Assembly (NCBI GenBank): GCA_021292105.1
Contig: CM037869.1
Location: 1,769,001 to 1,833,000, forward strand
DNA length: 64,000 nt
Reading direction: 5' to 3'
From: Anadara kagoshimensis
Taxonomy: Eukaryota; Mollusca; Bivalvia; Arcoida; Arcidae
Shown piece by piece: positions 1-64,000 of this stretch. Position numbers and translations under genes: made by a program. Numbering within the stretch: position 1 is the first letter of the stretch; every line of letters begins with the position of its first letter. The notes beneath the pieces were generated by a model. The model worked only from the letters and a program-made list of their open reading frames with translations. It searched no databases and was not told the DNA's origin.

Positions 1-299
1 AATAATGGAGATATTTTTATTTCAAGTACAAAAATAGACCAATTTGATATCTAAAATGTGATTTATTTAAGAACACGAGAACTGAATCCTCCCAAAACCT
101 CACTGAGTAATACGGAGTTATATGTACCCAAAACGGCACGTATAAATTTAAAGAGCTTGGCCTTTAGGGAGTCATTGGATGCATTTCAAGACTTTTATTT
201 GAAAATAATGGAAGAAAATGTCCTATTAATTAGCTTATTGAAGTCGTAAAGTCACTCTGAACCAAGCCACAAAAGAACTTAAATATCGATAATCAAATT

Positions 300-1100
300 A
301 AACTTTCAATTGTTATAGCTCCTTAGTTTCGTATTTTTTCTAGTCAACTTACTAAAATGTTACACAGTGTAAAATGTACAATGAAAAATGGAGTGCAGGT
401 ATATTTTTCTTACGCCCAAGTCAAGATTCTTTCACTTATATTGCAGTGGTAAGTTCTATGAATTTGAAGAAAACCAGAGTATCTGGAGAAAAATATTCAC
501 ATTCGGCAAGCGAAATGATAAACCATCTCACACTAGGATCTGTTGGAGTGGAATTCATAAATTGGCAAAAGGGGCGTTGTGACCCATGAGCTCAGTCAAA
601 ATACCACAAAAACACCAGAATCTAGAGTGTGGATAGGTACTGAATAAAACGTCATAATCACATAAGTCACGCGTTATATGGATGCCACCAATAATCAACC
701 TAAAGCTAGAAAGAGTTACTCCATCTTTTAAAAAACAACATTTTTAACAATTGTATTAAATTTTAAGTGGAATAAACCAGCGTACCTGAAAAAAAACTGG
801 CAACATGCGACAAGCGAAATGATAAATTGTCTATCACTAGGAACTGTTCAAGTGAGTTTCAAATCTTGACCGAGAAAGGTCTTTTGATTCTGCAGCTCAG
901 CCAAAAAATCTGAGTTACGACAAAACATCAAATTTCGGACGGGTACTGGATATAAAAGTCATAATTTCATAAGTCCAATACCATGTGCATAATATCAAAA
1001 GTCAACTTAAAGCTAGGGGATGGTGAGAAGTCTTTGTAACTTCATCTTTTTAAAACGAAATATATTTAAAAACTGTATCAAATTTTAAATGGATTTTGCC
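300..1100. repeat. Diverged direct repeat, about 300-320 bp unit, two copies
   Basis: Shared blocks in order: CAAGCGAAATGATAAA (509 and 812), CACTAGGA..CTGTT, a GGTACTG..ATA..AAA.GTCATAAT..CATAAGTC block (about 636 and 942), TTAAAGCTAG (about 700 and 1008), and TT..ATTAAATTTTAA.TGG (about 755 and 1074). Short open frames here are interrupted and I assign no function. Confidence 0.5.
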
Positions 1101-3687
1101 GTGCACGTTGGGTGACCTGTTGTTGACAAATTTTATTCCTTCATATGCATTTTATCAAGGACACCACTTGTTGAGTTAATAAAGCAATATCGCTTTAATA
1201 TTCTCTTCACAGTAGAAAACCTTTCAACATGTTTTAATTTTTCTCACAAGACGCAAACTTTGTCAACAATTTATTTCTTCACGAAAGCAGAAAAAGAAAT
1301 TATTCTGACAAATGTTTCATTAAGAGTTGTACACAGAACAGCTGAGGAGAGCCGGCTAATTAAGTAATTGATCCGAAAGCCCAAAGAATTAAAACGTCAA
1401 GAGTAAACGTAATATCGAGATGACAAACACTACTGTTTACCAAATGGCTTCTATTAATGTGGTTAATGTAATTGGACAAGTTTTCATTTAATTAGTATTC
1501 CTTTTTACCAATTTCTGACAGCGAACAGCGTGTAATAAAATACGACGAATCTGGCTTTTTATATTACACGAGGACAATCCAGAACTGATGGAGTCAAACA
1601 TTCCCTGCCGCGAGTATTCCGTTATTGAATTCCTCGTAGTTGACAAATTTTGTCTGCAAGCTAAAGGTTGTCTCCTTTGGTGGTTTGATATTAAGTTATA
1701 TATTTACTTCATGTATAGTGTATTGGAAATCTGAATAAATATTCAATTTATACTGTTTTATATTAGACGCTTTTAGGCTTTATAACGAACAATGAACTAC
1801 TACATACACGCTAGACATGCTGCACATTAACTTTGGTTCGTTTTCTAGCTCTTAAAAAAACGAAAGCAGTAAGTGAATCTGTAATGGTGTTTTAGATTGA
1901 AGATGGAGAAGTTCTCCTCATAAAAATGAAACTCTTCGGGATTATGATATAGACTGTCACTCTATCAAAATACTTGTATCACTCATTTCATATAATGTCC
2001 CTCAATCGAAAAGACGTTGTGGGCATGTACATGTGAGGTTCTTAAAAATACAATTTTGACTTCAACTGTGAAATATTAACAATTGTAAACATTAACTTTG
2101 CAACACAGCTTTCAGAAATAATGTCTAGTTCATTATTTTCTTGAACTTTATTGTCTAGAAAAGGAAAAACATGTATCAAGATATAACCCCGTTGTTGTAT
2201 GCTGACCTTGAAGAAATGACGCATTATGTACGCCATTTTATTAAGTCACAGCTTTTCTTTGTTATTGTTGGAAGATTGTATTATATTCTGTTATTTATCT
2301 CGTTAACTATCTGATTTGTAATTGGTTGTAATGGCAAATTGTTTCACACAAAACACAACGTTGTAAAAAATAAACAAGCATGTAGTGACCTAATGAGTTT
2401 ACGGATCATAGCGTCTCTTGCCAGCTTGGTTTAAATCTCGAACCAAATCCTAGTGTGAGAAAGCAAACCAGCTGGCCTGCCGAAGGTATATGCAAGTTGT
2501 TTTCTCTGTGCAATCCGGCTTCCTGCACCATCCATGAACTGACGGTCTTAAATATAAGTGGGAGACATCATCATCATCTCTCTCTCTCCTTACTAGCTAG
2601 TATATAATGGTCATCTCACCACGTAATAAATTATTTCAGTTTTTGTAGTTACTTCGTTCGATTTATGGTAGGCAATGTAGTGTTATGTATTTTGTTTATT
2701 ATTATTTTGCAGTAAGTCTCAGAGGTATTCTACTTAAGAACAACACAGTAAAAAGTAAACAGTAAATAAAATTCTCTACTTTGTCTTTAAGAACAGCCCT
2801 GTCTGAGCTCTCAGACAATGTCAGTATTTTATCATGTCGGGACTCTATAGTCCATGACAATAAATTTCTTAGATGTTTCTCACAAACACAGACATTCACT
2901 TTATGGAATTGTTTAGACAAGTAGAGAGTATCACATACGTACACTTTGAGTACAATGTCTAAGACATGGTGATTAAACGGAATACGTCGTATATTACCTA
3001 TTCTCCAGAATTTCTTTATCAAAATTTATCATACTTATGTAAAGTTTCATTTTGGATGTTAGTTGGTTTTATTTTGAATTATTTTTCAATCAAATAAAAT
3101 ATTCCAATAAATGAAATAAATTTCATGTACATACAGTATATTATAATCTCTAATGGATATTGGGGTAGATTTGCTAGAACCACGAACAAACATAATTAGA
3201 CAAACCAAACCATGAACCACCAAAACAATAAGCACAGTCATGCGACCATTCAGCACATGTATAAGTCTTTGGGAAAATCACATAATGTTGGATCTGCTAG
3301 ACAAAAATACAAAACCAGCAAATAAGAAACATGTTAAGCAGCAATGATGCAATTTTCATCCCGCATTGGTTCAGATAGCCTGATCGAGGACTACGTAGCG
3401 TTAACTCGATACCAGAATTTAATTTGATGACGTCATATAACACGTATGTTATAAAGGGCCAATATATTTTGCCGACAGCAGTGATTCGAAGAGTTCGTTG
3501 ACGTACTACAAATGTATGGTTATTGCAGTATCCGGCTAAATAGACTTAAGATTTATAGTACACGTACATAATTAAAATCTTGATTGCGAACGATGAGTTG
3601 ACGGAGAAAATGAAAAAATTGTGAAAAGTCCAGTAAAATGCCCGTTAAATTTTGTATATTATGTAAATTGTGTAAATAACGTTTATA
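1101..3687. other. AT-rich intergenic DNA, nothing recognised
   Basis: No coding, RNA or structured repeat signal that I can support. A short CT run occurs near 2579. Open frames here are short and without family features. Confidence 0.4.
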
Positions 3688-3900
3688 GTCAAACCTATTG
3701 AAAGTTTATCACGAACCTAAGGAGTTAGTGTAAAATCGACAAGTCATTTCGGCTCCGCCCCGTAAACTAAATTTTGACCGTTTTTCGGCAGCTGCTGTGT
3801 ATCTTTTGACAGCTATTCGACCACTAGTTATCCATATTTTGGCCATTTGACAGTCGATCTTTGACTCATGTGTTAAACTTTAAACATGTCTGTACTGTTC
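3688..3900 (-). mobile_element. Inverted-repeat (MITE-like) element, 'TGTCGAAAGTTTAACACT' family
   Basis: A reverse-orientation, diverged copy of the element seen at 52359 and 62774. It shares TTATCCATATTTTGGCCA, CAGTCGAT and the end TGTTAAACTT..ACATGTCTGTACTGT. It has no coding capacity. Confidence 0.55.
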
Positions 3901-4259
3901 ATGAATACACTGTTATCAAGTGCATCTTTGAAGTAATTACCATTATGTTATAGTTTTTAAAAACAAGTTATATAAAGAATTTATATCTACAATTAGAGAT
4001 ATAAAACTTGATTTATGATTCAGTAAACGAGACTCGGTTGATGTGGCTAGTTTTACTTCAAAAAGATATAATTCAATTTACATCGATAAGACGTGTAAAA
4101 CGTTACCAAGACGCCATTAGCATTAGTCGTACAGCTTCATATCATAATGTAGAGAAATTAATGTCCTAATTAGTTTTATCTTAATTATTATGTATGACAC
4201 TTAGTTAGAGATGGAGCGGTTGTATATTGTAAGTCGCCGGAATGAGAGAAAAAATTCTA

Positions 4260-4905
4260 TTTATACCTTCAAACATAAAATATACTGAAGATACCATCAA
4301 CAAAATGTTGGAGTTTTTAATAGATAACATATTTGTTGTGTTTGGTAATATAGTTTTTCAGCAAACAATCGGACCAATGGGTACAAACTGACCATTGCTT
4401 GCTGATTTGTTTCTTTATTCTTATGAAGCAGAATTTATGCAGAACCTTGTTAAATCTGAAGAGAAGACTGTCGCTAAATCATTCAACTCAACATAGATGA
4501 CGTTCTGTCTCTTAACAAATCTAAGTTTGGAGATTATGTAAATGTCATCTATCCTAGTGAACTTGAAATGAAATAAAATACACGAGTGATTCCTCAAGTT
4601 CTGCTTCATATTTAGACGTATACCTGAATTATGACGCATGCGAAAGGCTACATTTGAAACTTTATGACAAATGTGATGACTTCAATTTTTCTATTGTCAA
4701 CTTTCCTTTTTTATGCAGCAATATACCTGCTTCTCCTGTTTATGGTGCAATTGTTTCCCAATTAGTACGCTATGGTAGAGCGTATTCCCACTACGGGGAC
4801 TTTTTACAACGAAGTAGGCTGCTTGCAAATAAATTGTTGACTCAGTGATATTGCAAGCCTAGGCTTATCAAGGCCCTCAAAAAGTTTTATGGCCGTCATC
4901 ACAGT
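4260..4905 (+). pseudogene. Reverse transcriptase remnant (Penelope-like, probable)
   Basis: Translated pieces in more than one frame keep RT landmarks in order: a PMGTN motif interrupted by a stop (4375-4394), LLADLFLYSYEAEF (from 4396), YIDDVLSL after a frameshift near 4490, SELE, SASYLDVYLN, then LYDKCDDFNFSIVNFP (4660-4707) and SPVYGAIVSQLVRYGRAYS (about 4735-4791). It ends with a KKFYGRHH-like stretch about 4877-4900. The aspartate pair of the active site is in YIDD. Stops and frame changes show it is dead. The 5' end is missing. Assignment to the Penelope-like rather than another RT clade is from memory of family motifs. Confidence 0.7.
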
Positions 4906-5152
4906 TTGATGTCTCTGTGTCCAGGATTGCCCTGGATATATTTGACGTCTCGTAGTTCCATGTTCCTTTCACACAATTTTGATTACACACGTGGCGGGTG
5001 TAGCTAGCTACACAGGAGGTGCTTACCCTTCCGGAGCACCCGGCCTCACTTCCCTGGTGCCGGGAAGTTCACGTGTCTAACCTAACTTGTCAGTTTCAAT
5101 GTTTTTACTTTACTTCTGGATTGTGATTCGGACATGGATTAATAAGTTTGTT
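4855..5152 (+). mobile_element. 3' tail of the RT retroelement
   Basis: Runs on directly from the RT remnant, so it is the untranslated 3' end of that element. Diagnostic blocks are TTTTGATTACACACGTGGC, GGGTGTAGCTAGCTA, CTTCCGGAGCACCCGGCCTC, GTTCACGTGTCTAACCTAAC and GATTCGGACATGGATTA. Many 5'-truncated copies of this tail occur in the window in both orientations. Confidence 0.75.
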
Positions 5153-5626
5153 TTTTTATTTTAATAAATTTTAATTTCGTCTGAAAAATGGACGGAATCA
5201 AGCGATTTTGGGTACTTCTGTGAGAAATTATTTTTCTGAGTTTTTACTTTGCTGTGGGGTTATGGTTTGAACATGGAATGTGGCACGTTTGCAATAGTTT
5301 TATTTTATTTTTCGTCTTCGATGCTTTTTGGTTTGGTTCTTGCTTACACATTTTCCACGTAATATATAACGCATGGATTTAGAAAATTAGACCTATCATA
5401 TGAAACTGATCAAAGGACGTGCTGATAGAATATTAATATAATTTTCGAACAACCTAGAAATTGACTGTTGTTAAAGTTTGGTTCTGATTTTCTCGTCCAG
5501 CTTTGCCCTCTGGTCAGATTTATAAGTCTAATAGAGGAAATATGGATTAACACACCAGCAGTTGATATCATTACACGGACAATAGTACTCTGATAACATA
5601 ATCTACCCTTAGTACAGGCGTCACAT

Positions 5627-6082
<456 letters not shown>

Positions 6083-7799
6083 TTGACACAGTTAAAACAG
6101 AGGCAATATGTCTTACGTAACTCAAATCAAACAAATATTAAAGTTGTATTATGATTTTAAAACTAACCCGATCAGGTCATAATTTAATAAAAAGAATTCG
6201 AGCCAAAATGACCAACAGCTGAGTGGGTTCTTTTCATAAGCGATTACGACGAAAACGTAACTGATCTAAGAATGTAAAGACGATAAGTGGAATACGTTCA
6301 CTTTAAGTATGTTTACCATTGTGTATGTGAAAATAATCCGATTTAAAAACAAACACTCCACAGAAATATTATTATAAAATCAGACTGACTTACGACTGAA
6401 TAATACCTACAAACACAGGGGGTAGAGGTATATATATATTGTTTTTAAATAATAATAATAATAATTATGTGTTTCAATATTTATAATATAACCTCTGATA
6501 TGTATTTCGTCATCATTCACACAAGATACTTCTACATAGTATACTTGAATGAACAAATTTCTGTCTGATCGTTCTTCCGACCAGTTTTATAATGCATTTT
6601 TCAAATAAATAAATAATATAATAAATAAATAAATTAATTAATTAATTAATCAATAAATAACACACCTGTCCGAGCTTCCTAGAAACATAAGTGGCGTTTA
6701 TATTTTATTTAGAAAATTAGAAACTTCACACGCATAAGCATTATGTGTGATCATGAAAGATTTAGAAAATTCTATACACAAATGCAGTCAAAACTGACCA
6801 ATTTTACATGACCTTTTCATTTAAATCGTTATCCATAACAATAAATATTCTTCATTATCATTAAGTAAACGTAGCTGATTGGTTTTCATTTTGAAAAAAT
6901 GATGACCGAGTTTTTCCTTTGATTGGGACAGGAAGATAGACATTGCTGGTGACGTCTCGATACAAATAAAAATTAACATGATATAAGCAACAGGCTTCAA
7001 TCCAATTAAGTTGACTAAATGACACTATAAATACACGACATTGTGGTAAGTACATATGCAAGTGCATTATAGCCGCCAAAGTTTGCCAGAGTGACACTAT
7101 TAATACACAGTATTGTGTTATGACAAGTGCACATGTACTCTGACACGTCCAAGTCTACAAGAAACATTGCACAAGCTCACACGTGCTTTGTAATTGATCA
7201 ATACATGCTTAATTTTATCCTAATAATATAGGTAGATAATTAGTAAAACAAAAACTTTTTGTTTAGAGTAGAAAATTGCTGATTTGACGTAAAATAATAT
7301 GTAAGCAAGCACCTGTATGTTTACAAAACACACATACGAGAGCGACTGTTTGACTAAGTATTGCTCACTTTGACCTATGTTTGATAATTGGATGTATTTT
7401 TTTGTTTTTGTTCACATATCAAAAATCAATCAAAACTTTGAAAATATTTATAACACATATCTCACAATATAAATTATTATTTATACAAATAAACTCCATT
7501 ACTGAGGGGCAACATTTAACAATTAGCGCTCTTACTTATATCATTGTAAAGGTTTCTGTTACATACACATAGATAAACTGTCATACAAAAGACAAATCTC
7601 CGATTTTTGTACTTCAAAGGAGAAACGAAGTGGATGGAGGTAGGGGCGATTCTCAATACAATTTACAATTTGTGTTACCAACGAAAAAACTCTCACAATG
7701 AAAATTAATATTCTTATGCTTAGTACAATAAGAATTATATGAATTTTGAAAATTCAAAAAACACACACAAAAAACTCATTGTTGATACGCCAGTTGCTT
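6083..7799. other. AT-rich intergenic DNA with short simple repeats
   Basis: AAT repeats near 6451-6466 and an ATTA/AATA run about 6604-6660. No gene supported. Confidence 0.4.
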
Positions 7800-8178
7800 T
7801 AGATCCAAACACTGCCGAGAGATACATGAACAACTATCGTTAGATAACGAGGTTCCAAGATGACACTTATTACTTAGCTTTTAGAGTTAAACTTTTGGCA
7901 GGTTTGTAATGTAATTGACGGTTGTCCGGCAACGCCCACGATGTTCCGACAAAGCTACGACATTTTTTAATTAGAAGCAAAAAGAATTTAAAAAATCGGC
8001 CTGAATTGTGTCTTTTAATGACGTCACTGACACCAGTACGTCATTAATTGCAGTGACGCTGCTTTGGTACCATGATGGCGGCCAGTGTCAGAACATAAAA
8101 GGCATGGCCGACGATACGTCGATACGTCAATTCCTTAGCGTTTAGAGTTAAACTTTCGACAGTTCTGTACTGTTGTTT
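7800..8178 (+). repeat. Two partial ends of the 'TTTAACACT' inverted-repeat element
   Basis: Right-end fragments at about 7805-7915 (TTTTAGAGTTAAACTTTTGG) and about 8100-8175 (TTAGAGTTAAACTTTCGACAG, then TCTGTACTG) match the right end of the element at 52359-52578. Confidence 0.5.
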
Positions 8179-8706
8179 TTGTACAGATTATTGATAAATT
8201 AACTTTTATTACACGTGATGTTCAATATGACTGCACATGTAACGTAAAGATAACCGCTATATAATACTAATAAACAACTAACGTCATGTTAAAATCAATA
8301 CAAATATGCAAATTAATTTAATCATAAAAACTATTATCTTATATTGGTAAGGTTTATCTCGAGTGTGCAATGTTTATTAACTGTTAGAACTACAAAACTA
8401 AACTTATCAACGCCTCGCTTCTATTACTTTCTCGGCTTCTGAAATGAGAAAATTATATTCCATGCCATTTTTATTTGATAACTACGGAGGCTTAGAAGGG
8501 ACATCTATAACACTCACTGTATCATGGAAATGTTTTATGTTATATAGCACGCTCTGCAGATGGCGAAAAGAATACTATGTCCTGTGCTATTTTTTAAATT
8601 ATTTTAAAAAAGATGAGTATTCAAACATTGCAGATGAAATATTTTATTTTGAAAAAAATCACAAACTAGCACTAATAAGACATGGAATACCATACAGACT
8701 TGCATT

Positions 8707-8965
8707 ATATGGAGCGCTATCCATACAGTTAATAGGGACAGTTCTAACGTATGCTTCTCTATACGTAATGTATGGAGTGACATCTACATATTATATGGAG
8801 CGCTATCCATACAGTTAATAGGGACAGTTCTAGCGTATGGTTCTCTATACGTAATGTATGGAGTGACATCTACATATTATATGGAGCGCTATCCATACAG
8901 TTAATAGGGACAGTTCTAGCGTATGGTTCTCTATACGTAATGTATAGAGTGACATCTACATATTA
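8707..8965 (+). repeat. 86-bp tandem repeat, three copies
   Basis: Units start at 8707, 8793 and 8879 with ATATGGAGCGCTATCCATAC. Related ATATGGAGYGC-type motifs recur loosely until about 9745. The open frame running in at 8444 is unassigned and ends in this repeat. Confidence 0.85.
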
Positions 8966-9127
8966 TGGAGTGCTCTACGACAAATATGGAACGTTATAAG
9001 TAATATATAGAACCAATAACTATTACACAGAGCGCTGTATTTAACAATTGCATGTTGGACACAACACATGCATAATACATGTAAAGAACTCTGTGGATAT
9101 TGTATGAAGAGTTATACATGACGAATG

Positions 9128-9455
9128 AACCACTGCGGTAGCTCAGTTGGTAGAGTGCTCGCTCCGTAAGTGGAAGGTCGTGGGTTCGATCCCCGGCCGG
9201 GTCTGACCCAAGACTTGAAAGTGGGTAGTGACTGTTCTTTCGCCAAGCACTCGGCATTACGAAATGAAAGTCACGGTTCTTTCGGATGGGAACTTAAAAT
9301 AAACGAAGTCCCGTGTCACGCTAAAGAACCCTGCTGTATAATGTCATCGCAACGCACAGGCAAAATTTCTGCACCTTCGCCTATAGCTGACGACGCCTCG
9401 ATATAAGTGAAATATTCTTGACTGGGACGTTAAACACCATTACTCAACTCAACTC
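9128..9455 (+). mobile_element. tRNA-derived SINE with 13-bp target duplication
   Basis: The tRNA-like head has an A box (TAGCTCAGTTGG, 9138-9149) and a B box (GGTTCGATCC, 9182-9191). A body and the tail GACTGGGACGTTAAAC follow. The 13-bp TACATGACGAATG is duplicated exactly at 9115-9127 and 9456-9468, which marks a retrotransposition event. Related copies are at about 35468-35703 (minus) and 48398-48740 (plus). It is not a functional tRNA. Confidence 0.85.
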
Positions 9456-9754
9456 TACATGACGAATGCTGTTCTATACTTTATATAGGAAACCTTCTAT
9501 ATGTTAATAATATGGAACGCATTTCAAAGTATATGACACTATACATAATATATGGAGTCCTTAGTTATAGAAAGCTCTTTATAATTATATTGGGCTAACA
9601 AGGTACCGAATTTATAAATTACGTTCCATATATTTACACGAAACTCTATACACGTGCACAAATACCGCAAAATATGTTTTCGTAAGACCCATATAATCCG
9701 TTGAGCACTCATACGCAATATATTATGTGGAGCGCGCCATATATATTTTTTCTA

Positions 9755-9974
9755 TGTCCCTTCTGAGCCACCTTACGTTATATCGTCACTGTTTTACATG
9801 TCCCTTCTGAGCCACCTTACGTTATATCGTCACTGTTTTACATGTCCCTTCTGAGCCACCTTACGTTATATCGTCACTGTTTTACATGTCCCTTCTGAGC
9901 CACCTTACGTTATATCGTCACTGTTTTACATGTCCCTTCTGAGCCACCTTACGTTATATCGCCACAGTGTATAA
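9755..9974 (+). repeat. 44-bp tandem repeat, five copies
   Basis: Units begin with TGTCCCTTCTGAGCCACC at 9755, 9799, 9843, 9887 and 9931 and are almost identical; the last diverges at CGCCACAGTG. Confidence 0.9.
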
Positions 9975-11280
9975 ATCTACAAACAAAAATCGATTCTTTG
10001 TTATAATTCAATTTTGATTTGAATTACACGAAGCCTGTATGTGATGTCTTAGAAAATAGTTACGTTAAAGAGCTTATTTTTATTTTAACACTGAGCCAGT
10101 AATTGCCGAGAGTAGCGATTCCATTAACTGAAGTCGTGCGCTAATGTATTTTATTGCCTTCATTCTATCAATTAGCACTAAAACTTAGTAAAACCCAGTA
10201 AAAGCCTATTTCTTTTTATTGATTGTATATATTTGGCTTTTACTCACGAACTACCCAATATAGATTACACTTTGCTCTTTTAGCCCACATTAACTAGGGA
10301 TGATTGGGGAAGTGAGTTTTCACATTTTCGATGTTTTTTTTTTTTTTTGTTTGCTATCAATGACAATTATTTAGGGTGAAGCAAAAGTTGTTCGGTGTTC
10401 CTTAATTCGCTGATATTGCTTGCAGTTCACTGTGATTTTTATTTTGCTGTCACTTAATGTGTATCTTATTTAGCCTTGTAGAGGCAAGAACCGTTTTATT
10501 TTAGATTTGTCGTTCTAATTCGCAATGAACTGCTCAGAAATTCCGATTTCTTGGTGTTCTTTTTAAAAAGCAAGCTCCGCATTTATGGCTTAATCGCGAT
10601 TTCTTGTGTTCTCCCAGTTGCTTTGGCTTTTGTAAAGTGCTAGCACAAGTTTTAGGTTGAGAATTGAAGACAAGGTGTTGAAGCTTTGACAACCAATGTA
10701 CAGAACTTTTTGTACAACAATTCAATAAAAGTATGAATTTCTAGCACATTTGCTATCGTAGAATAATTTTTAAATGACTTACATTAAGCTTTAAGGTATA
10801 ACATTTGACCTCTGCAGTTTGTGTAAAGTATATATCCGATCTGCTTTTGCATGACATCTTATGACAATTTTAAGTGATAACCCTACCATTTTCATCAATA
10901 TTGAGTGGAAGAATAAAATTTTCAAAACAGTTTGATTTCTGAGATGCTGACACAAGTTAAAATGTCACAGCAGCTACTTTATTTCACAATTAAAACATTG
11001 CGTGTAGAACCAGGAGTTACAATTACATTACACAATATTCCTGTTATGATCGATTGAAGATTATTCTGCTTAAAAATATTCGTAAATGTAATGGGCTATA
11101 ACTTTGTATAATTATTATAATAAGTAGTTTTTATTGAATATCTGAGTCTAAATATAGACATAGTAAACAAGTTATTTTTGTATCTTTCACACTTAGCCTG
11201 TATCTTTTATTACACCTTTAACTTATAGTCTTAATTTTATTCCTTAAGTTTGTTAAGTTTGTTCTTTTCATTCTCAGTTT
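9975..11280. other. AT-rich intergenic DNA, nothing recognised
   Basis: A poly-T run occurs at about 10335-10349. No open frame with family features. Confidence 0.4.
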
Positions 11281-11460
11281 TAATATCACACATGACGGGT
11301 GTAGCTAGCTAGACATAAGTGCTTACCCTTCCAGAGCACCCGACCTCACTTCAAATCATAGGTGAAAATTCATATGTTTTAACTAAATTTGCCAGTTTTC
11401 AAAGTTTTTACTTTGCTTTGGGACTGTGCTTTGGACCTAGATTGGTATGTTTGTTTTCTT
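11281..11460 (+). mobile_element. Truncated RT-element 3' tail
   Basis: Contains GGGTGTAGCTAGCTAGAC, TTACCCTTCCAGAGCACCCG and GACCTAGATTGGTATGTTTG, a diverged copy of the 4855-5152 tail. Confidence 0.65.
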
Positions 11461-11651
11461 ATTCTTAAATAGAAAAATGCACTAGGAAAGGTCAACGCAA
11501 ACAGAACAACACACAAACGAAACAAGCTAAATAAAGACAAGACAAGACTAGATACGACACATAAGGCAAAACCTGGTGAAATAGTTTAAGACATAGGTCC
11601 ACTGAAGTAATTTTTTAAACATAATTTTTTCTTATCCTTTAATTTCATTAT

Positions 11652-11822
11652 AAGCAATGATTTCAATTATTTTGTCTATTGAAAATTGAACAAAATTTTT
11701 AATTTTTTCTGCACACTTTTGTATAAACCTGCTCAGTGGATTTATACATTATACAGTGTGCAGAAACAAATCTAAATATTTTGTCCAATTTTCAATAGAC
11801 AAACAAAATGAAATCATTGCTT
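11652..11822. repeat. Foldback inverted repeat, about 65-bp arms
   Basis: The left arm starts AAGCAATGATTTCAATTATT and runs to TTCTGCACAC. The right arm starts GTGTGCAGAAA and ends GAAATCATTGCTT. The arms are complementary with few mismatches around a spacer of about 35 bp. This is typical of a foldback MITE. Confidence 0.75.
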
Positions 11823-12794
11823 AAATACTTAAATGAATCGAAAATAAGAATAAGAAACTTTGTTTAGTGTAAAAAAGACGGCCGATTAACACGCTGACAT
11901 AGAGACATAACAAATCCATTACACCATGGATACCCTTGTTTCCAGTTACTAATGCTATATACCAGTAACATCACCTTTGATAAATCTACTACAGACAAAC
12001 GGATATGGGGAGGTGTTATGTTTACAATCAAATAACTCAAAAGTTTACACAAGCTTTTAATCCTAATGGAACTTAGAAAACTGATGCTTTTACACTAAAT
12101 CATGAAAATCAATATAGTTACTATATATCGCACAAGTGATTGTAATTCGTTGGTGCTTGAATTTGGCGAACTTATAACTTAATTCGGTTTGTTTTACGAA
12201 TGCACATACATTACTTTTGTCTTTTATTAAAACTTTTTGGTTTTCTTTATTTTTTTGGTTTTTTTTTCTGTTATCTATCAAATGACTTTCTACGTGAATC
12301 TGGTACAGTTTGAATTTGTATACGAGAAGGACTTGTTGATTATAATTCTCGTTAAAAGCCCGTTCATATTTTTCTCTAGGTTTTGGTTGTTATGGTTATG
12401 ATTTCAAAGACATTACTTGCTACTTATAGAGCATTATATGTATTTGTTTTCACAAAACTTTCTTGTACATGTATCTATAACATTTCCCTTCATTGAATGG
12501 TAACTGTTATTCAAATTTCAATAAACATGTATTTAAAAACATAAATAATTTGAATTCGAATATTTATGAGACAATACTGGAAATAAATAAACCCAAACAC
12601 TGAATGATGAAGCATTTGACTCCAGGGACATTTTTACAAATATAACATGGATTTATTTCTCGATGTGAGAGACTTGAATTAAGATTCAATGACTATATAA
12701 ATGATATACGGCACCTAGAAATCAGAAATCTTAGCTATAAATCACGACATTTCACCGACCTTCATGTAACTTCTCAATTGTTCGCCTTCTACTT

Positions 12795-13371
12795 AAGCTA
12801 TGGTCACAACCCGCCGTGCGTGTTTATTGTTCGTACGTTTTCTGCGGACGCCACGGGCACCACGTTTTTCTGAAAACGTGAGTAGGGAGGGCAAGCGCAG
12901 GGAGGACGTACGCCGTGGCGGCGGCTTTCAGCATACGTTGCGCACGTGGTAAGTGAGTTGTGCGTGCGTGTATCGTGCTTACCACGTACAATCTCCGTGC
13001 GATTGCCACGTTGTCGTACGGAGGCCGTACGTACACATGCAGCTGACGCACGCTTTCCTTACTCACTCGTACGTTGTAAGTGCGTGCAAGTACAATGAAA
13101 CGTGACTCACGGCGTCAGTGCGTTGTGGGGTCGTTGGCTGTGCAGGGCACGCACGTCACACGTACTGCCGTGAATCTGTAATGCGAACGCAGCCTGCACG
13201 CAGAGAAAGTTCTGCATGCACAAAGTGCTACGTCGTGTCTGCGTTCTCCTGCGTATTCACCAAAACGCACGGAGGCCGTACTTGCCACGTACGGATCGCC
13301 AAATTTCCCCCACGTTTTTACACGTAGACAGCACGCACTTGCACGTACGGCGGGTTGTGACCAAGGCTTTA
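12795..13371. mobile_element. CpG-rich terminal-inverted-repeat element
   Basis: The ends TGGTCACAACCCGCCGTGCG (12801) and GTACGGCGGGTTGTGACCA (13345-13363) are inverted copies. Trinucleotide TTA borders both sides, as a 3-bp target duplication would. The interior is strikingly GC- and CpG-rich (many ACGT, CGTACG, GGCCGTACG) against an AT-rich background. Several overlapping open frames on both strands are a by-product of GC content. A PIF/Harbinger-like origin is a guess from the TTA. Confidence 0.65.
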
Positions 13372-13844
13372 CCGTAGTCAAACGTTTTCTTCAGAGATCT
13401 TGATTTTTTTTCAAGAAATTGATCAAATCCCTTGCGTGTTTTGGAACAAGATTTTAGTAATACAATACACGCTTTGTCTCGATACAAGTATATTTCATAC
13501 GCACGATGCACGCGATTTGATAAATCATATCACGGCGTCAGGGAAATTATTTATTGTATATGCACAATGAACACAGACGAGGCATAAAGAAATGGTTTTT
13601 ATTATAAGATTTACAACAAGAGACATAGAATGTAATTTGCCAAACTTAATTGATTTTGCCAGTGAATAATTCAAGTCAAAGACATTTTACAATGCTTAAC
13701 TGTCAGAGATGTGGATTGAACTAACGCCAAATATTTGAATTTTAATCATTGAAATATGTAATATACTGAAAATATAACTGTATCAAAGTCCCATGTGGTT
13801 ACACCTCAATCATTTAAAACACCTCATATTTTCATATTTGTGTC

Positions 13845-13893
13845 AGAGAGAGAGAGAGAGAGAGAGAAGAGAAGAGAGAGAGAGAGAGAGAGA
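13845..13893 (+). repeat. (GA)n microsatellite
   Basis: GA run with two interruptions. Confidence 0.9.
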
Positions 13894-14341
13894 TCTATTG
13901 TCTTAGTTGATGTTAGGATACATATATAGTAAAAATGTTTCATATACCCCATTAATTATCTAATAAAACCAGATGTGGCTAGTTTTGTAATATTTAAATC
14001 ATGTAGGTTTAATAGAAATTATCAGAAAAAGCAATACTCATAAACCAAATTTGTTATATATAAGGAAATGAAACAAAGTCTGTAAAGAAGAGACAAAAAT
14101 TGATTTAATACAAGAACACGCAAGTACAAACACAAAAGTTGGAAAACATAACTAAATAATTACCATGCAAACTTTAAAAAAATGTAAATCTTCATTGAAA
14201 AAGAAAAGAGTCATACAAATAATATTTTTTATCTTTTTAAATTAAGAGGAAGAGGGAACAATTTATAGTGGTAGAACGAATTTTTTACATTTTGACGATA
14301 AAAGGATACAGAAGACCAGCAACCAAGAGTCTGGGTGGTGA

Positions 14342-14343
<2 letters not shown>

Positions 14344-14376
<33 letters not shown>

Positions 14377-14438
14377 AATTGATTGAATGATTGATTGAAT
14401 GAATGAATGAATGAATGAATGAATGAATGAATCATTCA
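14344..14438 (+). repeat. (ATTG)n/(AATG)n tetranucleotide repeat
   Basis: TTGA units shift to ATGA units; the 3' end forms a small ATGAATGA/TCATTCAT palindrome. Poly-T runs follow at about 14731-14765. The rest up to 15565 is AT-rich with nothing recognised. Confidence 0.9.
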
Positions 14439-14732
14439 TTGGGGGTTTTACGTCTCAGTCAATAATGTTTCATTTATATCAGGAATGCCACCAGCTAAAG
14501 ATTATAAACATTAGTAAATGTAAAAGATATATATTAAAAAAAATTAATTCGAGTTTTGCAATAACTTATACCTGTATATTATTACCTGTTTATTAAAATA
14601 CTAGTACGTGTATTTAGATATTTATATGTATCGTATATAAGGATATTGTTTATTTGTTATTTATTGTATTCCTGTTTACCGAAATCGAAAACAAAAAAAC
14701 AACAAAACATTATGAACGTTGTCTAGACATAT

Positions 14733-14764
<32 letters not shown>

Positions 14765-15565
14765 TGATTTGTCATCATTTATAATGAAAATTTCTGGTAA
14801 AAAAACAAATATCAGGTAACCAGGTTTGTATTTTTTGTTTTATTAATTTTTTTTTATATTAGTGATCAGGGGCAGATTTAAAAAATCTGACACCCCCTAA
14901 ACTTTTTTTTTATTAAAAGCAATAACCATGTTGGATCGTATTGCCTTATATGTACGTAGTCAGGCTAGGTATTTTTTCACGTGAAGTCTTCAGATTATTG
15001 AAAAAAATGGCTGTCAATCCGAGATGGCTGCCTAAAAAGACTTTTTAGTATTAAAATTCAATAAAAAAAATTAACCGCTTAATCTTTTAATTATATCGCT
15101 GCATCATTTTAATACAATAAACCAATATATTGAATATAAATAAAATAAGTTATAATTATCTCAATATTATAAATATTATATGTTATTATTTTTTTTATTT
15201 CCAAAGTACAGTTTTTATTCGATAAACTTACTTCACATTATCCACATTATTTCTTTTTCAAAAGTCAGCACTATTGGGAATAATTAGCCCCTTGAAATTT
15301 GAAGAATAATTTTAACACCGAAAACCCATTACTTTTGTTCCACATGTTATTAATTGCATATGTAGTTGTGGGAGACTGATTAATATAAGAATTTAATTCT
15401 TGTATCAGAATCCCAACTTATATTTTGTAATCTTCAACTTTGTGAAATGATACTCATTGAATAAATATTTTTTAAACTAACACCGAAAACCCAGCGATTA
15501 TATGAATGCCAATAAAATGGTATTCAATGAACGATGAAATTTTACAATAAAAAAGTCGAAATCAA

Positions 15566-15805
15566 ACATACTAATCCATATCCGAAAGCAAAGTAAAAAA
15601 TTTGAAACTGCCAACGTGAACTTCCACCAGGGAAGCGAGGCCGGGTGCTCCGGAAGTGTAAGTATCTCCTATGTAGCTACACCCGCCACGTGTGTAATCA
15701 AAATTGAATGATAGGAACAAGAAACTATGGGACGTCAAATATATCAGGACAATCTTGGACAGAGAGACGTCAAACTTATCAACAATACTGTGATGATGAC
15801 CATGA
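15566..15805 (-). mobile_element. Truncated RT-element 3' tail
   Basis: Reverse-orientation copy with CCATATCCGAAAGC, GAGGCCGGGTGCTCCGGAAG, TAGCTACACCCGCCACGTGT and GGGACGTCAAATATATC. It reaches further 5' than most copies. Confidence 0.75.
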
Positions 15806-17409
15806 ATTATTTATGATATTACAATCAACTTTCTTGTTCAAAGGCAATGACACTTTTGATTTTCTCATGCATATGACAATGCCCAACAAAGTCTTTTTGA
15901 CTTTTGAAAAGATAAGCAAGGGATATTATACCGATGCAAAATATCTAGCAACATAACATAGGTGTTGTAGTTACAATGAAATCACGACAACCTTGATTAA
16001 GTACAGGTAGAAATTGTGGCTTGATACGTACATACCGATGTCCCTTGCAAGCTCCAAATCCAAATAGACACCAGAACATATACTGTTATAACAATCGACA
16101 ATAAACATGACGTCTAACTAAAACTCTGTGTTATTTTATTGTTCATTCCTTACCATGTTATTCGTGAAATTTCTGACTTTATTACTGTTGTTATAAAACA
16201 AATTAATTTTCAAATTTAAAAAAAAAGAACGTCAATATCTTAAAACAATGCTGTCATTGGTAACGCCATATACCATTTAAAAAAAACATATTCATTCAAT
16301 GCATTCAATAAATGATTTAAAAATGGCATATGACAGATAAATGTATTCATAAGCTACCCAATAAATAGCTCAAAGTTTATTTTTATGTTTTATATATAAA
16401 ATGATTTGTACAAATGGGTTATGTAATTTTGCACTTTACAACATGCAGTTTTTTGTTAGTCCCCCTTTTTACTTCATTTGCAATCATGAAATATTAGTCC
16501 ATATTTACTAGTACCAATGGGTAGTTTTTATAGGTTTTCTGCATTTATATTTTGTACTAATTGAATATTAAAACCAGTATACTAGTTTATGGTTATAAAT
16601 ATCAGACATTAAATAATTGGGATGGTTAGGATCCTCAAAACCCACTTAATACCCTTTTGCCATTGTAAATAGTACCTAAACTAAAGAAGGAGTCTTTAAT
16701 TTCATTTCAATGTACATTTTTTGCTCTTGTTCCATTAGTTTGTTGTTGTTGTTGTTGTTGTTGTTGCTGTTGTTTTGGTTATTGTGAAGCACTATGCATT
16801 TCCATCTAATTCAAATCTTTTTTGGGAGATATGTAGAAAAATTCGTATCGGAAAGATTGTTGGTACAACAAAGCAACTGACAAGCCACAGTTGTTACTCA
16901 CAGAACTTTTAATGACATAACAGTAGGCTTCTGTCGATAGTTAATATTGACTATTTGGTCAAATAATCGAGATGAATTCAACCTTAATAAAACGGCTCCA
17001 ATCAGTCAAGTAATAATGTAACACTCTGTATGACAAAGATTTCTGATTAATCGCTTAATGTATAAGTCCGTTGATAAATTGTATAAAATTGCCAATGTTA
17101 TTGACCAATATCCCATTGAATGTCCATATTGCACGGTGATCAAAATAGTCTACGGAAGTGTTATATGAACCTATTATGTGTTACACAAAACACTGATTTA
17201 CTGACATCGTGTCGTTTTTAATTTTGCATGAGGACATCTATGTCATGAAAATAACAAAAACAGAAAATAAAACCAGTTATGTTGTGATAATTCGAGCTTT
17301 TAGGGAAACTGTTTAATTTCACCTAAATCTTATACGTTTTTGTAAATAGGTCTTTATGTGATCATCTCCAGAGTAAAAGAAAGGCTTTCGTCTATATCAT
17401 TATATCCCG
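15806..17409. other. AT-rich intergenic DNA, nothing recognised
   Basis: A GTT trinucleotide run lies at about 16741-16766. No gene supported. Confidence 0.4.
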
Positions 17410-17662
17410 CTTAAAAAGTGGGGGGGGTTTATATGTGATAGGGGTGTCCGACTGTGTGTCCGTCCGTCCTTCCGCTACACCTTAGGGTACTTATCTCTTA
17501 TCCGCAACTCCTCCTAAACCCTTCAATGGATTTTCATGAAACTTTCACACAATCTTTGCGATATAATGTAAATGTGCATCTCCTATTTAAAATTTGATCC
17601 AATGGATTTTTGGGAGCGGGGCATATTTTTGTGAGCTTGTGGCTTACAGTTTTTCTAGTTTA
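17410..17662. repeat. Probable dispersed repeat with GTCCGTCCGTCC core
   Basis: An unusually GC-richer block that starts near a G8 run and contains GTGTGTCCGTCCGTCC. It resembles in style the ACGGACGGACGG end of the element at 55487-56231, on the other strand. Element type is uncertain. Confidence 0.35.
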
Positions 17663-18239
17663 TAACTAATATGTTGCAACGCTAAAGCTATTGTGTATGT
17701 CTAAACAGTAGCCACAGCAACCAAAACAAACGAAAATACATTGTATAACAATAATAATTAAAAATGACCACATAACAATATTGAGACAGTTTATTATGAT
17801 GCGAGAGATTGTTGTGATGAAATAATGACACAATGGTTTCCATTGTCGAGCCTCAATATTAAATAGCAATAGTTTAATACTCTTTCTGGTACAGGATTGA
17901 ATTGACACAAGTATATATATCTTCAGTTATTTCAGAGTAAGAAAGCAACTACCACTACAGAAATAACTGCTAAAAGACAACACCACCAACAACAATAACA
18001 TAATAATAATAATAATAATGATAATTTTTATTTTATTTTCAGAATGTGTTAACAAAGTATATTAGTATGTGGACTTTCTTAAATGCTAGGAAAATAATTA
18101 TAAATCTCAGAATCCCTCACAGTAATATAGGAATGAAGATTTAACCAAATTGACAGAAACATAAGTGATAGATTTCGTGCATGCATCAGAACACTTAGTT
18201 ATTCTGTCGATAAAATTCTTCATTTGATTGGTTATTGTT
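17663..18239. other. AT-rich DNA upstream of the TNF ligand gene
   Basis: Contains an AAT run near 18002-18018. No open frame with family features. Confidence 0.35.
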
Positions 18240-18573
18240 GAATGTCACGTGATATTTACAGTGAGGCTGAACAAAATCCGATATTGATGTTGTATTATAC
18301 AGGCAGTATGCAGCATTATATCAGTGTATATACAAAGCGAAGTTATAACATGTTTTCTTATAATAGCTGATATAACTAACGCTAGTAACAAAGAGTGAAG
18401 ACATGCATGCACGTGATTAGCGCACACACACACGTAAATATATAGGTGTATATTATAGGGCAGTAATTAGACGAACATCTGCTGAAGATATATATCATAA
18501 TAAAGAAGAAAACACTGAGATTTAGTAGAAGATCGCATGTTAGAGTTTAATTATAGTCATTACTATTGTCTAA
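18240..18573 (+). promoter_or_regulatory. Putative promoter and 5' UTR of the TNF ligand gene
   Basis: A TATA-like stretch, TAAATATATAG, lies at 18435-18445, about 130 bp before the ATG. Two E-box hexamers CACGTG occur at 18246-18251 and 18410-18415. I saw no NF-kB consensus (GGGRNNYYCC) here. The transcription start is not determinable from sequence and a non-coding 5' exon further upstream is possible. Confidence 0.3.
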
Positions 18574-19026
18574 ATGTCTGGTCCGAATAATTGTGTTTCT
18601 GAAGGATTACTATGTGGACAAAAAGTGAACAACTTAAACCATGGAATTCCTAGTTCCTCTGGAGAGGGGTGTTACTTAGAGCATCATAGACTCCAAGACG
18701 ATATAGCACGACTTAGGAAACATTTATATGTATTTAATGCTGCCTTGGTAACACTTTTTATAGTTATTATAACAATTATTACAATATTCTTTGTAAAACT
18801 TGGATATGATATTGTAAATCATTCACACAAACCTAAAGTCGGAGAGGAGATTTATAAGATACTAGAGCAGGAGGAACTGTGTGTACCCTGTGATGACATG
18901 AGATTGGGACCCAGCGTGGAGGAAAATAGAATGTTAGATCAGTTTAAAAGAAAGAAAGATCCTGATCTAGAGGACGAGCAATGTTGTATACAAACACCTA
19001 AACAGTTAATGTCATCACTACAAATG
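18574..19026 (+). CDS. TNF ligand exon 1: cytoplasmic tail, membrane anchor, stalk
   Basis: Encodes residues 1-151. An in-frame TAA lies directly before the ATG (18571-18573), so this is the first possible Met in the exon; the base at -3 is T, a weak Kozak context. Residues 1-50 are polar with C7, C14 and C33. Residues 51-77 form one hydrophobic helix rich in V, I, L and F, with R/K just before it, as expected for type II topology. The stalk carries CVPC (103-106) and CC (137-138), candidates for interchain disulphides. The exon ends in phase 0 at ATG|GTAAGT. Reading past the donor gives only Leu-Ser repeats from a CT microsatellite, which supports the boundary. Confidence 0.88.
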
Positions 19027-19032
19027 GTAAGT

Positions 19033-19079
<47 letters not shown>

Positions 19080-22000
19080 CGAACTCTTGTTTACTATAAA
19101 ATGTTTTCCCGAAGAACATTTTAATGCAAAAAGGCACGCTTCTATATGCGTATATTTTGAAGTCCACAGTGAAATCATGGACTTTATTCAAATTAAAGAT
19201 TAGATTGGAATATTCAAAGATCATTGGGACATTAAAGGGCCTAATTATGACGATTTGGCAAGTTCTACCTGACGTGCGATTAAGATGTTTCCTATTAACA
19301 CCATTGGCATTGGTAATTAAGAGTCTAAAGAAAATATTCAATAGAGTCGCTCTAGCTTTCAGTTCTGATGTGCTAGGACTTGTAGTACAGTAATTACACA
19401 TACCCATATAGTGAACAGTAGAAGTTTGACTATTTGAGAAAAAATCTTGCAAGGATTTTAATATACTAATAGCATTGTATGACATTCAAAAAGTTACACA
19501 ATCCATGTTATTGAATCATTTCTTGACAAGAAAGGACACCATTTTGGCGGTATGACAAACATTTATACATGATACATCAATTCATATATACACGACTAAA
19601 AATAGTAACTTTGTTTGATAAAAACCCAAAATCACAAGCTAACCACCCAAACCTTCATAATGAAATTAACAGAAAAGCTCCAGTTTTCACTAACTGCTTT
19701 CGAATGGTAATAATGTTATTTTATAAAACCCCAAAACATGATTACAACCCAAACATATACGCTTCATAAGGAAATTGATAGAAAAGCTCCAGTTCTTACT
19801 AACTGCTTACAAATGGTAATAGTAACTTTATTTGATAAAAACTCAAAACACATGCTTACAACCCAAACATATAATAGTACATAATTATATACATGTAGTA
19901 TAAGCTTCATAATGAAGTTAACACAAAAGCTCCAATTCTCACTAACTGCTTACTAATAATTATAGCAACTTTATTTGCCTCAAAACACAAACTTACAACC
20001 CAAACATATACATGTATGTATATATAGTACAAGATATATAATGAAATTAACACAGAAGTTTCAGTTCACATTAACTGCAGTAACTTGATTTGATAAAACC
20101 ACAAAACACAAACTCATATCCTGAGTATACATGTATATATACAAAGTAAGGCTTTGTAATGAAATTAACAGAGAAGTCCCAGTTCTCGGTAACTGATTCA
20201 TCATTCATTAATTGTAGAAGCAATAATGACATTATACTATACACACGTATTTGGTTCTTATTCCCTTTGTACTTATTGACAATCAATACCCAGCTACCTG
20301 GCAGTAATTATACGAAGATACACTGGACACTTAAATACTTCTAAAGAATCAATCGTATTATTGGCTCTACCAAGTTTGCTGATATTGTAATCGGGCTCTC
20401 GGATTTGTCAGCCGTATGTTATGGGACTAGGTAATCGGGCTTTTAGATTTGTCAGGCGTATGTTATTGTACTAGGCTTGCTGACAATTTAATAAGGCTTT
20501 CGGATTTGTCAGCCGTATGTTATGGGACTAGGTTTGCTGACAATGGCATCGGGCTTTCAGATTTGTTCACCGTATGTTATAGGACTAGGTGTGCTGATAA
20601 TGTAATCTGGCTATCAGATTTGTCATCCGTATGTTATGGGACTAGGTTTGCTGACAATGTAATCTGGCTATTAGATTTGTCATCATATGTTATGGGACTA
20701 GGTGTGCTGACAATGTAATCTGGTTTTCGGATTTGTTAGCCGTATGTTATGGGACTAGGTTTGCTGACAATGTAATCTGGTGTTCGGATTTGTCGGCCGT
20801 ATGTTATGGGACTAGGTTTGCTGACAATGTAATCTGGCTATCAGATTTGTCATCATATGTTATGGGACTAGGTGTGCTGACAATGTAATCGGGCTTTTGG
20901 ATTTGTTTACCGTATGTTATGGGACTAGGTTTGCTGACAATGGCATCGGGCTTTCGGATTTGTCAGCCGTATGTTATGGGACTAGGTTTGCTGACAATGG
21001 CATCGGGCTTTTGGATTTGTTAACCGTATGTTATGGGACTAGGTTTGCTGACAATGGCATCGGGCTTTCGGATTTGTCAGCCGTATGTTATGGGACTAGG
21101 TTTGCTGACAATGGCATCGGGCTTTTGGATTTGTCATCATATGTTATGGGACTAGGTGTGCTGACAATGTAATCGGGCTTTTGGATTTGTTAACCGTATG
21201 TTATGGGACTAGGTTTGCTGATAATGTAATCGGAGTTTCAGATTTAGCAGCCGTATGTTATGGGACTAGGTTTGCTGACAATGTAATCTGGTTTTCGGAT
21301 TTGTTAACCGTATGTTATGGGACTAGGTTTGCTGATAATGTAATCGGGCTCTCGGATTTGTCAGCCGTATGTTAAGGGACTAGGTAATCGGGCTTTTAAG
21401 TTAAACTTTGTCAGCCGTATGTTATTGGATTAGGCTTGCTGACAATTTAATCGGGCTTTCGGATTTGTCAGCCGTATGTTATGGGACTAGGTTTGCTGAC
21501 AATGTAATCGGGCTTTCAGACTTGTCAGCCGTATGTTATGGGACTAAGTTTGCTGACAATGTAATCGGGCTTTCAGACTTGTCAGCCGTATGTTATGGGA
21601 CTAGGTTTGCTGACAATGTAATCTGGTTTTCGGATTTGTTCACCGTATATTATGGGTCTAGGTCTGCTGATAATATGTAATCGGGTTTTCGGCCGTATGT
21701 TATGGGATTAAAAAGATAATAGCTACAAATGTGTCTACTGCAAGTGCGAGGAGGAGACACGGTATTTGAAGTAATGCAGTGTTTTATTTCAACTAATGTT
21801 TAATATCAATGAATTCCAATTTATTTTAAAAACATATTTAAACTAATATACTTGCTATATTTTGTTTTATCTAACATTAGACTAGTTTTTCTTCAAAATA
21901 CAAGTTTTATCAAACACGCATGATACAGAATCTTGTATCACCACACTGTGGTGATACACAGTGTGGTGATACAACATTGACGGTAAAGTGCACGTGCACG

Positions 22001-25000
22001 TTCTCATTGTGACGTCATTAGGGAGAATGTAGAACAATGTCATAACATAGTTCAGTGGTTTTCTGTGGTAAAATGTAATTTTTCACATTAAGTATTGTTT
22101 TTTTATTGTTTTAAATAACCTAATTGGAAATGTTAGATAAAAATATTATATACACAGTGTGTAGGTACAACCCTCGCATCAGGTCTCGTCCTTTTTTCGT
22201 AGCTGTATCACTACTCGTCGCGCAAGCGCGACTCGTAGTGATACGGCTACGAAAAAAGGACTCGACCTGATACTGAGGGTTATACCTACACCACTGTGTA
22301 TATAAAATGTATGTATCATGTTCGAGATAGTTAAGCCTTATTCCAATGCAAGTATGTTTGAATCAGTTGTATGGTCTTAAACGTATTGTGAAACATGTTT
22401 GATAAGCGCCTAAGAAAAGTTTTGTGAAACATTGTGAATTTTTTTTAAAAGTAATTTGCTACTTTTTATTTTTATAAAATAATGCATATATACCAATTTT
22501 GAATGTATTGAATGATAACATTTAAGATAATGGAATATACATATACCGGCGTTGGACATTTGGGCGAAAGCATAGGACAAAAGAGCGAGAAAATACGGAC
22601 GTTGGAGCTCAAATGTCTACTAAATCGTCGCCCCTAAAATGTCCACTAGAACCTTTTTTCATTTTCGCTCAAATGACCTGCGCCCACATAAACACTAACT
22701 TTATTTCCGTCTTTAACTGACAACACAATCCCAAGTATTTAAAGCATATATACCCTTCATGCCAAATTACCCCATTTCACAAAAAAAAGTTGTGTTCAGT
22801 AAGAATACTGTTTTGTGTTGTCACCGCAGGGTAACATAATGCAAAAATAAATACATTTTATTGTGTACCTTTTAAAAGATGTTTTTAACAAAAAATAAAT
22901 AAAAAAATAAAGTACGTTTCTTTGGTAACGTAACGGGAAAAGGCTTATTAAATAGTGTTCAGTTCATACCAATACGAAACATAACTCGTGAAGCAATATA
23001 TCTCTAGATATCATACGATCCAATATAATGATGACATTTTAACAGCCAGACAGAATTTTTTATCGGAAAAACAAGAATCTATCTATTTCCTGAAAAATAC
23101 AGTTTCCAAATACATAATTATTTATATATATGACATTCAAATCGTATACTTATTGTCTTTACCTGAATATTTAAAGTGTACATATTCACAACATATGTAT
23201 TCTTAAAAAATAACATTAACAAATATTAACCGTATGATATAATAAAATTTTGTAACTTTTCGTTAAAAGTACCTGTTAACCGTGTTTAATAACTTGCTTG
23301 TATGTGCATTTCGTGTTTTGTGCGTGATAAGGTGTACAATTTAAATAAAAAATCGATTCTATTTTCATGTAGTGCTTGTAATAAGGTATTATATCTTAAA
23401 TAAAAATAGGGGTGGTGGTGTGTGGATTTTTTAAAATCAAAATTGTTGCCACGGAAACGGTATTTTCATGTAGTGCTTGCATCGGATATCTGTGAGCACC
23501 ACAGCATAAGTTTGGTAAAACATGTATTGGCCCTTTCGAATACTTTTTTTTCAAAATCTTGGGAAAAAATTGGTTTCACATTTTTTTACCTAAGCACTTG
23601 TATTCTGAAACCGCCGTCTAGTGTTGTTAAATTACAGCTGGTACATGTTGATATGTAATTTGGACATGGACAGATATGTTTAAGTTGTGATATTTACATA
23701 TTGGTTTCACAATTTTTACCCAAGCATTACTGATGAGGAATTGTATTCCGAAACGGCCGTCTAGTGTTGTAAAATTACAGCTGGTATAATATGTAATTTG
23801 GACATGGACCGATATGTTTAAGTTGTGATATTAACATGTCAGTACCTGGTGTTATCCTGGAAATCCGAACAATGAGAATCAAAAAGCCTCTACGACGGAT
23901 AGTAATATTGAAAATCTGAAATTTAACTAAGGTAACAATCCCATCCCTTAAGAAAGTGTTAAAAATTAACGCCGTTGGCTTGGTAACTTAATTTTGTATA
24001 ATATTAAATCCAGAAAGTTGGTGTTCAATCGCCATGTCCGCAGGCAACATATCTAAAGTAAGCTGACTCCTCTCCAAATAATTATATTTCACACCCCAAC
24101 ATGACAATGGTATTTTGAATTTCTATGCTGGCAGCGGATTTTGTTTCCAAACAACACGGCTTGTGTTTGAAATTTGATATTGATAAATTTATACTGCTAA
24201 AAAAAACGTAAAAAAGTATCTAAAAGTAAATGTCACTAGTGATTATTACCAAAGATATCCATGGCCCGAAGAAAAATTATACATTTGATGTACTGGGGTC
24301 AAAGGTGTTGTATTTTCCATCGAAACAATGTCCCTGTTTACTCCCCAAAACGTTATATCGTTACCGTCAGGTCATATTTGTCTATGCTAGGGTTTCATCT
24401 AGCGACCGAAATACACACGCAGACTAAATTGGATTGCAAGAGCTTTTATGTCGCGTCACTACTAACTTAAACGAAATGAACAAAATAAATAAATAAACGC
24501 ATTACTAATACATCATTTTCATCATCTTTGTCATCGTCGTCGGCGGCGGCGACGGCCATTTTGACTATCGAGTTAACCGAGGACCTGACAACTCCTCTTT
24601 TGTTGCTCGATTTTGCTTGCTCGATTATGCTCTTAATCATCAGATACATTATTAATTGCCGATTCTTGTATTTTATCAGAAATTCCTGCGTTTAACCAAG
24701 GTAAAGCCGTCTGTAGAACCAATATGGTGTAACTCGATACATAAAACTGTAGTTACTGATGTTGTAATGTAACAAACATAAATAAAACATGTCAAACATC
24801 AATACCTCTTAATAATTAAAGTCAACTGTAAGTGTAAAAATATAATAAAGAGTTTGTAACAATAACTGCACAAATATCATTGTTCAAATCAAGTGAACAA
24901 CACAGCATTCTATAAGAGAATATGTTAAACGGTGCTTAATCTAAACAGTCCAAAGCTCTAGGTATCCACAAGAAATATTTTGATATTTTTCACTACGGGG

Positions 25001-28000
25001 AACCCCCGTGAGCATTGATAGCGCATATGAATGTAATTTGTAACTGGAAAACATGTGCTTGGCAGCAGGCAATGCAATAGTAGAGGCAAACAACATACTA
25101 CAAAGTTCTTTAGTTTATTGTTACCATCAAAACCACTGGAGATTGTAGCTGATCATATAATAATATATACATATGATGATAGATACATATTATAGGAATT
25201 GATACAATACATATAATATAAACGTAATGCATGCACAATTTACAATACCATAAAGTGAATACGTAATGCACCAGTAGACTAAACCTAAAGCAGAGGCGAT
25301 AAGTGACCCAGTAAGGCCCTACCCACAGGTCCAGCTCTACAATGCCTATTATCTAAACTAAGCGAACAAGACTACGCTTTAACACATAATGGTGGTGTAC
25401 GTAGTAAGCTAAAGATGAGGTGCTTACCCTTTCCGGAGCTCCCAGGCTCACTTTCCTGGTTGAATTTCACGTGTTTGGGTTTGAGTTTAAAAGTTTTAAC
25501 TTTGCTTTGGGATTGATTTGCAATTTTGTTTTCAATTGTTACTATTAATTATAGAAATACTAGAAATAATACTAACAGAACTGGTAAACGTTTTGTGTCG
25601 TAGTATCCGGTATATAGGAACATCATCACAGAAGACTCCTAGAGTCGGATACCCCAAACCTAAACAAGCTAATGATATTTTGCAATTTAAACATCTAATT
25701 CTGTCAATGAAGAGGATAAGCTTTTCACCCCTCGGGGAAGTTAAAATTAACTTGGTTGCCATAGTAACACATTAACAATGTACAATATAGTTAGAAAGCT
25801 ATTGTTCAATTTCTATGTCTGGGGGCATAGTCACTAAAACGTTGATACCTTCGTAATTATCTTTGGCGCCATATTTGGCATTTAAAGGTTGAAACCTGAC
25901 AGATGCTTTTGTTTCCAAACAATACGAATCATGATCAATATTTAATATTGATCACTGTAACTGAAAAATACAAAAAAGAAACAGCCAATGGGAACTAGAA
26001 ATAAAACAAATCCCAACCAATGCATGTCCAAACCACAATCCCAAAGCAATGAAAAACAAACATACCAATTCATGTCGAAATCACAACCCCAAAGCAAAGT
26101 AAAAACTTTAAAAATTGGCAAAATTAGTTAAACCAAAAAATTTCTTTTAGAGAATAAAGGCGGGATGCATCGGAAGGGAAAGTACCTTCTGATAAGCTAG
26201 CTCTATCCACCACGTATGTTAACTAAATTGAAAATAAAATAAACATGAAACCATGGGGGGAAAAGAGAAATCAAACTAATAAAGATAGAAACATTGCAAA
26301 AATAATGCATACCTACATATAAGGGCAAACAGACGGCATTGGCAGTGTTAACAAAAGTTAAACAACAAGGAAAGATTCATACACGTACATACAAGGGTCA
26401 TTAAAAAAATTAGCAGCTAAATTTGGTTAAATATATTTTTATCCTTTCGATATTTTTTCAACCCCTTGAAAACAATTTTGGTCCAAGCACTAATGATGGG
26501 GAATTGTATTCCGAATCGGTATTGCTATAAAATTATTAAAACTAGTATAGTGTGTACCCCAAGCCCAATTTTAAAGACAACTAAACGGTCAAAGGCTTTG
26601 AAATGAAATCAATGCAGTGATTAATTCTGTTTAAAACTATTCAAATTTTCCTTCTATACAGATATGCATTTAAGTAATAAAAATGTGTCTCGAAGTAATT
26701 TCGCTTTTGGTATTGGTGTCAAACAGCAAGAGGCGCTGTGGTCCGATTATATAGACCAATCGGCCACCGATGTCCCCTATGTCCATGTAGGTAGTCAGTT
26801 GGTAGTCGGTAACTGTTTACCGTCTTGTTATAAAATAAAACAAACGATAATAAAGTCAAGGTAAAATCACGAAAAACGACTGTGTATGGCATTCCCGTTT
26901 ACTTCTCATCTTTGTGTTCTAAAATGTTGATCAAATTCACCGCTGTGAAACATAAGTAAAGCCAATAAGTTCTTTTTTCTTGTATGATCATGTACTTCAA
27001 TATCAAAAACAATTTCCCTTCTATATATAAATTATCAGATTACTCAGACGGCTCGAAAACTTGAGTCAGTTATTCAGGTAAATGCGACATGGATTGGTAT
27101 GTTTGTTTTTTATTTAAGAGAAAAACAATATGGTATGGTATGGTAATACTATGAATTTGATGTTCATGAAACATGGAAATAGAAATAATAATTGAATACT
27201 AGTATAAACTGCAGATAACCCATCTATATAGTAATCGTTTAGAACTAAGGCACTGAAAGAACTCCGTGTTAAGATATTTTGACATATACATCAGGGGTCC
27301 CCCGTGAGGACATATAAACTACTCTTGTGATCTTTAAATTCCTTGCAGGCATAGGTCATAGGTCATTAAGTCAATAGGTTAACTGACAATCCAATATTTT
27401 TGTCTCAGTAGCTCTCTTTGGTAAATTGGTAAAATATTTTGCAATTCTTTTGGACCAAATGAATGGGTAAATAAAAAAAATGGTCACCATTACAGTTAGG
27501 AAACTATAAGCAATGTTAACAATGACGGATACCTAACATATAGCAAAAAACAAATATACTACTAGTAATTCATGTCCAATTACAAAAAAACTGTGAAACG
27601 GACAAATTAAGTTAAACACATGAACTTCAATCAGGGAAATTATGACGGGTGTTCAGGAAGTGTAAGCGCCTATATAATACATAGCCATAAAACATTTGTA
27701 ATCTGTAAGATGGCTTCGAGTGACTCAGTCCTGGACTGGAAATCAAACACTTGAGAGCGTAACAGTTAACATCTATTTTATTGGCGCCAATATAGAAATT
27801 ATAAACGAAATTCAAGGCTAAACCACGGTTTTGTAAAGATTACCTTGACCTTTTTATTTTTACGTGTTTTATAATGCATTTATATATGCACCTTATTTCT
27901 AGTTTTATAAAACGTTTATCACAGTGACTGCTGTGAAATAAATCGTCAGCTACTTCGTTCTATACCTTGTTCAATTAAGCTGGTAAGTTTTACTACAACA

Positions 28001-30379
28001 TCAAAGATTTGTAACTTTATTTTTATTTATCGCTTGTTGCCTCTTCTCAAAATGTTCCAGTTAATGACTTAATAAGGTAGAACTAGTCAGATAAATTGTA
28101 GATTAATAAATTTGACGTAATATATTATAAGTAACTGGTATTGTTCCAAACATCTAAAAACATTGGAATATTGAATATATAGAAGGACATTTCGTAACAG
28201 AAATGTACTTGGCAAAAGCCAAAACAACTGATACATAAAGACAACACAAGTCAATGATCAAACGTGTATTGGAACCACTTATAAAATTACAGGCTTTTGT
28301 ACTGGGACATCTTTTAGGCATATGTAACATACGTGTATCCGCAAAGTTTCAAAACATTTGTTCAAACACGACAAAAGGAGTTGGATGCAAAAAACAAAAA
28401 GAATAACAGACTGACATATGATTTACCATAATTCGACCCATCACCGATATCGATGCTGACGAGCTTATACAAATACAGTGGAGGAACATATACAACCTTC
28501 AGTATTAGTAATCCTATTAAAATTCAGCGGTACCATATTTGTTTTTATCTTTTCTGTTTTATTGCCTTGTTTTGGCTGTTTTGTCGTTAGCTTGTATCGT
28601 TGTTCATGGCTGTTTTGTCGTTAGCTTGTATCGTTGTTCATGGTTGTTTTGTCGTTAGCTTGTATTGTTGTTCATGGCTGTTTTATCGTTAGCTTGTATT
28701 GTTGTTCATGGCTGTTTTGACTGTTGTGAAGTACATGTTTTTTCATTCCCAGCCAGTCTCATAATACCAAGGCAATTAGTTGTTAAAGTGACTGAGTCTG
28801 TACCCAGGGTAAATCGTATTAAGACTCTATTTCAATTAAGAATCATCCACTTTAATATCTACATGGTTTAGGATTTCTAACTAAGAATTGTTGATCAGTG
28901 TCTCTGATATTCGAAGTACTTGTATGCTTTGATAATTAATGTGTAATGTTTGTCTTAAAACAATGATTATAAGGGGAATTTACAGTCGAAGTTATATACG
29001 AAATGTATATATATTCAAGCAAGGTACGTTCTTAACACACATAGATGACATTAAAAAACAATAATCAGAAAGAAATTGTATCCGTCATGACGAAATCTGA
29101 ATCATAACATGAAAATACCGTTCTTGTAAACCACACTTTGTCTGGATGTTATCATAAAACCTAAATGTTAATTTGAAAAAACATACTAACTATTTGGAGA
29201 GAAATCTAATCGAAATCGGAGACACATAAAAACTTTAATATAAAAAAATGGTTTTGCTTTTTCATTAAATACGAAACTGAGGCATACCAGTCTTTACGAA
29301 ATATCTATGGTGTATTTCACATAATGTCATGTACATAATAATGGATTTTACGAAAAGAACTATTCAAAAGTCTTCACATAACAATTGCAGAGATTTTACC
29401 CGGTGATATTTCTTTTGATGAAAAACCAAAAACCCGCAGTGTTGATACAATAACTATTGAACTGTCTAGAAATGGCATTTATAATGTAAACTTTCCATTG
29501 GCGTGCAAAACAAATTCAATAGCGAGCGTTAGGATTAGACTGCTTTGCACAGCAATGGAAGTTATAGCACTATAAACGTCAAAACTAGACAGTTCAATGG
29601 TTATATTTACATTTTGCATTTTTTGAAAATCTTATTTTTGTTTTTGAATCCTGAAATAAATTTTAAACAATGTCGTATACGGCAAGCAATTCCAATTGCC
29701 GGAACAGCCAATCAATGACGACATAGGAGCGATGAGTGACGTTATATTACCAAATGTAATTATATTTATATTTATGTTATTATAACTTCAGTTGGTCTCA
29801 AACAGAGTTTAATACAATCAAACATCTTAAATGTAAATATAATATAAATGCACTTTTCTAATGTAAGCAATATAAAAACGGTGAAGGATTCAAAGACTGT
29901 ATGACTGGTCTTTTGATATCCACCATAAGCAACATTTCATTGTACTTAACCACTTGTTGTATTATAAGTAAGTTGGTAAGGTAACTCATTAAGCACAAAA
30001 CAAACATTCTTATACTCGTTCAATAAAAATCGTGTTTTCAAGATATGTTTTTTTATATAGAGTAGAGTAGAGTGATGTAGTTATATGCTCCAGTCTAGAA
30101 TCAAAAACAAACATACTAATCCATGTCCGAATCACAATCCAGAGGCAAAGTAAAAACTTTGGAACTGACAAGTTAGGTTAGACACGTGAACTTCCTCCAG
30201 GAAAGTGAGGCCGGGTGCTCCGGAAGTGTAAGCACTGTTTAGCTAGTTACACCCGCCACGTGTGTAATCAAAATTGTGTGAAAGGAACATGGAACTATGA
30301 GACGTCAAATATATCCAGGGCAATCCTGGACACAGAGACATCAAACGTGTCAACAATACTGTGATGACGGCCATAAAAC

Positions 30380-30410
<31 letters not shown>

Positions 30411-30814
30411 GAATCGTGATTCCAATAGTGGTGGAGTTTTACACCGCAGTCTAGAATCTTACACTTATACTGAGGTATACGTAGTCGGTCCAGGAATGAT
30501 AGACAATACAGGAGTTTGCATGCCCGGAGGGAACTATCGACCTTCGGCAAATAAACTAGCAAATCTAGCACTTTCCAGACATAAAGCCAAAGAATTTTGT
30601 TCCATATGCAATGAGAGATTAATCGATATGTTTGAGGGAATGGCGTCTAAGGTTCCAATTGAGGTTATTTTACTATTTTGCAGTTCTGCAATATCGAAGG
30701 GAACCGGACCCCCAACCTTCACCATGAGAAATGACCTACTTTCTCATACTTGAAAATATCGCGAGTGGACCTTGAATCTAATTCGAGAAGAGATGTGACT
30801 CCTAAGCCGATGTT

Positions 30815-30883
<69 letters not shown>

Positions 30884-33800
30884 TTTATCTCCAGTGAAAT
30901 ACTAGTATAAAGATGTTCTAGAAATCAAGTTGTCTTAAGAACTAATACGTGACAAACATGTGCGTCATTGGAGTTGTGTTACACCAGAGTTGTTAATAAA
31001 CTTTATTACTTCAGTAAGCAGATCTCAACATCTGTATAAAACACTCCAATTCTGAAGTGTCTACTTCTCTACATCTAATGAAAAATACTAATTGTGTTAA
31101 GAGATGCTTGTTAACTTAATGTGTATTTTTATTTATTGAAATGAAATTGATTTTTGAATTTAGCAGGTGCCTAACAATCCAATCTTTAAATAACGCAAGT
31201 GGGTGATGTTAATTGCATTGTTAGTTTAAAATGTGCAACCGCACATATTTACACATCAATAGCCAACAAACAGGCGTGCATTCGTGTGTACATTGATGCT
31301 CAATATCGCTGCGTGAATCTTTTATTTTCATATGATGTTCAATAGAGTGTCCTTGTAGTATAAAAGGAATTCTAATTCCGGGAAATAATTTAATGATTTA
31401 GTTAGGTCAACGCTTTATCAGAGCTTTAAACGTCAATAGTTATTGATCACGTGGTACTTTGTGGATCCTATTAAAAAAGCGGAACGAAAACGTACCAAGA
31501 AAACGTACCAAGAAAACGTACCAAGAAAACGTTATAAGAAACTGTAAAAGATACTCCAAACTATTATTGCTGCAAAAACATGACATTCTGATAGTTCTCG
31601 AACATTAATGTTTCTTTACACCGTTATAAGATATTTCTTGCTATTTGAAACAAAAAGGCGTATGACATAATCGTCAGGGTAAGAACGTTATCCATTTAAT
31701 CGGTTTTTTACAGACAACATTACATGTTCATGATGATGTAAAGAAGTTTTTATGTTGAAACTTGAAATCACAATAATTATTTGTTCTACAATTACATCGC
31801 TATCACGACAAAAATCAAAATCACAATCATTTTTATTTTTTATTTTTATGATCACGAGAACACGATAGATATAGATGTCTCATTAATTGTTTTGAGAAAT
31901 TCAAAACAGAGGCTCAGCTTTCAAACTATGAAAGTAAACCTTTCAGAATTTCAGATACATTACTTGTTAAATGCGGCAGGATAAATTTACCTGATAGTAC
32001 AGCATTGTTACGCCACATAGCGGTGTTGTCGCATAAACGTGTTCCAACACCTCTATGCGGGGAATTTCAACGCATAAAGAGAAAGTTTTTATGTGGCAAA
32101 AAGACTACATTCCGCCGCATAAAGAAAACAATTACTATCATCACCTGCATTTACACCTCCATCATTATTACCACCTTCACAAAAAGCACCACCACCATCG
32201 TGATGATCATCATTATATTATTATTATTATTATTTTTTATTATTATTATTATTATTAAAGCAAAAGTCGAAATTCTGCCAAAATCACAATTTAACGATCA
32301 TCAACATTAAAGTCATAATCGCCACCGCAGTCGGTACGACGACGGTAACATCGTCGTCGCGTTCTCATCGTCCCTGTCCCCATCCTCATATTATTATTAC
32401 CATTATCAACAACACAACAACATAAATTCTCAATTGTCGCCGTCGTCGTCATAATTTATATCACCACCACCGTTTTGTCGAAATACCAGCTCTTTTTAAA
32501 TTTCATACCAACTCGTTAAAATTAGCCATCGTTATGCGTCAAAAAGGCAGCCTTGCGCCGCATATAAGCAACACATCGTTATGCGTTGAACGCCGCCGCA
32601 TAAACGTGGCGGACCTCTTTATGCGTTGGAATTCCCCGCATAGACGTGTTGGGCGCGTTTATGCGGCAACACCGCTATGTGGCGTAACACAGCCTGTTTT
32701 ATATTCTATGTTCTAGTTAAACAGGAGGTGCTTACCCTTCCGGAGCACCCGGCCTCACTTCCCTGGTAGAAGTTTACGTGTCTAACCTAACTGGTCGGTT
32801 CCAAAGATTTTACTTTGCTTCTGGATTGTGATTCGGACATGGATTAGTATGTTTTTGATGTTTACTATAGGCACACAATTCAAGCTACATTTAAAACTGT
32901 AACACGTTAAAGCTAGACGCTTCTCTAAAATTAAGATAATTAAGTTAAATATTGTGAAAGAAGTTTCATTTTTTTAAAAACAAAATGTTAAATTATACAA
33001 ACATATTAATGCTAAAATAATGCAGAGCAAACAAAATGGGACCGAAGCTCATGTGCCTAACGGTCGAGATAATGAAAGCTAGCAGCTGAAATGCTGCCGA
33101 GAGTTGCATAATGGCGTCTGATGAGATATACGTAACGATGGCCCGAGAAGAGCTTCCGATTCGGCACTAATTCGTTTACTTAGTGTTAAACTTTCGACAG
33201 GTATGTACTGTATTTGAACAGTTATGTTTTGTTTATTATTAGGTTCATTTAATAAATAATGAGTTGGTTATTATGCGTCTGTTGTTTTGAATTTTCATTA
33301 AAATAATGCATATGAAAACTCTGACAAATTTTTCGAATCAGTTATCAGTATTTAATTATCATTCTTTTTTAAATAGCAATAGCAGTATATAACAGTGTAC
33401 CATTTACAAATTAAAAAAATCTTGTTTTCTTTTGGATGACCTAACTTTACTACAGTTTGAAATGACCATTTGTTCTACACACGGATTTAATGCTGTGTTA
33501 TTTAACGAACTCTAATAAATCTTAGATGTAAATTTTATACATTTTGAAACATCATATAACCTTTTTAACTTTTACTAACTGTCGATTGACACAAAATGTC
33601 AGTTCTATTTTGTTCAATTTTATCCCATTTAATTAATATAAGTATCTAAATATCGTTGACATAGAACAATGATTCAGCTTCCGTTTAAATTGAACGTGCA
33701 AGTTCATGTACGTATTTTTTAAAACGAGGAATGAAACTATCAAGTAGTTTAAATTGAACCCTGAACTCTGAAGGACATATACCTTACTGCAATATGCATA

Positions 33801-36800
33801 ACAGACAAAACTGTACGTCTTGTGTTGGAGGAACCCGAATATCCCGCAGCAGAAAAATGATAAACCATTGACAACGTTAGGACAGACACTAGATGGAATA
33901 GTCACATTACATCACAGTAAAGTACCTTTTTGAAATAAAAAGGAAAAAAGGCGTTTTTTTTAATTTGTTAATTAAAATCCACTTGTAATTCAAATAGTAA
34001 ACATTAAAGCTACCATTATAACAATTTTTAATTTTTCATTACAATGTACATGTTCAAGTTTAGTACACATAAAGTAATCTACTACATAGCATGGAGATTC
34101 TATACAATGCTTATCATTTTATTCTGTGGGTAATTTTAAGATGGTAATAATACATTGCAATTATGTTATCATTTGGATTACAATTTCATGTACATCGTTT
34201 CTTTAACGTTGATATTGATTGGCTGTAAACCGACATTGTTTTTTAATTACGACAATTGACCAATTGACACTTTTTCACTTTGTCGTAATGTTTGGTGCAC
34301 GTCAAGACGCAGATGTAGTTAGTTTCTTGTTATTCATTACATTTAAAACATTGTCATAATATTTTAAAAAATGTATGTAGTAATATATTTTGAATGCTTG
34401 AAAAATTAAAACAAATGCAACCAAATTATATTATACTTGTATTGTTAAACAACCGTAATTTCAGTTTAATTGTCAAGTGTAAAGCAGTTTTCTCTTTCTC
34501 ATCTGCCTCGAAAAAATCATTATTATATTATAATTGAAAGTTTAACTTTGATTTCCAGTCATATACCATTTACCTGAACAAAACAAAATCTCGAGATGGT
34601 TTATAATTACAATTCAATTCTCTGACACATGGCGTAACAGTGACACGTTTTTTATTTTAATTACATTTTTAGCTTTCACATTGATTTTTGTAAATAAAAT
34701 AATTTTATTTTCTTTTGTGTTGGTATTGAAAAGGGAAATATTATATATAAACAGTATGAATAAATGATGAAAACATGTTAGATGAAAGGTACAAATAGTC
34801 GATTTATCATTCTATCATCGATTTTTGGCAAATAATTCATATATTCGTTAGGATTCCCGCTGAAATGACGATCAAAATCTGTATAAAATAGCCATTAAAT
34901 CCTTCATGTGGCGTTGTTTTCTTTCATCAATCTTAAACAAAATGGAATTTGTTAATAAATGAGTATGTTTTATTTCTTCTATATCAATGAACCGGTAAGA
35001 TGATAAATAGAAAGAGTGTATCAACCAATCAGAATCGCCGTACCTTAATTGTTTTGTCATTGATTCCTTTGACAAACTGGTGTCAAAATTCAAGTTGTGA
35101 AATGAACATTATGTAACCGTTTAAATTATTAAATTTTTAATTCCAACAAACCCACGCAAAGTAGACAATGGATTAATCAATGCAATACCGGAAACATTAT
35201 CAACACGAATAAAAGATTAACAGGGGTGCACTTCACAACCCGTCCGAGTACAGTTATTGCACGAGCTAGCTACAGTTCTGTTACATAAATGTCAAAATAT
35301 CTGCATGATAAGAAAGTGACGGATGTAAATGTGTTTGTATCTAAACAAGACACCATACATTGCAATCAAAGGTCCTGTTCTTAAGTCGAGTGAACAGCAT
35401 CCGATCTTGGGTATGGTATGAGGCGAGTTTGGGTAATGGGGTACAGAGATTTTGACTTTGCGTTGCACTGATGGCATTATACAACATGGTTATTTATCGT
35501 GCCAAGCCCACCGTGACACGGGACCTCGTTTATTTTAAGTTCACATCCAAAAGAACCGTGATTTTCATTTCGTAATGCCAAGTGCTTTGCGAAAGAACAG
35601 TCACTACATAGTTTCAAGTCTTGGGTCAGCCCCAGTGGAGGTTCTAACCCACGACCTCTCACTTACAGAGCGAGCACTCTATCAACTGAGTCACCGCAGT
35701 GGTCCCGGGTATAGTATCAATTTGAAACCCCGATATAAACTGTAGTTAGTGAATATTACTGCTTTACTCTCTTGACGGAGTGATTGCGAGATAAAGGAAG
35801 TCAAAAACACTGGTCCATGTCCAAATTAAAGTCCCCCAAAACAAAGTAAAAACTGAAAAATGACGATCAAAGTAATAGGCTTCAACCAAGGAACTGAGGC
35901 CAAGTGCTCCAGAAATCTACTCACCATTTGTATAAGGAATATATAACTATGTGACGTCAAATATAACCAGGATGATTTTGGAGACATATAAATAATCAAG
36001 CATATTGTGATGACGGTCATTTAAGTTTTTGAGGGTCTTGAAAAGCCTAATCTGATTGAACTTTAGAATATATTTTCATGGTTAAAACTTTTAACACTGC
36101 TTCTTCATTTAGCTTATATAAAATAGTGAAATAAGAAGGCATGAAAAATTGATGGACCAGACCCAATATGTAAAACCAAAACGCTTAGCATCTCGAATTT
36201 GTCTTTGAGAGCGGAGGTCATCATAGAGACAACATTAAAATGTTTGCCAACGTTTAGATAAGTTGATGAAATTAAAACCGTTATAATGTACATAGGCTCA
36301 TGTTAATGGTGGATGGACGTGTTTAGATGAATGCAAAATCAATACGATTGTCCAAAAGGACCAGACTAACAATGTTGAGAGGATTGTACTGTCAATGGCA
36401 GAACACACAATGGATATGTTTAATTTGTCACAACATACATACCGATAATGGAAACACGTCTACGACAATGTGTTATACAGCCATTCTCTTTTGAAAAGAA
36501 ACTTGAATTATTATATCTGTGAAACAGCGTAATAATCTATAACATGGGTAGGGTATCTCCGTCTGTAATTGATAACTATTTTTGTACTTCATATATAGAA
36601 TGGTATTATATCAACAAATGAAGTCTACCGCTAGTTTTTAGATAAGTTATATCGACAAAAGTCCAAAATGATACAACACCGATGTAGAAAACAATTTTCA
36701 CAATTTACTCTGTGGTCGTTCAATATTTATATATTGTTATTTCGCGCGTTTTGGACAGGTCAATGTTGTTTGCCTATACCCTTACCTTTACCAAACCCCC

Positions 36801-39800
36801 TTTTAATTATAAATGGCGATTTTTCGTCTTTGTTTTGTATGCTAATTAAAAATCACATACAGTTCTTGAGAGAGTAACACTGAATATGTCACGTGTAGCC
36901 TCGAGAGAAAAGTTAAGACACATTAAAAATTGAGTTGAGAAAACCGTCAGCTGTTTTCTACAGTTGTCGAGAGTTGTCATTATTTCTTTTCTTATTAATT
37001 TGCGTTTCCTTAGCAATAGGCTATTGATATTTTTTTTACAAATTAACAAAATATTCAGAATTTCTGATATGTCCAATTTATTTTTAAAAATATGTTTATG
37101 TTTTATTTCGCTATGTTGAGTCATATATATATAATTGGGATGAAGTAAGACCATAACTAAGCTAATGAAAGTTGTTTTGTCATTTTCGTGTCATCAAATT
37201 TCTATGTTTGGTGACAAAAACAGACGTTTTATTTCGGAAGTCTTTAAGCTGCATCAAATGTTTTACTTTTTAGCTCAGAATACGTCAAAGATTACGATTA
37301 TTAGCGTCATCTATTATGGCGCTTTAGAAGGAACTTTCTTTTGGATTAAAATGATATTTTCAGTCCGTAACGCCATCACCTTGGTGACAATAAATGACGT
37401 TTTATTTCGGAAGTCTTTAAGCTGCATTAAATGCTTTACTTTTTAGCTCAGAGTAGGTCAAAGAACACGATTATTAGCGTCATCTTTTATGGCTTTGTTG
37501 TGGATTAAAATGAAATTTGTAGTCTGTATCGCCACCACTTTGATCTACTTTATCGACACGTATCATATAACTAACTACACGGTGGTTAAACTTTACATTT
37601 CACAACTTGTAATTAATCTACACCAAGTTAAAGGTTATACCATTCCAAATCTCGAGAGTGCTCACGTCCCGACGAGAATGTCGACGTGATTTATAAATAT
37701 TCTCCCGGGATGCATTAGATATATCGTTTCCCCGTTTGAAAGCGTTCTTGTCTCTATCAGATGTGTAAAAATACAAATTTTTATACATTAGTTGAGATGT
37801 TATTAATTCGACTGACTTCAGAAAGTCAATCGATTCTACAAATGGACTCTTAATTTTGTTTTATGTTGAACGTAGAAAGTTAGAAAAGCGTATTGATTTT
37901 TAGTTATAGCTTCAATATTGTCGCGGGTAATTGAGCGTTTAATAAGAACCTAATGAAGGAAACATGAGGGTTTTGACATTGAGATATCAGCATTGTATTT
38001 CATTAAATCTGGACTTTTATAAATAACAGATAATGTCGTTTATCTTTTACATGCATTTAAAAAAACGGTTTTTGCTGGATTTGTCTTAAGATAAATGATG
38101 ACTGAAGTTAGAGTCGGGTTTAATTATAGATATTTGTCTAAAGTTTGAAGACAATTCTATTAGGAGAATACAATTTACGTTGCAAAAGCCTATGACAAAA
38201 TGCAAATTACTTGTAACACAAAATGCTGAATATTAAAATTTAGCTTTCTAATAAAAAACTTAAATGACAATAAACTATAATAAAATAAAATAAAATGAAA
38301 TTTAAAAAAGTCAAACTTAATACTTGGCATTTCAGAGGCAGTTGGGTTGAGATTGAATGAATTCGGTGACAGGTAACGAGGACTTTGGATGAATTCGGTG
38401 ACAGGTAACGAGGACTTTGGATGAATTCGGTGACAGGTAACGAGGACTTTGAATGAATTCGGTGACAGGTAACGAGGACTTTGAATGAATTCGGTGACAG
38501 GTAACGAGGACTTTGAATGAATTCGGTGACAAATAACGAGGATTTTGAATGAATTCGGTGACAGGTAACGAGGACTTTGGATGAATTCGGTGACAGGTAA
38601 CGAGGACTTTGAATGAATTCGGTGACAGGTAACGAGGACTTTGAATGAATTCGATGACAGGTAACGAGGACTTTGAATGAATTCGGTGACAGGTAACGAG
38701 GACTTTGAATGAATTCGGTGACAGGTAACGAGGACTTTGGATGAATTCGGTGACAGGTAACGAGGACTTTGAATGAATTCGGTGACAGGTAACGAGGACT
38801 TTGGAAGACCTTCTCTAAATCATCTAACTTTCTGGCAACCATTGGCTTGAAATTAGAATCTTCAGTTTTCTTTAACAACTTATATAAATAATAGACGTTT
38901 AAAGCTTTAATACAAGACATCAATTGCCCAGGACACACATAACCTTTTCTCTTTGACCATAAAACAAAATATACAAATGTATATAAACAAATGGTGTAAA
39001 ATGGCTCTGAAAATATAGTCTACAAGTCCAACCATACAACTGGACCATCAACATACTGTTAATGTGTTCATTGTTCATTATTTTATATATAAACATCGTC
39101 ATTCCTATAACACTTGACCTTTGGAATTCTGTCTAAATGCCATACATTTCCACATTCAATCTTATTCCCTGCGTGACTGTCTCAAATCTTATGGCTATGT
39201 GTACTTTGTGATCGAAGTTTTTATGGTGGCAGCAAATGAATCGAAAAGGAAAACAGTGTAGTGTCATTAAGAAAGGAAATGCATACAAATTGTTCTAACA
39301 TAAATGTAAATTTTAAGTCATACTTATATACAGTCCATATACCGGAGGATCCATGGGCGGAAAACAATTCACCATAATATAGTGCAATTTGAAATCGAGC
39401 AATTATCTATGAAACTAAGAGAGTGACTAAGCCATTACCAGAACTATAATAATTAAAAAATCAAATGAAATCAAAATGATAAGAATAACAACACATTACA
39501 TTTCGCGGTTGTTTTTTTTTTTTTGGGGGGGGGGGGGGAGGTGGGGCGTTAGTCGTGATCCTAGTTTTGAAGGCGATGCAGTATTTTAACTTTTTTATAT
39601 GGTAACCATTTTATTGATCCTGTAAACCATGAATTATTAATTTATATTTTAGTAGAACATATATAGGTCATTTGGGTCTCTTTTCAACATCTTGGAAAAA
39701 ATTTTGGTTTCATAATTTTGGCCCAAGTACTACTAATGAGGAATTGTATTCCGAAACGGCCGTCTAGTGCTGTAAAATTAAAACTTGTATAATATGTAAT

Positions 39801-42800
39801 TATATTGTAATCTTCTACTGCAAATTGAAGACTTGAGCAAGTGCTCAAAAGGAGCACATGGTAAGTTTTGAATGATATACATTGTCGATATATAACAAAG
39901 ATACGTGGGATAAGCAATCTAACTTCCATTTGTGTAACTTATGCATATGATTTTGAAAAGTTCTTGTATTGCTTGAAGTATTGTTATCCATACATTGTGT
40001 GCATAGTTTTACTTTGTTTGTTTTTCTATTTCAGTTTATAGAGCGAAGATATAGGGAAGAAATGGCAAGAGGTGAGTATATACATATGTATTGAATAACT
40101 CTTAAATTGTTCGGTAATTAAAAGAAAGACTACATGTGGTTTTATCACTCAACACATCATATAGATTTATGTAACTTATAACTACTTAACACTCTTTCTC
40201 TCGAAAAAACAAAGTTCGTCAGTTACAACCGCTTTCGAGAATTTCACACTTAATACGCTATGACACGGGAATTTTATACAAGGAATCAAACTTTAAGCTG
40301 CTTACAAATAACGCGTTGACCCCGGGAATTTGCAAGCCAAGGCTTAACAATGCCTTCAAAATTTTTATGTCTGTCATTCCAGTATTGTTGATAAGTATGG
40401 TGTCTCTCTATCCAAAGTTATACTTGGTATATTTGACGTCAAACAGCTCCAGGTTCCTTTCATTTACAATTTTGATTATACACGTGACGGATGTAGCTAG
40501 CTAAACAGACTGTGCTCACCCTTCCGGAGAACCAGGTCCTCAGATCATTGGTGATACAAGCAGTTTCACTTGATGTACTAGATTTGCCAGTTTTCAAAAC
40601 TTGAAGTATGACTTAAAAATAAAGTGATATTTCTGTTATGGTTTCATTGGAAGTTCAGCAAACAGAATAGAATGTAATAACAGTCATAATAAAGAATATA
40701 ATACAGTATGGCACTACTGACCTTGGTTATCAGAACTACTAGTATATTACAATATAATTCTGATCACCATGGCCAACGATGCCATACTATTATTGTAACA
40801 ATAATGACGCCATCATTTGTGTGGCGTGACTTGTCCGTATTGTTGGTATTTTCGCCAGGAACAATTTGCCCATTACAAAAAGAACATTTTCAAGCATTAT
40901 ACAATAAACAGAATCTCATATTCTGGTCCATGTGATATTGAGTTTATTGCCGTCGTTACTTAAATGTTTATTGCTTGTTGCATAAAGGTTTATTCAATTC
41001 GTTTAATAAATTCAATATTGCATTATTTGAGGCTATGTCTAAAGCAAGTTTGTGAAAAAATTACTTTCACCCAACATATATCTTGCATAACTTGTAAAAT
41101 GATAACTCGGTTAAAAGTTCATGTTATTTCATTTTTAACTTTTTATAAACTACTTATATTGTGTTTATGATATAACTTGCACCATGCTCTATACAGTTAT
41201 ATGAACTACAGTCCAACCTGTCTATAAAGAAAATAAAGGAAACCAGTAAAAGTGGCCTTTAAGGGCAGGTGGGTTTTATATACAGGTTCAAATAGTATGA
41301 ATTAAGGTAGTTCCATACCATGGTGACGTCGACGTTTTGTGCGTACGGTCGAAATGTTTGATTTGACGTCTTTTTCATCTATGACGTCACGAATATGTGG
41401 TCTTTGGCGCCTACAGAATTTTGGCGGGAACGCTGTTACGCGTATCGTTTAGATGTATTTTCTGCATTCACAAAAGATTATAATTCACATTATTGACATT
41501 ATAATATTAAATTTGAGTACTATTTAAAAGAACTAATCTAATTGCATAAGAAAGATCTACGCTGTTGAGGGCACAATTCTAAATAATTGAAAGATTTGAG
41601 TACACCGTTTAAAATTTGAATTACTGTGATGTAAATGCTGCTTCATGTGACTTTTTTTGGTGAATTTAAATAAAGATAGTATGACAGAAACTGACGATTC
41701 TTCAATAAACATAATGTATAATAATTTTTATCGGTGTCAAATTGACCACGCTCTTGTATTTGCGTTTCATTTCGGCGTGCTAGAATCAAGAACTCTTCAT
41801 CAATATATACGAATTCCCCTTTCCACTTTAATTCATGTGTTTGGTAACGGTTGCTATGGGTACAGACCATATGAAATTCAAAACTGGTTTTGTTTTGCAC
41901 AACCAAAATAGCTCAAAATAGGTGTTTTTAATAATTATTTGTTAATAACAAACGAAAACATGCGTTCATAATAGTATACTTAGGCATTAATGGTATCTTC
42001 TTATGTAAGGAATGGGCTTTTTTTTCTTGTTTCAGGATTTTGATGCAATTTTATGAAAAAAGTAGCTTGACGACCCCCTATTTTTTGTTTCCGAAAATCA
42101 AACTTATATATTTATGTGCAATATATGTGAAAATCAGGGGTCGTATTCGACTTAGTTTTTTAATTATCTACAAATTTACGAAAGGGTGATACTTTAAGTT
42201 TTACAGAATTTTAATGTTCTCTCTTGATAGTTGGCGCTGTAGAAAATCTTCACGTCACCGGAAGTAAAATTCCATTGGTCCAAATAATCTTCATGACATT
42301 ATAGTTAATTTAAATGCAAGACACTTTTGGTTTCTAAGCATGACAAAAAACCATTAAAGCTTATTTGTTGATACCAGTGGTCATACTTTGATAATTTATC
42401 CCGTGAAAATGGTCACCAGGTGGCGCTTCAGAACTTCTTAAGCAAGTCGAATACCTGCCCTGAAATTTTGGCATGTTGAATGGTTTATGTCCATGTACAA
42501 CATATCAAATTTTCATTATGTGTTTTCAGGCGATTTGTAAAGTATGCAACTACCTTAAGAACAAATTGGATACAATTTTATTGGCCTTTATAAGCAGGTG
42601 GTCCTTATACAAAGGTGGCCTTTAAGGCAGGTTGGACTGTATATAAATTCTGTTATTTGTTTTATATATTTTGGGGGTTTTTTTTTACTTTTTTCCGTAA
42701 CTATTTACATATCAATGAGAGGATATTTGATATTACATCTACACATCTATATATCAGTACAAATACACATTCAGATATTTATTAAATTATAATAATTACT

Positions 42801-45385
42801 CTTCTAATTCTCATTGATCTTTGGCAAATCCTTAAACAAAAACAAGAAATAAGATATCCTTAATAATTATAAAAATTTTTAATTATGCCCAGACTCTATG
42901 ATTGTATTATCTGCTTCATTTGCTTAAAATTAAAGTCTGTCCCGAGCCATTAGGCCCATCAGGCCGGAGCTTATCCCGGTTTCTGTGGCGTTGAGCGACT
43001 GAGAGTACAAGACTCTCCCCTGAATGGGACGCCGGTCCATCGCAGGGTTAACCCCCAGCATTTTGCTGGTACTCATTTATTTTTCAGCTGAGTGAACTGG
43101 AACAACGTGAAATTAAGTGTCTTGCTCAAGGACACAACACATCGCCCGGTCCAGGGATCGAACCCACGACCTTCGAATCACGAGTCCAACGCCTTAACCA
43201 CTAGGCCACGCGCTTCCAAGTTCATTTGCTTAACGTACATTTAATTAATACATGTCTGTCCTCAAGCCAAATGCTATGGTTTAGTGACGTGAAAGACCAC
43301 ACCTTTAAATGCTGCAGTATTTGCGCACAAGCTGTATAGAACATAACAAGCATTAATTAGCCAAAGGTTCGAGAACATACACGTGTATCAAAGGATCCGT
43401 AAATTTGAACGGAGAAAGAGACACGCAAATTATTTTTCCAAGACTAAAAGAATGTATAAATTATTTATTGTCAATATTCTGACTTTGAGCCGACCTTGAA
43501 CATAATGATGGATGAAGTGGCGTAATCAATTACTAAATCAGACAAAAACACACCAGTCCATGTCCATGTCCAAATCACGATCTCAAAACTGGCAAACTAA
43601 AATAAATACGTGAAGTTTTACCAGTGAAGTGGAAGCACAATATAGCAAAAGTACTTGAAAACAGTCAGGTTACCAAAGAAGGCACATGTAAAATAAAAAT
43701 ACATTATGTTTATAAACATTAGCAACATTAACAACAAGAAAAAGAAACAGAAATATATGCATTAGCCAACAGACTCAAGAACACAACACATTACAAGTAG
43801 TGACACTCCCGATTATAATAACCATCGCTATGGACGAACACCCGACCAATAATCACAGTCTTCAAGTATGTTTAAATTCCGTTCAATCAAACACAAGCAT
43901 ACCAGGCCATGGTCAATTTTGTCGCTATTGCGCTTTTACGGTTCTACACAACAATGACTGCAGCATTTGAGGGCATGGTCTATCACGTCACTAAACCACA
44001 GCACTTGGCTTAAGGACAGAGATGTATTAATTAAATACGTTATAGCAATCAAGCAGAAAACATAATTATAAAGTCTGAAGTTCTGAACACAATTATATTT
44101 TGAGCACCCGGCCTTACGTCCATGGTGAAAGTTCACGTGTCTAACCTAACTTGTCAATTTCAAAGCTTTTCCTTTGCTTCTGGATTGCGATTCGGACATG
44201 GATAAGTGTGTCTGTTTTTCATTTCAACGTCATAATTTACCAAAATATTGACATACTATACACTTACAAAATCATTTACTTTCAAATGTAGCTTATGTAT
44301 TAAGAAATTATGCTTTATAATACCTTTTGGTCTTTCTAATTTTCTCATGTCAACATCTTAAAAATATTTGGATTTTCTCAGTTTTGGTCAGAGCACTAAT
44401 GATGAAGTTTACTCTGAAACGACTGTCTAGTGCTGCGTAATCAAAACTGGTTTAGAAATAATTAATTTCAAAAGCAGTTTAGGTATTTGGTGCGCACACA
44501 AATGCAGGTACAATCACTGACACGTGTAATGGAACGGGTGTGCATTCTTCATCATAAAACATTATGTAATATATGATAGCAGGTGATTGACTTTAATATG
44601 AAATCTCTAAATACTTTAAAGTAAATCTAGTTATAGATCTTCCGTACACCAACTCGTTAATGGTTTATATAAACTTTATCCGTATTTTATAGTCTTTATT
44701 TTATCGTTGCATAAATAATTATTTTACATAAAAAGAAGACTAAAGGAAAACGTGCTGCACTTAATAGCATAGTTATGTTTTATACATAAACTAAGAGGTA
44801 GAATCAAGATGTTTGCCGTAGTTTACTGAGATAACTTAAAATAAGCTTCTTATTTCTCCGGATTATATAACGTGTGGTTCTTTGATAAAACGGTTTTCTA
44901 TTCTCTCTTTTACGTCTTATTTTTTACATTAACCAGTCAGACCAGATAGAGGTTGTATTTATAAACTTGTCATGATTTCGCTACTTTTGAATGTCATGCT
45001 TTATATAAAAACATGTATGAGTATATCAGATTGTTTGAGAATGTTTCTGATTCTGTTACTCGTCAGAGTATCTCTAGATAAAAAGAGTAATGAATAGGTC
45101 TTTGTTCTTCAAAATACGTTTACTTGATGTTCTAGGATAATTTTGTTTTTTACTATTCGTTATTAAAAAAGATATTAAAATAGAGAACAAACCTGGCGCC
45201 ATGAATGTTATCTTACTTTCTTTTTTAAAATTGAAAAAAAGAAATGAGATAAAAAGAAAGAAAATCGAATCTAGGTACTCTAGTATCATCAGAACGCAAA
45301 TAAATGGAAAGCATAAACAATCATAAAAGACACGCTGGATTTTAGTTTTATTGAAGAACATTATTTATTTATATATTCAATTTAT

Positions 45386-45433
<48 letters not shown>

Positions 45434-46566
45434 TTTTTCCCCAATTATGAACACTTAAACCACGATAATATTTGCTGTTGGTTTCGCTGTATTTTAATTT
45501 TGTCTGGAGTAGACAACTTGTAGCCGAAAAAATACTTAGATTAAACCGCGCGGTCTCATTTCCCTTTTCCATTTGATACCCTCATTTACACAACATGTAC
45601 AGTGGAAATATATGGCCCATATGGACATTCTTGACAACATAGTGTAGACGGTTCAGCATAAATCACTCCGGGCTGCCCTTACGTAAACTTAGACCACTCT
45701 TCATTGCTCAGTATTAGTCTATATAGATCTTTGTTTGGATAAGATGGAATCTAAAATCAGTAGACAATTGGTAATTGAACTTGTAATAAACTATGAATAT
45801 TTATTACTTACAAATATTAGTCTTATACAGTCGTTTGTTTGTAGTGATTCACTGTTTAATGTCCAATGATGTGAAGATCGCTGTCTTGTCCCCAAAGGTT
45901 AAGATCTTTAGCAAATATACACTGGTCACTTGTCCACGTCGTCACAATTAGCCATCACGTGATTTTGGGAATATTTTATGGAAACATACGCGTGAAAAAA
46001 TAACGACAAACATCTTAACCTTGTCCTTAATGTTGCGTAGGAATCACCGAAGTTTTTTGTTTCTTCTGAAAATTACAAGTCATAACGACCATGAAGTTAT
46101 TTCCATAGACATTGTTTTGGTCTAAAGTTTTAACTGCAATGATGTTCAAACATGACCCGTCGATCAGCGAATCTTTTCTTACTATTTCGAATGTCTATAT
46201 AAAATGAGGTAAATAAACAACATGAGGAATTCCAAAGCTTAGACATGACACCAGATATAATATGTAAAGAAAGAAATACAATATTGTCATTTACAGACCT
46301 TGAAATCTATCATTATTGTAACTTATATATCAAGATAGCTAGATTTCTGTTGATTTTCAAAACAGATTTTCGCTAGTGTTTTATTTTAGCTTAGTTGTTT
46401 GGATTTAGGTTTATAAAAATAAAAATGTTTCAGACATCTACATGTACAGATTTGAGAACTCAGTTTTGCTGTTTAGAATCGAGGAATTCGGACCAGGTTT
46501 TTGGCATATATGAATTTAAACATTGAAATTTTAAATAAAATAACGTACCACAGCATTTTAACTGAA

Positions 46567-46633
<67 letters not shown>

Positions 46634-49600
46634 TTTAGTTACTAAGGGTTATATTGATCTGTTATGTTTTATCTTTTTCTTGTTTAAAGGTAAATGGAAG
46701 GCAAATTGTAATCAATAATCATAAAATGCTACATTAAACGAGTTGTAAATTAATGTTAAAAGCATTTCTGAAAAACGTTGTTTTATTGGATTTAACTGAC
46801 TTCCTCTTCAGATGCTGTAAAATCCAGAATCCACTCAAAACTGGTACAAAAAAGACGGTACTATTAAAGTAATGTTCGTTATGTCAACACGTCAAAATGA
46901 TTAAGCACATAAAACTCATATTTCTGAATTTTTAATAATCAAAAAGAAATCTTTTGTCTTGGATTATAGTTTTAATGACTTTATATGGCTTCATTGTCAT
47001 CTTTACATTCTACGTCTCTTAAAGCCAACGTAAAATCAATATTTTGGAGAAATGGATGGAAATTTTTATTTATTTTGTTAATATAACTAATAATGGTGGA
47101 TATATTGGAATTAGCTAATATAATATTAATATTTATTAATATCAAACAGAACTATAACCATAGACAAACACAATAAATTACAAAGCTCTTAAAACTTGGG
47201 GATGAGGGATTTTTCTGTTTGTTTTCCCGATTACCCCCTGATTAACCTCTGGTATTTTTTGTTTTGTCTCAAGATATAAGAATTTGAATAAATACACATA
47301 CCGCTTGTCCTGTCAAAATTATCACATGATTTTCCGTGTAAGTGCGCGGAAGGTAACCTCTTCTTGCATATTAAGATTACTGCGAATAAACTAATTTGTC
47401 GCATACCATTTTTGTTTTTAAATTTTTTCATTCAGTGTATTAAAAAATGGTATACATGTATGAACAGCGACATTTAATACAGTATTTTACGATAATTTAG
47501 TATTAAATGGTGCTGTTATGACAATACATTAAATATTTTGAATGTTTTTAATTTTTTTAATTTAGAAAATGGTATATATTCAAATAAGACTCTGTGACAA
47601 ATGTATCTGCAACGACATAGAAGATGAATATCACTTTCTTTTAAAAAGCCCTTTATTTGGACTTAAGACTCAAATACATAAAAAAATATTATCGGAAAAA
47701 GCCATCCACATTCAAACTTATACAACTTCTCAGTGTTCAAAATTCAAAAAAACTTCGTAACCTTGGACTTTTCCTCATTATATTAATGCAACACTATTAA
47801 GACAATCTCGAACATAGTGTTTTAATTTGTCCATTCACCACCACGCCACTTTCATCCCAACATGTACAGTTCTCAGACTTTTAAAAATATTTTTGTGTTT
47901 ATTTCTGTCATTACTATTGTTTCTCTTAAATATAATAATGATTTGCTGCTATACATGTAAATATATATTGTATTGTATATACAAATATACCTATAAATGT
48001 ATGCTTTTGGTTATAATAAATAAAATGAAATATTCCCAATCAAGCAGGGAATCTTGTATCTAAATATATATATAGAATTATAATTAAAAATTGGATAAAA
48101 ATAACAAAAAATATCAAATGTTGTTTCTTAAATTACTACACTTCTTAATTTATTTTTGTTATAGGACCCAGCACTATGTGTATAGTCATTTAATATAGCC
48201 GCTTCTGGTAAACACACACGTCACAGATAAAATTTAATTTCGTATAATGAAATTATTTTAGAAATTAAATTCGACAGCATTGACATATACACCGTATCAA
48301 GAAGGTATCGGATAAAATTTTAATATCAAAATTAGATTCCTGTTAAAATTAACATCAATATTACTTGTTGTTGGGTTGCTTTCTCTCTTCTCCACTTACC
48401 TCCTCGGTAGTTCAGTTGGTAGAGTGTTTGCTCTGTAAGTGGGATGTCGTGGGCTCGAACCCCGACAGGAACTGACCCAAGGCTTTAATGTGGAAAGTGA
48501 CTGGGTTTTTTTTCGCAAAGTACTTGGCATAACGTAATGAAAGATATTTCGGATGGGAACTTAAAATAAACGATGTCCCGTGTCACAATAGGCTTGGCAC
48601 GGTAAAGAAACCTGCTGTATAATGCCATCAGCGCAAAGCACAGGCAAAATTTCTGCACTTTCGCCTATATATAGCTGGCGACGTCTCGATATAAGTGAGA
48701 CTTTCTTGACTGGGACGTTAAACAGCATTACTTAACTATCTTCTCGACAATGTAATGAAAACAATTGTTAGTCTTCTCGCTGAAAATTGCCCTGGTATAC
48801 GTAGCCACGTGGTTTATGTGCCGACACTTATGTATCACAGCGAATCTTACTGCCTAGGATTGAACCCCACTCGGATCACATCCTTGTCAGCTCGCTTGCA
48901 GAAGGTGGGTGGTTTTCTCCGAGTATTTTGGTTTCTTCCATTATCCCAAGACTGACAGCCTCGAAATAGGTGAAACAATCTTTAAGCTCTTCTCTACGTA
49001 TACTTTACTTTCGTTTGACGTAGGGCAAAACGTTTGCCAACAACTTCAATACTTGTAGTAAGTCAAGATTTATATATCAGATGTATGATAGCACGTTAAT
49101 TGAACACATATATCCAGAATGAATGACATTTATCTTCAGTTGACCTCAGATACAGTATATATCCAATTTTAATATTTCCTGTAAACAACAATTATTTATA
49201 TGTTAAATCGGTGATTAAATACTAGACAGGAGTTTGATTTCGTATGATAAAGATCGCGGTTTACGGAGCATTTCTAGCTTCCCCTGTAATTTACACTTTA
49301 GAAACTCTTTCGGACAAAATTATTGAGACAATTACGAGCAATAAATGATACTGTAGACAAATTAACATTTTGAATGAGATGATTTTGTTATTATTTTTCT
49401 GAATGTCAGAGGGGGTTGTTTTGGACAAGTGTTTTATGACATTGAAATGTAAATATTAAATTACAAAATATTAAAATTCGGGTTTTCAGTGACCGACTTT
49501 ACAATCCATTCTACAGGGTCATCAGAAGTACGTAGAACCTACAATAAAACTATAAACACTATACCAGAGATGGTGTAGTCTATGATGTACTTTAAGGTCA

Positions 49601-50968
49601 ACTTGCACATTGAAATGTCATACAGTTTTGAATGGCTTTTCTACGTTTTAGTGTAAAATATTAGATTACAAAGTAAATGGCCTTACTTTCATATTGTATT
49701 CAATTCTGTTCTGGCAAAGTCTCCACTTTTCAAATAGATGTCATATTATTTTAATTTTCTATATTATAAAAATTTGAATATTCATTCAGAAAATTCAAGA
49801 TGCTCCCAAACATTTTTATCTAGTTTACCCGTTACTATTTTTATGCTATGGTCAGTGCTGTTCCATATACAGTCCAACCTGCCTTAAAGGCCACCTCTAT
49901 ATAAGGACTGACTGCTTGAAAAGGCCAGTAGAATTGTATCCCAGTTGTTCTTTATTCATATTATTTGAACCTGTATATAAAGGCCACCTGCCTATAAAAG
50001 CCATTATTACTGGTTCCCTTGGGTGGCCTTTATAGACAGGTTTGACTGTATATTGGACATCTATAGTCTTATTCAACGCCATTAAGTTCGCCAGAAAAAT
50101 ATGTATGAATGGAAATGGAACTTGGTAACAAATTTTGGGCATTTATGACACAACTTCTCCCTTGTTTAAGCACACATGCATCATTTGGGTATGTGGACCA
50201 ATAATATATATCGGTATTATATAATCCAGTATAAATATATATGTTTTTCCTGTGGGCTATTCCCACACAATTATCTATTTTTCTTAAATCATCAAATTGG
50301 GACTCTTGGTTAATGGACATACATGTAATTAATTTTGTTTTATTTGTGGTTTACGTCCGCGATCGACCCGACATCACAAATCAGCAAGGGAACACTTTGT
50401 TTCGTGTACTTACTGCTGCTCTGACTACTTCAATATAAATGAATACATTTTAATAATGCATCTTCGATCAGTTAAAATAGGGACATTTATAACCACATGT
50501 CTCCTTTTAAAAGTAGTAATATATAATTTTCCTTTCATTTTAATGAACAGTTGATGACAGTTTGCAGTGAATTGATTTTCAGTGGTTTTATTTACATATA
50601 TATTTTAAAAAATTGACATTTAAAATATAAATAACAAAATGTAATGTTTAGATAAGCCCTGTTGTCCTGAACCACACCTGTGGATTATTGTTTTAGTTTA
50701 TTGCAGCGTGTTATTGATTTTCTTAAAATTTTGCATATAAACTTGTCAAAATTTTAATGGTTAAACACATCACTGCCGTGGGAAATGTTACTATTATAGT
50801 GGAGCGGTTAATTGAGTTAAATAAACTAATTATTGTATGTGTAATGACGCCATTAAATGTAAAAATGGCCACGTTTAACTGTAAAATATACATTTGGTAC
50901 TATTGTTATATGGCACGTGTTACAACTTTACAGCTTCGTACTTAATTCAGCCATTAGTTAAAAGTTTT

Positions 50969-51024
<56 letters not shown>

Positions 51025-54000
51025 GTGCTTTTTAAGATAATAATTGCCAGAAACTATAATAATTATTTGAGTTTTTCAAGTGGATACATTCATAATGAGG
51101 ATAAAAAGATTCACAACTAAATATGAAGAAGAAAGACATTTAGGAAAATTGCTTCAGACGAGCAAAAACATTATGATGGTGTTGAGTAGTGTATAATGCA
51201 GGTGCTTGTAAAGGATATTTATAAGCCCATTGTTAATTTATCCGACTTCAAATTGATCAAAAAGGATTCATATATAGTTTGGAAAATTCTTCAATATAGG
51301 TCTATGTATTTTTGTGAAGTTAGATTCTTGGATTTTATAAAAGCCATTTTATTAGTGTTTATACACAACATACATGTAGTTGAGGACATACAAAATATAA
51401 TTTGTGAATATGTCTTATTTACAGAAAGCTAAATGTAGTTGAGTGCCACTGATGACAATGAAACAAAATAAATTAAGAAAAGTCTGGAAAATCTTTGTTT
51501 CTGGTATAGATTATCTTATTGGACTAATGCTTCGAAAATACAATCTGTTGTAGTACGCAAGGATAAGATATCTAATTGAAACTGACAAAGTAACAAAGTA
51601 ATTTCAATAAATTGAATTAGCCAAGATTTTCATTTTGTCATTTAGGGTTTATTTAATAAATACAAAATGAAACATTCATCATTTCTTATATCTTCCTTAT
51701 TATCAATGATGGATGGAATTGTTTCAATATCTTTGGAGAAAAGTCAGTTTAAGATTTAGAATGATAGATATCGCAAAATTATTTAAAAAAATATTATTTA
51801 ACAAACTTTTTTTTAAACTGATTTTTTTAAATTATCATAACGACCATACAATAGTTTACATACAATGCACGCACGTGTAAAATGTTTCGGCTAAATCTCG
51901 TTCAAGATTCAGCGACATCGACCTCGTGTATCTGATTATTGCCATCCACGGCCGTAGGGTTCATTAATATTGGATTGAGCAATTCTGTTTGTGATCCAAC
52001 TGCTATGGTATATAATATCTGCGAGTTTTAAGCACAGTTTTAGGTAAACAGTATTCTTGAAACTAAACGAAATGTAAAATTCTCGAACTGTGTTCAGACC
52101 CAGTCATCTATAAATTTTGCCGTCTAGTGCTGTAAAATTAAAACTTATATAATATGTAATTGTTATATTGGGGAATATCAAAAACCAGTCTATGCAGCGA
52201 AATATGCTTCGATCAGTGAAACATTGCATAGTTTGTAATCAACTGTAAAATGAAGTAGATCTAAAGATTTGATGTTCTAATAGATACCATATTCCTACCA
52301 GAAGGCGAAGCAAGATAAATTAAATACACGGTTCATAAGATCCACGAATGTGGATAACGTACTGTACAAACCTGTCGAAAGTTTAACACTAAGTTATCAA
52401 AAAGGGGACGAATATCGACTGCCGAGTGGCCAAAATATGGATAGCAAGTGATCCGAAAAGCTTGCGAGATATATAAATAGGATCTGTAGAAAAACTGTCG
52501 AGATAAAGCTAACGAGAGGCCGTAATGAGCTGTCGATTAGTTAGGTTAGTGTTAAACTTACGACATGCCTGTCCTGTAGATCTAAAGGCAATTAAACTAT
52601 AACTCGCCCATGTGGCTAATTGGTGTATATTATACGAGTACATTTCGTGCTTTTGACTGCTAATTACATCATAACTAACTTGTTTATATAATATATCATC
52701 ATTTTATAATGGAAATACGGAGTAAATTTATATACATGTATGACATTAATGTATTTATGTTAGTGCATATAATGCCTTGCTCTGTTACAATATTCACAAC
52801 AGCCCTTCCCCTATATTTCTCCTTTGTCATATTTCCCCATTTCCCCCCGTCCCTCACCTTTCCATGTTCCCCCTTTTTTCAAGTGCTTAACTTAAAATAT
52901 CGTTAGCTGTGACTGGTGGCATGGCAGTGTGACCGACCAAATTAAACATTAATAAAGTGTTAGTGCATTTTATACATTGTCCCGTTACAATATTCAGTAC
53001 ATATAGTATCTATCAACTTTGCTTCTGGATTGTGATTCGGACATGGAATAGTATGTTTGCTTTTGGTTCACAGCTTTCGAGAGCTTATATCTAAGGCATT
53101 ACTGCAAATTGATATGCACTTGGCAACGACCGAAGCAATCAAGAAAACAATATAACAAAAGAATGAAAAAAGAAAAGTAGATACAATATGAACGCATAAT
53201 AACTTCAAATTATTACGCAATGTAGGAATTGGGAGTAATGCATATATGTAGTACCATTCACTATTCAAATATTCACAAAACCCGAGTTAAATGTGAGGTA
53301 TTGCTGTAAAAATCATCTACCTGACAATAGCCAGGGCTTGCAACCGAGAATGACATACGACATAAGAATGCAACGAGAGCTATAAACACAATATGAATAC
53401 ATTATAAGACAACAGATAATTACGTAATGTAGAAATGTTGGCGATACTAATATGTAGTTGGCAATAACAAAACAATTAATTAAGGAAACTGCGACACAGA
53501 AAACAAGACGAGGTAAACAAGCGTGTATAATGCCGTGTTTATAAGACCGTGAAATTATGTACCCGTTCAACCCAAGAACACGACACAATACAAGTCAATG
53601 ATAAAACAACCAACACGACACAATACAAGTCAATGATAAAACAACCAACACAACCAAGAACACGACACAATACAAGTCAATGATAAAACAACAAACACAA
53701 CCAAGAACACGACACAATACAAGTTAATGATAAAACAGACAACACAACCAAGAACACGACACAATACAAGTCAATGATAAAACAACCAACACGACACAAT
53801 ACAAGTTAATGATAACCAAGAACACGACACAATACAAGTTAATGATAAAACAACCAACACAACCAAGAACACGACACAATACAAGTTAATGATAAAACAA
53901 CCAACAAAACCAAGAACACGACACAATACAAGTTAATGATGAAACAGCCAACACAACCAAGAACACGACACAATACAAGTTAATGATAAAACAACCAACA

Positions 54001-57000
54001 CAACCAAGAACACGACACAATACAAGTTAATGATGAAACAGCCAACATAACCAGGAACACGACACAATACAAGTTAATGATAAAACAACCAACAAAACCA
54101 AGAACACGACACAATACAAGTTAATGATGAAACAGCCAACACAACCAAGAACACGACATAATACAAGTTAATGATAAAACAACCAACACAACCAAGAACA
54201 CGACACAATACAAGTTAATGATAAAACAACCAACAAAACCAAGAACACGACACAATACAAGTTAATGATGAAACAGCCAACATAACCAGGAACACGACAC
54301 AATACAAGTTAATGATAAAACAGCCAACACAACCAAGAACACGACACAATACAAGTTAATAATAGAACAGACAACACAACCAAGAACACGACACAATACA
54401 AGTCAATGATAACCAAGAACACGACACAATACAAGTTAATGATAACCAAGAACACGACACAATACAATTTAATGTGACCAAGAACACGACACAATACAAG
54501 TTAATGATAACCAAGAACACGACACAATACAAGTTAATGATAACCAAGAACACGACACAATACAAGTTAATGATAACCAAGAACACGACACAATACAAGT
54601 TAATGATAACCAAGAACACGACACAATACAAGTTAATGATAACCAAAACACGACACAATACAAGTTAATGATAACCATGAACACGACACAATGCAAGTTA
54701 ATGATAACCAAGAACACGACACAATACAAGTTAATGATAACCATGAACACGACACAATACAAGTTAATGATAACCAAGAACACGACACAATACAAGTTAA
54801 TGATAACCAAGAACACGACACAATACAAGTTAATGATAACCAAGAACACGACACAATACAAGTTAATGATAAAACAACCCAACAGACAAACATAAACTAA
54901 TAATGCATGTTGATTTTATAATTGCTTTTCCAAATGTTGTACAAATCACAATTACAGTCAAACCTGTCTATAAAGGCCACCCAAGGGAACCAGTAAAAGT
55001 GGCCTTAATGAGCAGGTGGCCTTTATATACAGGTTCAAATAATATGAATAGAGAACAATTGGGATACAATTCTACTGGCCTTTATAAGCAGGTGGCCCTT
55101 ATATAGAGGTGGCCTTTAAGGCAGGTTCGACTGTATAGGAAAAACCACCACAATATTTTGATAAACCTGTCTTACATTATTCACTGTCATCTATAATAAA
55201 TGACTACAGTGTATTAAGTCATATTTATTTAATAATTATATATGTAAAACAGTCTATGTTATCTAAATATATATCTGTTATCTTTGTTTCTAATGTTCAG
55301 GCATCTTGTTATCATTCGTCATTGACAGTTTACTAAAAATCAGATGCTTTATGTTCTCATAGTTTTAGTATTGTGTATATTCATTTGTTTTGTTGTGGTT
55401 TGGTCTTATTGGCTTTAGTTATTGTAAGGTTTCCGGTACTCATTTACAGCCTCATACCTGAAACTTAACAAGAATAGAATTCCTGGGTCCCCCGCCGGTC
55501 AAGCAGTATACTAGTATACTGTATATGAAATTGCAATATTTTCAAGTTCCAGAATTAAATGTGTGGGGAGGTCGGGAGGAACATTTTTTTACCCCCACCA
55601 CTCATGTAGGCATGATAGCGCTTACAAGGTCAAGTTTTTGATAAAACGGAGTCATTATTATGGTCAAAGTCCCATAACTCCAACAAAAAGTATCGACCAA
55701 GGCTGATTTTCGAACTTGACCAAGGTATTAGTGGTATTAACATTTGGTATAAATTTAATGAAAATCCGTCAAAATTTGTAGGCATGAGAGCGCTTACAAG
55801 GTCAAGTTTTGGATAAAACGGAGTTATTATTGTGGTCAAAGTCCCATAACTCCAACAAAAAGTATCGACCAAGGCTGATTTTTCGAACTTGACCAAGGTA
55901 TTAGTGGTATAAACATTTGGTATAAATTTAATGAAAATCCGTCAAAATTTGTAGGCATGAGAGCGCTTACAAGGTCAAGTTTTGGATACAACGGAGTCAT
56001 TATTGTGGTCAAAGTCCCATAACTCCAACAAAAAGTATTGACTAAAGCCGATTTTTCGAACTTGACCAAGGTATTAGTGGTATAAACATTTGGTATAAAT
56101 TTCATGTAAATCCGTCAAAATTTGTAGGCATGAGAGCGCTTACAAAAAAGTGTGACGAACGGACGCACGGACGGACGGACGGACGGACGCCCGGCATTTC
56201 TATGTCCCCGCTCCGCGTTGCGGCGGGGGACAATAACTAACGAGCCAACAAGACCAAATCACAACACAACTTAAAAGTTATAGACCTTTTCAAGACACAA
56301 TGGTGTTAATGTATTACTTACTAAGTTATGGTTATAGCATAGCCAGGCATGACGCAGACATTAATTTGTTATTGTATCAACATGTTTTCCCTTGATATAT
56401 TTGACGTCCCATAGTTTCACGTTCCTTTCACACAATTTTGATTACACATGTGACGGGTGTAGCTAGCAAATCAGGAGGTACTTAACCTTCTAGAGCAAGC
56501 GGCCTCACTCCACTGGTGGAAGTTCATGTGTTTAACCTAACTTGTCGGTTCTAAAGTATTTACTTTGCTTCTGGATTGTGATTCGGACGTGGATTAGTAT
56601 GTTTGTTTTTTATATTTGTTTAACATTTGACCACAGCTATGTCTGTCCTTCTCCACTTGTTTTGTTGTTGTTTATGTTTGATCCTGTTTGTCCTGGCTTT
56701 TTGTAAAGTATAACTTTTTATCAACGGTGACTTCTTATATGTATCTTTCTTCTATATTTTCAGGAAATATAAAGATACCAGCTTCAGAAGACAATATAGT
56801 TGTAAGACCTGCAGCTCACCTGATGGGGCCTGTTTATAACAACTTTGATCAACCTATAGGTGGGTATTGCTAGACTAAACATGGCAGTTTCTGTGAGTCA
56901 GTTTGGTCTCTTTTCATTTGATTGAAATTAACTTTATCTCATTTTTAAAAACAGTTGAAAAACACCTTGATACAATTGCTATGTACACCCATCAATGATA

Positions 57001-59107
57001 CATATAAAGTTATGTTGTTTTAGTTTCATATAATTAGAATTACATATTATTCCAATTGTATTTTCAATATTACAAGATTCGGATGATGTAACTAACTTGT
57101 CACCAAATAAATATGTAATATGTATCATATATGAAATTTTCAAGTCACATCAATGTATCCGTAAACTGAGAACAAAGAAACAAAGAACATTACATTCATT
57201 TGATAAAATAGGGTCTATAACAGTCTCATCATGTGATCAACATCAATTCCCGATTTCCGGGTACACGAACATTAGGCGTATTAAAAAATTAAAAGCAAAC
57301 ATAGAAACCCATGTCTTAACTAAAATCAAAAAGCAAAGTAAAAACTTTGAAGCAGGTAAATTAGGTTAAACACGTGAAATTCCACTAAGGAAGTGAGGTC
57401 GAATAGTCCGGAAGGGTAGCACCTCTTGTTAAGCTAGCTGCATTCGCCACGTGTGTAATCAAAATTTGGAATACAAGGAACATGAAACTATGGGAGCCAG
57501 GGCAAATTTGATGTCACATAGCCCCATGTTCCTTTCATTTCCAAATTTGATTACGTCTTTCAGTCTCTGTCTTTAAATATCGGCTATGGAATACTATTAT
57601 ATCCGTTACATGCCCCATAGATTAATACAGTGCATAGACGCAAAACAACATTTAAAACATAAAATCAAAATAGCACACTTTTGCTCATCTGAAAACAGCA
57701 TCCACAATCCCACTCTTATTTGATGCTATATTAGTAAGATGACATCAAAGTGATGCACATCAATTTATACAATTATTATGTCAATTATATTACTGACTTG
57801 ATACAGACCTATGCCAAAATATAACATTTGTAGTATATTTGTAGTACTGTACTTTTGTGACTAACATGTACTTCCTGCTGAGTAAGAGATAAAAAATAAT
57901 TAATACTTTCCTGTTTCAAAAATTTAGTATCAGAAATGCGGCTATAAACAGGTACTTCAGAAGAATAAAGTGAAAAATAAATAAGATCAAAAGTTGAGTA
58001 CATGTGTACTGTACATGTAAATGACCCATGTAATGTTTTTATTTGAGTCAGTTTCACACGTTCGAATCTTATTGGTTAGGACATGGATTGCATTTTGACT
58101 GTTTACCCTAACGTTGAGCATAATGGAGAAACAAAAGACAATAAAAACACTGATCAATGACGTTAAAATTCGGGGTTTTGGCGGCAGGTTCCCGTCGTAG
58201 ATTGTAAACAGTAATGGTAAAATACATTGTACATAGTTCAGTTTCAACAAAATTTCAAAGAAACGCTCAAATTCGCTTGCATTTTGTTTGTTAAAACTAT
58301 AAGTATTTTGTTTATAAACCTGGCGATAATAACCTTCGGCCATTGAAGTTTTATTCTTCGTACAGAGCCTAAACATACACTGGCTTTTGTGGTGTCTCAA
58401 CTTTCGTTGCTGACCTACGAATTCCGATGTCAATGAAATCATATATATTACAGGTTTGAACGGTAATTACAAGTAACGAATCTACGAACGCATTAAATCA
58501 CATTTTGTTTCTTAGATCCACAGTTGGTGATTTCTTTAAATAAAAATTTTGGTTTCATAATTTTGGTCAAAGCACTACTGATGAGGAGTTGTATTCCGAA
58601 ACGGTCATCTAGTGCTGTAAAATCAAAACTTGTATAATATGTAATAATTCTATTTTATCTTTTATTTTAGTACCAGGACAGCAGATTTCTATTTCTTCAT
58701 GGATATCAGATGAGGATTTAGCCTTTACAAATCAGCTATCATACCGCCATGGAAGAATAGTAGTGCCATCTAGCGGTCTATATTACGTTTACAGTCAAGT
58801 CTCGTTCATGGAGACGTTTCCACACAACAGGATTCCGGATTTTACAACAACGTCAAACAGTTTATCTCATTATATATACCGATATAACGTCATATATAGA
58901 CAAGGCGGGGAAGAATTACTTATACAAAATTCTATGACTAAATGTTGGGACGAAAACAGAAAATTTGGAGAATATACCAGTTATTTAGGTGCTTTGTTCC
59001 ATCTTAGAAGAAGTGACGAAATTTTTGTAAAAGTTTCTAATTTGACAATGATGATGAAACATCCAAAACAAAATTATTTTGGTATTTTTAAAATATCTAA
59101 TTTATGA
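18574..59107 (+). CDS. TNF superfamily ligand (TRAIL/FasL-like), four coding exons
   Basis: Joined CDS: 18574-19026, 40035-40071, 56764-56859, 58671-59107 (1023 nt, 340 residues plus stop). Seen: each intron has GT-AG ends with pyrimidine-rich acceptors, and phases 0, 1, 1 keep one open frame. Exon 1 joined directly to exon 3 hits a stop at once, so the 37-nt exon 2 is needed. Protein order: cytoplasmic region 1-50; hydrophobic segment about 51-77; stalk about 78-175; TNF homology domain about 178-340. Domain landmarks are RPAAHL (178-183, strand A), W206, GLYYVYSQVSF (231-241), SYLGALFHL (299-307) and C-terminal YFGIFKI (331-337). Family knowledge: such ligands are type II membrane proteins that trimerise and engage TNF-receptor family members in apoptosis or NF-kB signalling. 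C287-W288 matches the zinc-cysteine position of TRAIL. N319-L-T is a possible N-glycosylation site. Receptor and exact orthology are unknown; a further microexon cannot be excluded. Confidence 0.9.
19036..19075 (+). repeat. (CT)n microsatellite immediately after the exon 1 donor
   Basis: A CT run of about 20 units begins about 10 nt after the GT of the exon 1 donor. Read-through into it encodes Leu-Ser repeats and stays open to 19203. Pyrimidine runs so close to a donor can affect splice-site use. Confidence 0.93.
19580..20200. repeat. Diverged tandem repeat in intron 1
   Basis: Four to five loosely conserved units of about 100-140 bp, each with GAAATTAACA or a variant, a CCAGTT or CAGTTC block, TAACTGCTT, and AACTTTATTTGATAAAA. 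Divergence is high. Confidence 0.5.
20366..21711 (+). repeat. 57-bp minisatellite, about 23 copies
   Basis: The unit contains CCGTATGTTATGGGACTAGG and TTTGCTGACAATG. Because 57 is a multiple of three, open frames encode a 19-residue repeat with YGTRFADN. Variant units lacking the CCG (CATCATATGTTATGG) recur and suggest higher-order duplication. Stops break the frame and no start or splice context supports coding. Confidence 0.9.
22147..22304. repeat. 158-bp near-perfect foldback palindrome
   Basis: Left arm TATATACACAGTG...CGTCGCGC and right arm GCGCGACTCG...CACTGTGTATATA pair over about 76 bp with a 2-nt centre near 22224. A smaller hairpin with GTATCACCACACTGTGGTGATAC-type pairing lies at about 21935-21972. 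Outer sequences (TTTTATCTAACATT near 21868, AATGTTAGATAAA near 22129) also form an inverted pair. Confidence 0.85.
23560..23832 (+). repeat. Tandem pair of hammerhead-bearing repeat units (~143 bp)
   Basis: Two units share 'TTGGTTTCAC', a hammerhead segment, 'AATTACAGCTGGTA' and 'TTTGGACATGGAC'. Equivalent cut positions are 23618 and 23761, a 143-bp period. The upstream unit has lost the CTGATGA segment and half of stem II and should be inactive. Tandem arrangement is what a self-cleaving, circularising RNA element would leave. The family is non-coding. Confidence 0.7.
23723..23768 (+). ncRNA. Type I hammerhead ribozyme, core intact
   Basis: Stem I 5' strand AGCATTA (23723-23729) pairs with TAGTGTT (23762-23768) using two G-U wobbles. 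The core CTGATGA is at 23730-23736. Stem II is GGAAT/ATTCC (23737-23741, 23745-23749) closed by TGT. The core GAAA is at 23750-23753. A two-base-pair stem III with loop GGCC ends in the cleavage triplet GTC, so the predicted cut follows C23761. All conserved catalytic bases are present. Short stem III with open stem I is the form known from animal retrozymes and Penelope-like elements. Activity is inferred from the fold. Confidence 0.82.
23950..24190 (+). repeat. Diverged dispersed repeat (partner at about 25740-25960)
   Basis: The two stretches share GTTAAAA.TTAAC, AGAAAG.T...GTTCAAT, ATGTC.G..GGCA and TTTTGTTTCCAAACAA in the same order. No coding content. Confidence 0.4.
25428..25530 (+). 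mobile_element. Truncated RT-element 3' tail
   Basis: GAGGTGCTTACCCTTTCCGG, TCACTTTCCTGG and TTTGCTTTGGGATTG match the family, strongly diverged. Confidence 0.5.
26035..26230 (-). mobile_element. Truncated RT-element 3' tail
   Basis: AAACATACCAATTCATGTCG, CCCAAAGCAAAGTAAAAACT and CTAGCTCTATCCACCACGTA mark a reverse copy. Confidence 0.6.
26448..26555 (+). repeat. Degenerate hammerhead repeat copy
   Basis: Stem I 5' strand AGCACTA (26486-26492) and stem II GGAAT/ATTCC persist. The core has decayed (ATGATGG, GAAT) and the cleavage triplet is lost. Flanks match the family (AATTTTGGTCCAAGC upstream, AATTATTAAAACT downstream). Confidence 0.6.
27560..27695 (-). mobile_element. Truncated RT-element 3' tail, decayed
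   Basis: AATTCATGTCCAATTAC, TTAAGTTAAACACATGAAC and GGGTGTTCAGGAAGTGTAAG match the reverse family consensus. Confidence 0.5.
28574..28716 (+). repeat. 34-bp tandem repeat, four copies
   Basis: Unit begins GGCTGTTTTGTCGTTAGC and recurs at 28574, 28608, 28642 and 28676. Confidence 0.88.
28720..30100. other. Intron 1 DNA, nothing recognised
   Basis: AT-rich. A loose inverted pair exists between TTGAACTGTCTAGAAATG (29456) and GACAGTTCAATGG (29588), possibly a small foldback. No gene supported. Confidence 0.35.
30105..30376 (-). mobile_element. Truncated RT-element 3' tail
   Basis: A well-preserved reverse copy: CTAATCCATGTCCGAATCAC, GAGGCCGGGTGCTCCGGAAG, ACACCCGCCACGTGTGTAAT and GTGATGACGGCCATAAAAC. 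A poly-A run of about 25 nt (30386-30410) adjoins it on the right. Confidence 0.8.
30411..30753 (+). other. Unassigned open stretch after a poly-A run
   Basis: An open frame without internal stops runs from about 30411 to the TGA at 30751-30753 (about 114 codons, first ATG 30496), and the opposite strand is also open over much of it. Composition is less AT-rich than the surroundings. I do not recognise a family on either strand, and no splice context links it to the TNF gene. It may be a fragment of a retroposed or mobile coding sequence. Confidence 0.25.
30817..30882 (+). repeat. (GA)n microsatellite, interrupted
   Basis: GA run with two AGAAG interruptions. Confidence 0.9.
31486..31532 (+). 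repeat. 13-bp tandem repeat
   Basis: Three to four units of ACGTACCAAGAAA. Confidence 0.85.
32006..32689. mobile_element. Long terminal-inverted-repeat element, non-coding
   Basis: The left end TGTTACGCCACATAGCGGTG and right end CACCGCTATGTGGCGTAACA are exact inverted copies. Inverted similarity extends inward through CGCATAAACGTG, CTATGCGGGGAATT and CGCATAAAGAG to well over 100 bp. Flanks ACAGCATT and ACAGCCTG could be an imperfect 8-bp duplication. The middle is simple sequence rich in CAT, CAC and TTA triplets; no transposase is visible. Confidence 0.78.
32715..32852 (+). mobile_element. Truncated RT-element 3' tail
   Basis: GGAGGTGCTTACCCTTCCGG, AGCACCCGGCCTCACTTCCC and GATTCGGACATGGATTAGTA; close to the family consensus. 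Confidence 0.78.
33060..33212 (+). mobile_element. Partial 'TTTAACACT' inverted-repeat element (right end)
   Basis: GCACTAATTCG...TAGTGTTAAACTTTCGACAGG and GTACTG match the right end of the copies at 5627 and 52359; the left end has decayed. Confidence 0.5.
33213..35467. other. Intron 1 DNA, nothing recognised
   Basis: AT-rich sequence with only short unassigned open frames. Confidence 0.35.
35468..35703 (-). mobile_element. tRNA-derived SINE, reverse copy
   Basis: Reverse complement of the 9128-9455 SINE: box motifs at the right end (CAACTGAGTCACCGCAGTGG about 35682) and body GTGACACGGGACCTCGTTTA. The tail end is truncated at the left. Confidence 0.8.
35800..36050 (-). mobile_element. Truncated RT-element 3' tail, decayed
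   Basis: GGTCCATGTCCAAATTAAAG, GAGGCCAAGTGCTCCAGAAA, GTGACGTCAAATATA and GTGATGACGGTCAT follow the reverse consensus; TTTTTGAGGGTCTTGAAAAG extends into the RT-proximal part. Confidence 0.6.
37215..37530 (+). repeat. About 171-bp direct repeat, two copies
   Basis: GACGTTTTATTTCGGAAGTC at 37223 and 37394, followed by shared TTTAAGCTGCAT.AAATG and GATTATTAGCGTCATC. Confidence 0.75.
37690..38340. other. Intron 1 DNA, nothing recognised
   Basis: AT-rich with no supported feature. Confidence 0.35.
38359..38803 (-). repeat. 32-bp minisatellite, about 14 copies
   Basis: Unit GAATTCGGTGACAGGTAACG plus AGGACTTTGRAT, nearly identical throughout, each with an EcoRI site sequence. As 3 x 32 = 96, the frame cycles through all three phases every 32 residues and stays open; that explains the 232-codon minus-strand open frame, which I do not regard as a gene. 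Confidence 0.92.
39512..39542 (+). repeat. Poly-T/poly-G junction
   Basis: About 14 T followed by about 14 G, then GAGGTGGGG; a sharp homopolymer switch prone to assembly error. Confidence 0.85.
39680..39800 (+). ncRNA. Hammerhead-bearing repeat in intron 1 with core mutation
   Basis: Same family: stem I AGTACTA (39726-39732) with TAGTGCT (39765-39771), stem II GGAAT/ATTCC, GAAA and GTC all intact. The core reads CTAATGA, a G-to-A change at the conserved G5 position, which is expected to abolish cleavage. It is the best-preserved full-length single copy (about 120 bp), ending in 'ATAATATGTAAT', and lies about 235 bp before exon 2. Confidence 0.7.
40035..40071 (+). CDS. TNF ligand exon 2 (37-nt microexon, stalk)
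   Basis: Flanked by TTTCTATTTCAG and GTGAGT. It enters in phase 0 and leaves in phase 1, encoding 12 basic and acidic residues (152-163, with ERRYREE) plus the first base of Gly164. It is the only phase-compatible bridge I found between exons 1 and 3. The arginine-rich stretch lies just before the TNF domain, where family members are often shed by proteases; no clean R-X-K/R-R furin site is present, so cleavage is only a possibility. Confidence 0.75.
40330..40605 (+). mobile_element. Truncated RT-element 3' tail
   Basis: From CAAGCCAAGGCTTAACAATG through ACAATTTTGATTATACACGT, GATGTAGCTAGCTAAACAG and CTTCCGGAGAACC. It starts at the same RT-proximal point as the 4855 copy, about 260 bp after TNF exon 2. 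Confidence 0.65.
41207..42641 (+). mobile_element. 'TACAGTCMAACCTG' inverted-repeat element split by an insertion
   Basis: The left part (41207-41305) and right part (42555-42641) together match the intact copies at 54953-55135 and 49868-50050. The ends TACAGTCCAACCTGTC and GCAGGTTGGACTGTA are inverted. The insertion at 41306-42554 separates the halves. Confidence 0.8.
41306..42554. mobile_element. 1.25-kb insertion flanked by TTAA
   Basis: Ends GGTAGTTCCATAC and GTATGCAACTACC are 13-bp inverted repeats with one mismatch. TTAA stands on both sides (41302-41305, 42555-42558) while the uninterrupted relatives have one site, so TTAA is a target duplication, the piggyBac pattern; a TA duplication with longer repeats is the alternative. 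No transposase frame is visible. Confidence 0.72.
42930..43216 (-). mobile_element. tRNA-derived SINE, second family
   Basis: In reverse complement the head has GTGGCCTAGTGG (A box) and GGTCGTGGGTTCGATCC (B box), then a body with GGACCGGCGTCCCATTCAGG. It differs from the 9128 family. Not a functional tRNA. Confidence 0.75.
43540..43640 (-). mobile_element. RT-element 3' tail fragment
   Basis: CACACCAGTCCATGTCCATG, AAATCACGATCTCAAA and ACGTGAAGTTTTACCAG; short and decayed. Confidence 0.45.
44100..44220 (+). mobile_element. Truncated RT-element 3' tail
   Basis: TGAGCACCCGGCCTTACGTC, GTTCACGTGTCTAACCTAAC and GATTCGGACATGGATAAG. Confidence 0.7.
44345..44460 (+). repeat. Degenerate hammerhead repeat copy
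   Basis: Stem I AGCACTA (44392-44398) and TAGTGCT (44428-44434) still pair perfectly, and GAAAC with GTC are kept. The first core base is A instead of C (ATGATGA) and stem II is shortened. Upstream TTTTGGTCAGAGC matches the family. Confidence 0.58.
44470..46560. other. Intron 2 DNA with one tetranucleotide run
   Basis: (TTTA)n at about 45389-45437; otherwise AT-rich with nothing recognised. Confidence 0.4.
46569..46634 (+). repeat. (GT)n-(GA)n microsatellite
   Basis: About 50 bp of GT followed by a short GA run. Confidence 0.92.
47560..48060 (+). pseudogene. LINE reverse transcriptase C-terminal remnant and 3' end (probable)
   Basis: The frame from 47569 reads CDKCICNDIEDEYHFLLKSP, the Cys-x2-Cys and EDExHFLL pattern common after the RT domain of non-LTR elements. 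A frame change follows near 47740 and then KLRNLGLFL-like residues. The following AT-rich stretch ends with AATAAATAAAATGAAAT, like a LINE tail. The 5' part is absent. Assigned by motif memory only. Confidence 0.5.
48398..48740 (+). mobile_element. tRNA-derived SINE
   Basis: Head TAGTTCAGTTGGTAGAGTG and GGGCTCGAACCCC, body GGGAACTTAAAATAAACGA, tail GACTGGGACGTTAAACAGCA. Same family as 9128-9455, more diverged. A GGTTTTCTCCGAGTATTTTGG block at 48910-48930 lies in the following 240 bp and may be part of another dispersed element. Confidence 0.8.
49000..49860. other. Intron 2 DNA, nothing recognised
   Basis: AT-rich; no supported feature. Confidence 0.35.
49868..50050 (-). mobile_element. 'TACAGTCMAACCTG' inverted-repeat element, reverse copy
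   Basis: Starts TACAGTCCAACCTGCC and ends AGACAGGTTTGACTGTA. About 183 bp, no coding capacity; the PVYKGHPREP-type peptide read across it is the translated repeat. Confidence 0.82.
50051..52115. other. Intron 2 DNA with a GA microsatellite
   Basis: (GA)n at 50973-51021. Remaining short open frames have no family features. Confidence 0.4.
52119..52160 (+). repeat. 5'-truncated hammerhead repeat fragment
   Basis: Only the end of the unit remains: the cleavage triplet, TAGTGCTG, and the 3' part up to ATAATATGTAAT. It lacks the catalytic core. Confidence 0.55.
52359..52578 (+). mobile_element. Inverted-repeat (MITE-like) element, 'TGTCGAAAGTTTAACACT' family
   Basis: Full copy: left GTACAAACCTGTCGAAAGTT, right GTGTTAAACTTACGACATGC...CTGTAG. 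About 220 bp, non-coding. Confidence 0.7.
53018..53062 (+). mobile_element. RT-element extreme 3' fragment
   Basis: TTTGCTTCTGGATTGTGATTC, GGACATGGAATAGTATGTTTG; only the last 45 bp of the tail. Confidence 0.6.
53574..54882 (-). repeat. 33/47-bp compound minisatellite, 1.3 kb
   Basis: The core AAGAACACGACACAATACAA plus GTTAATGAT repeats throughout. In 53574-54400 most units carry an extra AAACAACCAACACAACC and are about 47 bp. In 54400-54882 units are about 33 bp. The 33-bp units keep frame, giving open frames with an 11-residue repeat on both strands. I read these as array artefacts. Confidence 0.92.
54953..55135 (+). mobile_element. 'TACAGTCMAACCTG' inverted-repeat element
   Basis: Intact copy: TACAGTCAAACCTGTC at the left, GGCAGGTTCGACTGTA at the right. 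Internal GGCCTTTATA...AGCAGGTGGCC motifs are themselves repeated in both orientations. Confidence 0.82.
55487..56231. mobile_element. Inverted-repeat element holding 172-bp tandem units
   Basis: The ends GTCCCCCGCCG (55487) and CGGCGGGGGAC (56221-56231) are exact inverted repeats. Inside, GCGCTTACAAGGTCAAG-type units start at 55611, 55783 and 55956 with a partial fourth at 56129 (period 172-173). It finishes with an ACGGACGGACGG run and CCCCGCTCCGCGTTGCGG. No clear target duplication. Confidence 0.75.
56388..56613 (+). mobile_element. Truncated RT-element 3' tail
   Basis: CCTTGATATATTTGACGTCC, GGGTGTAGCTAGC, TTCATGTGTTTAACCTAAC and GATTCGGACGTGGATTAG, ending 150 bp before TNF exon 3. Confidence 0.75.
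56764..56859 (+). CDS. TNF ligand exon 3: start of TNF homology domain
   Basis: Preceded by TATATTTTCAG and followed by GTGGGT, phase 1 in and phase 1 out. It encodes residues 165-195, including VVRPAAHLMG, which matches the first strand (K/R-P-x-A-H) of TNF family domains. The 96-nt length is a multiple of three, so skipping would keep frame but remove strand A. Confidence 0.85.
57285..57545 (-). mobile_element. RT-element 3' tail with an inverted fragment attached
   Basis: A reverse copy (57285-57500: AAGTGAGGTCGAATAGTCCG, GCCACGTGTGTAATCAAAAT) meets a short plus-orientation fragment (57508-57545: GATGTCACATAG, CATGTTCCTTTCATTTCC), forming a small head-to-head palindrome in intron 3. Confidence 0.6.
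57546..58530. other. Intron 3 DNA, nothing recognised
   Basis: A minus-strand open frame of 151 codons (57987-58442) lies here. It shows a hydrophobic stretch but no family feature I recognise, and I do not call it a gene. Confidence 0.35.
58531..58645 (+). ncRNA. Hammerhead-bearing repeat next to TNF exon 4 acceptor
   Basis: Stem I AGCACTA (58571-58577) and TAGTGCT (58610-58616) pair perfectly over 7 bp. Core CTGATGA is 58578-58584, stem II is GGAGT/ATTCC with loop TGT, and GAAA is 58598-58601. Stem III carries a C-A mismatch (triplet ATC instead of GTC), so the fold is nearly but not fully intact. The predicted cut after C58609 is 61 nt before exon 4, and the repeat's end runs into the pyrimidine tract. 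It lies in sense orientation in intron 3. Confidence 0.72.
58671..59107 (+). CDS. TNF ligand exon 4: bulk of TNF homology domain and stop
   Basis: The acceptor is TTTTATTTTAG. The first two bases complete Val196 and the frame runs to TGA at 59105-59107. It carries the family signature GLYYVYSQVSF (231-241), C287-W288, SYLGALFHL (299-307), a strand with DEIFVKVSNL (311-320) and the terminal YFGIFKI (331-337) that lines the trimer core in family structures. Only one cysteine lies in the domain, unlike the paired cysteines of FasL or TNF-alpha, so a TRAIL-like zinc site is plausible. Confidence 0.92.
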
Positions 59108-59424
59108 AGAATGTACACGCCTGTCCTTACTAATGAAAGTTAAGTCTTGGGGTGGGTAAAACTACCTGGTATGTACATGAGCAAGAGGATATTTAATCTT
59201 CTATTGCTCGATCCAGTCCACCTACCTTGTATTTCTGTACAAGGCGTCCCATCGCCACCATCCAGGTAGGAGGAGTCTCACCGAGTCTCTGATAACCATC
59301 GGCCTGATACGTTTCCAGACTCCCAAGGACTAAGATTTCTTCAAACATAAACCAAAACGCACATACGGTGGTAGGGTATCGTGGAATTATAATATACACG
59401 TGTGTTACTACTAGTACTTAGTTT

Positions 59425-59475
59425 GCCAGTGTCAAAGTTTTTACTTTATGGTTTGGGCATGGATTGGTTTGTGTT
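59425..59475 (+). mobile_element. RT-element extreme 3' fragment
   Basis: CAGTGTCAAAGTTTTTACTT and GGGCATGGATTGGTTTG match the last 50 bp of the tail. Confidence 0.45.
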
Positions 59476-59535
59476 TCGTTATAACAAATTTCTTGTTGAG
59501 GTCTCGGGACTGACGTTCTCTCTAACATAAACTAA

Positions 59536-59553
59536 AACACACACACACACACT

Positions 59554-59599
<46 letters not shown>
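59536..59599 (+). repeat. (CA)n microsatellite
   Basis: CA run interrupted once by CTCTCAC, in the presumed 3' UTR. Confidence 0.93.
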
Positions 59600-59600
<1 letters not shown>

Positions 59601-61374
59601 CATGAAATTATAAAGTATATACCAATTTTCAAAAAATTAATGCAAACGTTGTACACCATGTCATGCTATTTTTATTTTGCATCAAAATAATTCTTATCTC
59701 TGTGTATAATTCATTTGACTCAATATGTACATGTAGCTATAATCACACAATTGTACAGTTTAACATAAATGTCGATCACGTGCTACGTTTGATTATATGC
59801 TACTTTTGAATGCATTAGTTTATAAAAATTCAGAAGTAGCACATAACATAGTTATTATTACAGCGGCAAAACGTTATTGCCAGTTATGTAAATTGTAAAC
59901 ATGTATTAAGTTAAGTGATTAATCGCCAAAATAATCTTCTTGAGGTCTCTAGACCCATTATGATATAAAATAACTAGAACCAGTGAGCTCTAGCTTATAA
60001 TCATCCTTATACAGATTGGAAACTCGAATTGTTCAGATAAGCATCTACAATGCCAATTTCCCGTGATCCAGGTTTTCATGCATATACATGTATGGTTCCT
60101 TATTCCTAGTTAATTCAATATTTGCAGAATGTATTCTGTAAAATGTTGTTTTTTCAAGAGTTTCTGTTTTAGTTTGTAACAAAATGAAAATATATGTCTA
60201 TTACCTAATGAAATTGCAGGTTTATTTCTAGAATATAAATACCAGAATAGTGCAATGGTCTATTTCATTGACGTCTTTTTGAGAGAGTACTAGTTCAATC
60301 AATAACGGACTAACATTAATTTACAAATATTTACGCAGTTTGTGTATTCTCCACATATTTGGACCTTGTTTTCCTTTTAGTTTATATTCTGTACTCCAAT
60401 GTTATTTTCATTAGTTATGACGTCAGAGCTGACGTCACAGTAACATATTCATTATTAAGCGATTATACACGAATCAAAGTCTCTGAACTAATCCAAATTT
60501 TTATACTTTAAAACAATACCCGGCTATGAACATGGTACACATGGGGTTTACTGTTTCGTGCAATTATAATCGTTGTCAATGGATATAATAGACACTACGT
60601 GTTGCTTGTTTTTTTTCATCTGAAGGAAAACATTTTTTGTACATAAAATGAACGTTGTTCTTGGTGTAGCTACAAGCAAACACAGGGCATCTATAAAATT
60701 CTTTATTTATGAAACATCTATTTAATATTTATTTATTCATTGATATGGTTTGAGTGAAAATGATTTTTATTGATTTTAAAACATATTCATTTATTCATCC
60801 ATTATACATTTATTAATTCATGTGATGTTTGAATAAGAATGATGTTTTTCCTGATTTTTATGTTTGATTGAGACAGTAGATATGGGTATGCTAATTCGGA
60901 CATTAATCATGCATTCAGTGATTGTAACTCGTTCTTGTATATTTAATTTGTTGATTGCATGTTTCATAAACAAGCATTCTAACATTCCAAATTGTGTGTA
61001 ACCGTATTCATTGTGGAGGTCGTCATAGAATAATATACTGATACATTATAATTGTTATAGATGTATGACAGTCCAGTGTGAAACTCTTTGTCGCTTAGTA
61101 TCCTAATATATGACGTTTTTGTTTTGTCTAAAAAAAACTGAGCAACATGCATATGGTTAACAGTTTCTATGGCATTTAAACTTGAATTGCTTCGAAATTA
61201 ATATCCTTTGTTTTGCCGCTAACGTTTTTGGCGTGGCATGTTGGTATGGAAAATACTCCGTCACAGTGATGTCGGAATAATGTCATTTGTACAAAAAAAC
61301 TGCTAAACTATGTGATTCTTCACCCAATGCCAGTCTCACGAATCATGGTATGTCTGTGTGGTTCTTGAAATTAA

Positions 61375-61402
61375 ACGCGCGTGCGTGCGCGCGCGTGTGT
61401 GT
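61375..61402 (+). repeat. Alternating CG/GT purine-pyrimidine tract
   Basis: GCGCGTGCGTGCGCGCGCG followed by TGTGTGT; strictly alternating, hence Z-DNA-prone. Confidence 0.7.
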
Positions 61403-62773
61403 ATGGCCAAAACAGGCCAAGTTCTAAGTTCAGTGCTAAACTTAGCATTCGTAGGGATAATATTATTTAAATCTACGAAAATGGGATATCACCATGTTAA
61501 TTTACACGGAAAAGCACCACAGCTATTGCCGATTATTACATAATTACACACGTGTGTTTCGACTATTGATTGTTTTTATGTCATGTGTTCTTTTGGAATT
61601 TTTTTCATTTCAATAGTAAATGACATTTGTAACATCATATGCCTAACAGAATGATATTTAAAGTTATAACTAATGCACTATTAATGTAGCTTTGTTTCCT
61701 GTTGTCAAGAAAAATTACAATTTTGACGATTTAATTACGTTCTGTAAAATGTAAAAGTATAAAGCATGGCAACACCATTCTGACTCATTGTTGTATGCCG
61801 TTAACATTAATCTGTATTTAGGTAATCCGGGGCGAGTGAGCTGTTAAAAATCAAGGACATCTAGTGCGCATATTTAGCAAATTATATTTTAACCGGCACT
61901 ATCTGTCAAAATATTTTTATTTTTATTTGGTCAGAATAAATTTGTTTTCGCTGTAATATCTGGCTAGTTATTCATTTGTGTAACGATAAAAAATAATTAA
62001 GTCTGCAAATTTTGCATATTATGAATGAAATAAATCTTAGGTGAATTACCAAAAATTTAGTCAATGTGCCAAATCTCTTCTTTTTTTAATTTTATCCAAT
62101 GCATTCAAAAAATGAAATAAGCTACCGGAGGTTTAATACTCATTATAGAAAAGTAGTTTATTATCGCGACTGAGGTGAACTATGTTGATTAAAGCTATTT
62201 TTTCAACTTTGATTAATTGGCAGTTGAGATTTTTACAAAGTCCAATGTTTTAACTTTCTGACAGAACTTTTTTGTACTATACCACATTTTCTGTAAGACA
62301 TAAAGGTAATATAATACATGTAAATTAAAGCTTTTTAAGTTTCAGACAAAAAGAATAATATAATGTGTAATGAAATGTTTAATAAAACAAAATAAAGCTG
62401 TAACATTTTTATTACTATTATTTTATTGAGAGCAATGTCTTGTACATGAAAGGGATGAAATTGATATAGAAATCCGTGCGATGACATCCGACTTATCATT
62501 TATTATTTACCATTTTGTATTTTATTATTTCTTTTTATGTTCAATTAATTGTGCTAGGTCTAGTGATATCGCGTTACCAATGACATCTTCATATTAACCA
62601 ACAAAATATGTTGCCATGACAACATGTAAATAATTGGTATCATATCAACTGTTTGATAAGATTTTTTGTCGAATAATGGTCATGTGAATTCTATATATAA
62701 TGAATATTTTTGTAATGAAATGACTCATTAAATAAAATGATCAGATCATATATATATTTGTTGCTTGTTAATA

Positions 62774-62994
62774 TACAGTACAGACCTGTCGAAAGTTTAA
62801 CACTGAGTTATCAAAAAACGGTCGACACTCGACTGCTGAGTAGCTTAGATATGTTATGGCTAATGACAAAAAAAAACTGTCGAGAGAGATAGAAAAGCTG
62901 TTGACATATAGGTCAGTAACACGGGGTTGAGGCGAGCTGTCAATTAGGCACAAGATCCTTCCGTCTGTGTTAAACTTCCGACAGGCCTGTACTT
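62774..62994 (+). mobile_element. Inverted-repeat (MITE-like) element, 'TGTCGAAAGTTTAACACT' family
   Basis: Ends ACAGTACAGACCTGTCGAAA and TTAAACTTCCGACAGGCCTGT are inverted; 220 bp, non-coding. Copy without the GATA expansion. Confidence 0.75.
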
Positions 62995-63102
62995 AGTTTT
63001 TTCTTGAGTTTCATTCGATAAAATATAGATATTAAACATTTGAGAAATGTTTATATTAACATGTCTCTCCATAATTTTGGGGCCTCTTTTACTGCTATAT
63101 TA

Positions 63103-63222
63103 GAGCACCCGGTCTCACTTCCCTGGTGGAAGTTCACGTGTCTAACCTAACTTGTCGGTTCCAAAGTTTAATACTTTGCTTCTGGATTGTGATTCCGACA
63201 TGGATTAGTATGTTTGTTTTCG
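63103..63222 (+). mobile_element. Truncated RT-element 3' tail
   Basis: AGCACCCGGTCTCACTTCCC, GTTCACGTGTCTAACCTAAC and GATTCCGACATGGATTAGTA. Confidence 0.75.
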
Positions 63223-63401
63223 ATAATTAAGACACAACGTATATTTTTATGTTTTTTATAAGTCTGTTTTCATTTTTCAACAAACCTAAACGAACAAACG
63301 ATGGCCACGAGGTTTTACAGTGGTAGAAACAAATAATACGTTCGTTATAATAGCCAAAACGAAAAACAACCTGCCCCCGTAAAGGTATGAATCATAAACA
63401 C

Positions 63402-63553
63402 ACATACCAGTATACATACACAAATGAAAAAATACACAAACATACCAGTATACATACACAAATGAAAAAATACACAAACATACCAGTATACATACACAAA
63501 TGTAAAAATACACAAACATACCAGTATACATACACAAATGAAAAAATACAATA
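63402..63553 (+). repeat. 38-bp tandem repeat, four copies
   Basis: ACATACCAGTATACATACAC starts at 63402, 63440, 63478 and 63516. Open frames on both strands across it are repeats. Confidence 0.9.
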
Positions 63554-63559
63554 TCAAAA

Positions 63560-63695
63560 GCAGAATGAAAGCTTTAAAAAATGGCAAAAGTTAAACAAGT
63601 GAAATTTCAAAATGAGAATCACAAGACACATATGTTCACAAAACGTGAACTCCTGTCACATAGTGAGACTGGGTGCTCCGGAAGGGTAAGACATA
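63560..63695 (-). mobile_element. Truncated RT-element 3' tail, decayed
   Basis: AACGTGAACTCCTGTCACAT and GAGACTGGGTGCTCCGGAAG follow the reverse consensus. The remaining 300 bp to the window end shows nothing I recognise. Confidence 0.55.
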
Positions 63696-64000
63696 CAATA
63701 TGTCAGTAAAGCGATAACAATGCACATGCTAAATACGCGTTACAGGTCAGAGGGGGTAATGAAGAGACATTGTTTGTTAAATAATGTTGAGTCTTCTATT
63801 TGTATGCTTCTTAAGCGATTACATTTACAATCATACATAGATAAATATATCTGAATTTGCCAGGCAAGAAAACACCGAGGTTAAAACTCTTAGAATTTCA
63901 AAATAAAGTTAAAGTTATAAGATGAAGTTTAAAGGATATCTGGCTCAAGTTTCATAAATATTTAATAAAGAATTTCACTTTTTTTAAATAACGTATTTCG

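Follow-up and report, generated by a model that had tools for sequence, protein, structure and literature searches.

A type I hammerhead motif in a bivalve genome, within a probable 5'-truncated copy of a non-LTR retrozyme

The complete type I hammerhead motif that we describe at positions 23723-23768 of the window (the whole 64,000-nucleotide stretch of DNA analysed here) very probably lies in a dead copy, truncated at its 5' end, of a metazoan non-LTR retrozyme that was moved via internally primed reverse transcription. Going by its sequence, the family is classed as an additional metazoan non-LTR retrozyme, and the predicted hammerhead as such as one more in a known class. The kinship to animal retrozymes suggested in a preliminary description of this DNA is supported by the number of copies in the genome and by the retrozyme features described in PMC7229834.

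The hammerhead motif and related copies in the window

The segment 23723-23768 carries the CTGANGA / GAAA / NUH core and three stems on the + strand and is open at stem I, as a type I hammerhead is. Stem I, 7 bp long and including two G-U wobbles, joins 23723-23729 to 23762-23768 and is followed by the core CTGATGA (23730-23736), a stem II of 5 bp (23737-23741 with 23745-23749, loop TGT), GAAA (23750-23753), a stem III of 2 bp (A23753-T23760 and C23754-G23759, loop GGCC) and the cleavage triplet GTC (23759-23761), with the predicted cut between 23761 and 23762. The full core, the paired stem I, the 5-bp stem II and the 2-bp stem III with loop GGCC reported in the preliminary description are all found on the sequence, and the 5' end at 23762 implied there coincides with the site at which self-cleavage is expected.

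A structure descriptor comprising the core, a stem I of at least 6 pairs, a stem II of at least 4 and at least 1 further pair in stem III gave 1 match when both window strands were searched, and 200 shuffles that preserved dinucleotides gave none, on which ground we rejected a chance match; a 17-base segment around GAAA..GTC has 5 matches with up to 3 mismatches, against 0.05 expected. With 71 bases as query, the whole of the Rfam hammerhead model RF00163 was matched, with a score of 24.9 bits (E 1.3e-4), which supports the labels of type I and short stem III given earlier, but the score lies under the gathering score of 34, and Rfam reported no hammerhead on the whole window at the gathering threshold or on a 501-base stretch even at E 10. 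Hammerheads are often missed by energy models. When the 46-base segment was folded to minimum energy, stem II and six stem I pairs were kept, but some core bases paired with the segment of stem III; longer window segments folded differently, and none of these folds returned the full hammerhead. The energy folds of the motif are not support for a hammerhead.

Copies were numbered against one unit of the best array in the genome (locus L002, described below), with the first base of CTGATGA as 0. BLAST of this unit matched seven stretches of the window, all on the + strand, to one dispersed repeat, with an intact ribozyme in one copy and a decayed one in six. The intact ribozyme belongs to the copy at 23701..23799 (unit -29..+70), whose 3' end falls at the site preferred by the family, and beside it, at 23503..23661 (unit -91..+70), lies a copy from which the ribozyme core is deleted. 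The others are a decayed copy at 26415..26549 (unit -91..+59), a copy with core CTAATGA at 39645..39801 (unit -87..+69), a copy with core ATGATGA and a decayed stem II at 44351..44454 (unit -47..+59), a short copy at 52119..52161 (unit +26..+69) that begins within the ribozyme and is without the core, and a copy at 58542..58645 (unit -36..+68) whose ribozyme is nearly intact, with a C-A mismatch in stem III and the triplet ATC. The family members cited earlier at 58571 and 44392 do exist and keep a 7-bp stem I, but neither is an intact ribozyme. The neighbouring copies at 23503..23661 and 23701..23799 are a local tandem duplication that includes flanking DNA, because beyond query base 118 only the window's own two copies align (among the 41 genome matches listed; 40 of 2,611 candidates were scored), and a mini-retrozyme of ~143 nt, which the pair had suggested, was rejected on this ground.

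Several further features adjoin these copies or share the window with them. The hammerhead copy at 58542-58645 precedes by ~25 bases a putative 3' splice site, read by eye as the AG at 58669-58670; the exon to which this site would belong, in the region 58667-59107, codes for a TNF domain (Pfam E 5.2e-29). A second dispersed repeat of ~110-126 bp, with copies 83-87% alike, occurs at 44095-44223, where it adjoins the retrozyme copy at 44351, and near 5034, 30099, 32743, 56493 and 63096. Unrelated tandem arrays occupy 20431-21692, 38353-38803 and 53577-54872 (units of 57, 32 and 33/47 bp), and 43147-43210 on the - strand gives a tRNA-like match of 29.5 bits, against a gathering score of 29, which is perhaps a SINE head or a tRNA relic.

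The pairing of stem I had been described earlier as a feature shared among copies; common ancestry explains it, and it is not independent support for the ribozyme. Among 67 copies selected by their core, irrespective of stem I, 8 of the 33 one-sided changes still pair, as does 1 of 2 double changes; in 40 copies lacking the exact pattern, we counted 53 one-sided changes (14 pairing) and 4 double changes (2 pairing). Compensatory covariation in stem I is absent among these 67 and 40 copies, so that the covariation check named in the preliminary description came out negative for this stem, and we rejected its pairing as covariation. The changes in the copies resemble neutral decay, and the test is a weak one for the active lineage, because most copies are descendants decaying in place.

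A genome-wide family with a preferred 3' end and scattered 5' ends

Searching the genome (1.115 Gb, 36 contigs) with a 28-base pattern of core and stem II, we found 8,642 places (4,374 + 4,268) with up to 1 mismatch, and 0 places for the reversed control pattern at the same tolerance. An exact pattern scan of viral contigs gave 0 matches, and a whole-genome scan with RF00163 gave 0 matches here but none in its 14 control genomes either, and so is uninformative. The best array, L002, holds five hammerheads 338-339 bp apart in contiguous units of ~339 bp that leave no room for coding sequence; 200-base segments of adjacent units show 98.5-99.5% identity, and unit GC is 0.34-0.35. One of the five L002 units was reported by Rfam (RF00163, 28.1 bits), a tRNA scan of the array found 0, and other neighbouring copies lie 310-363 bp apart (allowed spacing 290-400 bp). 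Like metazoan non-LTR retrozymes, the family consists of low-GC tandem repeats within the range of ~150-450 bp, with one type I hammerhead each, and is dispersed, multicopy and without LTR or coding capacity, the non-coding status being read from the 339-bp unit length and the contiguity of units in L002. Folded as a circle, the unit has no extra stability (z 0.11 and -0.82 against 60 shuffles), and the predicted circular folds show an internal loop in stem I.

The retrozyme of the mussel Mytilus galloprovincialis is described as ~5,000 hammerhead copies in repeats of ~350-390 bp with circular RNA, for which the clones MN642551-MN642576 are named, and closure of the circles by RtcB is reported in vitro (Cervera and de la Pena 2020, PMC7229834). 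By what is described there, the family here is alike in being a non-coding, low-GC tandem repeat (~339 bp) with one type I hammerhead per unit and thousands of copies; it differs in that circular RNA was observed in the mussel and is a prediction for the family here. The very short stem III recalls the axolotl and newt retrozymes (satellite 2): in the account of PMC7229834, HHR_Amex2 resembles the motif here in closing a tetraloop with two stem III pairs, whereas stem III of HHR_Amex1 is one pair. Copy numbers and repeats of the axolotl and newt are, as far as tested, unrelated to the family here. The sequence ACGGCCGT is here a full palindrome, and two transcripts could pair into a dimeric ribozyme.

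To map the ends of copies, we aligned against the L002 unit a set of 95, drawn from 90 loci of contig C1 and covering 92 of 100 listed places (of the 8,642); these copies were chosen by the exact core pattern, with a few extras in L038 and L080 at up to 3 substitutions. Dropping five that ran off the query end and 14 near-duplicates left 76 non-redundant copies. Their 3' ends fall at unit +64..+74 in 66 of the 76, 22 of them at +69, and as the ribozyme cut lies after +31, the preferred 3' end is ~38 nt past the cut. By comparison, 5' ends reach at most 9 per 11-nt window, where a uniform spread gives 7.2 on average and up to 11, and thus show no clustering beyond uniform. Most copies are incomplete, 59 being shorter than one unit in aligned length, 15 spanning one to two units and 2 at least two. 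Twenty internal junctions read through the 3'-end site, against 77 classed as terminal, a few of which (L012, L072, L074) look like diverged internal ones. All seven window copies, a set picked independently of the core pattern, end at +59..+70. Agreement on the 3' end is poorer among incidental copies close to the anchors, most of them older (19 of 33 at +57..+74, 9 at +39..+56 and 5 elsewhere).

The copies suggest internally primed reverse transcription of circular or multimeric RNA. Because internal units read through the 3'-end site, the RNA template continued past the point where copying started, and because copies run across the cut instead of stopping at GTC, as those made from a ribozyme-cut linear monomer should, the template was uncut, multimeric or a re-closed circle. 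A target-site duplication, for which the retrozyme criterion is more than 4 bp when present, is clear in 1 of 76 copies (L008, ~28 bp); flank duplications reaching 10 bases were seen in 9 of 76, against 4.2 expected, and for two of the nine the match is to the unit of the array itself. Around 66 copies, flanking DNA is 70% and 72% AT against a background of 68%, which is no clear AT preference.

In the five-unit L002 array, each of the 14 variable columns sets a single unit apart (a small shift in unit 4 accounts for five), and in the four-unit L080 array 10 of 10 are likewise private, past a misaligned 5' end. Seven of the private L080 changes lie in the first (5'-most) unit, with its core at 1164, and the other three units have 1 each; an error-prone last copying round or a different template is possible for this unit. 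Private differences, as read from these two long arrays, a small sample, fit repeated copying of one circle, because its units would be identical at birth, and they disfavour stepwise duplication or the copying of a heterogeneous array, because shared differences would then tend to arise and there are none among the L002 columns. In a nearest-relative test, a weak one, the neighbour was closest in 15 of 42 cases, 13 of these in L002 and L080.

We propose that tandem units would be transcribed, that their hammerheads would cut the transcript into monomers and that a host ligase would close the monomers into circles. A reverse transcriptase borrowed from an autonomous element would begin at a single internal position of the RNA, circular or multimeric, with target DNA as the probable primer. 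It would go round the template once or more and could stop at any point, so that the 3' end would be fixed and the 5' end ragged. Inserted copies would then decay, in the manner of six of the seven window copies. A fixed internal 3' end of animal retrozymes is not described in the titles or opening abstract lines of the papers that literature searches listed, or in the passages concerned of PMC7229834, PMC11167929 and PMC7761336, although it may be in print; for the mussel retrozyme in particular, the passages concerned of PMC7229834 give no description of the preferred internal 3' end and 5' truncation seen here.

Candidate sources of the reverse transcriptase

Penelope-like elements (PLEs) are put forward as strong candidate movers of retrozymes in the part of PMC7229834 that treats them, both kinds of element having type I hammerheads, occurring in tandem and coexisting. 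We think it quite possible, if somewhat short of probable, that Penelope-like reverse transcriptases move animal retrozymes, with the ribozyme and its ~38-nt tail acting as a PLE-like start signal and an internal start on a circle giving fixed 3' ends, ragged 5' ends and initially identical units. For the purified Anolis PLE PAc, reverse transcription is reported to start inside the RNA, downstream of the hammerhead, and genomic copies to end there (Frangieh 2024, PMC11167929). As far as that account goes, PAc and the family here are alike in having a hammerhead, a tail, a preferred internal 3' end of genomic copies and tandem or partial tandem copies. They differ in that PLEs code for a reverse transcriptase (RT) and GIY-YIG, which the retrozyme unit does not, in that the PAc start lies ~85-92 nt past the ribozyme cut (from positions given in PMC11167929) as against ~38 nt here, and in that PAc is said there to prefer AT-rich ATT targets, whereas we see no such preference above background.

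Elements with RT and a C-terminal GIY-YIG are present in the genome: L092 and L094 have both domains over the Pfam cut-off, and L093 has RT at E 0.0019, under the cut-off. The L094-type PLE has a minimal hammerhead-like motif beyond its ORF (by eye), which Rfam did not report as a hammerhead and which has 101 genome matches with up to 2 mismatches. Downstream of these motifs, L094 and six short stretches are alike to column ~97-100, where four diverge and three continue. This layout of ribozyme, tail (~64 nt, against ~38 here) and preferred 3' end resembles that of the retrozyme. PLEs in this genome are often inverted pairs (L094 373-5320 is a near-perfect 4.9-kb palindrome, 99% over 4,952 bases), L094 has a second ORF with a C2H2 zinc finger, and in L091 (3351-5801) GIY-YIG stands N-terminal to a PLE-like RT motif (by eye), a permuted domain order. 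PLEs with permuted GIY-YIG/RT order are known.

LINE-type target-primed reverse transcription also gives a fixed 3' end and ragged 5' ends, and we regard as possible, but rather doubtful, that the mover of the retrozyme was not a PLE but a LINE, recognising an ordinary tail at the 3' end. The ends of the copies match this process, and the ~28-bp duplication of the L008 copy speaks for it as well, but the template reads past the 3' end, so that priming is internal and not at the RNA end. A LINE of this kind would also be expected to share the retrozyme tail, the last ~20 nt of which end in TATAATATGTAATT. Of 84 distinct tail matches in 356 kb, one has no relation to the retrozyme, and genome-wide the retrozyme body (exact pattern) directly precedes 3,369 of 5,672 exact tails, the remainder being open to explanation by mutation and truncation; neither a partner element nor a LINE sharing the tail was seen in the 356 kb or among the exact tails genome-wide.

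That the repeat is itself a piece of an autonomous PLE, namely a terminal repeat with a ribozyme and no retrozyme, we consider very unlikely. Type I hammerheads and tandem copies do occur in PLEs, according to the relevant parts of PMC7229834 and PMC11167929, and the genome has RT + GIY-YIG elements, one family of them with a hammerhead-like motif followed by a common 3' tail. Against this, the 339-bp L002 units are directly contiguous and leave no coding space, the unit has no BLAST match better than E 0.09 to L092 or L093 and none at E 1 to L094, and PLE hammerheads are described as minimal, whereas here stem I is 7 bp long and stem III is closed. No RT + GIY-YIG frame flanked by the retrozyme unit was found among the L002-type loci and the three PLE loci. 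That the repeat is an array of ordinary satellite DNA, multiplied by DNA duplication and carrying an idle remnant of a ribozyme, is extremely improbable: arrays exist and the window pair at 23503-23799 is a local DNA duplication with its flank, but 59 of 76 copies are shorter than one unit, with different flanks and one common 3' end, and stepwise growth should have left shared differences, of which there are none among the 14 variable L002 columns.

A retrozyme copied from an internal site of its RNA is thus the reading that we prefer. The thousands of copies of this family, with one preferred internal 3' end, make directly testable the idea that PLEs bring animal retrozymes back into DNA.
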